Positions 1 to 38,290 of a stretch of 38,290 nucleotides of DNA are shown here, one piece after another. A program made the position numbers and the translations under genes. Source of the DNA: a virus; IMG/VR virus record IMGVR_UViG_3300009507_000046, positions 1 to 38,290 of that record, one strand, 5' to 3'. Positions within the stretch are counted from its first letter, which is position 1; the number at the start of each line of letters is the position of its first letter. The notes below the pieces were generated by a model. That model saw nothing but the letters and a program-made list of their open reading frames with translations. It made no database searches and was not told the DNA's origin.

Positions 1-1104
1 GGTGAAGCATCGGCTGCTGGTGCTGGTCAACTTATGGCAGCAACATGGAATAACAATGTTTGTTTAGTTGAAGGTCGTGGATCATTTGGTACTCGTTTAG
101 TACAAGAACCAGGCGCAGCTCGTTACGTATATACAAGAGTTCATAATAACTTTGAAAAATATATTAAAGACATGGATCTATCACCAGTACACGATGATCC
201 TGAACATGAGCCTCCATCATATTATTTACCAGTGATTCCTTTAGTTTTAGCTAACGGAACCAAGGGTATTGCCACTGGTTTCGCTACTAACATACTTCCA
301 CGGTGCCCTAATGACCTCTCTGGCTCTGTTCGTGAGTATTTGTTGAGTGGTACTATAACCAAGAAGCTTCCTGTGACCTTTCCTGAATTTAGCGGTTCTG
401 TCACCTACGATATTGAAAACAAACGGTTTATTGTCAATGGAACCTTTGAACGTAATAGCAAGACCGTATTAACAATCACTGAAGTACCATACGGGTATGA
501 CCGAGAGTCTTACGTTAAAGTACTTAATAAACTAGAAGATGATAACGATATTGTTTCTTATGAGGATAAATGCGATAAGCAAGGATTTAGATTTGAAATT
601 AAATTAAAATTAGCTTCAGCAAATGCTTGGACTGATGAACGTATCATTCGTAAATTTAAATTGACTAAACCATTATCTGAAAACCTTACAGTAATTGACC
701 AACATGGTAAACTACGTGAGTATGACGATGAACGAGATTTGATTAAAGACTTCTGCGAATTCCGTATCGGTGTATTGCAAAAACGTATTGAATTACGATT
801 GGCTGAAGCCGCTGAACAAATTCGTTGGTTAAAAATCAAAATGGAATTTATTCAATCTATACTTAATGATAAGATTATATTTAAAGACCGTAAAAAGAAA
901 GATGTAGGTAATCAAATCCTTGAAAATACGTCTGCTACCAGTGATGATGTTGACCGTTTATTACGTATTAACATTATGAGCTTGACCAATGAAATGGTTA
1001 AAGAGCTATCAAAAGATATTGTTAAAGCAGAAAAGGATGTACGTTATTGGACTGCTACAACGCCAAAGAAACAGTTTATTTTAGATTTAGAAGGAATTGA
1101 GTAA
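1..1104 (+). CDS. 52: DNA topoisomerase II medium subunit (T4 gp52-like), 5' partial
   Basis: DNA cleavage-religation subunit of the T4-type type II topoisomerase, the counterpart of GyrA/ParC. It acts with an ATPase subunit not in this window, to support replication. The reading frame is open from base 1, so the start lies upstream. The N-terminal part shows the conserved MAATWNNN and GRGSFGTR stretches, then GAARYVYTR, whose Tyr (codon 124-126) is the expected catalytic tyrosine. PPSYYLPVIPLVLANG and GIATGFAT follow, closely like T4 gp52. The C-terminal half is charged and probably forms the coiled-coil arm. The stop lies one base before the next ATG. Identification is firm; only the left end is missing. 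Confidence 0.95.
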   Translation, partial: GEASAAGAGQLMAATWNNNVCLVEGRGSFGTRLVQEPGAARYVYTRVHNNFEKYIKDMDLSPVHDDPEHEPPSYYLPVIPLVLANGTKGIATGFATNILPRCPNDLSGSVREYLLSGTITKKLPVTFPEFSGSVTYDIENKRFIVNGTFERNSKTVLTITEVPYGYDRESYVKVLNKLEDDNDIVSYEDKCDKQGFRFEIKLKLASANAWTDERIIRKFKLTKPLSENLTVIDQHGKLREYDDERDLIKDFCEFRIGVLQKRIELRLAEAAEQIRWLKIKMEFIQSILNDKIIFKDRKKKDVGNQILENTSATSDDVDRLLRINIMSLTNEMVKELSKDIVKAEKDVRYWTATTPKKQFILDLEGIE

Positions 1105-1105
1105 T

Positions 1106-1288
1106 ATGTTTAATATGTTTAAAAAACCACTTGCCGAAGAACCCATGGAAATGGATATGGACTTTGTAACTGGTTTAACACAAAGCCTAGTTAAACCTGA
1201 GTTAACATTAGAAGAATCATTTGACCTTGTCTTAGACAGATTAGATTCTATTGAGTCAAAACTTGACATACTGATTGAAAAGAACTAA
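1106..1288 (+). CDS. Small acidic hypothetical protein
   Basis: A 60-residue acidic protein (MFNMFKKPLAEE...) with a heptad-like C-terminal helix (LDRLDSIESKLDILIEKN), suggesting a short coiled coil. An AAGGAA ribosome site sits 9 bases before the ATG. A TTG four codons upstream in frame is less likely because it lies inside the gene 52 end. It starts one base after the gene 52 stop, and its own stop overlaps the next start (TAATG). Function is not recognised. Confidence 0.7.
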   Translation: MFNMFKKPLAEEPMEMDMDFVTGLTQSLVKPELTLEESFDLVLDRLDSIESKLDILIEKN

Positions 1289-1707
1289 TGTATTACTCAA
1301 CCTATGGTAAACCAAAGAAAGTATCAAATCCTTTAATGGATAAGATGGTAGTATTTGCAGCCGACTTTTTAGAAATTGATGAAACAATTGAAATTGATTT
1401 TGAGGACGACTTTGACGAAGAGTGTGGTTACTGTAATTACAATGAGGAAGGTATTACCATAGGTATTAATCCAACATTAAGTAGAACTGAAATATGTAAA
1501 ACTCTATTCCACGAAATGGTACATGCCAAACAATACATTAAAGGCGAACTCATTTCTGGTGTAGGAAAGAAACCATCACGTTGGTTTGGTAAACCAGTTA
1601 AAGGCGATAATTATTGGGATCTACCGTGGGAACGTGAAGCATATGAAACAGAAGCTGCCATGTGGTCAATTTTTTCAAATGAAATATTAAAGAAAAGACT
1701 TAGATGA
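1288..1707 (+). CDS. HExxH metallopeptidase-like protein 1
   Basis: A 139-residue protein with a zincin-type HEMVH motif (His75, Glu76, His79) followed by AKQY, and a later Glu-rich helix (WEREAYETEA) that could supply the third zinc ligand. The layout resembles minimal metallopeptidase or SprT-like folds. No signal peptide, so it would act in the cytoplasm; substrate unknown. It overlaps the preceding stop, and its own stop overlaps the start of a second HExxH gene. The two proteins share the HEMhHhKQY core and a Trp-Glu-Glu/Arg-Glu-Ala motif downstream, so they look like an old duplication. Protease activity is inferred from the motif alone. Confidence 0.7.
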   Translation: MYYSTYGKPKKVSNPLMDKMVVFAADFLEIDETIEIDFEDDFDEECGYCNYNEEGITIGINPTLSRTEICKTLFHEMVHAKQYIKGELISGVGKKPSRWFGKPVKGDNYWDLPWEREAYETEAAMWSIFSNEILKKRLR

Positions 1708-2087
1708 TTATTGATGTTTATATTTCTGAAGACTCTGCCTTAAACGATCTTGCAGAAAAGTTTGTTAAATGGATATGCAAAGAGTATGGAATACTACCAA
1801 GAAAAGTTTCTATTGAAGCGCATGATTTAGTTGGAAACAATGGAATGTGTTTTGACGAACCTGATGGCAAGTTTACAATATTGGTAAAAGACAATAGAGA
1901 CCTTGGTCATATGTTTACTACGATTGCTCACGAAATGATTCATGTTAAACAATATATGACTCAAAACCTTGGGAGTTTACTAGACGAAAACGTTGATATG
2001 CCATATGCGGATCGTTGGTGGGAGGAAGAAGCTTTTTCAAATGCTATTCCATTGGTAACAAGATTTAGTAATTTAATTTCACTTTAG
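1704..2087 (+). CDS. HExxH metallopeptidase-like protein 2
   Basis: A 127-residue protein with HEMIHVKQY (His76, Glu77, His80) and a downstream WWEEEAFSNA helix as candidate third zinc ligand. It is a paralogue-like neighbour of the preceding gene, starting inside its stop (ATGA). It is smaller and lacks the Cys-containing insert of the first copy. The gene is followed at once by an early promoter repeat. Cytoplasmic; substrate unknown. Confidence 0.68.
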   Translation: MIIDVYISEDSALNDLAEKFVKWICKEYGILPRKVSIEAHDLVGNNGMCFDEPDGKFTILVKDNRDLGHMFTTIAHEMIHVKQYMTQNLGSLLDENVDMPYADRWWEEEAFSNAIPLVTRFSNLISL

Positions 2088-2100
2088 ATCAAATTAGCTA

Positions 2101-2129
2101 TTGACATTTGATGTCGAATCGGTTATATT
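2101..2129 (+). promoter_or_regulatory. Early sigma70 promoter, repeat copy 1
   Basis: TTGACA, 17-base spacer, TATATT. The spacer contains the GAATCGGT block shared with five other promoters in this window. It lies just after the second metallopeptidase gene and ahead of the next small gene. Confidence 0.85.
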
Positions 2130-2156
2130 AGAATCAATCAATAAGGAAATATGCTA

Positions 2157-2483
2157 ATGACTATGCAATTTAATACTAAAACTGCTCTTACAAAAACAAA
2201 CGAATTAATCGCTTTGTACCACTCATATGCTAAAAATAACGATGAGCTTTCTGAAATGTATGACGAAGATGCAAATGACTTTATGCAAGCTCTTTCTTAT
2301 TTCCGTCAAAACGATACTGAAGCACTCGTAAAACATGTTAGAGATATGGATACTTCACCTCGTGAGGAATTAATTGAAGCATTTTGGTTTGATTGTGGTA
2401 ACGATTTTGTCGAAAACGTTCTTGGTTATTTAATGAGTAAATCTTGGAAAGAATGGCAAACAGTAAATGGCATGGCAATTTAA
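2157..2483 (+). CDS. Hypothetical early protein
   Basis: A 108-residue soluble, acidic protein of unknown function, rich in helix-forming residues. Of two in-frame ATGs (2151 and 2157) the second is preferred, because AAGGA lies 9 bases before it and only 3 before the first. The early gene at 12461 has the same spacing. It has its own early promoter about 30 bases upstream, so it is a separate early transcription unit. Confidence 0.7.
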   Translation: MTMQFNTKTALTKTNELIALYHSYAKNNDELSEMYDEDANDFMQALSYFRQNDTEALVKHVRDMDTSPREELIEAFWFDCGNDFVENVLGYLMSKSWKEWQTVNGMAI

Positions 2484-2495
2484 TTAAATTAGCTA

Positions 2496-2524
2496 TTGAC
2501 ATTTGATGTCGAATCGGTTATATT
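2496..2524 (+). promoter_or_regulatory. Early sigma70 promoter, repeat copy 2
   Basis: TTGACA, 17-base spacer, TATATT. Nearly identical over more than 30 bases to copy 1, including the GAATCGGT spacer block and the GAATCAA after the -10. Confidence 0.85.
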
Positions 2525-2550
2525 AGAATCAACAAATAAAGGAATTACAC

Positions 2551-2712
2551 ATGTTTTTTGCAATAATAGTTTTTTTCGCAGTTATCGGAATAGTACTTGG
2601 ATACCAATTTACAGATACAACCAAAACAGAAGCTGATCTAGCAATAACAGCTTGGGCATTAGTTGGTGTTATTGTAGGTTGTGGCGTCGCAACTTTTTTC
2701 GGTATTGTGTAA
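2551..2712 (+). CDS. Small two-helix membrane protein
   Basis: A 53-residue protein with two hydrophobic helices (about residues 2-17 and 33-52) joined by a short polar loop (DTTKTEAD). It follows early promoter copy 2 with an AAAGGAA ribosome site at good spacing. Stop and start are unambiguous. It probably sits in the host inner membrane early in infection; role unknown. Confidence 0.65.
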   Translation: MFFAIIVFFAVIGIVLGYQFTDTTKTEADLAITAWALVGVIVGCGVATFFGIV

Positions 2713-2720
2713 ATTAACTA

Positions 2721-2749
2721 TTGACATTTGGTATAGAATCAGTTATATT
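2721..2749 (+). promoter_or_regulatory. Early sigma70 promoter, repeat copy 3
   Basis: TTGACA, 17-base spacer, TATATT, with the GAATCAGT version of the shared spacer block. It serves the 77-residue gene starting at 2781. Confidence 0.82.
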
Positions 2750-2780
2750 AGTAATATAAACAAAACGAAAGAGAATCACT

Positions 2781-3014
2781 ATGGCTTCAATTAATCTAAC
2801 ATTCTTCGAACAAACTAATCAGCAACAAATTATTGCTGCATTTGGTCGTAAAATGATAAACTTTTCTGAAAGTGGATTGAACATGGATGTACCACTAGAA
2901 ATTCTAAATGCCTTCTCACGTGTTGGTGAAGAAATGGCTGAAACAGGTTCTATGAAAGATTTATTACCTGTTGATTTACAAGTTGTAAAATATGCAAAGA
3001 AAGTAATGAAATGA
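2781..3014 (+). CDS. Hypothetical early protein
   Basis: A 77-residue protein without recognisable motif. It has its own early promoter and an AAAGAG ribosome site upstream of the ATG. The stop overlaps the next start (ATGA), so the two are probably translationally coupled. Confidence 0.65.
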   Translation: MASINLTFFEQTNQQQIIAAFGRKMINFSESGLNMDVPLEILNAFSRVGEEMAETGSMKDLLPVDLQVVKYAKKVMK

Positions 3015-3256
3015 TTAACATGGATAAAATGTACGAACCGTCTTTTGAAGACATCCTAATATCTCAGATTAGAGACTGGGGTATTGATAACATTGAGGAT
3101 AGTTTTTCTATGTCTCTAAGTGATTTAACAGATAAATACTGGGAGAGCCAACCACATGGTCTAGATGGCAATGAGCTTGAGCTAACATTACAAGCTGAAG
3201 GATCAGATCCAATCATGGATTTAGAAACTACATATGGAGAACAACCTTATGTTTAA
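3011..3256 (+). CDS. Acidic hypothetical early protein
   Basis: An 81-residue strongly acidic protein, coupled to the preceding gene through an ATGA overlap. An in-frame ATG three codons in is an alternative start. Its 3' end overlaps the start of the glycine-zipper protein by 8 bases. Function not recognised; small acidic early phage proteins often bind host enzymes, but nothing here shows this. Confidence 0.6.
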   Translation: MINMDKMYEPSFEDILISQIRDWGIDNIEDSFSMSLSDLTDKYWESQPHGLDGNELELTLQAEGSDPIMDLETTYGEQPYV

Positions 3257-3746
3257 TAATTTTAAGAATAGCAGTGTGGTACATATGGCAACCGCCCCAC
3301 TGCTTGTCCTGGCCGCACTGGCCGTACCCACCAGTTCTATGGCACAACCACGCGATGTTCGTGTAGTTGACTACGATAAGACCATAGTAACTGAAATACC
3401 AAAGACAATGCAGGTCTGTGAAAACGTTAAAGTACCTATCTACTCCTCTGTACAAGTACAGGGTGACGCAGGTGGTGGCGCCTTACTTGGTATGATTCTC
3501 GGAGGTATCCTTGGTAAAGGGGTAACCGGAGATGATGGTGGTGCAGCGGCTGGTGCGGTCCTAGGAGGAGTTATCGGTGCCGATAAAAATCAGTCTAGAA
3601 CCGAAAAACAAATCGTTGGCTATGAGAATGAACGTCAATGCGGAGACAAAACTACATATGTAACAGTTACACGAGAAGTGTATAGTCATTCAATTATGTT
3701 TTTTGAATTGGATAACTTAACATATGAATTACGGTTTAAACGTTGA
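3249..3746 (+). CDS. Exported glycine-zipper (17 kDa antigen-like) protein
   Basis: About 165 residues. A signal peptide (LLVLAALAVPTSSMA, cleavage likely after Ala32) is followed by a short mature N terminus and a long Gly/Ala zipper (GGGALLGMILGGILG ... GGAAAGAVLGGVIGA), the hallmark of the 17 kDa surface antigen / glycine-zipper 2TM family. Two Cys (VCENV and QCGDK) flank the zipper and could form a disulphide in the periplasm. The ATG at 3249 is preferred to 3234: GGAG lies about 10 bases upstream and the preceding gene ends at 3256. GC is higher in the signal-peptide stretch than around it, which may mark acquisition from a host. Likely acts at the outer membrane. Confidence 0.7.
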   Translation: MFNNFKNSSVVHMATAPLLVLAALAVPTSSMAQPRDVRVVDYDKTIVTEIPKTMQVCENVKVPIYSSVQVQGDAGGGALLGMILGGILGKGVTGDDGGAAAGAVLGGVIGADKNQSRTEKQIVGYENERQCGDKTTYVTVTREVYSHSIMFFELDNLTYELRFKR

Positions 3747-3843
3747 TTGATTTAATAGCATATAATATAATGTTTTGGGTTTTTTGGATAAATATAAGTT
3801 TAATACCATATCTAATAACTCAATCTAGGATAGAAAGCTCATA

Positions 3844-4011
3844 ATGCCATACATATTACTTCGTAATCAAAACATAGTTCAACATATAATTATGATTGGA
3901 CCAAAAAACGATAACTTCAGAGAATCACAAGTAGTTGATTTAAAGTTTGAAACATTAGAGGCAGCCAATGAGGTTGCTGAAGTTTTAAAAGCCGAAGTAA
4001 AAGCAGCATAG
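3844..4011 (+). CDS. Small hypothetical protein abutting tRNA-Arg
   Basis: A 55-residue protein (MPYILLRNQN... ending EVKAA). Its TAG stop shares its last base with the first base of the tRNA-Arg gene. An AGGA lies about 12 bases before the ATG. Upstream, GATAAATATAAG near 3786 is a weak match to a T4-type late promoter. Compact packing against the tRNA supports a real gene; function unknown. Confidence 0.55.
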   Translation: MPYILLRNQNIVQHIIMIGPKNDNFRESQVVDLKFETLEAANEVAEVLKAEVKAA

Positions 4012-4088
4012 GTTCCTTAGCTCAGCCGGATTAGAGCAAGTGCCTTCTAAGCACTAGGTCGTAGGTTCGAGTCCTACAGGAATCACCA
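4011..4088 (+). tRNA. tRNA-Arg (anticodon TCT)
   Basis: Full cloverleaf. Acceptor GGTTCCT pairs with AGGAATC, the anticodon loop CTTCTAA lies in an AGTGC/GCACT stem, the T-loop is TTCGAGT, and CCA is encoded. Anticodon bases are 4046-4048. It reads AGA, a codon favoured in AT-rich phage genes. Confidence 0.95.
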
Positions 4089-4094
4089 AACATC

Positions 4095-4171
4095 ATTCCT
4101 CTAGCTCAATTGGTTAGAGCTCAGCGCTCATAACGCTTAGGTTGGGGGTTCGAGTCCCTCGGGGAATACCA
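4095..4171 (+). tRNA. tRNA with anticodon CAT (Met or Ile2)
   Basis: Acceptor ATTCCTC pairs with GGGGAAT, the anticodon loop is CTCATAA, the T-loop is TTCGAGT, and CCA is encoded. The A1-T72 acceptor pair argues against an initiator tRNA. The outer anticodon-stem pair is a C-T mismatch. Whether it is elongator Met or an Ile tRNA read after lysidine modification cannot be told by eye. Confidence 0.92.
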
Positions 4172-4180
4172 AATAAATAA

Positions 4181-4255
4181 TGGAACGTAGCATAATGGTA
4201 ATGCATCGCTTTTTGGTAGCGCAGAGTATAGGTTCGAGTCCTATCGTTCCAGCCA
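4181..4255 (+). tRNA. tRNA-Gln (anticodon TTG)
   Basis: Acceptor TGGAACG pairs with CGTTCCA followed by G-CCA. The TGG start and G discriminator match glutamine tRNAs. The anticodon loop TTTTGGT gives TTG at 4213-4215. CCA is encoded. Confidence 0.92.
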
Positions 4256-4271
4256 AATAATAGGAAACAAA

Positions 4272-4454
4272 ATGTGGGTATTAGTCTTTATATATTTTTA
4301 TGACTCAACACCATACGTAGAAACATATGACGTATATACTTCAATGTCTGAATGCTTTAATGGTAGAGATGTATTAGCATCAGATGTTGGTAAAGGCGAT
4401 GGATATTTTAAAGCTGGTCAACAAGCAGTTTGTATAAACCTTCAGTCGACATAG
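4272..4454 (+). CDS. Small hypothetical protein inside the tRNA cluster
   Basis: A 60-residue protein (MWVLVFIYFYDS...) with a hydrophobic N terminus and two Cys, behind a TAGGAAACAAA ribosome site. It sits between tRNA-Gln and tRNA-Leu on the same strand. Function unknown. Confidence 0.55.
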   Translation: MWVLVFIYFYDSTPYVETYDVYTSMSECFNGRDVLASDVGKGDGYFKAGQQAVCINLQST

Positions 4455-4461
4455 ACTGTTA

Positions 4462-4538
4462 GCCCGCGTGATGGAATTGGTATACATATTTGACTTAAAA
4501 TCAAAGTTTTGCCGGTTCGAGTCCGGCCGCGGGTACCA
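4462..4538 (+). tRNA. tRNA-Leu (anticodon TAA) with a short variable loop
   Basis: Acceptor GCCCGCG pairs with CGCGGGT; the G1-T72 wobble also occurs in E. coli tRNA-Leu(UAA). The D-arm (GATGGAATTGGTATACA) is leucine-like, the anticodon stem is TTTGA/TCAAA around CTTAAAA, the T-stem is GCCGG/CCGGC, and CCA is encoded. The variable region is only GTTTT, five bases, where leucine tRNAs normally have a long extra arm. Bases 4501-4538 overlap the end of a minus-strand gene. Confidence 0.9.
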
Positions 4539-5046
4539 ATTTAGGAGAACGTCTTATGCCAAGTAAATCAGATACTGGATATTGTTTAATAGAAACGGCA
4601 TCATTTTGATTCCCTCCGAGCACGGAATAATGTTTCTTGCCATTCACAACCTTGGTACTTACATAGAATCCGACATGCCCTTGCCAGTTACTATTCCCAC
4701 GAGTAAAGATGACTACATCACCTTGCTTAGGTTTATTAACTGGATTTCCCCATTCTAAAAACGAACGAGCCATCAATGGGTAATTACTTACTTCATTAGA
4801 GGTAGGGTAACCATTTTGTTTTAAAACCATATTAACAAATGCAGCACACCATTCAGTCGTTACAGGATCTACGTCCATTAATTGACTAATGATATTACGA
4901 TCTTGTATTTCTTTTAAACCATAATAAGCAAAAGCTTTATGAGTTAATGTATGTTTAGTAGGTAAATGAACATGTAATACAGGTGAATTTCCACCTACAC
5001 ATGCTGACAGTAACATAGTCAAAGTTATAATAAATACATTTTTCAT
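4501..5046 (-). CDS. NlpC/CHAP-like lipoprotein (TIGR02594-type peptidase)
   Basis: 181 residues. The N terminus is a lipoprotein signal with a LLSAC lipobox (Cys16), so the mature protein should be anchored in the envelope. The body has TTEWCAAFVN (Cys67 as candidate nucleophile) and QGDVVIF...GHVGFY (His124), the arrangement of TIGR02594 / NlpC-P60-CHAP cysteine amidases that cut peptidoglycan. A role in lysis or wall remodelling is inferred. The last dozen residues (VPAAGLEPAKL) are read antisense through tRNA-Leu. A minus-strand TATAAATA ends only eight bases before the ATG. It is divergent from the epimerase gene. Confidence 0.75.
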   Translation of the reverse strand: MKNVFIITLTMLLSACVGGNSPVLHVHLPTKHTLTHKAFAYYGLKEIQDRNIISQLMDVDPVTTEWCAAFVNMVLKQNGYPTSNEVSNYPLMARSFLEWGNPVNKPKQGDVVIFTRGNSNWQGHVGFYVSTKVVNGKKHYSVLGGNQNDAVSIKQYPVSDLLGIRRSPKLVPAAGLEPAKL

Positions 5047-5053
5047 ACAAGGT

Positions 5054-5061
5054 TATTTATA
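5054..5061 (-). promoter_or_regulatory. T4-type late promoter, minus strand
   Basis: TATAAATA on the minus strand, seven bases before the ATG of the lipoprotein gene. With the usual T4 late spacing, transcription would begin at or within two bases of the ATG. Confidence 0.5.
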
Positions 5062-5940
5062 ATGAAAGTTTTGGTTACAGGCGCAACAGGTTATATTGGC
5101 TCACATGTATGTAAACTTCTGAAACAAAAAGGTCACTATGTTGAAGGGTGGGATATTAATTTCCATGGAGAACATAATGATATATCTTTTATTGATTTGT
5201 TTGAAAAGGTAGACATTACTAATATAATGTATAATGAACAAGAGTTTGATGCTGTTGTGCATTTAGCTGGTAGAAGTGTAGTACCACAAAGCCTTAAAGA
5301 ACCATCTGAATATTACAGAGTAAATGCTATGGGTACTGACCATTTGCTCAGTAAAGTTAAAACACCAAATTTTATATTTGCCAGTACCAGCTCAGCATTT
5401 GAAATGGCTTCGCCTTATGCGCGTAGTAAAGTGGCAGCTGAGGATATAATTAAGGAGAAAGCCAATGGGCACACTATTTTTCGTTTTTTTAATGTCTCTG
5501 GTACTGATGGGATACATCGGCAGCTCGGTGTTCCTAGCCACCTTATTCGTGTGGCTGCTATGGTGGCTGCTGGGATCTTCGCCGACATTAAAATCTTTGG
5601 TACAGACTATGCTACTCGCGATGGTACTTGTATTCGCGATTATATACATATCAGTGACCTTTGCAATTCTATAATAAAGGCTATTGAAACAGGTCCAACA
5701 AATACACCATATGAATGCCTTGGTTCTGCACAAGGGTATTCAGTATTAGATGTAATTGATTCAATGGAAAGAGTTACTGGTAAAAAACTTAAAAGGGTTT
5801 TAACCGATAGAAGAGCAGGTGATGCTACTTCATGTATTGTTGATAATTTATCAGAATTGTGTGAGCTTACTAAAACGCTCGACGATATGTGTTTAGATCA
5901 ATATAACCTAGACAGCAAAGCTCTCGCCACAACCGCATGA
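5062..5940 (+). CDS. NAD-dependent epimerase (UDP-glucose 4-epimerase, GalE-like)
   Basis: 292-residue extended SDR enzyme. It has an N-terminal Rossmann motif TGATGYIG (residues 6-13), a conserved HLAGRSVVPQS block, the catalytic STSS (109-112) and YxxxK (Tyr119, Lys123), and RDYIHISDL and GSAQGYSVLDV in the C-terminal substrate half. This is the usual order in GalE-type UDP-sugar epimerases, which are normally about 330 residues. It would supply UDP-sugars for glycans or for glycosylation by the downstream glycosyltransferases. An AAGG site lies 9 bases before the ATG. The 3' end overlaps the convergent Fe-S carrier gene by 33 bases. Confidence 0.85.
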   Translation: MKVLVTGATGYIGSHVCKLLKQKGHYVEGWDINFHGEHNDISFIDLFEKVDITNIMYNEQEFDAVVHLAGRSVVPQSLKEPSEYYRVNAMGTDHLLSKVKTPNFIFASTSSAFEMASPYARSKVAAEDIIKEKANGHTIFRFFNVSGTDGIHRQLGVPSHLIRVAAMVAAGIFADIKIFGTDYATRDGTCIRDYIHISDLCNSIIKAIETGPTNTPYECLGSAQGYSVLDVIDSMERVTGKKLKRVLTDRRAGDATSCIVDNLSELCELTKTLDDMCLDQYNLDSKALATTA

Positions 5941-6192
5941 TGCAGTTGCGTTTGGATTTACTACTTTTAAATATGATCCGCCAAGTTCTTCAATGTAATC
6001 AATAGTACAGCCAAAGACAAACATCTCGGCCATAGGATCAAGCCACAGATTTTCAACAGTAGGTACCTTATCGGTAACACCCCACTCATATTGAAAACCA
6101 GAACAACCACCGCCTTTTACATTAAGTGATACGTTTGGCTTGCCTACAGTTTTTAAATAACTTTTGGCTCTATCTGTGACTTGAATTATCAT
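5908..6192 (-). CDS. A-type iron-sulfur carrier (IscA/ErpA-like)
   Basis: 94 residues of the HesB/IscA family: GGGCSGFQY (Cys30) and SCGCGE (Cys86, Cys88), the three Cys that hold an Fe-S cluster before transfer to apo-proteins. The ATG at 6192 is chosen because it lies one base after the upstream gene's stop (TAATATG). A start at 6222 would add ten residues overlapping that gene and outside the family core. It is the last gene of the minus-strand operon. It may help mature Fe-S proteins such as the ferredoxin the bilin reductase needs; that link is inference. Confidence 0.88.
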   Translation of the reverse strand: MIIQVTDRAKSYLKTVGKPNVSLNVKGGGCSGFQYEWGVTDKVPTVENLWLDPMAEMFVFGCTIDYIEELGGSYLKVVNPNATASCGCGESFAV

Positions 6193-6193
6193 A

Positions 6194-6352
6194 TTATTCG
6201 GATTTCCAAATAGTCCAAGCACCCCATGCGATTGCTACGCCTGCAGCAATTTTAGCTAATGGTGCCATGAATAAAATCATAAGACCAAGAGCTATTAATG
6301 CTCCGCCGTCCCATGTTGTTCTTTCTTTAAGTCTGTTTTTAATCCAATTCAT
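6194..6352 (-). CDS. Small membrane protein
   Basis: 52 residues: a basic N terminus (MNWIKNRLKERTTW) followed by two closely spaced hydrophobic segments (ALIALGLMILFMAPLA and AAGVAIAWGAWTIW). It starts inside the stop of the upstream gene (ATGA overlap) and ends one base before the Fe-S carrier start. Size and topology would suit a small holin-like or accessory membrane protein, but there is no specific match. Confidence 0.65.
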   Translation of the reverse strand: MNWIKNRLKERTTWDGGALIALGLMILFMAPLAKIAAGVAIAWGAWTIWKSE

Positions 6353-6666
6353 TTTTTCGTTCCCTTCTGTCTAATAATTTTCGTATTAGATTTGGTTTCT
6401 AAGTTTTTTAAACGCATTTCCATATCGTCAATCTTTTGAGTGATTTTTGGATACTTCTTACGCCAAGCATTTTCTGGCTGCTCCAACCATGTCCAACCCC
6501 AGCGTTCAACCAAGAAATCCATTCCTCTATCGAATCGAGCGTATAACCATAAAGCCATTCGCGTGGTGCTGAACCATGTCGAAAACGCGAGACCAATAAT
6601 GGACCCGCCTATCGCAGTATAAATCCATAAACGATCTCCTGCCATATTAGATAACATTTCCCACAT
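6349..6666 (-). CDS. Membrane-anchored coiled-coil protein
   Basis: 105 residues: one N-terminal transmembrane helix (about 14-34, IYTAIGGSIIGLAFSTWF), an amphipathic Trp-rich middle, and a charged C-terminal helix with heptads (KITQKIDDMEMRLKNLE). Coupled to the lipase gene upstream (shared base) and to the small membrane protein downstream. Possibly part of an envelope or lysis complex encoded by this operon; function unknown. Confidence 0.65.
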   Translation of the reverse strand: MWEMLSNMAGDRLWIYTAIGGSIIGLAFSTWFSTTRMALWLYARFDRGMDFLVERWGWTWLEQPENAWRKKYPKITQKIDDMEMRLKNLETKSNTKIIRQKGTKK

Positions 6667-7397
6667 TATTCATTATCCTCCGTGTATTTACAATAATGAT
6701 TCATACCATGATCGTATGCACCATCAAAAGGCATTCCTTTTTTCAATGCGCGCCATCTGCCTCTCCATTGATCCTTAACTCTTTGCCATTTGGAAGCTTT
6801 TCTAATATTTCCGTAGTAATTGATATAACGTGGAGATGTTGTATGTCTATATCCGAGGAATGCAAACGGGACCTTTGGTACAATATCATTATTATTAACA
6901 TGGCGGTAATGAGGAATATGGTTAAAGCTTTTAACAAATTTACGAGTTCCTGCTCTTGGAGATCCATATGTATATAACGCATCGCATCTTTCTGGTAATC
7001 GGCTAGCTGCAATAGTAGCCATTGCTCCACCGAGTGAATGCCCAGTTATATAAAACATCTTTCCTTCTAATTTCATTTTTGCCATGGCAGTTCTAATTTG
7101 ATCCCAAATCTTTTCGATTTCTGTTTGGAAACCATTATGAACAAGTCCATGTCCATTGGCTGCTTTATCTGGTAAAGCATTTAAGTCTGCTTTAATATCA
7201 GAAAACTCAGCAGGTTCAGTACCACGAAAACATAATACTACTTCACTTTTGTTTGCAACGATATGAACTTGAGCTCCATCGTTTTCAATAAATTTATGTG
7301 AAGTATAACCAACTTTTTTATATGCAGCCTTGGCTTCTTTTCCATCCATGTATGCTATCTGAGCACACTTGGCCATTAATGAGCATTTATTCTCCAT
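6666..7397 (-). CDS. Class 3 lipase-like alpha/beta hydrolase
   Basis: 243 residues of the Lipase_3 family. It has VLCFRGTE (oxyanion side), the nucleophile elbow GHSLGG (Ser121), NNNDIVPKVP (Asp171) and AYDHGMNHY (His230), the expected catalytic triad in order. No signal peptide is seen, so it acts in the cytoplasm or leaves through holes made at lysis. Such enzymes cut ester bonds of lipids; phospholipid attack late in infection is plausible because it belongs to the late minus-strand operon. Its start overlaps the DUF6356-like gene by 11 bases. Confidence 0.85.
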   Translation of the reverse strand: MENKCSLMAKCAQIAYMDGKEAKAAYKKVGYTSHKFIENDGAQVHIVANKSEVVLCFRGTEPAEFSDIKADLNALPDKAANGHGLVHNGFQTEIEKIWDQIRTAMAKMKLEGKMFYITGHSLGGAMATIAASRLPERCDALYTYGSPRAGTRKFVKSFNHIPHYRHVNNNDIVPKVPFAFLGYRHTTSPRYINYYGNIRKASKWQRVKDQWRGRWRALKKGMPFDGAYDHGMNHYCKYTEDNE

Positions 7398-7590
7398 TGT
7401 GTCTATCCTTTAAAATGTCTCGCATTGTATTAGTTGCGGTGTTTATAAACAGACGAGGTGCAATAGCATGTATTAATAATATAGGAACTAATCCCTGTAA
7501 TTTAATGGCAGCTTTCACTGCGCCTTTTGCATGTTCTAATCCAGTTTCACCAACATCTTCCAGGTGAGCTTTACATCTTTTGCTAAACAT
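7387..7590 (-). CDS. DUF6356-like small protein
   Basis: 67 residues (MFSKRCKAHLEDVGETGLEHAKGAVK...). The VGETxxEH start, a hydrophobic middle (LVPILLIHAIAPRLF) and a C-terminal helix match my memory of DUF6356, a small family common in alphaproteobacteria. One amphipathic or membrane segment. The family assignment is from memory and needs a profile search; molecular function is unknown. Confidence 0.6.
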   Translation of the reverse strand: MFSKRCKAHLEDVGETGLEHAKGAVKAAIKLQGLVPILLIHAIAPRLFINTATNTMRDILKDRHNGE

Positions 7591-7750
7591 TATCTGCCTT
7601 ATCGTTATTGTATTTATCTGGGTTTAACATATTATCCATAGTAGGTCCAACGTTTTCCCAGTAATTTTTACTCTTCATTACAGTTTCTTGGTATATGTGA
7701 CATGCGATGCCACCCATTACTAATCCTAATACTAATAAAAACCATTTCAT
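7583..7750 (-). CDS. Small signal-anchored or lipoprotein-like protein
   Basis: 55 residues with an N-terminal hydrophobic stretch (MKWFLLVLGLVMGGIAC) that may be a lipobox (GIAC) or a membrane anchor, then a polar tail. Start 7750 is chosen because it overlaps the stop of the upstream Cys-rich gene (ATGA). The in-frame ATG at 7768 lies inside that gene. Function unknown. Confidence 0.55.
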   Translation of the reverse strand: MKWFLLVLGLVMGGIACHIYQETVMKSKNYWENVGPTMDNMLNPDKYNNDKADNV

Positions 7751-7899
7751 TTTAAGTATCCATTCCATGATCGTGCGTCTGTTTCTGTTTCTTTACATTT
7801 ACACTGAGTACAAACATCGTTGTGGCATTCATCGCAATCTGGTCTATAACAATGACATTTATGTCCGCACGTTTGACATGTTCTTGATGGTCCTTGCAT
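7747..7899 (-). CDS. Cys/His-rich mini zinc-binding protein
   Basis: 50 residues with eight Cys and three His in the first 36: CQTCGHKCHCYRPDCDEC then HNDVCTQCKC. Repeated CxxC and CxC pairs make it very likely to bind metal, probably two zinc ions. A TTTCTCCTAG-complementary ribosome site precedes the ATG at 7899. The stop overlaps the next start. It resembles small zinc-ribbon adaptors found in phages, with no specific family match. Confidence 0.6.
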   Translation of the reverse strand: MQGPSRTCQTCGHKCHCYRPDCDECHNDVCTQCKCKETETDARSWNGYLK

Positions 7900-7908
7900 A
7901 TATTTCTC

Positions 7909-8583
7909 CTAGTTTGCTAACGGGTTGTCTAATGCTCTCTGTAATTTATTCATTAATGTTGTTTCGAGTTCAGTCATTTCTCTTTTGATTGATGATCTCA
8001 AAGCTTCGTTATCACGTTCAACCTTACCTTCCAAATCAGTCATACGACTGTCGTTGGAATCTCTAAGGTTGTTTGCTTTATTGTCGTATTGGTTTTGTAA
8101 TGCATCACGTTTATTATCAAAACGTTCTTCAGCATTTTGAATTATTTGTCTTACGTCTGCTTCTAAATCTCGTACTAATTTTTCAACTCTTCTAACTTGC
8201 GCGTCCAAATTATTCATTTGGTCTCGAGTATCAACTTTGCCTTCTCTATTTCGTTTTTCAGCATCATCAATTTGTTTTTGAATTGCAGTTAACTGAATAG
8301 TAATTTCTTTATTAACGTTTTCTAATGATGCCTCAATTTCTCTATTTCTGGTTTCAATAATATCAACATCAATATTTCGCACGATTTCTTTCATGCCCAT
8401 GTAATCATCGTACACTTGGAAAGCACCATATAGTCCGCCTAAAATAGAACTGATTAACGCGAACAACATACCGATCGTTGTGGGAGTCATAGTAATACCT
8501 AAGAATTTCATCTTGGTATTTTTTAAATTCTCTACCTCAGCTTCAAAATTCTCAATGCCTTCGCCTAAGTCTTTGTCGGCCAT
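7909..8583 (-). CDS. Membrane-anchored coiled-coil protein (structural or spanin-like)
   Basis: 224 residues from the ATG at 8583, which has AAGGAGAG at good spacing; an in-frame ATG at 8604 lies inside the previous gene. There is one transmembrane segment (TIGMLFALISSILGGLYGAF, around residues 36-55), with the remaining 165 residues a long charged coiled coil. No N-terminal signal. Topology suggests a cytoplasmic N tail and a long rod on the far side of the inner membrane, as in i-spanins, but this is inference. Confidence 0.65.
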   Translation of the reverse strand: MADKDLGEGIENFEAEVENLKNTKMKFLGITMTPTTIGMLFALISSILGGLYGAFQVYDDYMGMKEIVRNIDVDIIETRNREIEASLENVNKEITIQLTAIQKQIDDAEKRNREGKVDTRDQMNNLDAQVRRVEKLVRDLEADVRQIIQNAEERFDNKRDALQNQYDNKANNLRDSNDSRMTDLEGKVERDNEALRSSIKREMTELETTLMNKLQRALDNPLAN

Positions 8584-8593
8584 GTTGCTCTCC

Positions 8594-9007
8594 TTAGTTT
8601 TCAAATCCAGAATTGCCGGACTCGTTTAATTTTCTTAGTTGTTCTAATTCTTGTTGTAGTTTTAAAACTTCTAATCTCTTTTTACGCAATTCTAATTGAT
8701 ATAATGAATTGCAATTAATTCTTTCTTTTGGTTTATCAAGTGGTATAGTAATTCGTGCATATACACCAACATCTTTTGTATCAGTTCCGCTGCCACTAAA
8801 GGGGCTTGAATAATTATCAATAACTCCAGTAAGGCCAAACTCAAAATTCGTTGCACCACCAATAGAGTTTTTACAATCTAAATCACCAGTACTAATACTA
8901 TCTTGTCCATATGTAGCACCCATTCCTGGAAGTGATAATCCTATAGAACTACTATCAGCACTCGCCATACATGGCATCAATAGTATACATGTTATAATAC
9001 GTTTCAT
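8594..9007 (-). CDS. Exported hypothetical protein with C-terminal helix
   Basis: 137 residues: signal peptide (MKRIITCILLMPCMASA, cleavage likely after Ala17), a Gly/Ser-rich beta-type middle (GLSLPGMGATYGQ ... FEFGLTGVIDNYSS ... VGVYARITIPLD), two Cys, and a Leu/Lys/Glu coiled coil (ELRKKRLEVLKLQQELEQLRKL). The middle looks like a short beta-hairpin array of an outer-membrane or envelope protein. It is part of a run of exported products in this operon. Confidence 0.6.
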   Translation of the reverse strand: MKRIITCILLMPCMASADSSSIGLSLPGMGATYGQDSISTGDLDCKNSIGGATNFEFGLTGVIDNYSSPFSGSGTDTKDVGVYARITIPLDKPKERINCNSLYQLELRKKRLEVLKLQQELEQLRKLNESGNSGFEN

Positions 9008-9405
9008 TATTCACCAACCTTTTTCACTCTAGAACAAATGCGTGAACTTACCGCGGTACGTTTTGTATTGTCTTTTTTCAATTTAGACTGAGAACAAATA
9101 TATGTTACTATACTTGCATCTTGGTCTCTTACAAAAATATCAAATGAAACAGTACTCAAATAAGGTATTTTCCAAACTTTATATTGCGAAACAAATGGAA
9201 TAGGTTTCCAATCTTCAGTGAATACGCCTATTTCATAATATTCAACATCTGCTCTTTTATTAAACATAGTCATGGTAGTCTTCTGCAGCCCGTCTATATA
9301 GGAACCACTAATCTTAGGATAAGTTGGAACCATTTCGTGAGAACTGGCTGCAGAGGATATTGTAATCAAAACTATACTTATAACGAATATCAATCTTTTT
9401 TTCAT
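9007..9405 (-). CDS. Exported protein, weakly like a fimbrial chaperone domain
   Basis: 132 residues with a signal peptide (KKRLIFVISIVLITISSAASS). The mature part is beta-rich (GLQKTTMTMFNKRADVEYYEIGVF...WKPIPF...KVWKIPYLSTVSFDIFVRD), which reminds me of the first domain of periplasmic pilus chaperones. Two Cys near the C terminus (YICSQSK, SRICSR) could form a disulphide. ATG 9405 is preferred over a GTG four codons upstream because AAGGTGG precedes it at proper spacing. Its neighbour is a pilin-like protein, which fits a chaperone reading. Tentative. Confidence 0.5.
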   Translation of the reverse strand: MKKRLIFVISIVLITISSAASSHEMVPTYPKISGSYIDGLQKTTMTMFNKRADVEYYEIGVFTEDWKPIPFVSQYKVWKIPYLSTVSFDIFVRDQDASIVTYICSQSKLKKDNTKRTAVSSRICSRVKKVGE

Positions 9406-9436
9406 AATCTTTTCCACCTTTATTTAAGAGCTCCAG

Positions 9437-9502
9437 TTATGGACACCCAGGCCACATTCTACAAGTTGCACCAGATGAACTTGAACTACTGCTCCCACCA
9501 TT
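9437..9502 (-). other. Possible UGA read-through extension of the pilin-like gene
   Basis: In the frame of the pilin-like gene, 21 sense codons follow its UGA before a TAA at 9437-9439. They spell Asn-Gly-Gly, seven serines, then GATCRMWPGCP. The seven Ser use AGC, AGT, AGT, TCA, AGT, TCA and TCT, a mix from both codon families, which points to selection on protein rather than a DNA repeat. This fills most of the gap before the next gene. The stop context is CAA-UGA-AAU. Confidence 0.5.
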
Positions 9503-10018
9503 TCATTGAGCGATACACTCCGCTACAACGATAGCCGTATAATTACCACCAGCGAAGGCTTTGTTACCACCCATAACTGCTGATGATGAAGTCTTAAACC
9601 AAGTTGATCCTGTCGCTGTTAGATCGTAGCGATCCATCATTCCAATTTCAACCTTGTTAGTTTCATAAGCACTCATACCTGTAGAGTCTGACACTGTTTG
9701 CACAACTGTATCACCAGTCCATGTTACAACATCAGGTAAACTTGGTGCTGATGAAAAACTGCTTGGCGCAGTGATTTGGGCATAGTACGCATCAGCCAAC
9801 GAAACATCAAAACGAATTACTGCTAATTCACCACCGTCTGATGGTGTTGTAGTAAGAGTATACGCATTAGGGTTACCATATGTACCTGCGGTATCTGTTT
9901 GAATAACACAACGTGATTGTACTGTTCCGTTAATAGGTGTGTCGTTAGCTAAGACCATTGTTGAGGAAATTGTCATAGCTGCTATCGCACCTAATCCAAA
10001 AATCTTTTTACTTAACAT
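9503..10018 (-). CDS. Pilin-like exported protein
   Basis: 171 residues with a clean signal peptide (MLSKKIFGLGAIAAMTISSTMVLA, cleavage around residue 24). The mature part is a Thr/Ser-rich beta protein beginning NDTPINGTVQSRC and ending ECIAQ, with two Cys well placed for the disulphide of spore-coat-U or fimbrial subunits. It would be exported to the periplasm or carried by the particle. A fimbrial-chaperone-like protein is encoded next. Its UGA is followed in frame by a protein-like Ser-rich tail. The ribosome site AGGAGAC precedes the ATG. Confidence 0.65.
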   Translation of the reverse strand: MLSKKIFGLGAIAAMTISSTMVLANDTPINGTVQSRCVIQTDTAGTYGNPNAYTLTTTPSDGGELAVIRFDVSLADAYYAQITAPSSFSSAPSLPDVVTWTGDTVVQTVSDSTGMSAYETNKVEIGMMDRYDLTATGSTWFKTSSSAVMGGNKAFAGGNYTAIVVAECIAQ

Positions 10019-10032
10019 TTTTTGTCTCCTAA

Positions 10033-10950
10033 TTAATTGTTTATATTATATTGCATACCAACCATTTGTTGGTGTAATAATTGCTGTGCGAGACCAACCC
10101 GTGCGCCGCTATTTGCATCAGGCATTTTACCATCGGGTATATTAATAACTTCGTTATATGTACCACCCGGTATAGTTACGTTAAGATAAGATCTATTCAA
10201 TGCAGCTTGCGCAATGTCATTCATTATACTAATTCGTTGATTTTCAGCAAAGTAAGTTGCGGTTTCTCCCGCAGCCATTGCATCTTCCAATCTCATTTTT
10301 GATCTCTTATCCTCTTTCATCTCAGCTTCTTTTCTACTATCAGCATCCTCTAAATCATCAGCGTCTTCTTGGACCTCTGCTTGATCGTTGAGTTCAACAT
10401 CTCCATCTTTTGTCACGTCGTATATATCGTCTAAATCATATTCTATTATTTCAGGAACTGGCTTTTTATATCCTGGGCAGTTTGGATCATATTGCGGATC
10501 ATAACACGGTGTAACTTTATATGTATAAACAACACTTGCGCCTTCAACCTTACCTTCTCCAACTACTTCAATACTTCCCATTCCCCATAGTTCTCTTGGT
10601 ATATTACCTACAGGAACAGCTTTACTAATTTCCATACCGGATATAGAACCCGGCTTCCAATCATCTCTTTCTCTAAATATATATCCATTTCCATCTATTC
10701 TTTCATTCTGAACATAAACGGTTACCCATTCGCCAGTTTCTTTTTGTATCGTATAGCGGTATATTACGTTTTGTATATCAATCCCAGGAACCCCTTGTGG
10801 TAAAAGGTCAGGCATAGACCATTGTAAAGCTTGGTCTGCTACTGCATTTCCAGTATAACCATAATATGGCGCAATGCTCTTAGTCTCCTCAGAGGAAGAG
10901 TAAGAAGGCCAGAATACCAGCGCCAACAGCAGGAGCAACTTTTTCTGCAT
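10033..10950 (-). CDS. Large exported protein with acidic linker
   Basis: 305 residues with a signal peptide (MQKKLLLLLALVFWPSYSSS). The N-terminal 150 residues are beta-rich, followed by a Cys pair (TPCYDPQYDPNCPGYKKP), an Asp/Glu-rich linker (about 175-225) and a helical C-terminal domain (ETATYFAENQRISIMNDIAQAALNRS). The gene starts 62 bases inside the 3' end of the upstream gene, so its signal peptide and the upstream protein's last membrane segment share DNA. Not recognised; likely works with the other exported products here. Confidence 0.6.
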   Translation of the reverse strand: MQKKLLLLLALVFWPSYSSSEETKSIAPYYGYTGNAVADQALQWSMPDLLPQGVPGIDIQNVIYRYTIQKETGEWVTVYVQNERIDGNGYIFRERDDWKPGSISGMEISKAVPVGNIPRELWGMGSIEVVGEGKVEGASVVYTYKVTPCYDPQYDPNCPGYKKPVPEIIEYDLDDIYDVTKDGDVELNDQAEVQEDADDLEDADSRKEAEMKEDKRSKMRLEDAMAAGETATYFAENQRISIMNDIAQAALNRSYLNVTIPGGTYNEVINIPDGKMPDANSGARVGLAQQLLHQQMVGMQYNINN

Positions 10951-11473
10951 CTATAGGTCCCATTAATTTAAGTTCTTTTTTAGTTTCTTCTACGTGAGTT
11001 TCCCAACCAAGTTTGGCTGCCTCACCAATTTGTCCATCGTACGGGCAGGGTGTTCCGGCTTGCATCATTGCGTCAAAAACACCAGTATCCTGACACATCA
11101 CGGATACCGCTGCCACCTTCATTCCCATATCATATAATGTTTTTGCATTCTTTAATCTCTGACAATTTTCTTCAGTGAATGTACCACCACCAGAAATACC
11201 TAGGATCTGCGTTTGAACCGCAGCCGATACGCCGATAGTACATAAGTCTGTATTATTGCCTGCTGAAAATTGTGGGGAGATTGCTGTAGGAGGTGGTTGG
11301 TTAATTGTAGTTTCCATCGTACCAGTAGAATTGATATTACTATCAGTATCTGATCTCGTACATACGTACCCTGTTGGACATTCTACGTCTTCTGCAGATG
11401 CAATAGTTCCCATAGTAATAAAAATTGCGAATAAACCTATCGCGTATAACCATAACGCCTTGTTAACAAACAT
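10889..11473 (-). CDS. Exported or membrane protein, first gene of minus-strand operon
   Basis: 194 residues: N-terminal signal (LWLYAIGLFAIFITMGTIASA, cleavage around 27), a Thr/Asn/Pro-rich stretch, a compact helical domain with four or more Cys (DLCTIGVSAAVQTQILG, CQRLKNAKTLYDMGMKVAAVSVMCQDTGVFDAM, GTPCPYDG), and a C-terminal membrane helix (APAVGAGILAFLLFL). I recall similar Cys-bearing helical proteins in other marine myoviruses but no assigned role. It lies directly downstream of the bidirectional late promoter. Confidence 0.6.
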   Translation of the reverse strand: MFVNKALWLYAIGLFAIFITMGTIASAEDVECPTGYVCTRSDTDSNINSTGTMETTINQPPPTAISPQFSAGNNTDLCTIGVSAAVQTQILGISGGGTFTEENCQRLKNAKTLYDMGMKVAAVSVMCQDTGVFDAMMQAGTPCPYDGQIGEAAKLGWETHVEETKKELKLMGPIDAEKVAPAVGAGILAFLLFL

Positions 11474-11539
11474 AATACTTTCTCCAAGTTAATACATGCG
11501 ATTAAACTAATCGCGCATCCAAATTTTTGCTATTCCTCT

Positions 11540-11551
11540 TATTTATAAATA
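11540..11551. promoter_or_regulatory. Bidirectional T4-type late promoter
   Basis: The palindromic core TATTTATAAATA contains TATAAATA on both strands (plus 11544-11551, minus 11547-11540). It lies between the minus-strand 13-gene operon (start 11473) and the plus-strand nuclease gene (start 11594), so one site could fire both. Confidence 0.65.
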
Positions 11552-11593
11552 TTTGTGTATCTAAAAAGAATTTACCTTAGGAGTGTAACAATT

Positions 11594-12076
11594 ATGTATG
11601 AATATAGAGCAATTATTAACAGAGTGGTTGATGGCGACACCGTAGACTGTGATATTGAATTAGGCTTTGGTGTGGTATTGGCTGATGAGCGTGTGCGAAT
11701 TATGGGTATTGATACACCAGAATCGAGAACATCAGATAAAGTCGAAAAGGTTTTTGGTCTAGCAGCCAAAGAACAGTTAAAGAAATTATTAGGTAAACAA
11801 TGTATTCTTAAAACACAAATTGCGCGTAATGGTGAGGATATGAAAGGTAAATTTGGACGTATCCTTGGCGATTTTATTGCTGAAGATGGTAGAATGATTA
11901 CCGATATCATGGCAGAAACTGGACACTGTGTTCCATATATGGGTGGATCTAAAGAAGATACACAAGCAGGACATGAAGTTAATAGACAGCGTTTATTAAA
12001 AGAAGGTGTGGTATCAAAAGAAGCATACGACAAAGCAGTTAAAATTATGGAAAAGAAGGCGAAAAAGAATGGATAA
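11594..12076 (+). CDS. Thermonuclease (staphylococcal nuclease-like)
   Basis: 160-residue SNase-domain protein that cuts DNA or RNA with calcium. It has VVDGDTVDCDI at 11-21, then Arg35 (ERVRIMGIDTPE), Glu43 and Arg89 (KGKFGRILGDF), matching the family's catalytic Arg-Glu-Arg and Ca-binding Asp. The ATG at 11594 is chosen for TTAGGAG about 11 bases upstream and the domain boundary. No signal peptide, so it acts in the cytoplasm, where host DNA breakdown is a natural role. It overlaps the next gene by 8 bases. Confidence 0.88.
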   Translation: MYEYRAIINRVVDGDTVDCDIELGFGVVLADERVRIMGIDTPESRTSDKVEKVFGLAAKEQLKKLLGKQCILKTQIARNGEDMKGKFGRILGDFIAEDGRMITDIMAETGHCVPYMGGSKEDTQAGHEVNRQRLLKEGVVSKEAYDKAVKIMEKKAKKNG

Positions 12077-12386
12077 CTTTACGTTAGCAGAATTGCAAAC
12101 AATGGTTGATGACTTAAACACTGGCACTGTTTTGGTGTCAGCAGTTTATGTACATACAAACGCATCAAGCGAAGGCGTATATGATGCTCGTGATACGGAC
12201 GGCGATGAAGGTCATGTTTATATAACTGATCGTGGTGCTGACGGTTTTTCAATCAAAATAGATTCACTTATACCTGAAGCAGATGTTGTACACGAATATC
12301 CTACATATGGCGAAAACGAAGATGGTGAAATGGTTGTAACTGGTGTATCTGGTAAAAATCAACTCGGCGAAGACGAAAATAATTAA
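12069..12386 (+). CDS. Acidic hypothetical protein
   Basis: 105 residues, strongly acidic, with Asp/Gly-rich turns (DARDTDGDEGHVYITDRGADG). The ATG overlaps the nuclease gene end. Possibly co-translated with the nuclease; an inhibitor or partner role is conceivable but unsupported. No known domain recognised. Confidence 0.6.
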   Translation: MDNFTLAELQTMVDDLNTGTVLVSAVYVHTNASSEGVYDARDTDGDEGHVYITDRGADGFSIKIDSLIPEADVVHEYPTYGENEDGEMVVTGVSGKNQLGEDENN

Positions 12387-12405
12387 AATAAACTTAAATT
12401 AGCTA

Positions 12406-12434
12406 TTGACATTTGTTGTAGAATCGGTTAATAT
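12406..12434 (+). promoter_or_regulatory. Early sigma70 promoter, repeat copy 4
   Basis: TTGACA, 17-base spacer with GAATCGGT, and TAATAT as -10. Flanks (AAATTAGCTA before, AGAATCAACAAATAAGG after) match copies 1 and 2, 10 kb away. Confidence 0.82.
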
Positions 12435-12460
12435 AGAATCAACAAATAAGGAAATATGTT

Positions 12461-12832
12461 ATGAAAAAGTTTAAACTATATCAAATCCAAATGACAAACG
12501 AAATCGTTGATGCGGTTAATGCTGGTAAAACAGTACCTGCATATTCAGCAAAGATGAAAATGTCAATGGATTTAAGAGGAACTAACCTCGGTAACTTAGC
12601 CGGTGATGCTTTTGCTGAAGAATATTACACACATGTTTCAACTATTACTGCTGAAGACTTTAACCAAGTTTTTGAAATTGGTAACATTGGTCCAGAGTCA
12701 AACATCGAAAGATTTTCACGTATGGCATCTGTATCAATAGGTGATATAATTGTTGACGACGAAGGTACAATGGTTGTTGTTGCTCCAACAGGTTTTGTTG
12801 CTTTTGCATATTTTCCAAAATTAGCAGCTTAA
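12461..12832 (+). CDS. Hypothetical early protein
   Basis: 123-residue soluble protein (MKKFKLYQIQMTNEIVDAVNAG...). It has a beta-rich C-terminal part (SVSIGDIIVDDEGTMVVVAPTGFVAFAYF) of a kind seen in several phage early proteins of unknown role. AAGGAAAT precedes the ATG by 9 bases. It is driven by early promoter copy 4 and ends just before copy 5. Confidence 0.65.
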   Translation: MKKFKLYQIQMTNEIVDAVNAGKTVPAYSAKMKMSMDLRGTNLGNLAGDAFAEEYYTHVSTITAEDFNQVFEIGNIGPESNIERFSRMASVSIGDIIVDDEGTMVVVAPTGFVAFAYFPKLAA

Positions 12833-12840
12833 TTTAACTA

Positions 12841-12869
12841 TTGACATTCTCTTTAGAATCAGTTATATT
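12841..12869 (+). promoter_or_regulatory. Early sigma70 promoter, repeat copy 5
   Basis: TTGACA, 17-base spacer with GAATCAGT, TATATT. Serves the 79-residue gene at 12897. Confidence 0.82.
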
Positions 12870-12896
12870 AGAATTAAATAAACAAAGGAAAATACT

Positions 12897-13136
12897 ATGA
12901 CAACTTACAATATCGAGCTTGACATATCTCACGAACCAACTAACGAAGAGGTTCAGCAATTCGCAAAAGATCACGGATGTTCAGCAACTCTATTACAAGC
13001 TAATGGTCCTGCTGGTGGAAATCCTCTTTACTTATTTCAATCTGAAAAATTTGATTACCTTGACGAATTAGCTTCTCAAGTTTTAGGAGTTAATACAGAC
13101 ATAGAATTTATAAAAACTTCAATATATGAAAATTAA
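12897..13136 (+). CDS. Small hypothetical early protein
   Basis: 79 residues, acidic, with no known motif. AAAGGAAA precedes the ATG. It is flanked by early promoter copies 5 and 6; the second lies four bases after its stop and starts the long RNA transcript. Confidence 0.6.
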   Translation: MTTYNIELDISHEPTNEEVQQFAKDHGCSATLLQANGPAGGNPLYLFQSEKFDYLDELASQVLGVNTDIEFIKTSIYEN

Positions 13137-13139
13137 CTA

Positions 13140-13168
13140 TTGACATTCTATGTCGAATCGGTTATATT
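13140..13168 (+). promoter_or_regulatory. Early sigma70 promoter, repeat copy 6, for the structured RNA
   Basis: TTGACA, 17-base spacer with GAATCGGT, TATATT. No open reading frame with a ribosome site follows. The next 580 bases are the structured RNA and tRNA-Pro. Confidence 0.85.
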
Positions 13169-13174
13169 AGTAAT

Positions 13175-13757
13175 ATAAAGAAATTCGAAAGCGGGTATTA
13201 GAGAGTAAAGACTAATACTGGTTTTTGAAAAGCCTGACTGCCAATGTACAAGGTTTTGTGAGGTGGGTATGAATATCTGGTACCGAAGGAAACCCAGGCG
13301 TTTGCTACAGACGAGAAAGTAGCTAAGGGGAGAGGCACTGCAGAAAGTCTCTCCCACGAAAACTATATTAACCTGCGTCTTGCAAATGAGGGAACCGGAC
13401 CTAAACTTTGCCAGACAATATCGTCAAAGAATCAAGGCGCAGATTAATATAGTTTTATAGAGGCAAATGGTCTAGGAGAGCTGCTAGGCCCAACGGTTGG
13501 GAACGGTGACGATGGGTGGTAGCAGGAACCGAACAACAATATGGGGAGGTGCAACTGCATCTCCTCATTCATACGGGAAAAACAGGGTGTAGCTCAGTAT
13601 GGTAGAGTGTCGCACTTGGAATGCGAAGGTCGTTGGTTCAAGTCCAGCTACCCTGACCAATTGGCAGGATCAGCCTAGGAGAGGTGTAACACACAGCCTA
13701 AAGATCGCATAGAAGACCCGAGTAATAGGGAGGTTATTAAATTAGCCTCCCTATTTT
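13175..13757 (+). ncRNA. Large ornate non-coding RNA with embedded tRNA-Pro (GOLLD/ROOL-like candidate)
   Basis: A transcript of about 580 bases is framed by a strong promoter and a strong terminator and has no convincing gene in it. Helices seen by eye: 13195-13200 with 13213-13218; 13328-13334 with 13349-13355; a long arm 13359-13371 with 13444-13456 (13 pairs), one C-A mismatch, then 13373-13382 with 13433-13442 (10 pairs); a branched region 13468-13535 with several stems; 13543-13552 with 13557-13566 capped by AACT. The tRNA-Pro follows at 13583. Phage-borne GOLLD and ROOL RNAs are also long, ornate and next to tRNAs, but I cannot confirm membership. Confidence 0.7.
13583..13659 (+). tRNA. 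tRNA-Pro (anticodon TGG)
   Basis: Acceptor CAGGGTG pairs with TACCCTG. The C1-G72 pair is characteristic of bacterial proline tRNAs. The anticodon loop CTTGGAA sits in a TCGCA/TGCGA stem, with the anticodon at 13617-13619. T-loop TTCAAGT; discriminator A and encoded CCA. It is processed out of the long structured transcript. Confidence 0.93.
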
Positions 13758-13760
13758 TGT
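13724..13760 (+). terminator. Rho-independent terminator of the structured RNA
   Basis: AATAGGGAGG (13724-13733) pairs perfectly with CCTCCCTATT (13746-13755), 10 pairs, followed by TTTGTTTTATTTTTT. It ends the RNA transcript just before the 3' end of a minus-strand gene. Confidence 0.88.
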
Positions 13761-13761
13761 T

Positions 13762-14091
13762 TTATTTTTTGCCTACTGCATCAGCAGCAAAGAATGCTGA
13801 AACCAATACCGCAATTGATGCAAAGTATGTCGGTGCTATATCAGCTACTAACCCTGCCGCGGTATTAAGTGATAACCACGATGTTAATATAATAGCTAAT
13901 GGATATACCAATAATCCTATAAGCGAAAACCAAGCCATTTTACGGATAGCGTCTCGTTGAGCATCTTTATCCTCTAATGCTTTGCGTTTAAATTCTAAAT
14001 GCATTGCCATTTCTTCGGCTGAAATATGTCCGTCTCCGTTCACGTCAATAGCTGCCGCTGCTTCTGCATCGATAGTTGTCTTGTCTGCCAT
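13762..14091 (-). CDS. EF-hand membrane protein
   Basis: 109 residues from the ATG at 14091, which has GGAG upstream. A single canonical EF-hand loop (Asp16 to Glu27, DVNGDGHISAEE) is followed by a charged helix and two hydrophobic segments (MAWFSLIGLLVYPLAIILTSW and YFASIAVLVSAFFAAD). The loop has every expected calcium ligand. It should lie in the inner membrane with the EF-hand outside the bilayer. A calcium-sensing holin-like or structural role is speculative. It is convergent with the structured RNA. Confidence 0.72.
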   Translation of the reverse strand: MADKTTIDAEAAAAIDVNGDGHISAEEMAMHLEFKRKALEDKDAQRDAIRKMAWFSLIGLLVYPLAIILTSWLSLNTAAGLVADIAPTYFASIAVLVSAFFAADAVGKK

Positions 14092-14147
14092 GTTATTCTC
14101 CATTAAATTAATATGTACATTACAAAGACTTCAATACTTTTATTTAT

Positions 14148-14155
14148 TATAAATA
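14148..14155 (+). promoter_or_regulatory. T4-type late promoter
   Basis: TATAAATA followed by ATC, about 38 bases before the ATG at 14193. It serves the likely virion-protein genes. Confidence 0.7.
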
Positions 14156-14192
14156 ATCATAATGCCTAGTCAAATTAGCAAAGGAGATGAAC

Positions 14193-14375
14193 ATGGCCAT
14201 TAAAGTAAATACAACGGAAGTAATCACTAACGCACTAGAGCTAAAAGAGATTGCAACCATGGATACAGTTACTCAAACAACAATTACTGATTTTATTAAA
14301 GCTGTTGACCACAAGCTTATTATACGTGACTCAGCAGGTAATGAAACTTTTAGAATTTACGGACTGCCAGCGTAA
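14193..14375 (+). CDS. Small protein, probably virion-associated
   Basis: 60 residues (MAIKVNTTEVITNALELKEIATMD...). The ATG at 14193 has AAAGGAGATGAAC upstream; the ATG at 14187 is too close to GGAG. The stop overlaps the next start (TAATGG). Late promoter and coupling to a large Ser/Thr-rich protein suggest a structural role. Confidence 0.6.
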   Translation: MAIKVNTTEVITNALELKEIATMDTVTQTTITDFIKAVDHKLIIRDSAGNETFRIYGLPA

Positions 14376-15376
14376 TGGCCGGTTGGTTATTACAAGGTGA
14401 TTTAACTGGGGCTGGCGTTGGCCTTGATATGCCAAACCCAGCCTTTGACCCGTATGAAGGTCAGATATTACGAAGAATTGCTTATTTGTATTCTTTAAAT
14501 ACTACGGTTCGGTTAGACGTGGTTAGTTCTGGCGGAAACCTAGGTTCAATTACTGATACAAGAATGCAAGCTGGTACGAGTACATCTACCACTGCAGCAC
14601 AAGGTGGATTTGCTACTTCAGGCAATACGCCTAATATATCATCAATTACTGGTGGTACATACTCAAGAATAGACCAAGTAATAACATCTACACCAACATT
14701 ACCTACTGATACAGACTTGCATAGGTTTCCATTGCTTATGACTCCAACTGCTGGCGATCTTCAGTCTATGGACTTGGCTGATTGTTGGGAATTCTTTATT
14801 GCACCAGCAATGGCAATTATTGGTAACGGAACAGTAGATGCCAACTCGGGTGGTATGTATCATATATCTTCGTCAAATAGTGTTTCAGGCTCAACATTAG
14901 TATCATCAACACCAGTATTCATTGACACAAGAGCAAATGCTGCCGCGTATACTGCGGGCGGTATTGGTGAAACTCAGGACCAACCTACAACAATTAATAA
15001 CTATTATCTACATAAAGTTACCCCTGCAGCCAACACGCCTAGCTTTATGCCAGTATATTGGAGTTACGCAAATAGCGATATAAGAGAAATGTCTTTATCT
15101 ATGTTTGACGATATATTTGGACCAATGATACAATACGCTGCAGTAGCAGGAACCGGTGACCCATTGCATAACGCGGTTTTAAGATACAATATAAATGGTT
15201 CTGGTAACACGATGGGTTCTGTGATGGCTGATACAAGATTATCTGGTTCATCAGCAGCTGGATATACACAAAGATTTATAAGTACATCTGATTATCGAAC
15301 ACAGGAGTTTCCAAATGGTACTCCAACTACAGTCTCTTCTCACACATTGAAAAGTGTAATAACTAACACACCTTAA
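14375..15376 (+). CDS. Likely virion structural protein
   Basis: 333 residues, rich in Ser, Thr, Gly and Asn, low in Lys and Cys, without signal or membrane segments. Such composition is typical of phage tail or fibre-associated proteins. There are repeated Gly/Ser/Thr turns (DTRMQAGTSTSTTAAQGG; SSSNSVSGSTLVSSTP). Late promoter upstream and overlap with the small gene before it. No T4 gene counterpart recognised. Confidence 0.6.
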   Translation: MAGWLLQGDLTGAGVGLDMPNPAFDPYEGQILRRIAYLYSLNTTVRLDVVSSGGNLGSITDTRMQAGTSTSTTAAQGGFATSGNTPNISSITGGTYSRIDQVITSTPTLPTDTDLHRFPLLMTPTAGDLQSMDLADCWEFFIAPAMAIIGNGTVDANSGGMYHISSSNSVSGSTLVSSTPVFIDTRANAAAYTAGGIGETQDQPTTINNYYLHKVTPAANTPSFMPVYWSYANSDIREMSLSMFDDIFGPMIQYAAVAGTGDPLHNAVLRYNINGSGNTMGSVMADTRLSGSSAAGYTQRFISTSDYRTQEFPNGTPTTVSSHTLKSVITNTP

Positions 15377-15388
15377 GGAAAATATATT

Positions 15389-15925
15389 ATGGCAGAATTT
15401 AGTGGAGCTGTTCAGACAGCTTATTATATGAATGAAGAATACAGTTTAATTGAAGTTGTATATAAAAATTCTAACGATGAACTAATCAAATATATGATTG
15501 AAGCAAATGACAATGCAGATTACAATGCGTTGGTTGCCGAAGGTTATACTGAAGAAAAGCTTGTTGAAGGAACTTCCGAATACAAAAGAGTGCATGCAAG
15601 AGAATTTGGTGAATTAGTTAATGCCCAAGCTCAAAGTTTAGCAGAAGAAATGCTCGGAATGCGTATTATGATTGAACGTAAAAAGAACCTTGAAAAATCA
15701 AGCGCAAGTTTAGACCAAGATGCAAAGCAAGATGAAAACAAAGTAGACCACGTAATATACGACTTTATCCGAGACAATAACGAAAACAAAGAAGAATTAT
15801 TTAGATTTAAACTTTGGGCGTTAGAACAAGATATTGTTAAGGCCGCTGATAGGGATTTAAAATCTTCTATTCGTAAATCAAAAAGTATTACATCTGGTAT
15901 GGCGATTTATCATAGCCTATTATAA
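15389..15925 (+). CDS. Hypothetical protein of the late structural group
   Basis: 178 residues with a beta-type N terminus (FSGAVQTAYYMNEEYSLIEVVYKN) and a charged helical C-terminal two-thirds. AAGGAAAAT precedes the ATG and the gene follows the Ser/Thr-rich protein by 12 bases. Possibly a chaperone or adhesin partner; not recognised. Its end overlaps the next late promoter. Confidence 0.6.
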   Translation: MAEFSGAVQTAYYMNEEYSLIEVVYKNSNDELIKYMIEANDNADYNALVAEGYTEEKLVEGTSEYKRVHAREFGELVNAQAQSLAEEMLGMRIMIERKKNLEKSSASLDQDAKQDENKVDHVIYDFIRDNNENKEELFRFKLWALEQDIVKAADRDLKSSIRKSKSITSGMAIYHSLL

Positions 15926-15928
15926 ATA
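15921..15928 (+). promoter_or_regulatory. T4-type late promoter for the accessory cluster
   Basis: TATAAATA at the end of the previous gene, about 30 bases before the ATG at 15958. It is the likely entry point for the glycosyltransferase and oxygenase cluster. Confidence 0.7.
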
Positions 15929-15957
15929 CATTTATGTTTATAATGAAAGAGTGAATA

Positions 15958-16566
15958 ATGAATCCAGACAATATAATATTCGTAAAACACGGCGATAAGT
16001 ATACTGCCGAACATGTCAATAGATTAAGAGATCAGCTTAGAGAATATTACCCTAAGGCTCAATACCTGTGTTATACAGAAGATCCAACCGGGGTTGAGAT
16101 TGAAAAAATTCCATGTTTTAAAAAACCAACACTCAGATTTTGGTGGAATAAACTTGCAATGTTTAGTGCAGACTTTCCTGTAGAAGGTAAGTGTTTATTT
16201 TTTGATTTAGATATGGATATTAAAGAAGATCCATCGACATTTTTAAAATGGGACGGATTAACAATACTTAAAGATTATTGGAAAGACGATTTGTACATGG
16301 CCGCGCATGCCTATGATGTACATATAAACAGTTCAGTAATCACATGGACCGCGGGTGAACAGACTCACATATGGGATCATTTTTTATCAAATAAAGATTA
16401 TTTCATGCGTAAGTACGAAGGCATAGATAGATTTTTAGTCCATGAAGGATTAAAGTTTAATACGTTTGAGCACGGTTTAGTAAACAGTGTTGCTAATGAA
16501 TACAGAAATGCACCAATTGATATGTATAATGGAATGAAATATGAGTTACCTAGAAATCATTTATGA
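15958..16566 (+). CDS. Glycosyltransferase-like protein (GT-A, DxD)
   Basis: 202 residues. LFFDLDMDI (Asp83, Asp85, Asp87) is a DxD-type metal and sugar-nucleotide site after a beta strand, preceded by RFWWNKLAMF, as in phage GT-A glycosyltransferases. The middle carries SSVITWTAG, a typical acceptor-side segment. It would move a sugar from a nucleotide donor to an unknown acceptor (virion, DNA or host surface). It overlaps the next gene by 26 bases. First gene of the accessory cluster. Confidence 0.7.
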   Translation: MNPDNIIFVKHGDKYTAEHVNRLRDQLREYYPKAQYLCYTEDPTGVEIEKIPCFKKPTLRFWWNKLAMFSADFPVEGKCLFFDLDMDIKEDPSTFLKWDGLTILKDYWKDDLYMAAHAYDVHINSSVITWTAGEQTHIWDHFLSNKDYFMRKYEGIDRFLVHEGLKFNTFEHGLVNSVANEYRNAPIDMYNGMKYELPRNHL

Positions 16567-17188
16567 AAACGCGCTAAAAACAATTGGTGACATTTATATT
16601 GAATCCAAATATAATAAAGACGTAGACTTATATAGAAGTTTTGATGTTATTAATTCTCTTAATGAAACCCAATTAAAAGGTAAGCAATGGCTAGTTGATA
16701 CTTTAGTGCCATTCCTTAGTGAAGACTTAAAAGATATTATTATTCTTGGCAGTTGGTATGGATTAAATGGTATGCTGCTTAGACAGAAAATTGATAACGA
16801 TATTAAAATTTGGAACGTTGATTCAGATCCATTATGTAAAAAATATAGTAAAGAGCTTCAAAGTAACAATAATGATTATAAGCATAATTATTCTATTACT
16901 GACGATGCATTAGACTATTTCTTTACTAGATCTGAAAACTATCAACTTATTATTAATACAAGCTGTGAACACATGGAGCCAGAAGATATTCGTTTAATCG
17001 TTGGCGCAAAACCAAAAGATACGATGATTTGTTTTCAAAGTAATAATTACCATTCTGTTCAAAGCCATATTAATACACACGTTAGCATAGACTCATTCGT
17101 TGAGTCGCTAAACTTAGCCGTGGTTCTGTGGAAAGGTGAAATGCAAGTAAATGATGAATGTACTCGATATATGGTAATAGGTTTATGA
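16541..17188 (+). CDS. Class I SAM methyltransferase-like protein
   Basis: 215 residues. A motif I-like strand-loop (DIIILGSWYGLNGMLL, about 66-81) is followed by an acidic strand end (WNVDSDPLC), and YQLIINTSCEHM matches the post-motif region of Rossmann methyltransferases. The glycine-rich loop is atypical (GSWYG rather than GxGxG), so SAM binding is probable, not certain. Overlaps both neighbours; likely co-translated. Confidence 0.6.
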   Translation: MSYLEIIYENALKTIGDIYIESKYNKDVDLYRSFDVINSLNETQLKGKQWLVDTLVPFLSEDLKDIIILGSWYGLNGMLLRQKIDNDIKIWNVDSDPLCKKYSKELQSNNNDYKHNYSITDDALDYFFTRSENYQLIINTSCEHMEPEDIRLIVGAKPKDTMICFQSNNYHSVQSHINTHVSIDSFVESLNLAVVLWKGEMQVNDECTRYMVIGL

Positions 17189-18894
17189 AAAGAATTATAT
17201 TTACAACATATGACGATATAAAAAAAGAGAACGACCAGTGGGGAGCGAACTATTATGCCACTGAGTCTATCAATGAATATTTTGATAGGTTAATTTCAAA
17301 CAAAGAAGAGTATGCTAACAGTCTAATCAATGTTGAGTTTAAGTTTTATTATAACACCATGAAAGACTTTGATGTTGATACTGAATTAGAATTTACAAAG
17401 GCCAATATATACAAACATCATATCATGGCAGAGTTGGCTAAAGAATATGATGAAGTAATGTATATTGATATGGATGTTATATTTAATACAGAAAAGAATG
17501 TGTTTGACGAATTAGATTTAAACAAAGGTATTCATATTCAAGTACAGACTCACGAAGTTACAAGCAAAGACATTGAAGGTGTTATGTTTGAAAACATCGG
17601 AAACCGTTCGCCTACCCTTAAATACCATATAACAAAAGATTTATTAAATGGTAAAGATAACCACGTAATGAATACAGGCATTATGATTGCTAAGTCTGAG
17701 CATATTAATCAAATTAAATTTATTGAACGGTTGCCGGACATTATCAAAAGAATAGAAGATATGCGAATTGACGGCATAAAAGACGATGAATATAAATTTT
17801 TAAGAATGTATTATTATCCAAATAACGAAAGCGTATTTTCATATATTATGGAGAGTCAAAATATTTCATATGAAATTATGGACGAGAGATGGCATAAAAT
17901 AATTAAAGAAACGCCGCAGACGTTGGATTGGAATGAGATTGAAATTGCTCACATCATAAGTAAAAAGTTTAATATATTCTTTAAGGATAAAACTAAACTG
18001 ATATATTCTATTTACATTGAAATACCTGACGAACACTTAGATAATCCAAGAGGACCAAAGGACGATCCTGTCAATAAGAGTAAACGAACCAAAGAAAGAT
18101 TAGGCAAATATAAAGACAAATTATATAATAACCATATTGAATACGCAAAGAAACAAGACGCGACTTATATTCATTTTGGTAATGACAGCCAATGGCTTGA
18201 ATTTAGTAGTAGGTTTCCTGACCTATCAGTATATGATATAATTAATCTGTATAAAGTTTATCTTTTAGAAGAAATGACATGGAAATATGATTTAGTATTA
18301 TATGTAGATTTTGACGTTTGGTTTAATAATTTTGATGTTAATGTATTTGATTATATTAAAGGAGAACATTGCTTAGCGTGTGATACATCTTCTGCCATAG
18401 ATTCAGGCGTAAAGGTTTGGGATTCATTTTATTTTCAAAACTATAAAAGAGATTTTAGATCGCCAGAAGCAAAGTATTGGAATTGCCATGCTATGTTAAC
18501 TGAAGAGGATATGGAACCAGAAAATTACGTTTTTAATACTGGTATTATGATGGCAAGCAGAAAAGTTATGAAACAATTAGATTATTTTTCTGATATTGAT
18601 TATGTTTTAGGTATGATGAAAGAACTAAAGGAAGACTCCATATATCCACCACAAGTGCAAAAATCATTTGGGTACGACAACGAAACCATTATGTCATATA
18701 AGGTAAAAATGAATAATGTTGTTGTTGATAGGTTGAGTGAAACTTGGCACCTTAAACATATGAGCGAAAAGATTGAAGCATATACAGAGGGTACAAAAGA
18801 ACACGATATAAGTAAACATAAGCTTAAAGCAAGAATAAATTCAAATAACACGGTTATGGTTCACATGATTTCTAAAAACTTTGGATTGATATAA
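17185..18894 (+). CDS. Tandem-domain glycosyltransferase
   Basis: 569 residues from the ATG at 17185, which overlaps the previous stop. It contains two related halves. The first has VMYIDMDVIFN (Asp95, Asp97) and a later VMNTGIMIA; the second has VLYVDFDVWFN (Asp375, Asp377) and VFNTGIMMA. Both halves end with a Trp-His-Lys stretch (ERWHKI, ETWHLK) and HIISKKF or HMISKNF. This is a duplicated GT-A fold, each half with a DxD site. Two activities or one active and one binding half are possible; donor and acceptor unknown. Confidence 0.72.
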   Translation: MKRIIFTTYDDIKKENDQWGANYYATESINEYFDRLISNKEEYANSLINVEFKFYYNTMKDFDVDTELEFTKANIYKHHIMAELAKEYDEVMYIDMDVIFNTEKNVFDELDLNKGIHIQVQTHEVTSKDIEGVMFENIGNRSPTLKYHITKDLLNGKDNHVMNTGIMIAKSEHINQIKFIERLPDIIKRIEDMRIDGIKDDEYKFLRMYYYPNNESVFSYIMESQNISYEIMDERWHKIIKETPQTLDWNEIEIAHIISKKFNIFFKDKTKLIYSIYIEIPDEHLDNPRGPKDDPVNKSKRTKERLGKYKDKLYNNHIEYAKKQDATYIHFGNDSQWLEFSSRFPDLSVYDIINLYKVYLLEEMTWKYDLVLYVDFDVWFNNFDVNVFDYIKGEHCLACDTSSAIDSGVKVWDSFYFQNYKRDFRSPEAKYWNCHAMLTEEDMEPENYVFNTGIMMASRKVMKQLDYFSDIDYVLGMMKELKEDSIYPPQVQKSFGYDNETIMSYKVKMNNVVVDRLSETWHLKHMSEKIEAYTEGTKEHDISKHKLKARINSNNTVMVHMISKNFGLI

Positions 18895-18897
18895 ATA
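18890..18897 (+). promoter_or_regulatory. T4-type late promoter
   Basis: TATAAATA overlapping the end of the tandem glycosyltransferase gene, about 22 bases before the desaturase ATG at 18920. Confidence 0.68.
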
Positions 18898-18919
18898 TCA
18901 TATCAGTTAAGGAATATAA

Positions 18920-19555
18920 ATGATTGTAACATCAATAATAGTTGGATTAATATGGTCTCAAATCATATCGCATTTTGGGGCTTCTATATTATTGCATAGG
19001 TATTATTGTCATAAACAATTTGAGGTACCTAGGTGGTTTGAAGCCATAGGTCTTGGAATGTTGATGATAGCTTGTATCAGAACTCCAATTGGTTGGATCG
19101 CTTCTCATAGAATGCATCACAATCATTCTGATAGCGAAAAAGATCCACACTCTTGGAAACATGTAGGTTATTGGAAAGTTTTATTTACAACATGGGATAT
19201 AAAAAATATATCTCCAAAATATTCTCGTGACTTGTTTAATAACCCTATGTTAGTATTTTGTCACCATCATTGGTTAAAAATTCTTATCATTACAAACATA
19301 GTATCATTTATAATAAGTCCATATTTTTGGCTTGCTTTCTGTGTGATACCATTCATATTTGCAAAGGTAGGATTTGGTTTATTAAATACAGTTGGTCATA
19401 ATGAAGAAGGTGGTAGTGATGTTGCTTGGCTAAATCTCTTTATTGCAGGTGAAGGTTATCATAGACAACATCATCTTAATTGGAAACAAGTTAGATTACA
19501 TAAGTGGGACTCAGCCGGATGGATTGCTGAGCGATTATTTGTTAAAGGAAAGTAA
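18920..19555 (+). CDS. Fatty-acid (acyl) desaturase
   Basis: 211 residues of the membrane di-iron desaturase family. Histidine boxes: HRYYCH (26-31, HxxxxH), HRMHH (63-67, HxxHH), and HRQHH near residue 180, with a late GHNEEGG His. Hydrophobic segments flank the boxes. Delta-9 acyl-CoA or acyl-ACP desaturases have this pattern but are usually near 300 residues, so this is a compact form. It would introduce a double bond into membrane acyl chains, changing host membrane fluidity. AAGGAAT precedes the ATG. It ends one base before the next gene. Confidence 0.85.
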   Translation: MIVTSIIVGLIWSQIISHFGASILLHRYYCHKQFEVPRWFEAIGLGMLMIACIRTPIGWIASHRMHHNHSDSEKDPHSWKHVGYWKVLFTTWDIKNISPKYSRDLFNNPMLVFCHHHWLKILIITNIVSFIISPYFWLAFCVIPFIFAKVGFGLLNTVGHNEEGGSDVAWLNLFIAGEGYHRQHHLNWKQVRLHKWDSAGWIAERLFVKGK

Positions 19556-20194
19556 ATGAAAAAAAATCAATTACCATCCATAATGGAATTAAACGTTAAT
19601 ATTGACCTAGATAAATTACGCAAGAATTGTGATAAGTTACATGGTGAAGATAAGTTTATTGATGTACGAACAGCAAACCCAGGTTTATGTATGAACCACG
19701 AAGATTTAGTGAAAGATGTTTACGATAACTTTGAGCAAATCAATCTTACGACACCATCAGAAATACTGCCTCATACTACAAGCATTAAAGAACGATTACG
19801 ACGAAGAGAAGAACACTTATATAATGTACCAACTGATGATTACAGAGACAGTTATTTTGAACAAATAGTTACACAATGTAAAGCGCCAGCGTCTCGTATT
19901 CGTATTACTAAATTGGCGTCCGGTAAAATAATACCGTTTCATGTAGACTATGATGTATCATATGCAGTAAGATGTATTGTTCCAATATATGGAGATAACA
20001 ATACAGTTAACTTATTTAAACGTGATGGTAAACTAGAAGCATATAATTTAACCTGTGGTAAAGCATATTTTTTAAATATAGGTTATCCTCATGCAGTTAT
20101 TAATATGAGTGATAAACCACGCATTGCTTTAATGTTTAGCTTAGATGGTACAGACGATTTAGAAAACTTCGATAAATTTGGATTTTACAAATGA
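19556..20194 (+). CDS. 2OG/Fe(II) oxygenase, aspartyl-hydroxylase-like
   Basis: 212 residues. The C-terminal half forms the double-stranded beta-helix signature: His129-x-Asp131 (PFHVDYD), distal His179 (GYPHAVIN) and Arg189 (KPRIALMF) that would hold 2-oxoglutarate. This is the arrangement of Asp/Asn beta-hydroxylase and related phage oxygenases. The reaction would be hydroxylation of an unknown substrate. The stop overlaps the next start. One of six candidate oxygenases between 19.5 and 26.9 kb. Confidence 0.75.
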   Translation: MKKNQLPSIMELNVNIDLDKLRKNCDKLHGEDKFIDVRTANPGLCMNHEDLVKDVYDNFEQINLTTPSEILPHTTSIKERLRRREEHLYNVPTDDYRDSYFEQIVTQCKAPASRIRITKLASGKIIPFHVDYDVSYAVRCIVPIYGDNNTVNLFKRDGKLEAYNLTCGKAYFLNIGYPHAVINMSDKPRIALMFSLDGTDDLENFDKFGFYK

Positions 20195-20961
20195 CCTACG
20201 ATAAATCAGAAATGTGGCCTATTGCACGTGAAGTACAAGTAAAGGGTCATAAAATATTTTACGAACAAGAGTTTACAGAGCAATCATATATTGATTATAT
20301 GAACATGTTTGGTGAATTAGAACGACATGAACTGTTTATGAATTCCAAAAAAGTACCAGAGTTATTTTATGTTACTGATAAAAGAGATGAGTCAGGGCAA
20401 AAAATTGGTATGTTTGGTGGCGGTGAATTAGGTTGGCACTCTAATGGAAATAGCAGACATTTAATAGATAAAATATTAATCAGTCTTTATTGCGTAGAGG
20501 GTGATCCTAATACTACATTATCTATATGCAATACATCAGATCCTTTTTACGATTTATCTGAAGAGGATCAGGAATATTTTCTAAATGTAAGAATACGTCT
20601 TAAATTTAAAAACAATACAATGTACAAATTAGATGATGACGATCCAGAACTTGAGTTTATGAGTAAAAACAAAGGTTCTATTCGACCATTAGTTGGTAGA
20701 CATCCTCATACAGATAAGTATTACTTTTACTTTCCATATCATTTTATATGTAAAGCATGGCTTGGTAAAACTCGCATAGATCATAATGAACTTATTGAAA
20801 GACTAAAACCTATTATATTTAAAAGTAAATATCAAACACACCACATATTTCAAAAAGGTGATATGATTTTAATGGACCAATTGACTTCCTTACACAGACG
20901 AACACCTGTGATGGGAGACCGTATGTTATGGAGAGCTGCCGGTGACTACTCAAAAATCTGA
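20191..20961 (+). CDS. TauD/TfdA-like 2OG/Fe(II) dioxygenase
   Basis: 256 residues resembling taurine or clavaminate-type dioxygenases. It has GGGELGWHSNGN (His83, with Asn85 where Asp is usual), LVGRHPHTDKYYFYFP (residues 167-181, the conserved HP-x-T region) and SLHRRTPVMGDRMLWRAAGDY (His235 plus Arg). The HxN in place of HxD could weaken iron binding or alter chemistry, as in some halogenase-type relatives where the Asp is replaced. Overlaps both neighbours. Confidence 0.72.
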   Translation: MTYDKSEMWPIAREVQVKGHKIFYEQEFTEQSYIDYMNMFGELERHELFMNSKKVPELFYVTDKRDESGQKIGMFGGGELGWHSNGNSRHLIDKILISLYCVEGDPNTTLSICNTSDPFYDLSEEDQEYFLNVRIRLKFKNNTMYKLDDDDPELEFMSKNKGSIRPLVGRHPHTDKYYFYFPYHFICKAWLGKTRIDHNELIERLKPIIFKSKYQTHHIFQKGDMILMDQLTSLHRRTPVMGDRMLWRAAGDYSKI

Positions 20962-21760
20962 ACTAAGAAATTTACCATATGTAAATGTACCACGTTTTCA
21001 ATCTGTAGAAAAGTTATTACAGACTCAGAAAGTATCTGATACATATTTTAGTAGAGGTTCGGGCGAAGCAACCAGAGAATTAAATCATGTTGAGGCTACA
21101 CATAGGCACTGGGTAAGCTCTATGGTTGACCTATCAGATTTTACATATTGTTATTATGTACATGGCGTAACAGATGCTATACATCACTGGTCACTCACAG
21201 AAGACAGGGTATGGCAAATACTTGAAGGCGATTATGAATATGCAAATATGGTTGGAGGTAAAGGTACAAAGGTTTTAAATCAGCCATTATATCTTTCAAA
21301 TCCTGCAGCAGAAACAGGAAACATAATTTATTCCCATGCTAAGTCACCAGTTATCCTTGATTGTACATATGTTAGTTCAACCGCTATAAAAACTATTAAC
21401 GTACCTGAAAACACAGAACAAGTATTCTTTTCTTTTTCAAAAGGTTTTGGTTTAATTGGTCAAAGGTTAGGTTTGGTATATACTAAAGAGCCACACCCTA
21501 CATTACATAGATTAAAAGAATATGAGAATTGGAATTATGGCGGTGTAAAAACCATGCAATTAATAATGAATAATTTTTCTGTAGATAGTATGTTTAACAA
21601 ATATAGAAAAATGCAATTAGACGTTTGTAAAGAATACGATTTAACTCCATCTGATGTTTTCTATTTAGCAACTACTAAAGACAAATATTATATAAGGCGA
21701 AGACGTGGTGGTGATGTTGCACGTATATGTTTAACTCCTTTATTTAAAGACGTAATATGA
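20942..21760 (+). CDS. PLP-dependent aminotransferase-like enzyme (fold type I)
   Basis: 272 residues from a GTG start with GGAG 8 bases upstream. FFSFSKGFGLIGQRLGLVYT matches the SxSKxFGLxGxRxG Schiff-base lysine segment of class I/II aminotransferases, preceded by a strand resembling the PLP-cofactor Asp region (LDCTYVSS). The C-terminal RRGGDVARICLTP holds an Arg that could bind a carboxylate. At 272 residues it is much shorter than the usual 380-420, lacking most of the N-terminal arm. Amino-sugar or amino-acid metabolism is possible; substrate unknown. Confidence 0.68.
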   Translation: MTTQKSELRNLPYVNVPRFQSVEKLLQTQKVSDTYFSRGSGEATRELNHVEATHRHWVSSMVDLSDFTYCYYVHGVTDAIHHWSLTEDRVWQILEGDYEYANMVGGKGTKVLNQPLYLSNPAAETGNIIYSHAKSPVILDCTYVSSTAIKTINVPENTEQVFFSFSKGFGLIGQRLGLVYTKEPHPTLHRLKEYENWNYGGVKTMQLIMNNFSVDSMFNKYRKMQLDVCKEYDLTPSDVFYLATTKDKYYIRRRRGGDVARICLTPLFKDVI

Positions 21761-22980
21761 ACGTTATTAGAAAATTTAAATTAGATTATGATTGGAAAGA
21801 GTTTGTACGAGAACTTGACGAAAGGTATCCGCTCGAAAATTATAAATTCCACAAAGAGTTTCCTACTGCAAATGGTACATATCACCACGACATATTAGAA
21901 GGTGACATGCCTCCTCATTTAAAAGAAGCTATTGAACGTAGTCTTGGATTTAAAATAAAGGATTATTATTTCTTATGGGATTGGAGATGTTTGACGACAA
22001 CTCTTTCTCAGCATCGTGACACGTATAAAGCAGCTAAACATACAGGTATAAGTGATTTTGACAGTCATGTATTTGAAACAACCGCAGACGAAATAGGCAA
22101 ACCTCCGCTTACTGTCGTGGTTGCTTTGGAAAATGATTTTAGAATTGATATTCAGGATAGCGAAAGCAAAGAATGGTTAAGTGTTATATATGGTCCTGGC
22201 GATATAATATTCTTTAATAATGATAAAGACTTACATGGCGGTCAGGTATTAAACGATCCAAATAATATATCACGAAGGTCATTAAACTGTTATGTCGACC
22301 ATAAAGAAGTTGAAGGATTAAATTGGTTAAATGAAAAAGTTGTACATAACGTACCTTGGCCAGAAATTAAAACAAAAATAGAGAATGGTCAAAAGGTTCC
22401 TTTAAAAGAAGATTATGAATTTAGCGATATGTCATACCTCGACACACCGGAGGCATATGAGTTATTTGAAACTCAAGCAAATATTATTATAGAAAAACAA
22501 TGTAAAGGTATTGTTGACGTTGGCTGCAGACATGGACCAGTATTAAATATATTACATTCAAAAGGTTATACTGATTTTAAATATATGGGATTTGATACAA
22601 GTAAAGAACCTATTGACATAGCAACAGAAAAATGGAAAGACTACGATAATATAGAATTTAGGCATGAGAGTTGGAATGATTTAGAAACATTCTTAGTTGA
22701 TTTTAATGTTGACCAAGTTATATGGAGCGGTGTATTACTATACAGACCTGACGATCATTTTGAATTTTTTGATAAAATTACGAATGAAATATACAAAAGC
22801 CCTAATGCAATTATTCAGGAACCTATGTCTTGGCAGCGTCATTGGAAAGCAGAATTAATTTTAAATAGAATATCAGATGATATGGAACAATATAAAAACA
22901 CGTACAAAGAATTTAAAGAACATAAACTTGATTTAGAAATATTTGCTGGTCGCAGATTAGTAGTGGATGTCACGTTATGA
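21757..22980 (+). CDS. Fused 2OG/Fe(II) oxygenase and SAM methyltransferase
   Basis: 407 residues with two domains. N-terminal (1-185): SQHRDTYKA (His86, Asp88), YGPGDIIFFNN, DLHGGQVL (His160) and SRRSLNCYVDH (Arg174), a 2OG oxygenase beta-helix. C-terminal (about 225-407): KGIVDVGCRHGPVLNIL (motif I, residues 250-266), YMGFDTSKEPIDIA (Asp280) and QVIWSGVLLY, a class I methyltransferase. The fusion suggests sequential hydroxylation and methylation of one substrate, which is inference. Overlaps both neighbours. Confidence 0.75.
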   Translation: MNVIRKFKLDYDWKEFVRELDERYPLENYKFHKEFPTANGTYHHDILEGDMPPHLKEAIERSLGFKIKDYYFLWDWRCLTTTLSQHRDTYKAAKHTGISDFDSHVFETTADEIGKPPLTVVVALENDFRIDIQDSESKEWLSVIYGPGDIIFFNNDKDLHGGQVLNDPNNISRRSLNCYVDHKEVEGLNWLNEKVVHNVPWPEIKTKIENGQKVPLKEDYEFSDMSYLDTPEAYELFETQANIIIEKQCKGIVDVGCRHGPVLNILHSKGYTDFKYMGFDTSKEPIDIATEKWKDYDNIEFRHESWNDLETFLVDFNVDQVIWSGVLLYRPDDHFEFFDKITNEIYKSPNAIIQEPMSWQRHWKAELILNRISDDMEQYKNTYKEFKEHKLDLEIFAGRRLVVDVTL

Positions 22981-23561
22981 TATTAGCACTTAGTACATCA
23001 CAAGCTCCAAACAGCCTTAATTACAGAGGGTTAAAACTATTGAGTTGTAAGTTTGATAGAATAGATTGTTTGGCTGATTATGATATACCTGTAGTAAATG
23101 TAAATGGTATGGATGCAGATATACCTAAAGATGTAACCGCTGTATTTGATATGATGAATAAGTTTGATAAGTTTGTATTTGCAATACCAGAGTTTACTGG
23201 AATGATGAGTTCAAGCACAAAGAATTTATTAGACTGGGCTGTTGTAATATCAAATATGAATTTAGATCATGGTAAAGGATACCCTTGGACTGATAAACAT
23301 GTTATACTTCTCACCTTTACTCCGAGTGGAAAAGAAGGTGGTGGCAGACATATGGAACAGACTAAAGATATATTTAAAAAACTTGGTGCAAATGTTGTAT
23401 ATACAGATGTATCTACATATGGTTGGAAGCATATTGTTCCAGATAACCAAGAGCACTTTAAAGAGTTTTCTGATAAAATAAACAACTATCTACTATATAA
23501 ATCAGATAATAAAGATTATTTTAAAAATGAATATAATAATTGGAATGATAAATGGAAATAA
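22977..23561 (+). CDS. NADPH-dependent FMN reductase-like flavoprotein
   Basis: 194 residues of the flavodoxin-like FMN_red family. It has an N-terminal strand with LSTSQAPNSLN (phosphate loop), FVFAIPEFTGMMSSSTKNLLDW matching the P-E-Y-N-G...L-K-N-x-L-D-W family signature, and VILLTFTPSGKEGGGRHM. It would supply reduced flavin or move electrons to oxygenases. Residues 165-194 are a Lys/Asn-rich tail. Overlaps the next gene by 10 bases. Confidence 0.78.
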   Translation: MILALSTSQAPNSLNYRGLKLLSCKFDRIDCLADYDIPVVNVNGMDADIPKDVTAVFDMMNKFDKFVFAIPEFTGMMSSSTKNLLDWAVVISNMNLDHGKGYPWTDKHVILLTFTPSGKEGGGRHMEQTKDIFKKLGANVVYTDVSTYGWKHIVPDNQEHFKEFSDKINNYLLYKSDNKDYFKNEYNNWNDKWK

Positions 23562-24340
23562 ATAACGAGTGCATTATTGTAAGCGGGGATAGTTTTACAG
23601 ATTCCAATTACAAAAGCCAGACCGATCCGGATCATATTTCAAATTATCAAAAATGGCCAGAATATATTAGTAAAGGTACTATAATTAATGTTGGCAAAAG
23701 CGGAGCAGACAATGTTTCAATGATTAATGCTGCGATCAAACAAATTTATAATACGCCGAAAAAAATAGACAGAATCATAATAGGACTGACAAATTGGTAT
23801 AGATTTGCGTTACCACACAATGTTGTAAATCCAGACTGGGCATATAATTTTAGTACACCTGAGATGGAAGCCGAGTTTAGACAAAATCCGTATATGAAAT
23901 GGTTAATTGATAGTAAGTACTATGATACTAACTATAAATTTAATGTCGGTTATTGTAAAGAATATGATTGGTCAGTAATACATAATAATGTAATAGAGTA
24001 TTCTGTAGAACAAACATTATTTTCTATATTTAAAATCCATCAACTATGCAATCTAAATAATATCAAATTACATATTTTTCAAATGCTTTTTCCTATAGTA
24101 GATAGAAAAGAAACAACACATAAATTTATTTCTACGCTTTTGAACAATAAATGGTTTACGAAAATTGACAACAAAGAAATTGATTTGATAGGATGGCCAT
24201 TTTTTAATGATATTGGAGGTACATGTGCCGAAGAATTGTTATCAGATACAAAATATAAAATAAGTAATTTAGATCATCATCCTAACGATATAGGACACAA
24301 ATTAATAGGTAACTGGATTAATGAAAATTCTAATATTTAA
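23552..24340 (+). CDS. SGNH/GDSL-type hydrolase
   Basis: 262 residues. Block I GDSFTD (Ser14), a block II-like NVGKSGADN (Gly), IIIGLTNW near block III, and C-terminal DHHPNDIGH (Asp241, His243), the usual block V. Typical of SGNH esterases such as glycan O-acetyl or acyl-transfer enzymes. No signal peptide. In this cluster, editing acyl groups on a glycan or lipid is plausible but inferred. Confidence 0.75.
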   Translation: MEINNECIIVSGDSFTDSNYKSQTDPDHISNYQKWPEYISKGTIINVGKSGADNVSMINAAIKQIYNTPKKIDRIIIGLTNWYRFALPHNVVNPDWAYNFSTPEMEAEFRQNPYMKWLIDSKYYDTNYKFNVGYCKEYDWSVIHNNVIEYSVEQTLFSIFKIHQLCNLNNIKLHIFQMLFPIVDRKETTHKFISTLLNNKWFTKIDNKEIDLIGWPFFNDIGGTCAEELLSDTKYKISNLDHHPNDIGHKLIGNWINENSNI

Positions 24341-24410
24341 AATAAAATTATTTCTGAGTAAATTTAAAAAGAAGAAGAAAAATAAATCGTCAGAATTTAT
24401 ATATGATTAA
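24321..24410 (+). CDS. Possible 29-residue basic peptide
   Basis: A short frame overlapping the end of the hydrolase gene: a hydrophobic start (MKILIFKIKLFLSKF) then a lysine run and KSSEFIYD. The ribosome site is weak. It fills the gap before the peroxiredoxin gene, but may be chance. Confidence 0.3.
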   Translation: MKILIFKIKLFLSKFKKKKKNKSSEFIYD

Positions 24411-24420
24411 AGGAGCTATA

Positions 24421-24825
24421 ATGCAAATAAACAACAATGGATTGTACATACTAAAAGATAACGATTATGTACCGTACGAAATACCTCAAGGTAAAGTAAT
24501 ATTATGTGGTGTTCCAGGAGCGTTTACGCCGGGTTGCACTAACAGACACTTACCTGGGTTTGCAAAGAATATGGATAACATTGGTCCAAAGGTCGTGTTT
24601 ATTGGAGTTAATGATCCTAGTGTTATGCATGAATGGAATGTTCTGCACGGTCACCCAGATATTGATGCCGTTGCCGATCCTCTTGCTGTATTTAGTAAAA
24701 GTATTAATAAAGATGTAGACTTTGGTGATTATATGGGCATCAGATGTAAACGATATGCTATGCTTATAGAGGATGGTGTGTTTGTAAAAGAATATGATAA
24801 TCCATTTATTGAGGGTGTGTTATGA
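24421..24825 (+). CDS. Peroxiredoxin (Prx5/AhpE-like)
   Basis: 134 residues. GVPGAFTPGCTNRHLPGF carries the peroxidatic Cys39 and Thr36 in the PxxxTxxC motif of Prx5-type peroxiredoxins, with FIGVNDPSVMHEWN and later an Arg (GIRCKRYAML). It reduces peroxides at the expense of a thiol donor. The ATG at 24421 has AAAGGAGC upstream. Only about 134 residues against roughly 160 usual, so compact. Overlaps the next gene. Protection from peroxide made by the Fe(II) or flavin enzymes nearby is a reasonable guess. Confidence 0.85.
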   Translation: MQINNNGLYILKDNDYVPYEIPQGKVILCGVPGAFTPGCTNRHLPGFAKNMDNIGPKVVFIGVNDPSVMHEWNVLHGHPDIDAVADPLAVFSKSINKDVDFGDYMGIRCKRYAMLIEDGVFVKEYDNPFIEGVL

Positions 24826-25487
24826 TACCAGGGATTGCAGAGTATGTAGACGTTGATCCTCAGCACGAATTATTACTTGACCTATATGAAAAGGTAAAAG
24901 GAGCAAGGGCTGGTGAAGACTTTAATGTATTTGGTAAGACACCTTTTGAAAGTTATTCACTAGAGTTTAATATGACAGGTGAAGATACTGGCTATGAAGC
25001 CATATACGATCCTATTTTATCTCAACACAGAAAGGTACATCCTCATTATCAATTTAGATCAACTGGTTTTAACACGGCTGATAGCACAGAGAAAGATGTA
25101 TTTCCTCACACTGACATAGATCAGAATAGAGAACATAGCCAAGGATATAATATCATATATCCCGTATTAGGCGCAAGTCGTTTAGATTATTTTGAAACAT
25201 TGGAAGATGAAATATGTTTGCCTGAAAAGAATGCTCAAGGATATTATTATTACCACGAATTTAAAGCGCAGAGTCAAATGGGTCAAGGTACACCAGAGTT
25301 TGAAAAGTTTTTAGCTGATCGTAAGATTGGTGAAATCATTATTGATAAGCCTTGTCTTATTGATACAGAGGTAATGCATAGAGTAATTATTACAGAAGCA
25401 CCTCGATGCGCGTTTGTTACAAGATGGAATAATATACCACCAATTGATTTTAAATCATTTAAAGAAAGAGTTGAGTCTATATTATGA
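24822..25487 (+). CDS. 2OG/Fe(II) oxygenase-like protein
   Basis: 221 residues. VFPHTDID (His96, Asp98) lies after a probable strand, then GYNIIYPVLGASRLDYFET, and LIDTEVMHRVIITEAPRCAFVTRW holds the distal His186 and candidate Arg195 or Arg201. The spacing (about 90 residues between the two His) fits the double-stranded beta-helix. No closer subfamily recognised. Overlaps both neighbours (ATGA and a shared stop). Confidence 0.68.
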   Translation: MIPGIAEYVDVDPQHELLLDLYEKVKGARAGEDFNVFGKTPFESYSLEFNMTGEDTGYEAIYDPILSQHRKVHPHYQFRSTGFNTADSTEKDVFPHTDIDQNREHSQGYNIIYPVLGASRLDYFETLEDEICLPEKNAQGYYYYHEFKAQSQMGQGTPEFEKFLADRKIGEIIIDKPCLIDTEVMHRVIITEAPRCAFVTRWNNIPPIDFKSFKERVESIL

Positions 25488-25966
25488 CTTGGCAAACATC
25501 ATATACTATATCTGATAATCTAAAAAAGTTAATCACTGATATGTGTGATGTTAAATTAACTGGAAAACCCGACGATAAGCAGATATGGCAAAGAACATCT
25601 AGTATAACTTTAGATTCAAATACGTGGACGTTTTATGCAGCAGATGAGTTAATTAATATTAAAGAGCAAATAAAAAGTATTACAGGTTTAAATACAATAT
25701 ACGATCATGGCTATACTTGCATATGGCGGTACGATGAGTCATTTCCAAAATGCCCAATTCATATTGACGATAAGGCTCAGCATAGAGGATCCCTATGTAT
25801 ATCTTTATCTGGTTATCATAATATATTTTTACATGATATAGAAACAAAAGAAAAACTAGAAAAGATTATCGTAAAAGACAATAGTATTATGTTTATAAAA
25901 AATTCAGAATACTATCATAGTGTTGAAGGCAATGGCGATTTATTAATATTAGGTGTTGAAGCGTGA
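25484..25966 (+). CDS. Small 2OG/Fe(II) oxygenase-like protein
   Basis: 160 residues. CPIHIDDKAQHRGSLCISLSG carries His93-x-Asp95, and MFIKNSEYYHSVEGNGDLLILGV carries the distal His145. The usual 2OG-binding Arg about ten residues after that His is absent, so it may bind another acid or be inactive. Otherwise the strand pattern fits a minimal beta-helix core. The TGA overlaps the next GTG start. Confidence 0.6.
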   Translation: MTWQTSYTISDNLKKLITDMCDVKLTGKPDDKQIWQRTSSITLDSNTWTFYAADELINIKEQIKSITGLNTIYDHGYTCIWRYDESFPKCPIHIDDKAQHRGSLCISLSGYHNIFLHDIETKEKLEKIIVKDNSIMFIKNSEYYHSVEGNGDLLILGVEA

Positions 25967-26505
25967 GAATAGTTCCATATATTTTAAAAGGTGAAGTACA
26001 ACCTGGCGATTGGTCATACGAATTTGAACAATTACATCTCGACAGTTTAAACGATAGGCTATCTAATAATTACACGGGTGATAAATTAAACCTTGATAAG
26101 ATGTACAACTTTACATTCACATATGATGGCGATAGCCTAGTACAGTGTTCTGGTACTCAGATATGCACCAGTAATGCCGTTAGAGTATTTAGTAGGTATT
26201 ATATGTTTAATGAATATAGGACTGATGGCACTAATCCGCTTGAAAAGACTGACAACTTTGCTGAATTAAAATATACACTTGATACCTTATCTGACTTTCC
26301 TCTTGTTATATGGACAAGAGATAAGAGTAAAGGTTTCTTTAAAAGATTAAAACGTGGCAGACCTGATATATTTAAAGACTGGGAAGTATATCCAGAAATG
26401 ATAGAACTAATGTATAAGGATAACTATCAAAGCATTTTCTATACTGGAGATATTACGCATCTACACAGCCTACAATATGAAGCCTACTCTCAAAAGAAGC
26501 ATTGA
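25963..26505 (+). CDS. Unknown protein, possibly acetyltransferase-like
   Basis: 180 residues from a GTG that overlaps the previous stop. The pattern (FTFTYDGDSLVQCSGTQICTSNAVRVFSRYYM then a helix and a second beta region) vaguely resembles GNAT folds, but I see no acetyl-CoA loop (R/Q-x-x-G-x-G/A). Basic segment KGFFKRLKRGRPDIFKDW. Last plus-strand gene of the cluster; its last 53 bases overlap the convergent minus-strand oxygenase gene. Confidence 0.45.
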   Translation: MRIVPYILKGEVQPGDWSYEFEQLHLDSLNDRLSNNYTGDKLNLDKMYNFTFTYDGDSLVQCSGTQICTSNAVRVFSRYYMFNEYRTDGTNPLEKTDNFAELKYTLDTLSDFPLVIWTRDKSKGFFKRLKRGRPDIFKDWEVYPEMIELMYKDNYQSIFYTGDITHLHSLQYEAYSQKKH

Positions 26506-26890
26506 CAAAAGTATGTTTCTTAGTAGTGTCTATAAGGTAATGCGATCCGTCTGCAGGGTACCTACTTATTTCATCGTCTATAATAAAAAAGTTATTTTCA
26601 TTAGTAAGTAATGGTATATGCATTCGTTTAGTTGGATCCCAATGATATGAATAACAAGTTTTTGGTTTCATATTCATAAGTCGAGATCTATACATTCCCA
26701 ATTCAGATAATACAGAATTAGTATATGGTATATCGTAAGCAAACACATTAAAGTCTTCCTCTTTATAATCTAATTTTGCTAACTGCCCTTCACCACTAGA
26801 ACCATCAGCTGTCACCTGTAATGAAAGCTGTGTATCATATTTTGGTAAACTTTCTAACTCTAATAATATATGTTCTATGTTTATGGACAT
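26453..26890 (-). CDS. Aspartyl beta-hydroxylase-like 2OG/Fe(II) oxygenase
   Basis: 145 residues. CYSYHWDPTKRMHIPL (His83, Asp85), FFIIDDEI, then DTTKKHTFVNASFESRLHIVG with distal His126 and Arg136, the compact Asp/Asn hydroxylase type. Sixth candidate oxygenase of the region, on the opposite strand. It starts 10 bases inside the SDR gene, so the two minus-strand genes form a pair. Confidence 0.72.
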   Translation of the reverse strand: MSINIEHILLELESLPKYDTQLSLQVTADGSSGEGQLAKLDYKEEDFNVFAYDIPYTNSVLSELGMYRSRLMNMKPKTCYSYHWDPTKRMHIPLLTNENNFFIIDDEISRYPADGSHYLIDTTKKHTFVNASFESRLHIVGCVDA

Positions 26891-27312
26891 ACCGTTATTT
26901 CCTTTACTCTATGTGGCTGCTCTAACACCCACTCAATTACTTCACAACAATATTCTATACTCATCTTTTTATCTTTTACCTCTGCAACACGAGGTGAATC
27001 AAAATAACCAAACCGTACGATAGTTGTTTCTGTGCCTTGATAAAATAACTGGTCATTCGCTTTATCAAGCGCTGCCTTTTCAACTTGATACATATGTGGG
27101 TAATATTTTGATTGATCCGGTGAATTAGAACCTATATTAATAATACGTTTGCCAAGTTTGGCTGCTTCGTATAATAACTTAACTTGTTCAAAGCCATCGT
27201 GTTTACAATTAATGAATACATCGCATTCCTCTAAAGATGATACGATACCATATTTTTGTTTCAGTGTTTTACCTAGACCTCGCCTAGTACCAGTAATATA
27301 AAATTTTATCAT
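26881..27312 (-). CDS. Short SDR-family dehydrogenase-like protein
   Basis: 143 residues. FYITGTRRGLGKTL is the TGxxxGxG nucleotide loop, then DVFINCKHDG, RIINIGS and YPHMYQVEKAALD with YxxxK. This gives the key pattern of short-chain dehydrogenases in a chain roughly 100 residues shorter than usual. The ATG at 27312 is preferred: the upstream TTG at 27336 has no ribosome site. No ribosome site precedes 27312 either, and a minus-strand TATAAATA ends five bases before it, so the message may be leaderless. Confidence 0.7.
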   Translation of the reverse strand: MIKFYITGTRRGLGKTLKQKYGIVSSLEECDVFINCKHDGFEQVKLLYEAAKLGKRIINIGSNSPDQSKYYPHMYQVEKAALDKANDQLFYQGTETTIVRFGYFDSPRVAEVKDKKMSIEYCCEVIEWVLEQPHRVKEITVCP

Positions 27313-27317
27313 AAACT

Positions 27318-27325
27318 TATTTATA
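27318..27325 (-). promoter_or_regulatory. T4-type late promoter, minus strand
   Basis: TATAAATA on the minus strand, five bases before the ATG of the SDR-like gene. It would place the transcript start at about the ATG. Confidence 0.5.
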
Positions 27326-27329
27326 TCTA

Positions 27330-27357
27330 TTGACAATATTTTAAAATAGGATATAAT
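27330..27357 (+). promoter_or_regulatory. Consensus sigma70 promoter upstream of the tmRNA
   Basis: TTGACA, 16-base spacer, TATAAT: both hexamers are perfect. No gene follows before the tmRNA, so it probably adds to tmRNA transcription. Lacks the shared GAATCRGT block. Confidence 0.65.
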
Positions 27358-27438
27358 AGATTTATCTACTATAAAATAATAATAGTTATAATGACTGTTA
27401 CAAAATAGTTACAGTATTTTAATTAGTATTTAAATTTA

Positions 27439-27468
27439 TTGACATTTTCTCTAAATGTGATATATATA
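27439..27468 (+). promoter_or_regulatory. sigma70 promoter of the tmRNA
   Basis: TTGACA with TATATA after 16 or 18 bases (overlapping choices at 27461 and 27463). The start would fall near 27473, immediately before the acceptor piece. Confidence 0.68.
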
Positions 27469-27473
27469 ATTAG

Positions 27474-27815
27474 TGAACGTTGAAATGACGTGAATACGGA
27501 TCGGACGTGGGGGCAGTACCCACCTGCTCCACCATAAACATATCTAATGGCCCTGATCAGTCAGCTCGATGACTTGGTACTAAGTTGTGCACAAACGGCG
27601 TACAAAGGTGTATTCCTGGTCTACAAACCTAAGTTAGGTATGTTTTTGATGGGGCAGAACAAGGATCGACGGACGGAATAGCTTAATGGAGTTCATCGGG
27701 TGATCGCGTATAGATCGAATTTAATAATTGCAAATAACAATTATAAACCATCTGGATTGGCCTTAGCGGCATAATCGCAGGGGGTTGGTCACTTACCTAG
27801 CAACAGAAAAGTGAT
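27474..27815 (+). ncRNA. ssrA: Circularly permuted two-piece tmRNA
   Basis: Rescues stalled ribosomes and adds a degradation tag. The acceptor piece comes first: its 3' end has T-stem GTGGG/CCCAC (27507-27523), acceptor strand CTGCTCC, and ACCA ending at 27534. After a removed spacer (27535-27650), the coding piece starts GGGGCAG (27651), which pairs with CTGCTCC. ATACGGATC (27494-27502) pairs with GATC-CGTAT (27702-27711, one bulged G) as the P2 helix. The tag frame from GCA at 27730 reads ANNNYKPSGLALAA then TAA (27772-27774). A downstream H-type pseudoknot (GTTG/CAAC with TCACTT/AAGTGA) follows. Outer ends are approximate. Confidence 0.9.
27535..27650 (+). other. Internal spacer removed from the permuted tmRNA precursor
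   Basis: 116 bases between the CCA end and the GGGG start. Its two ends are complementary (AAACATA near 27536 and TATGTTT near 27640), so it extends the acceptor helix in the precursor and would be cut out to make the two mature pieces. Confidence 0.75.
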
Positions 27816-27844
27816 ATTCATTAAACAATAAAAAGGGTAATAAA

Positions 27845-28216
27845 ATGAAATTCGCAACAACAATCGCAGCGGCAGTATTGCTAGCTGGAACAGCGCAAGC
27901 AGAAGAAATCGCAGTAGCTGGTCAATCAATTAATTTTGGCGCAGAAGCTGATATGAACTATACAACAGGTGTAGAAACTTGGGCATTGGATTTCACTCCA
28001 TACTTAGGCGCAGATGTAATGGGTTTTGGACTAAAGGTGGAAGCACCAATGAACATCCTAAACTTAGACGATAAAGGCGTAGATGGAACATTTACCGGTT
28101 TAGAATTTAGCAGCAAATATGTACTCACAGACAACCTGAACGTCTATGGGGAAGTAGCTACTAACTCAGACATGGAATTTGGCGACGTAAAAATGGGCGC
28201 ATCGTTTAAATTCTAA
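27845..28216 (+). CDS. Small exported beta-barrel-like protein
   Basis: 123 residues: signal peptide (MKFATTIAAAVLLAGTAQA, cleavage after Ala19) and a mature part of alternating strands (INFGAEADMNYTTG, WALDFTPYLGADVMGFGLKVEAPM, FTGLEFSSKYVLTDNLNVYGEVATN, VKMGASFKF). The final Phe is typical of outer-membrane barrels. It is too short for a full porin (about eight strands at most). AAAAAGGG lies before the ATG. It sits between the tmRNA and a terminator, so it may share the tmRNA promoter. Confidence 0.68.
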   Translation: MKFATTIAAAVLLAGTAQAEEIAVAGQSINFGAEADMNYTTGVETWALDFTPYLGADVMGFGLKVEAPMNILNLDDKGVDGTFTGLEFSSKYVLTDNLNVYGEVATNSDMEFGDVKMGASFKF

Positions 28217-28242
28217 GTTAGAATGCATACATTATGAGATTA

Positions 28243-28271
28243 AGGGGAGGCAAATCGCTTCCCTTTTTTCG
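28243..28271 (+). terminator. Rho-independent terminator
   Basis: AAGGGGAG pairs with CTTCCCTT (one G-T pair) around GCAAATCG, followed by TTTTC. It ends the tmRNA / exported-protein unit. Confidence 0.78.
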
Positions 28272-28272
28272 T

Positions 28273-28280
28273 TATAAATA
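28273..28280 (+). promoter_or_regulatory. T4-type late promoter for heme oxygenase
   Basis: TATAAATA immediately after the terminator, 33 bases before the heme oxygenase ATG. Confidence 0.7.
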
Positions 28281-28312
28281 AAAGGTACACCATAAACAGA
28301 GGGCAATATATT

Positions 28313-28855
28313 ATGACTAATAAACTGAAGCAACTCACATGGGCACATCACCAAGCAGCTGAACGTAGAAAATTTGCTAAGCAATTAATTAGTGGTGGCA
28401 TAGACCCATTCGTATATTACAAGTTTTTGAATTGTCAGTACTTAGTATACAGACTATTAGAAGACATTGTAATTATTCCACCAAATCTTACCGCAATCTA
28501 TAGAGCTCCGCGTATCCTTCAGGATATGGATGAGTTATCAGAAATTTATGGATTTGACGATATTGATAGTTATCCAGAATCAGTTAGCAGATGTATGACA
28601 CACATGCAAGGATTGGCTGATGCAGACGATAATGATAGCTTATTAGCTCATATGTATGTAAGGCATTTTGGTGAACTGCATGGTGGACAAATCATTAAAG
28701 CTAAAACACCTGGAAAAGGTATTATGTATGAATTTGAAGGTGATACTAAAGTACTCATTGAAGAATTTAGAAAACTATTACATGACGGAATGGAAGACGA
28801 AGCTAAGAAATGCTTTGATTTCGCATCAGAATTATTTGACGAATTATCAAAATAA
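28313..28855 (+). CDS. ho: Heme oxygenase
   Basis: 180 residues, all helical. Opens heme to biliverdin IX-alpha, CO and iron using reduced ferredoxin. TWAHHQAAERRKF carries the proximal heme ligand (His13 by comparison with the family's T-x-x-x-H-x-x-A-E), and YVRHFGELHGGQIIK (residues 115-129) is the distal-helix G-D-L-S-G-G-Q signature in slightly changed form. The usual length is 200-240, so this is compact, like phage versions. Biliverdin is the substrate of the bilin reductase encoded 1.1 kb downstream. An AGAGGG ribosome site lies before the ATG. Confidence 0.88.
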   Translation: MTNKLKQLTWAHHQAAERRKFAKQLISGGIDPFVYYKFLNCQYLVYRLLEDIVIIPPNLTAIYRAPRILQDMDELSEIYGFDDIDSYPESVSRCMTHMQGLADADDNDSLLAHMYVRHFGELHGGQIIKAKTPGKGIMYEFEGDTKVLIEEFRKLLHDGMEDEAKKCFDFASELFDELSK

Positions 28856-28858
28856 CTA

Positions 28859-28887
28859 TTGACATTCTTAGCTATTTGTTATAAAAT
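28859..28887 (+). promoter_or_regulatory. sigma70 promoter
   Basis: TTGACA, 17-base spacer, TAAAAT, starting at the heme oxygenase stop. It drives the glycosyltransferase, basic protein and bilin reductase genes. Confidence 0.75.
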
Positions 28888-28946
28888 ACTAATATAAATC
28901 AAAAAGTAATTCGTTACGCGAAAGCATTTTTGGAATAGGAGAAAAA

Positions 28947-29756
28947 ATGAAAATTGTGATACCGAGTCACAACAGATCTGAGTCTGTTCGTAGTCTCGAA
29001 ATGGTTCCCGATTCGTACTCAAAGAATGTTTACATTGCAGTACGATCGGGTGAGCAGTATGAAAAGTACAAAAAATACGAAGACAAATATAACGTTCTTG
29101 CTTTTGATAATCTCAAGGGCATTAGCGATAAAAGAGATGCTATCTGCAGACATTTTGCAAACGAAAAGATATGGATGGTTGACGACGATTGTTCTCTCCA
29201 TTGCGCTTATCTCAATGAAGAAAAAGATATTATTAAGGTTTATAAAGAACGTGCAAACGAGCAAGAGTTTTATGAATGCATGGAATATTGTTCTGATTTA
29301 ATTGACAAATATCCCTATGCGGTTTTACGACCTCAGATATTTCCAAAAGGAAAAACTGCGTGGCCTTATAACTTAAACTCTTGGGCATTTACAAATTCAT
29401 TTTTAAATCTTAAAACACTTGACGCCGATACATTACGTTATGATCTATTACCATACTCAGAAGATATCGTTGCGTTTCTATCGACAATTGATGCAGGCTA
29501 TGATGTTGCTAACGTTTCTAAATGGATGGTTAAAACTAAAAAACCTGGTCATGCCGGTGGTATGTCTGATATTAGAGATGCTGAGCTAATTGAAAATGCT
29601 TCTAATGAACTTGGTAGATTATTTCCACAGCATATAAAGCTGAACAATAAAGCTTTACCTATTAAAACCGCTAATGGAATGGTACAATCAAAGGTCGGTA
29701 TTAGAGTTCAACCCAATATTAAGTACCGTGACAAAATGGTCGCACAAAACATATAA
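28947..29756 (+). CDS. TET-associated-type glycosyltransferase (TAGT-like)
   Basis: 269 residues. IPSHNRSESV at the N terminus, GISDKRDAICRHF and WMVDDDCSL (Asp79-81) are the donor-site pattern I associate with TAGT-type GT-A enzymes that glycosylate hydroxymethylated bases in phage DNA. Later conserved regions are YAVLRPQIFPKG and LPYSEDIVAFL. Family assignment is from memory; no TET/JBP-type base hydroxylase is certain in the window, though several 2OG oxygenases are. ATAGGAGAAAAA precedes the ATG. Confidence 0.62.
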   Translation: MKIVIPSHNRSESVRSLEMVPDSYSKNVYIAVRSGEQYEKYKKYEDKYNVLAFDNLKGISDKRDAICRHFANEKIWMVDDDCSLHCAYLNEEKDIIKVYKERANEQEFYECMEYCSDLIDKYPYAVLRPQIFPKGKTAWPYNLNSWAFTNSFLNLKTLDADTLRYDLLPYSEDIVAFLSTIDAGYDVANVSKWMVKTKKPGHAGGMSDIRDAELIENASNELGRLFPQHIKLNNKALPIKTANGMVQSKVGIRVQPNIKYRDKMVAQNI

Positions 29757-29766
29757 GGAGAGTAAA

Positions 29767-29934
29767 ATGCAAGATGACGTATTAGATACAGTTAACCTTA
29801 AACCAAAGGCTCGTGCAGAACGCATGTCTAAAAGTAAAACTGCTCGTAAACGAAGGGGTTTACTTAAAACAATTAGAGAAACACGAATGCTAAATGAATT
29901 TGCAAAACTCCGAAGGCTACGAAAAAATAGATGA
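29767..29934 (+). CDS. Small, very basic protein
   Basis: 55 residues, about one-third Lys/Arg (MQDDVLDTVNLKPKARAERMSKSKTARKRRG...). The ATG at 29767 has AAGGAGAG at good spacing. Likely nucleic-acid binding. The stop overlaps the bilin reductase start (ATGA). Function unknown. Confidence 0.6.
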   Translation: MQDDVLDTVNLKPKARAERMSKSKTARKRRGLLKTIRETRMLNEFAKLRRLRKNR

Positions 29935-30620
29935 CACACCTATTATGGGATAGATTGAACGATTACGCTGCGCATATACGCGGCAAGTTCCAAGACAATT
30001 TTACTGAATACGATGAACCTGCCATGACTGATCTATACTTTAAGGATTGGGACGACAGGTTCTGGCACTCAGACCAAGTAGATAAAGCACATTTAAAAAC
30101 TATTGTACCTGCCGATGGCAAAGGACTTTGGTTAATGCATGTTAATGTATTCCCTAAGGCTGGTTTAGAATTACCAATCTTAGGGTTTGATATTGTTGCT
30201 GGTCCAAAAAAGATTACTGGTTCGTTTATGGATTTTTCTCCACTGCGCGGTGTTGAACATCCATATAGTTCTTATATGGCTAATAAGGTTAAAGACTTGG
30301 AATGGAATAAACCAAGAGAACTACCTGATTGGGCAAAAGAAATATTCTCAGAATCAATGATTGCTGTTGGTAATATCAATACTGATAAAGAACTTGACCA
30401 ATTCATTGAGGTAACATCTGACCTTGTTGATTATTACTTAGACAACATAGACGATATGGCATATCAGTCAGAAAGAGATACATCACCTCTATTAAACAAA
30501 TATTGTGTTAACCAAAAGAAAAATCCGCACCTTCATCGGTCAATACTTGCTATGGGCATTACTGAAGAAGACAAAGACGATTATGTAAATAATGTTCTTT
30601 TTGCGGAGATTAACGGTTGA
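29931..30620 (+). CDS. pcyX: Ferredoxin-dependent bilin reductase (PcyX-like)
   Basis: 229 residues of the FDBR family, which reduce biliverdin with electrons from ferredoxin. LMHVNVFPKAGLELPILGFDIVAGPKK contains His70 and Asp87, 17 residues apart like PcyA His88/Asp105, then GSFMDFSPLRG. PcyX enzymes, described from ocean phages thought to infect non-cyanobacterial hosts, turn biliverdin into phycoerythrobilin; the nearby heme oxygenase matches that arrangement. PebS is the alternative name if phylogeny disagrees. Electrons must come from a ferredoxin not in this window. Coupled to the basic protein. Confidence 0.8.
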   Translation: MTHLLWDRLNDYAAHIRGKFQDNFTEYDEPAMTDLYFKDWDDRFWHSDQVDKAHLKTIVPADGKGLWLMHVNVFPKAGLELPILGFDIVAGPKKITGSFMDFSPLRGVEHPYSSYMANKVKDLEWNKPRELPDWAKEIFSESMIAVGNINTDKELDQFIEVTSDLVDYYLDNIDDMAYQSERDTSPLLNKYCVNQKKNPHLHRSILAMGITEEDKDDYVNNVLFAEING

Positions 30621-30645
30621 CACTCTATGGTTGTTGTGATATAGT
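30617..30645 (+). promoter_or_regulatory. sigma70 promoter overlapping a possible TTG start
   Basis: TTGACA, 17-base spacer, TATAGT, starting at the bilin reductase stop. The TTG of the -35 is also the first codon of the next open frame. Confidence 0.68.
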
Positions 30646-30964
30646 TAATATAAATCAAGGTTATGAGTATATAGAAATAGGCGGTTATCATTTTAAGGTA
30701 ACCGTCGCATATTGCTCAAACTGCGGCTCAATGAAATCAACTTCAAATATTAAGGAAAGTAAAATGGCAGGCGACACTATTATAATGGAAAAAGCAGGCA
30801 AGACACTTAAAGCTGAATACTTTACAACATCAGACGGTAGTGGCTGCAGGTTTTTTATTAATGAAGAATTTATTCAGGAAGAAGTATATGAAGGTAAGTC
30901 AATTCATTGGGCAGAAAGCGCTGCTGAAAACTGGCTCAATGGAGTTAAATCTTTAAATGGATAA
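30617..30964 (+). CDS. Hypothetical protein, zinc-ribbon-like N terminus; internal start at 30764
   Basis: The open frame gives 115 residues. The first half (LYGCCDIV ... VTVAYCSNCGS) has two Cys pairs like a small zinc ribbon, but its only upstream start is a TTG without ribosome site that sits inside a -35 hexamer. The second half begins at an ATG (30764) with TAAGGAAAG at ideal spacing and gives a 66-residue protein (MAGDTIIMEKAGKT...). Either a nested pair of products or a short gene with a conserved-looking upstream remnant. Its 3' end overlaps gene 33. Confidence 0.5.
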   Translation: MTLYGCCDIVNINQGYEYIEIGGYHFKVTVAYCSNCGSMKSTSNIKESKMAGDTIIMEKAGKTLKAEYFTTSDGSGCRFFINEEFIQEEVYEGKSIHWAESAAENWLNGVKSLNG

Positions 30965-31223
30965 GGATAAAAATATTACTACAGAAAAAGTTATTAACCC
31001 ACGTACACCTGAAAAGGTACACCATGATATATCAAGTATGTTATCAAATGGGGTTAATTATATTGATGCGCTCGTTGAGTATGCGCGTCTAAATGGTTTG
31101 GAAATAGAGGCAGTTGCCGATATAGTCAAAAAGTCTACTATCCTTAAAGAAAAGGTAAGGACAGAGGCGGTGAAAATGAAAATGGTGATAAAAGATGATA
31201 AAGACATCACAGAGCTTTGCTAA
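30957..31223 (+). CDS. 33: Late transcription coactivator (T4 gp33-like)
   Basis: 88 residues. Links RNA polymerase and the late sigma factor to the sliding clamp so that TATAAATA promoters fire on replicating DNA. The central helix NYIDALVEYARLNGLEIEAVADIVKKSTILKEKV resembles cyanophage gp33 (YxxAIxxYCExxxIExExV...LKxKI). The C terminus is short with hydrophobic ITELC, where gp33 carries its clamp-binding end. Location next to 59 and 32, as in T4, supports the call. Shorter than T4 gp33 (112). Confidence 0.75.
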   Translation: MDKDKNITTEKVINPRTPEKVHHDISSMLSNGVNYIDALVEYARLNGLEIEAVADIVKKSTILKEKVRTEAVKMKMVIKDDKDITELC

Positions 31224-31797
31224 TGAAGAATCGTTTAATTGTTACGTAAAATATCTTGCAATGAAAAAGCATTTTACTACTGACGGTTACGATTATCATA
31301 AGTACAGAGGAAAAATTAGAGCTAAGTTTGAGACATATCGTACTCGAAACGACGTTTTCTTTTTTCACAAACTCGCTCAAAAAGAGGACCCTGAGAAATT
31401 GTTAATGGCTAATATGATAGTCAAACCAAATGCATGGATCAGAGAAATCGTTGAGCAACAAGGCGAGGATCGTTATGTGGAATGGACCAAGAAACGGGAT
31501 TCATTATCACGCGTCGTTAAGGACGATCTTAGTAAACTTAGAGACGAATACCAAGATAACTTTGTGTCTGTCCAAGGGCAGCATCCAGCTATTATGACTC
31601 TCTATATTCAACGACAAATAACACTTGAGACATTTACGATACTAACTCATTGCGCAAATATTTTTTCGTATTGGGACCAAAAAGTAGTTGACAAAATCGT
31701 AGCAAGTGATATAATAAGACTATCTAAGAAATATTACCCTTTCTTGGAAATTGAACAGAAAAAGTTTAAAAATATCATACGTGAATACTTTTTCTAA
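31195..31797 (+). CDS. 59: Replicative helicase loader (T4 gp59-like)
   Basis: 200 residues (T4 gp59 has 217). Binds forked DNA and gp32 and helps load the gp41 helicase. Recognisable blocks: VKYLAMKKHFTTDGYDYHKYRGK, NDVFFFHKLAQK (T4 has DKYFFQKLSEK), LLMANMIVKPNAWI and MTLYIQRQITLETFTIL (T4 YIFKLLQSNIISFETFILL). Starts 29 bases inside gene 33. Followed by the late promoter and leader of gene 32. Confidence 0.88.
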   Translation: MIKTSQSFANEESFNCYVKYLAMKKHFTTDGYDYHKYRGKIRAKFETYRTRNDVFFFHKLAQKEDPEKLLMANMIVKPNAWIREIVEQQGEDRYVEWTKKRDSLSRVVKDDLSKLRDEYQDNFVSVQGQHPAIMTLYIQRQITLETFTILTHCANIFSYWDQKVVDKIVASDIIRLSKKYYPFLEIEQKKFKNIIREYFF

Positions 31798-31805
31798 TAT
31801 AAATA
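31798..31805 (+). promoter_or_regulatory. T4-type late promoter for gene 32
   Basis: TATAAATA overlapping the end of gene 59, about 75 bases before the gene 32 ATG. Confidence 0.7.
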
Positions 31806-31809
31806 GATG

Positions 31810-31824
31810 GTCGGCTTAACCGAC
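31810..31824 (+). promoter_or_regulatory. Leader hairpin of gene 32
   Basis: GTCGG, loop CTTAA, CCGAC, within the 5' leader just after the expected late start. T4 gene 32 is autoregulated through a leader structure; whether this hairpin plays that role is inference. Confidence 0.45.
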
Positions 31825-31879
31825 AAATACATCGCAATATAAACAAACGCTATACACAGCAAAATTAGGAGATACAACC

Positions 31880-32818
31880 ATGACAATGGATTTCAACGCA
31901 CTTAAGAAGAATCGTTCAGCTTCTCTAAACAAATTGAACTCACAGCTCGAAAAAATTCAAACAAAGAGCTACGCAGATCCCAACGAAGGTAAAATGTGGA
32001 AACCAACACGCGATAAAGCGGGTAACGGTTTTGCTATTATTCGATTCTTGCCAGCAGCGCAAGGTGAAGAAATGCCATTCGTTCGTATCTGGGACCACGG
32101 TTTTCAAGGACCAACAGGATTATGGTATATTGAAAACTCGCTTACAAGCATCAGCCAAGACGATCCAGTATCAGAATATAACTCTAAGTTATGGAATTCT
32201 GGTGTTGAGTCTGATAAAGACTTGGCTCGTAAACAAAAGCGTCGATTAAAATACGTGGCTAATATCCTCGTCGTAAAAGACAGCGCAAACCCTCAAAATG
32301 ATGGTAAAGTCTTTATGTACCAATTTGGTAAAAAGATTTTTGACAAATTAAATGATTTGATGAACCCAACATTCGAAGACGAACGTCCGGTAAATCCATT
32401 TGATTTCTGGGAAGGCGCTAACTTCCGTTTGAAAATTCGTAAGTTTGAAGGATACCCTAACTATGACAAATCTGAATTTGACCAACCATCTGCAATTGCA
32501 GAAGACGATTCAGTAATCGAAGGTATTTGGAATCAACAACACAAGTTACAAGAACTAGTGGATCCAAAGAACTTCAAATCGTATGCAGAACTAAAAGAAA
32601 AACTATATCGTGTACTTGCTTTAGGTGAGGATGCATCAGTACCATCCACTGCTGAAGAAGATGATGATTTAGATTTAAGTAGTTTCGGTAATACGAGTAA
32701 ATCAGCGCCAGAACCAACCTTGAAAGAAGCTATGCCAGCGGCAAGCACTTCACAAGGAATGTCAATGGACGATGACGACGATGATCTATCTATTTTTAAG
32801 GAACTAGCAAATGGCTAA
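31880..32818 (+). CDS. 32: Single-stranded DNA-binding protein (T4 gp32-like) without zinc cysteines
   Basis: 312 residues (T4: 301). Basic N terminus (ALKKNRSASLNKL) for cooperativity. The core OB domain has AIIRFLP, VRIWDHGFQGPTGLWYIENS, YVANILVVKD, GKVFMYQFGKKIFDKLNDLM and FWEGANFRLKIRKFEGYPNYDKSEF, very like T4 gp32. The C-terminal tail is acidic (MDDDDDDLSIF) for partner binding. The zinc ligands of T4 gp32 (His64, Cys77, Cys87, Cys90) are reduced to the His: the Cys positions read Asn-Ser-Leu and Asp-Pro-Val-Ser. AGGAGATACAACC precedes the ATG. Confidence 0.95.
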   Translation: MTMDFNALKKNRSASLNKLNSQLEKIQTKSYADPNEGKMWKPTRDKAGNGFAIIRFLPAAQGEEMPFVRIWDHGFQGPTGLWYIENSLTSISQDDPVSEYNSKLWNSGVESDKDLARKQKRRLKYVANILVVKDSANPQNDGKVFMYQFGKKIFDKLNDLMNPTFEDERPVNPFDFWEGANFRLKIRKFEGYPNYDKSEFDQPSAIAEDDSVIEGIWNQQHKLQELVDPKNFKSYAELKEKLYRVLALGEDASVPSTAEEDDDLDLSSFGNTSKSAPEPTLKEAMPAASTSQGMSMDDDDDDLSIFKELANG

Positions 32819-33137
32819 TAAAGTCTATGAAGAAGTTCTAGACTTTGACTTTGGTTTCAGCTTCATTGATGAAGAGCTTCAGGAAAAAGAAGCAGAAGCC
32901 AAAGACGCCATTCAAAAAGTCAGCAGCGAGAAGCAAACACTTGAGGATCAACTCACTGATGCTAAACTTGCGGCTGACGACCTTGAATATCGTTTAGAAC
33001 TATTATTTAAATCGGTAACACCGTTCTTGGATAACTTATGTAAGAATTCTGAGAAATCAACAATTTATTGGCCTGATCGCGTAAGCAAAATTGAGGCCTA
33101 TAAAAGTAAACTGAAATCAATAGTAGAAGGTAGCTAA
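32811..33137 (+). CDS. Coiled-coil protein between 32 and uvsX
   Basis: 108 residues: an acidic N terminus (EEVLDFDFGFSFIDEE), a long coiled coil (about 20-70) and a basic end (RVSKIEAYKSKLKS). It overlaps the gene 32 stop and ends one base before uvsX, so it belongs to the recombination/replication block. I recall similar small proteins at this spot in marine T4-like phages. Role unknown. Confidence 0.65.
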   Translation: MANKVYEEVLDFDFGFSFIDEELQEKEAEAKDAIQKVSSEKQTLEDQLTDAKLAADDLEYRLELLFKSVTPFLDNLCKNSEKSTIYWPDRVSKIEAYKSKLKSIVEGS

Positions 33138-33138
33138 T

Positions 33139-34221
33139 ATGAGTCTCTTAGACAAGATAGTGAAAAACAGCACAATTAAAATGACCGCGCCATTAATGGA
33201 ATCAAAAGTTTTTGGTAAAAAGGATATGGCGCCGACAGATGTTCCAATGGTAAACGTTGCTTTATCAGGAAGAATTGACGGTGGTTTATCACCGGGACTA
33301 TTGGTATTAGCAGGACCATCAAAACACTTTAAATCGGCATTTGCTCTGTTAATGGCAGGTGCTTATATGAAGCGTAATAAAGATGCTATCTTATTGTTTT
33401 ATGATGCAGAGTTTGGTACGCCACAAGCGTACTTTGAAAGCTTTGGTATTGATATGGATAGAGTTGTACATACACCAATCACAGATGTTGAGCAACTTAA
33501 ATTTGATATTTCCCAACAGCTTGATAAAATTGAAAAGAAAGATAATGTAGTTATTGTTATTGACTCAGTCGGTAACTTGGCATCAAAGAAAGAAACACAG
33601 GATGCACTTGACGGTAAATCAGTTGCTGATATGTCAAGGGCAAAAGCCTTGAAATCTCTATTCCGTATTGTAACACCGCATCTTAATCTTAAAGATATTC
33701 CACTGATTGCGGTTAACCATACTTACCAAGAGATTGGTTTGTTTCCAAAGGCTATCGTATCTGGCGGTACAGGGATTTATTACTCTGCTGACGCCATTTG
33801 GATTATCGGTCGACGCCAAGAAAAGGTTGGTACTGAGATTACAGGTTATCACTTCGTTATTAATATTGAGAAATCTCGACACGTTAAAGAGAAATCAAAA
33901 ATTCCAATCTCAGTATCTTATGACGGCGGTATTGTTAAATGGTCAGGTCTAATGGAAGTTGCTGAAAAAGGTGGTTACCTCAACAAACCAAAAGTTGGTT
34001 GGTATGAAGCAATCAATCCAGAAACAGGCGAAGTTATTTCTGATAAGTTAATGAGAGCTAAAGAAGTAAACGATAATAAAGAGTTTTGGCTAAAAATGTT
34101 TGAAGAAACAAACTTTGGTCAATATATTAAAGACTCATTTACTATCGGTGGATCAGGTGCTATTATGCGCGATGATGACATCGCGGTGATTGACGAAGCA
34201 ATTGCTGACACATCAGAGTAA
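33139..34221 (+). CDS. uvsX: RecA-like recombinase UvsX
   Basis: 360 residues. Forms filaments on single-stranded DNA and drives strand invasion for recombination-dependent replication. GPSKHFKS (59-66) is the Walker A in the T4 UvsX form, LLFYDAEFGTPQAYFESFGID follows, and VVIVIDSVGNLASK is Walker B. PLIAVNHTYQEIG and SGGTGIYYSADAIWIIG complete the core. AAGGTAGC lies before the ATG. Confidence 0.95.
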   Translation: MSLLDKIVKNSTIKMTAPLMESKVFGKKDMAPTDVPMVNVALSGRIDGGLSPGLLVLAGPSKHFKSAFALLMAGAYMKRNKDAILLFYDAEFGTPQAYFESFGIDMDRVVHTPITDVEQLKFDISQQLDKIEKKDNVVIVIDSVGNLASKKETQDALDGKSVADMSRAKALKSLFRIVTPHLNLKDIPLIAVNHTYQEIGLFPKAIVSGGTGIYYSADAIWIIGRRQEKVGTEITGYHFVINIEKSRHVKEKSKIPISVSYDGGIVKWSGLMEVAEKGGYLNKPKVGWYEAINPETGEVISDKLMRAKEVNDNKEFWLKMFEETNFGQYIKDSFTIGGSGAIMRDDDIAVIDEAIADTSE

Positions 34222-34228
34222 ATTTTAG

Positions 34229-34257
34229 TTGACATTTATAACAAAATGTATTATTAT
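34229..34257 (+). promoter_or_regulatory. sigma70 promoter of gene 41
   Basis: TTGACA, 17-base spacer, TATTAT, just after uvsX. The start should fall near 34263, so the hairpin below is at the very 5' end of the transcript. Confidence 0.7.
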
Positions 34258-34262
34258 AAAGG

Positions 34263-34291
34263 TATGGCGGTTCAATTACAGAGCCGCCATA
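34263..34291 (+). promoter_or_regulatory. 5' terminal hairpin of the gene 41 message
   Basis: TATGGCGG (34263-34270) pairs perfectly with CCGCCATA (34284-34291) around a 13-base loop. It is not followed by a T run, so it is unlikely to terminate transcription. Confidence 0.65.
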
Positions 34292-34316
34292 TTCAACTCA
34301 GCCACTGGAATCAATA

Positions 34317-35747
34317 ATGATAGAGAACACTGTATTATCTAATCTCGTATTTAACGAAGATTATTTTCGTAAAGTATATCCGTACATAAAAACAGATTAC
34401 TTTGAAGACAACAACCATAAGAAAATATTTGAAACGTATTCAAGTTACGTTGAAGAATATAGAGATCCTCCTTCAGTTGAGGTACTTAAACTGACACTTG
34501 ACAAACGTAAAGATATGAACGAAGAGTCTTACAGAAGTATAATGGCTTCAGTTGATACTCTTAAACGCGACGAAGATACAGACCAAGAATGGCTTGTAAA
34601 AGAAACTGAAAAGTTTTGCCAAGATCGCGATTTATATAACGCAATTCGTAAAGCAATCCTCGTAGTTGATGGATCAGAAGCTGAACTCGGTAAAGACGGT
34701 TTGCCTGCATTATTACAAGACTCACTCAGTATTAGTTTTGATAGTTCAGTCGGCCACGATTACCTTGAAGACTATGAATCACGTTATGATTTTTACCACA
34801 AGAAAGAAGAGCGTATTCCTTTTGATATTGAATTGCTCAACAAAATTACCAAAGGTGGCTTACCTCGTAAATCTATGACAGTCTTATTGGCTACAACCGG
34901 TGGTGGTAAATCATTAGTCAAATGTCATGCGGCCGCGTCGGCTTTACTTCAAGGTAAAAACGTATTATATATTACAATGGAAATGGCCGAGGAACGTATC
35001 TCTGAACGTATTGATGCTAACATGATGGGTATTACGATTGATGAAGTATCGGAAATGCCACGTGATGTATATAATAAAAGAATGGAACGTATCAAAGGTA
35101 AAACCACGGGTAAACTAGTTGTTAAAGAATATCCGACAGGTTCTGCTCATACTGGTCACTTCCGACATTTATTAACAGAGTTGCGAATGAAACGTAACTT
35201 CAAACCAGATGTTATTATGATTGATTATTTGAACATCTGCGCATCATCTCGAGTTAAAGGTGCCGCGGCTGCTAATTCATATACATTAGTTAAATCAATC
35301 GCTGAAGAAATCCGTGGTCTTGCTATGGAATATAATTGTGCCGTGATTACATCGTCTCAGTTCAATAGAGATGGTTATGGTAATACTGATGTTGATTTGA
35401 CAAATACATCTGAGTCAATGGGTATCACTCATACCGCGGATTGTATCCTTGGTTTAATTACATCCGAAGAACTTGATGGTCTTGGACAATTAATGATTAA
35501 GCAACTTAAAAACCGTTGGGGTGACCTAAGTCATTATCGTCGATTTGTTGTTGGTGTTGATAGAGCAAAGATGCAGATATATGATTTAGAAGATAGTGCT
35601 CAAAAAGGTATCACTCAAGGACAAGCAGTTGCTAACTCTATGCCTAAACCTTCAGTATCATTTAGTGATGATAGTCCTGTATTTGATAAAGGTAATATTG
35701 GTAAAGTCAAAAAGAAAGATTTGTTTAGTGCTGGCGAATTGATGTAA
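34317..35747 (+). CDS. 41: Replicative DNA helicase (T4 gp41-like)
   Basis: 476 residues, DnaB superfamily. N-terminal helical domain to about 150. RecA-like core: LLATTGGGKSLVK (Walker A, 193-199), VLYITMEMAEERISERIDANMMG, PDVIMIDYLNICAS (Walker B), AVITSSQFNRDGYG (motif with Gln sensor) and an Arg-finger-like KNRWGD segment. Hexamer that unwinds the fork 5' to 3' and works with primase. C-terminal tail ends KKKDLFSAGELM. Confidence 0.95.
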   Translation: MIENTVLSNLVFNEDYFRKVYPYIKTDYFEDNNHKKIFETYSSYVEEYRDPPSVEVLKLTLDKRKDMNEESYRSIMASVDTLKRDEDTDQEWLVKETEKFCQDRDLYNAIRKAILVVDGSEAELGKDGLPALLQDSLSISFDSSVGHDYLEDYESRYDFYHKKEERIPFDIELLNKITKGGLPRKSMTVLLATTGGGKSLVKCHAAASALLQGKNVLYITMEMAEERISERIDANMMGITIDEVSEMPRDVYNKRMERIKGKTTGKLVVKEYPTGSAHTGHFRHLLTELRMKRNFKPDVIMIDYLNICASSRVKGAAAANSYTLVKSIAEEIRGLAMEYNCAVITSSQFNRDGYGNTDVDLTNTSESMGITHTADCILGLITSEELDGLGQLMIKQLKNRWGDLSHYRRFVVGVDRAKMQIYDLEDSAQKGITQGQAVANSMPKPSVSFSDDSPVFDKGNIGKVKKKDLFSAGELM

Positions 35748-35755
35748 GCAATTAT

Positions 35756-35763
35756 TATAAATA
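35756..35763 (+). promoter_or_regulatory. T4-type late promoter overlapping a ribosome-site hairpin
   Basis: TATAAATA right after gene 41. The expected start near 35769 lies just past the left arm of the hairpin at 35762-35789. Confidence 0.72.
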
Positions 35764-35789
35764 ACTCTAAACAAAGTACTACGGAGTTA
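35762..35789 (+). promoter_or_regulatory. Hairpin that hides the ribosome site on read-through transcripts
   Basis: TAACTCT (35762-35768) pairs with GGAGTTA (35783-35789), burying the GGAG of the gene at 35793. Late transcripts starting about 35769 would lack the left arm and leave the site free. T4 genes e and soc use this logic. Confidence 0.6.
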
Positions 35790-35792
35790 ACT

Positions 35793-37082
35793 ATGGAACG
35801 TTTCAAAACATTTTTGAACGAAGCAACAACAGACATTCGTGCAATAAACAGAAGCGATCAATTAAAACTAGGTAAAGCCATTGTACTTCCATATACAATT
35901 GCAAAAAGTACCAAGTCTATTACGACTATTGTTATTCGTGGTCCAAAAGACGATCGTGCTCAACTTAAAAAAGATGTTGAAGCTCGTTTGAAAAAAGCTA
36001 ATATAAAACATGCGGCAAAACGAGGCGGTGGTTCTACGGGTCAAACTGAAGTACCATTTAAAACTCATAAAATACGTATTACATATAAGCCATTATCAGG
36101 CGGCATGTCTGAAACAACTCTTAACTCTACTATCACAGAACTTGCACCAGCTATTGCATTCATGTCAGGTCAAAAATTTAATACTGTCAAAAGTCTTTAT
36201 GACTATATGAAAAAGAATATTAAAAAAGATTATGGCGTTTACGTAAATAAAAAAGATGCTGATGCAGGTAAAGCGTTTATTGAATCATTTCCGTCTTCAT
36301 CAAAATATAAAGAGAAAATGGAAAATGCTTTGGCAGTTTTAAAATATTTAGATGAGTTACATTCAGGTAGTCCTATTAAACAAGTTTACTGGGGTTATCG
36401 TGCTAAACCTCCAGGAATTCCGGCATCTCATAAAGGCGATTTATTTGTTGAATTTAAAACAGGTGAAATGCTTGGTGTATCATTAAAAGCAGGCGGTGAT
36501 AAAACTCGTGAGCCTCAACTTAATACATATGTAAATAAATTCTTTGACGATTTTGGTTATACAAAAGATAAGGATAAACTTATTTCAAACGTATATAATC
36601 AAACTCATAAGTCATTTGGATTGCCAAAAGATTGGCAGACTAGGTCTCAAAAAGAAAAATCTATTGATACGATAGAGGCCGCTAAAGAAAAAGATTCAAA
36701 GAACTACGAAGCCAAATACGATCAAATGCTCGAAACTATTAGAGACTCATTGATTGATGCAGTAAATAAAGACAGACAGTCTACCATAGATTATATAGTA
36801 AAACAAGTTCTTAAAAAGGACGAGAATGTTCCATTAGTTGTTGTAAAAGCAATAGGAACTAAATATAAAATGGTTACTGACGAAGACGCATTAGATGCGC
36901 ATCTTCCAACTGTAAAAACTATTAGAGCTTATAAATCTGATTCATCAAAACAAAACTGGTTTATTGATTTAGTTGGTAGTAATACTGTAACTATGAACAT
37001 GTCAGTACGTTCTAATAAACCACTTCCTGATAACAAAATTGCGCAAGGGTTTAATCTTGCCATAAAATTCAACGGTATCTAA
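35793..37082 (+). CDS. Probable internal head protein with nuclease-like motif
   Basis: 429 residues. The N terminus MERFKTFLNEA fits the capsid-targeting prelude of T4 internal proteins (MKTYQEFIAEA), where the gp21 protease would cut after the Glu. The centre has SHKGDLFVEFKTGEMLGVSLKAGG, with the D...(h)SLK layout of PD-(D/E)XK nucleases; a clear middle acidic residue is Glu in FVEF. The rest is a Lys-rich mixed fold. Packaging inside the head and injection with DNA is inference. Late promoter and sequestered ribosome site upstream. Function otherwise unknown. Confidence 0.6.
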   Translation: MERFKTFLNEATTDIRAINRSDQLKLGKAIVLPYTIAKSTKSITTIVIRGPKDDRAQLKKDVEARLKKANIKHAAKRGGGSTGQTEVPFKTHKIRITYKPLSGGMSETTLNSTITELAPAIAFMSGQKFNTVKSLYDYMKKNIKKDYGVYVNKKDADAGKAFIESFPSSSKYKEKMENALAVLKYLDELHSGSPIKQVYWGYRAKPPGIPASHKGDLFVEFKTGEMLGVSLKAGGDKTREPQLNTYVNKFFDDFGYTKDKDKLISNVYNQTHKSFGLPKDWQTRSQKEKSIDTIEAAKEKDSKNYEAKYDQMLETIRDSLIDAVNKDRQSTIDYIVKQVLKKDENVPLVVVKAIGTKYKMVTDEDALDAHLPTVKTIRAYKSDSSKQNWFIDLVGSNTVTMNMSVRSNKPLPDNKIAQGFNLAIKFNGI

Positions 37083-38290
37083 ATGTTAAGCTTTAAAAAC
37101 TATCTCGCTGAAGAAAAGAATGTTCATATGGAACATATTGAGGATTCAATATTAAACCTTGGTGTTGATGGTACACGTTCTGCTATTAATTTCCTTAGAG
37201 CATTGAGAGATATGCTACAAGGTAGTTCAAAATCCAAAGTTAATGTATCAGTTAAATGGGACGGTGCACCTGCAATATTTGCAGGGATTGATCCAAGTGA
37301 CAAAAAATTCTTTGTTGCTAAAAAGGGTATTTTTAATAAGAACCCTAAAGTATATAAAACAGCAGCCGATGTCGATTCAGACACGTCAGGTGATTTAAAT
37401 GTAAAACTAAAACTAGCCTTAGAAGAGTTTCCTAAACTTGGTATCAAAGGTGTAGTACAAGGTGATTTTCTATATGATAAAAAAGATCTCAAAATATTGG
37501 ACATTAAGGGTGAACCGCATGTTACTTTCCATCCTAATACGATCGTATACGCGGTACCTACGGCATCAAACCTCGGTAAGCAAATACTCAAATCCAAAAT
37601 CGGAGTGGTCTGGCATACGGTATACAGAGGATCAAGCTTTGAAGAAATGTCTGCAAGTTTTGGAGAGGAGATCGCTTCAGGCCTCAAAACAACGAAAACG
37701 TGTTGGTCGGTAGACGCGGTATATAGAGATGTTTCAGGTACGGCAACGATGACGGCTACAGAAACCGAAAAGGTTAATAAAATATTATCAGCTGCAGGAT
37801 CCTTATTCCAAAAAATAAAACCAGCAACATTAAATGGTGTAGCAAATAATAATGACACGTTAATGAGAACAAAAACTTTTGTTAATACTAAAATTAGAGC
37901 CGGTGAAAAGATACGTAATACTCGTATGTTTGTAAAGGATTTAGAAAAGTATATTGATGATATATACGAAAAAGAAGCTGCCAAACGAAAAACCGATAAA
38001 GGTAGAAGAGGACAGCGAGCCAAAAAAGACGCGACATTAGAATACTTTAAGAAAACATCAACCAAAGAATTAGTTGCTATGTTTGATTTATATAATTTAA
38101 TTATTGACGCAAAACTTTTAATCATAAGTAAATTAAATAAAGCTGGCGGTTTAACTACTTTGCTTAGAACAGCTGACGGGCTTCAAGTAACAGGGCAAGA
38201 AGGCTTTGTTGCTATTGACCACATGGGTAAAACCGCAGTTAAGCTTGTTGACAGACTTGACTTTAGTAATGCTAATTTTAACGACAAGTA
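37083..38290 (+). CDS. Ligase-superfamily-like protein with capsid-targeting-like N terminus, 3' partial
   Basis: An open frame from the ATG at 37083, overlapping nothing upstream and running off the right edge (at least 402 residues). The N terminus MLSFKNYLAEEKN resembles the same head-targeting prelude. SVKWDGAPAIFAG is a KxDG motif of nucleotidyltransferases, KKGIFNKNPKVYK and GVVQGDFLYDKKDLK follow, and near the edge GQEGFVAIDHMGKTAVKLVDR looks like ligase motifs IV (EGxV) and V (K-x-K). The family matches my memory of a conserved marine T4-like protein (DUF6267), unverified. It may seal or modify nucleic acid ends after injection. A 333-residue antisense frame over it is a shadow. Confidence 0.72.
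   Translation, partial: MLSFKNYLAEEKNVHMEHIEDSILNLGVDGTRSAINFLRALRDMLQGSSKSKVNVSVKWDGAPAIFAGIDPSDKKFFVAKKGIFNKNPKVYKTAADVDSDTSGDLNVKLKLALEEFPKLGIKGVVQGDFLYDKKDLKILDIKGEPHVTFHPNTIVYAVPTASNLGKQILKSKIGVVWHTVYRGSSFEEMSASFGEEIASGLKTTKTCWSVDAVYRDVSGTATMTATETEKVNKILSAAGSLFQKIKPATLNGVANNNDTLMRTKTFVNTKIRAGEKIRNTRMFVKDLEKYIDDIYEKEAAKRKTDKGRRGQRAKKDATLEYFKKTSTKELVAMFDLYNLIIDAKLLIISKLNKAGGLTTLLRTADGLQVTGQEGFVAIDHMGKTAVKLVDRLDFSNANFNDK

Follow-up and report, generated by a model that had tools for sequence, protein, structure and literature searches.

Two cages made of RNA alone, the closed 14-mer of GOLLD and the octamer of ROOL, are encoded near the tRNA genes of phages. HIV-1 DIS, a retroviral dimerisation hairpin, bears a purine-flanked palindromic hexamer. 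Within the tRNA cluster of phage T4, tRNA-Arg has rnaC and rnaD (species 1 and 2 RNA; 119-139 nt) immediately on its 3' side; neither has an Rfam family at gathering score, and the 3' end of rnaC (L116, positions 1409-1547, NC_000866) resembles a tRNA T-arm and acceptor. Palindromes that switch their letters have been used as evidence of homo-oligomers for OLE and GOLLD (PMC12286853). The RNA compared here with these systems is encoded in the window, i.e., the whole stretch of DNA analysed, a virus record of 38,290 bases.

Transcription unit and source phage

The window belongs to a marine-type T4-like phage, as the initial annotation had proposed, with genes of the gp32-type, UvsX, DnaB-type and topoisomerase families and a tmRNA of alphaproteobacterial type; the gp32 of the closest isolate is only 52% identical to that of the window. 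The tmRNA is phage-encoded and permuted (27425-27865, + strand; tag ANNNYKPSGLALAA) and matches RF01849 and RF04321. Heme oxygenase and redoxin genes (28313-28855 and 24403-24825) have been observed within the metabolic set of this phage.

The same annotation had described, between 13140 and 13760, a promoter and a strong terminator framing a stretch with many helices and no plausible gene, a long interrupted arm, and a tRNA-Pro in the 3' part. All these elements have been recovered (Table 1): the promoter is of consensus type, the arm measures 24 nt with 92% complementarity, and the tRNA is intact as judged by model match, anticodon and CCA. A longer promoter pattern, TTGACATT(N9)ATY(N3)TATATT, has five exact copies in the window (2101, 2496, 2721, 12841, and 13140; + strand); with up to 3 mismatches there are 10 matches against 1.8 expected, a number reached by none of 100 shuffles. 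These five sites are probably early promoters of the phage, and the shared promoter is consistent with an early synthesis of the RNA. The folding z-score is -7.0 for 13172-13757 and -8.1 when tRNA and terminator are left out, no shuffle being equally good in either case. A coding region was rejected: internal ORFs do not exceed 69 aa (the longest is antisense), and no reading frame is conserved across the RNA among relatives, whose length differences are not multiples of three, thus excluding such a frame. Conserved frames, which had been named as counter-evidence, are therefore absent from the relatives. The stretch is a real structured non-coding one, but its full length of about 580 nt is not the conserved unit, since relatives lack parts of it.

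Table 1. Features of the RNA locus and of the tRNA cluster in the window.
Feature	Position	Strand	Support or remark
Sigma-70-type promoter, TTGACA-17-TATATT	13140-13168	+	Same pattern at four further + strand sites
P0, 5' hairpin, 18-nt arms, 78% complementary	13184-13229	+	Sequence-variable hairpins at the same place in relatives
P1 hairpin, arms 13233-13238 / 13258-13263	13233-13263	+	Covariation; one G-G mismatch in the window copy
Palindromic hexamer UGUACA, P1 loop, predicted homotypic kissing site	13245-13250	+	Loop palindrome counts
P2, CUGG 13277-13280 / CCAG 13294-13297, enclosing UACCGAAGGAAAC	13277-13297	+	Variants CUGG/CCAG, CCGG/CCGG, UUGG/CCAA
Pseudoknot into P3 loop, 13299-13302 / 13310-13313	13299-13313	+	A-type cores only
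P3, CUAC 13305-13308 / GUAG 13319-13322	13305-13322	+	Two-sided changes in 4/4 pairs
P4 hairpin, 13328-13336 / 13347-13355	13328-13355	+	Two-sided changes in 8/9 pairs
Palindromic hexamer CUGCAG, P4 loop, predicted homotypic kissing site	13338-13343	+	CCUAGG or CUCGAG in relatives
P5 cassette alpha, long hairpin, arms 13359-13382 / 13433-13456	13357-13457	+	Common to L067, L117, L119, with different cores
Insert X	13457-13580	+	Window only among relatives; precisely absent from L007/L010
tRNA-Pro(UGG), encoded CCA, optional part	13583-13659	+	tRNA model match; absent from L009
3' tail	13660-13722	+	Near-identical in L007 and L009
Intrinsic terminator	13724-13755	+	13-pair stem plus T-run
tRNA cluster Arg, Met, Gln, Leu	4011-4538	+	Syntenic with L118 cluster

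A conserved core with variable 3' parts

The first relatives were syntenic contigs reached through the protein neighbouring the RNA, which is shorter in them; motif scans then recovered the same core in quite different contexts. A covariance model (R1) was built from this core, and motif-scan cores score 56-142 bits with it. Loose-pattern hits were tested against R1 at E 0.1, and chance hits (L022, L030, L032-L035 and others; L133-L140) were rejected, those tested having no match. By the model, 31 distinct core sequences are present in uncultivated phages, three more from a Rhodobacteraceae bin included. There is exactly one core per virus record (20 of 20, and likewise in each of 7 additional core-bearing virus records); a second match of 16 bits in one record is antisense on the core itself. 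The core was not detected in the L008 and L011-L021 records, whose contigs are fragmentary. Among isolated phages, blastn with three queries gave no homologue (the window query matched only tRNA genes among the records listed), and neither did the model in eight T4-like records; a weak 20-bit hit in the whole T4 genome lies antisense inside soc and was therefore taken as chance. In a Rhodobacteraceae MAG, the cores on four contigs of one bacterial bin (L117-L120) all differ from one another; L118 is evidently a relative of the window's phage, so phage contigs have been binned together with a likely host. No match was found in 197 other Rhodobacteraceae genomes.

The core comprises about 125 nt (13233-13355) near the 5' end of the window RNA. 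Members range from about 150 to about 580 nt, and core-only forms exist in relatives devoid of everything 3' of it. The long form of the window is its own elaboration of the core, to which a long-hairpin cassette, a second insert, the tRNA and a 3' tail have been added. Over the 31 distinct cores, 99.3% of the cells of the 23 pairs in P1-P4 are paired, and 19 of these pairs show two-sided changes; compensatory changes, whose absence had been named as counter-evidence, are thus clearly present. Cells with two-sided changes number 102, whereas shuffles give 25 and controls with slid partners no more than 15. Although the alignment followed the model and the scans drew on motif letters of P2 and P4, covariation extends to P1 and P3, on which no constraint was ever placed; all four core helices thus covary. 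In the 17 A-type cores, the pseudoknot pairs CG-n-n with n-n-CG, the n1 pair forming in 17/17 and n2 in 15/17 (UA, CG, and UG types), whereas in the 14 B-type cores both pairs are absent and CG/CG alone remains; the pseudoknot is hence present in about half of the members.

The P5 cassette of the window has 25 pairs, 8 of them with two-sided changes. Between the window and L117/L119, cassette alpha shows 94-96% identity, versus 73-77% for the cores; cassette beta is the same in L043 and L072 over 128 nt, on cores that are 53.5% identical, and in L052 it is 98-99% identical. Near-identical cassettes on diverged cores indicate that arms are exchanged while the core evolves separately. Positions 13457-13660, i.e., insert X plus the tRNA, are missing from L009, and a scan with the insert X pattern CCCAACGGTTGGGAACGGTGA gave no hit. 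At the sequence level, these comparisons establish that the core is conserved, covaries and occurs in single copy, and that its 3' arms can be exchanged. In L050, 30-480 nt downstream of the core, there is a second promoter-like TTGACA..TATATT followed by core-less cassette modules and then a tRNA-Pro; cassettes may thus also be transcribed alone.

A same-strand tRNA lies within 400 nt of the core at 20 of 30 loci, compared with 4.3% of positions in the same loci. It can be upstream, downstream or inside; in the other ten loci no tRNA is close by. The gene families beside the core are several and mutually unrelated. In five loci (L053, L059, L072, L082, and L114), a protein of about 90 aa (VVTVVAATGEYVGRMLKFDETGIVLQNPR...) has been observed next to the core; it resembles an Sm-like fold by eye and has no significant Pfam hit. 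In L118 the core stands between tRNA-Arg and tRNA-Leu, in a cluster syntenic with that of the window (topoisomerase 69% and epimerase 75% identical, same small gene). Judging from this synteny, the window copy has probably moved about 9 kb and acquired an early-type promoter and an attached tRNA-Pro.

Palindromic loops and the possible role of the RNA

Among the distinct loops, 21 of 26 in P1 and all 11 in P4 contain a perfect palindrome of at least 6 nt, where 6.8 and 0.6 would be expected; no such excess is found in five other segments of this RNA. The remaining 5 P1 loops have 4-nt palindromes only (e.g., GGCC, or GCGC within GGCGCG). The letters change among members while self-complementarity is retained: relatives carry CGUACG, CUGCAG, GGAUCC, CCUUAAGG or CCUCGAGG in P1, and CUGCAG, CCUAGG or CUCGAG has been found in P4. 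P4-loop letters entered two of the scans, the other scans and the model search being free of them; L120, recovered by the model alone, has GGAUCC in P1 and CUCGAG in P4. On a tree built without the loops, at least 9 label changes are needed for P1 and 3 for P4, when L072 and L063 are labelled by the shorter palindrome of the same loop and hexamer-less loops count as a separate state. UGUACA and CUGCAG predominate, so independent switches are few. In the common forms, as read from the sequences, the palindrome centre is offset from the centre of its hairpin, so that the palindromes are not stem by-products. In addition, adjacent mid-palindrome letters cannot pair within one molecule, and their co-changes therefore point to pairing between two copies. 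The P1 tip has no complementarity to the P4 tip, which makes homotypic contacts the natural interpretation. The maintenance of self-complementary tips despite letter changes suggests that the RNA associates with further copies of itself.

We think it rather probable, from comparative evidence, that this is a single-copy, trans-acting structural RNA of a T4-like phage lineage, self-associating and linked to tRNAs. Its transcription would take place as part of tRNA operons, except in the window, where an early-type promoter of its own would serve. Identical tips of different molecules would then pair, P1 with P1 and P4 with P4, and these kissing contacts would join copies into dimers, chains or closed rings, the last two being possible because each molecule has two contacts. 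The 3' cassettes and the tRNA would be arms or cargo on the core scaffold. In the last and weakest step, the self-assembled RNA body might, during infection, display, store or protect phage tRNAs or else bind a host component, uses comparable to those proposed for GOLLD and ROOL. Given the neighbourhood of the core, phage tRNAs may be either its cargo or co-transcribed products.

An unlikely but credible alternative is a small stable RNA, monomeric and part of the tRNA operon, a counterpart of T4 rnaC/rnaD, which would be cut from the tRNA precursor and act via a protein or as a tRNA-processing helper, with the palindromes serving something else. In five distinct loci (L053, L059, L114, L082, and L087), though not in the window copy, the core follows tRNA-Arg(UCU) by about 25-55 nt, as rnaD/rnaC follow tRNA-Arg in T4, and the similar length and the core-only forms also fit this reading, which nevertheless leaves the sequence-switching palindromes of both loops unexplained. 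Homology was rejected, as neither rnaC nor rnaD is matched by the core model even when the filters are switched off, and the likeness is therefore one of place only. Roles as a protein decoy or tRNA helper are possible as well. Less probable still is an action in cis on the gene or tRNA that follows, as a leader, riboswitch or operon-processing element: several cores are followed, at a distance of 20-110 nt, by a start codon that has a Shine-Dalgarno sequence, but the downstream genes are unrelated between clades, and in the window the RNA is framed by a promoter and a terminator of its own, the gene beyond the terminator being antisense. Finally, a mobile RNA element, intron-like or a recombination cassette, is very improbable, for even if cassettes move between cores (an identical cassette on 53%-identical cores) and the whole RNA occupies different genomic places, there is one copy per virus record, none has been seen inside a gene, no Rfam intron family matches, and the core is under pairing selection.

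Comparison with known RNAs

Leaving aside one antisense chance hit on the tRNA, Rfam searches with E up to 10 matched the tRNA alone. Membership in GOLLD or ROOL, which the initial annotation had considered, was thus rejected together with the other Rfam families and the group I and II introns, none of whose covariance models matched; its other option, a new class, has fared better. No prior description of this RNA was found in the open-access literature, and the core RNA is supported as a new, previously undescribed class. The self-assembling RNA favoured here shares with GOLLD and ROOL its phage setting, its closeness to tRNAs and the homotypic kissing loops predicted for it, a likeness of kind and not one of homology. 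According to PMC12286853, GOLLD is likewise a phage RNA near tRNA islands, sometimes with a tRNA inside, with conserved and variable halves and a symmetric kissing loop that switches palindromes; ROOL, a phage or prophage RNA also near tRNA islands, has pseudoknots and homotypic kissing loops. On the other hand, GOLLD often exceeds 800 nt and its conserved region is 3', whereas the present core is short, lies near the 5' end and has its own motifs; ROOL differs by the lack of a model match and by the lengths of the RNAs found here. In T4 rnaC/rnaD, palindromic apical loops like those of the core are not seen by eye. Another parallel is the P4 tip, A-CUGCAG-AAA, a purine-flanked palindromic hexamer on a hairpin as in HIV-1 DIS, although the RNAs are unrelated and genome dimerisation is not implied for the core RNA.

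More tentatively, and with a somewhat less than even chance in our judgement, this RNA could represent a third class of self-assembling RNA bodies in phages, unrelated to the other two, in which a small dimerising core bears exchangeable arms and a tRNA cargo. A short RNA, easily made and mutated, would make testable the general question of why self-assembling RNAs lie beside phage tRNAs, as well as that of what the T4 orphan RNAs C and D are. If this proposal is true, phages have evolved RNA-only scaffolds beside tRNA genes more than once: an independent family would occupy the same place as GOLLD and ROOL and follow the same predicted logic of self-pairing, with a core that is much smaller and modular.

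Follow-up and report, generated by a model that had tools for sequence, protein, structure and literature searches.

A recurrent oxygenase-rich gene cluster from a marine T4-like phage, possibly encoding a modular tailoring pathway

Closest described systems

The closest counterpart of the cluster studied here lies in Pelagibacter phage Mosig EXVC030M (MT647606.1), in which Mosig_00072-00081, annotated gene by gene, encode the same protein families: two PF05118 proteins, a desaturase, an aminotransferase, an FMN reductase, a peroxiredoxin, a relative of our protein 24822 (genes are named by their lowest coordinate), a TauD protein, a methylase and an acetyltransferase. The body text of the Mosig genome announcement (PMC7892664) does not mention the block, and a title and abstract search of the openly licensed literature found no paper on it. 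The Mosig cassette sits between baseplate and tail-fibre genes. It differs from the block in our window, the whole stretch of DNA analysed (positions 1 to 38,290, 38,290 nucleotides, of IMG/VR record IMGVR_UViG_3300009507_000046, from a marine, T4-like phage), in having a different gene order, a different GNAT family and no fused 2OG domain, and the window block adjoins replication genes, outside the structural module.

In pelagimyophages the host recognition cluster lies between VrlC and gp14 as a hypervariable island with tail fibres, GT8 enzymes and radical SAM cassettes (PMC7029224). It resembles the present system as a variable island beside tail genes with glycosyltransferases, but the relevant passages of that paper do not describe an oxygenase-PLP-methyltransferase core. 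The position of the Mosig cassette is compatible with the VrlC-gp14 island, and no VrlC or gp14 was identified in the window fragment. Mycobacteriophages, with their glycosylated virions, would offer an example of phage glycosyltransferases that modify virion proteins, although we know of no oxygenase, PLP-enzyme or desaturase tailoring there.

Related clusters also occur on two Bdellovibrionota genomes. A Bacteriovoracaceae MAG contig (JAFMBV010000002.1; our loci L073 and L075) encodes a desaturase, a PLP enzyme, AspH1, TauD, an FMN reductase, a 24822-like oxygenase, a methyltransferase and a 25963-like GNAT-fold protein; in contrast to the phage block, this cluster is apparently chromosomal, has additional radical SAM, PP-loop and acyl-carrier-like genes and shows no tail genes. 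It adjoins aroA/aroB/aroC-like genes, and no phage genes were seen by eye. In genome G074 the cluster is partly present.

Organization of the operon

The open reading frames were found at the coordinates given in the preliminary description, which had reported six candidate HxD...H oxygenases in one compact cluster with almost every start overlapping the previous stop. The operon occupies 18920-26505 on the plus strand. Between 20191 and 25963, inclusive, each start overlaps the stop before it by 4-20 bases, except for a 62-base gap before 24403, and the 19556 start abuts the previous reading frame. The gene at 26453 does not belong to this compact set: together with 26881 it forms a looser AspH2-SDR pair on the minus strand, convergent to the operon. 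The block showed no RiPP precursor, and its only gap is the one of 62 bases.

Oxygenases of the cluster

The oxygenase genes are as follows.

19556..20194, plus strand: AspH1, Asp/Arg-hydroxylase-like 2OG oxygenase, core (PF05118, 3.7e-5)
20191..20961, plus strand: TauD-family protein with H83-x-N85, core (PF02668, 6.7e-16, above cut-off)
21757..22356, plus strand: 2OG oxygenase domain fused in front of a methyltransferase (AlphaFold and Foldseek)
24822..25487, plus strand: putative divergent 2OG-type oxygenase, accessory (conserved residues; weak profile)
25484..25966, plus strand: 2OG-type oxygenase, kin of the 21757 N-terminal domain, accessory (profile)
26453..26890, minus strand: AspH2, 2OG oxygenase of the separate convergent pair (PF05118, 6.4e-8)
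26881..27336, minus strand: SDR-like partner of AspH2 (motif label; no Pfam match)

The bare pattern H.D.{30,150}H.{8,16}R is weak evidence by itself, because 7-38% of shuffled versions of the six proteins matched it, and it was rejected as the sole basis for assignment; the desaturase and the two glycosyltransferase-like proteins match it as well. The 2OG assignments given here are backed by Pfam, a structure model, profile comparison and conservation, and on these grounds five of the six proposed oxygenases (19556, the 21757 N-terminal domain, 24822, 25484 and 26453) were retained with an HxD site, the exception being 20191.

AspH1 scored 24.1 bits and AspH2 33 bits against the curated PF05118 cut-off of 22.6. 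The AspH1 residues H129, D131, H179 and R189 are present in 39/39 aligned sequences, and its PDB match is a 7v4f-type beta-hydroxylase; the AspH1-like beta-hydroxylase entry 7v4m is titled as coming from a nucleoside antibiotic pathway. In AspH2, H83, D85, H126 and R136 are found in 29/29, and the SDR-like partner accompanies it in 12 of 18 AspH2 loci.

In 20191 the only HxD, H173-T-D, lies away from the metal site, which alignment places at H83-S-N85, with H235 as the distal histidine; H83-S-N85 is invariant in 67/67 rows and aligns onto the HxD of ScoE. The protein resembles the TauD/TfdA enzymes ScoE and RdpA in Pfam and PDB profile, but has H-x-N where they have the H-x-D/E...H facial triad. 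We therefore describe it as TauD-like by sequence with an apparently atypical metal site, and do not claim canonical TauD chemistry. A limited literature search did not find the term HxN for TauD enzymes.

The model of the 21757 N-terminal domain (AlphaFold pLDDT 79) matched prolyl hydroxylases and AlkB with Foldseek probability 1.00 and ALKBH7 with a VIA Z of up to 13.3, predicting a P4H/AlkB-type double-stranded beta-helix, so that the 2OG fold proposed for this domain was borne out by modelling. Protein 25484 is homologous to this domain (hhalign 98%) and has relatives in 3 of the 28 viral loci collected with the TauD protein (see below). For 24822, which has relatives in 12/28, no Pfam match and no PDB sequence match were obtained; its profile is weakly similar to that of 19556 (hhalign 33%, E 5e-4), and H96, D98, H186 and R195 are invariant in 23/23. 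A relationship of 24822 to family u3 gained no support from profile comparison.

Other enzymes of the operon

The remaining operon genes encode a further set of enzymes.

18920..19555, plus strand: membrane desaturase-like enzyme, core (PF00487, 3.1e-11)
20942..21760, plus strand: short PLP enzyme of aminotransferase type, core (conserved residues; weak profile matches)
22432..22980, plus strand: class I methyltransferase domain, core (Methyltransf_31, 2.4e-9)
22977..23561, plus strand: NADPH-dependent FMN reductase, accessory (PF03358, 1.2e-15)
23552..24340, plus strand: SGNH-hydrolase-like protein, sporadic (motif label; no Pfam match)
24403..24825, plus strand: peroxiredoxin, accessory (Redoxin, 5.8e-13)
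25963..26505, plus strand: GNAT-fold protein, frequent (AlphaFold and Foldseek)

Among the labels previously given to these neighbours, Pfam agreed with flavin reductase, peroxiredoxin, desaturase and methyltransferase domain, while SGNH (23552) and SDR (26881) are motif readings. The desaturase gave SCD1-like PDB matches and its histidine boxes are invariant in 41/41. The label of PLP enzyme drew from Pfam only a match of 0.043, below the cut-off, and from PDB profiles weak matches to histidinol-phosphate aminotransferases (best 7e-4 over about 75 residues), but G75, T77, D140, K167 and R175 are invariant in 38/38 and R261 is present in 37/38. We take K167 to be the Schiff-base lysine, D140 and R175 to be cofactor residues of fold type I aminotransferases, all three being present in every sequence, and R261 to be the carboxylate-binding arginine, as in aminotransferases. 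Because no full-length profile match was obtained, we call the protein only aminotransferase-like.

The FMN reductase occurs in 15/28 TauD loci, and C45 of the peroxiredoxin is kept in 26/26. The SGNH-like protein occurs in 1/28; a scan gave no close relatives, with 0/7 candidate stretches related. Protein 25963, which was missing from the preliminary list, was modelled with pLDDT 90.8 and matched GNATs with Foldseek probability 1.00; the acyl-CoA loop R/Q-x-x-G-x-G/A was not apparent in the consensus as read by eye. Its family is found in 8/28 TauD loci and family u2, annotated as N-acetyltransferase in Mosig, in 13/28; treating the two as one family was unsupported (hhalign 1%).

Recurrence of the cluster

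With the TauD protein alone as query, 28 viral loci were collected, and these carry AspH1 (27/28), the methyltransferase (26/28), the PLP enzyme (22/28) and the desaturase (21/28), the counts including near-duplicate contigs and so not representing independent events. In the loci that extend 4.5 kb or more to each side, all five core genes (desaturase, AspH1, TauD, PLP enzyme and methyltransferase) are present without exception (7/7). The block thus recurs in other phages, its genes not being singly scattered, and this, together with the 2OG fold of the one modelled oxygenase, supports the earlier proposal of a single biosynthetic or modification pathway. The cluster is genuine rather than an unrelated pile of genes, with 26453 and the SGNH gene as accessory, non-core members.

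Gene order is shuffled across the loci while content is retained. A PLP variant with an extra insert occurs with a second TauD subfamily in 12/12 contigs, compared with 0/20 for the variant lacking the insert; this correlation perhaps reflects few evolutionary events. The methyltransferase is fused to different partners, namely a P4H-like domain, the second TauD and (by eye) the FMN reductase.

Among 50,697 phage records, the PLP enzyme and AspH1 matched Pelagibacter phage Mosig only, and neither matched in plasmids. In genome contigs the PLP profile found nothing and AspH1 two loci; one of these, L072 (label Ca. Paceibacter), resembles a phage contig placed in the wrong bin. A quick PLP tree, with long branches that meet and used only for this split, placed cassette-type sequences, including those of genomes G001 and G074, apart from radical-SAM-associated bacterial ones.

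Upstream genes and the late-type motif

Upstream of the operon lie a further set of genes and two matches to a promoter-like motif.

14375..15376, plus strand: S/T-rich protein (23% S+T), probable tail protein from genomic context, possible acceptor
15921..15928, plus strand: TATAAATA, putative T4 late-type promoter motif (motif match), 37 nt before 15958
15958..16566, plus strand: candidate glycosyltransferase (DxD-like motif by eye; no Pfam match)
16541..17188, plus strand: candidate methyltransferase (label by eye; Mosig homologue annotated methyltransferase; no Pfam match)
17158..18894, plus strand: candidate glycosyltransferase, apparently two repeats (label by eye)
18890..18897, plus strand: TATAAATA, putative late-type motif (motif match), 30 nt before the desaturase

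The S/T-rich protein has no family match of its own. In Mosig its homologue, Mosig_00097, closes the run of baseplate and tail-fibre genes, and the homologue in locus L131 follows a 1516-residue virion structural/tail fibre protein. Genes 15958, 16541 and 17158 form a GT-MT-GT unit that recurs in relatives (17158 has 25 viral relatives), with the S/T-rich gene upstream in 18/25 loci and in 17/17 of those with at least 7.4 kb of upstream sequence. The 16541 homologue in Bdellovibrionota adjoins short PLP genes. The 15958 label occurs in only 3/28 TauD loci and GT units are found alongside other oxygenase sets too, so the unit and the cassette need not share one target.

The motif TATAAATA lies at -27 to -39 of the desaturase start in 10/41 entries, compared with 0/40 TauD, 0/26 PLP and 0/29 methyltransferase starts; Mosig and most other lineages lack it at this position. 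In the window, it is likewise found upstream of the heme oxygenase and gp32-like genes, and its 10 sites there, against about 9-10 estimated from base composition, represent no over-representation. Scans for sigma-70 promoters and terminators gave matches at shuffle level only.

A possible pathway and its alternatives

Our preferred reading, which we hold tentatively and at slightly less than even strength, is that 18920-26505 encodes one modular tailoring pathway, probably for an amino-acid-derived product and possibly one that decorates the virion. The PLP enzyme and the Fe/2OG enzymes (AspH1, the TauD-family protein with its HxN site and an exchangeable partner oxygenase) would modify a common scaffold, which the SAM methyltransferase, the membrane desaturase-like enzyme and the GNAT-fold protein would finish, with the flavin reductase and peroxiredoxin perhaps supplying or protecting reduced cofactors. 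The upstream GT-MT-GT genes, with the S/T-rich tail-linked protein, suggest that this group might then be moved, late in infection, onto the tail or virion of the phage itself. In favour of the pathway are co-inheritance, shuffled order with kept content, partner swapping and fusions. That the enzymes act on a single scaffold we consider probable. For an amino acid or amino-acid-derived unit as substrate, hinted at by the conservation of R261, the chances seem about even. The virion as destination is more doubtful; it is suggested by the S/T-rich tail-linked gene upstream, the tail-gene neighbours, the site of the Mosig cassette and the late-type motif. Carnitine-like and saxitoxin-like pathways, judged on gene types only, were dropped because their defining enzymes are absent.

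The strongest alternative, less likely than the preferred reading, is that the product is a small molecule of natural-product type that stays free of the virion and targets the host cell or competitors, or serves as a metal or redox ligand. The two Bdellovibrionota genomes, with their radical-SAM, PP-loop and carrier-protein-like genes, are in its favour, and bacterial clusters without tail genes speak for a free or cell-bound product, as does for a free one the resemblance of AspH1 to the beta-hydroxylase of entry 7v4m. The phage block, however, has no visible transporter, NRPS/PKS or self-resistance gene, and the late-type motif and tail-linked neighbours also argue against this explanation.

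A further possibility is that the genes change O-chains or lipids in the envelope of the host, which could serve to keep competing phages out. Glycosyltransferases in the host recognition cluster of pelagimyophages have been interpreted in this way in print, and the Mosig cassette appears to sit in a hypervariable island of the kind described in PMC7029224. A membrane desaturase would suit a lipid target, but exclusion of other phages would be expected earlier than a late-type motif suggests. A PLP enzyme with many oxygenases is also unlike O-chain synthesis as generally known, and we regard this explanation as rather improbable.

Hypermodification of phage DNA, on whose bases phages use PLP enzymes, GNATs and 2OG enzymes, would accord with the TET-associated glycosyltransferase-like gene at 28947, but seems very improbable given that no TAGT homologue is labelled among the relatives, that the usual nucleotide kinases and hydroxymethylases were not seen in the block, that bacterial homologues exist and that the motif is of late type. 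Equally improbable is a gathering of unrelated auxiliary genes in a hypervariable region, or a mere 2-oxoglutarate drain, since, common as 2OG genes are in marine T4-like phages, where passages of two papers tie them to 2OG/nitrogen signalling (PMC3037559) and seasonality (PMC11561400), five unrelated families are jointly retained here across shuffled orders, fusions and correlated swaps.

Within the preferred reading of one tailoring pathway, a bolder version, which we think improbable, is that marine T4-like phages and Bdellovibrionota share a combinatorial cluster whose product, a heavily oxidised group derived from an amino acid and belonging to a new class, is attached to a tail protein. 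In this version the constant TauD-like member would naturally hold its iron at a His-x-Asn site and might therefore carry out chemistry other than hydroxylation (e.g. halogenase-like). The invariant H-x-N site in a TauD clade is a feature that enzymologists can address directly. Few unexplained genes are commoner in marine phages than those for 2OG oxygenases; here several of their families are linked to a fixed core and to a phage isolated on a cultured host, which makes the question of the product testable. If the virion is the target, phages would build elaborate non-standard groups to dress their own tails.

Metal sites of the oxygenase candidates

Every ORF of the cluster was present as in the preliminary description, which had proposed six 2OG oxygenases from a bare HxD...H text pattern. 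That pattern proved unspecific when tested, but five of the six candidates hold H-x-D and the distal His in all aligned relatives: 19556 (AspH1; 39/39), 24822 (23/23), 25484 (7/7), 26453 (AspH2; 29/29) and the N-terminal domain of 21757 (7/7), the only one of the six with a modelled fold; the sixth, 20191, has W-H-S-N instead. The assignment of 25484 as a putative 2OG-type oxygenase follows from profile comparison, and 24822, also a putative 2OG-type oxygenase, is the least supported of the candidates. Several more families resemble 2OG oxygenases; when seven of these were scanned, u7 (2OG-FeII_Oxy_3) and u23 (PF05118) were the two supported by Pfam.

The 20191 protein is a TauD relative, and the Asn of its metal motif is invariant in 67/67 aligned rows, of which six are bacterial or from MAGs and one is from a Prochlorococcus phage, as well as in 40/40 distinct viral sequences. 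In a PDB profile alignment its W-H-S-N position falls on the H-x-D of ScoE. Loss of the Asp need not mean loss of function, because human AspH is a 2OG enzyme that can work without the carboxylate ligand, according to the abstract and passages of PMC13168262.

Recurrence and layout of the block

The set recurs as a block in other viruses. Among 28 viral loci found with the TauD protein alone, AspH1 was present in 27, the methyltransferase (22432) in 26, the PLP enzyme (20942) in 22 and the desaturase (18920) in 21, and all five core genes occurred in 7/7 loci flanked on each side by 4.5 kb or more; gene order varies between lineages and gene content is maintained. Accessory genes vary more: FMN reductase and peroxiredoxin (15/28 each), the GNAT-like family u2 (13/28), 24822 relatives (12/28), the GNAT-fold protein 25963 (8/28), AspH2 (5/28), 25484 (3/28) and SGNH (1/28). 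AspH2 and its SDR-like partner are a pair separate from the core; in AspH2's own 18 loci the SDR-like gene occurred in 12, at least one core family in 11, and AspH1, TauD, PLP and methyltransferase together in four, the seven lacking any core gene including several incomplete loci.

Among 50,697 phage records, PLP and AspH1 each matched the Pelagibacter phage Mosig only. TauD also matched phage P-HM2, weakly, with no other core gene annotated beside it; this relative (L138, 1090-2148; Prochlorococcus phage) lies near gp59/gp32 and has the same H-x-N site. A contig labelled Ca. Paceibacter MAG (L072), carrying desaturase-PLP-TauD-MT-GNAT-AspH1-AspH2, looks like a mis-binned phage contig.

Plus-strand genes are closely spaced from 15389 to 26505 and, from 18920 on, abut or overlap with the single exception of a 62-base gap. 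Two motifs lie within this stretch:

30 nt upstream of the desaturase, window: T4 late-type TATAAATA
37 nt upstream of the first glycosyltransferase-like gene, window: second T4 late-type TATAAATA

The total in the whole window was, by our own estimate, not above chance, and therefore only position and conservation were used as evidence. In relatives the motif lies at -27 to -39 upstream of the desaturase in 10 of the 41 desaturase entries listed (0.012 expected per start), being missing there in Mosig and many others, and precedes 0/40 TauD, 0/26 PLP and 0/29 methyltransferase starts. This placement suits a single transcript, at least in the window lineage.

Swaps and fusions

In 32 contigs having both PLP and methyltransferase, a second TauD subfamily accompanied the PLP enzyme with an extra insert in 12/12 and that without it in 0/20, a correlation that may reflect few events; in three of the 12 it is fused to the methyltransferase. 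Its slot is taken by a P4H-like domain fused to the methyltransferase in the window and by the u7 oxygenase in other contigs, and one methyltransferase (L040) has, as read by eye, an FMN-reductase-like N-terminus. The correlated swaps, like the fusions, point to cassette enzymes that may work one after another on a common scaffold. The earlier reading as a single pathway gains support from the co-occurring core, shuffled order with kept content, correlated swaps and fusions, and one modular pathway is well supported.

Source phage and bacterial relatives

The window, a virus record of 38,290 bases, is T4-like phage DNA, encoding topoisomerase, gp32-type, UvsX-type and DnaB-type proteins. Its replicative helicase is below 60% identity to that of every matched phage record, and none of the records compared as DNA with 13400-38290 was near. 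Two further features of the window are:

27425-27865 (+): permuted tmRNA gene (alpha_tmRNA 94.1 bits, tmRNA_permuted 93.7 bits; ARAGORN tag ANNNYKPSGLALAA)
28313-30620 (+): heme oxygenase (PF01126), TET-associated-glycosyltransferase-like gene (PF20691), ferredoxin oxidoreductase (PHROG 7278)

The permuted tmRNA gene, of alphaproteobacterial type, hints at an alphaproteobacterial host; the second feature is a predicted bilin-type cassette, broken up by the glycosyltransferase-like gene.

Related clusters occur in two bacterial genomes: G074 and G001, a Bacteriovoracaceae MAG whose 118-kb contig has the block close to aroA/aroB-like genes. AspH1 matches 5/129 genomes of their class, strongly in these two only; the short PLP family is broader (21/368 genomes of the phylum with E no higher than 1e-3, and 16 with E below 1e-8). 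Plasmids searched for PLP and AspH1 had neither. A u81-family gene lies near the short PLP gene in 9/15 fetched places, and Pfam confirmed Radical_SAM in the one u81-type and one u41-type protein scanned. Radical SAM proteins beside short PLP genes are:

L103, 7745-8899
L105, 5967-7103
L107, 1350
phage family u41

Marine phage contigs share this protein at ~60-72% identity with several genomes of Bdellovibrionota, which is an unusually high likeness for carriers so distant from each other. By eye, L106 8167-9243 (-), beside a short PLP gene, is an amidinotransferase-like protein without a Pfam hit, and in the G074 cluster one ORF (16006-17010 on the reverse strand of the joined L083/L084 piece, numbered along its reverse complement) has a u2 GNAT-like relative followed by a SET-like domain.

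Possible destination of the product

A member of the S/T-rich 14375 family stands upstream of the unit GT15958-MT16541-GT17158 in 18/25 loci, several being near-duplicates, and in 17/17 with at least 7.4 kb upstream. Family searches left 14375 itself without annotation. The Mosig homologue comes last among the baseplate/tail-fibre genes, and the one in L131 comes after a 1516-aa virion structural/tail-fibre protein; beside the window's own copy no further tail gene was seen, but the GT unit and the cassette do lie there. Because of these links 14375 is a plausible acceptor, and we claim no more. The alternative that the island's glycosyltransferases modify the host O-chain stands; passages of PMC7029224 read them in this way.

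In the pathway that we propose, the scaffold would be amino-acid-derived and the product would decorate the virion. Tailoring genes that phages carry within a host-recognition island are a known kind, to which this cluster would add an enzymologically odd member of the pathway, the H-x-N TauD relative 20191.
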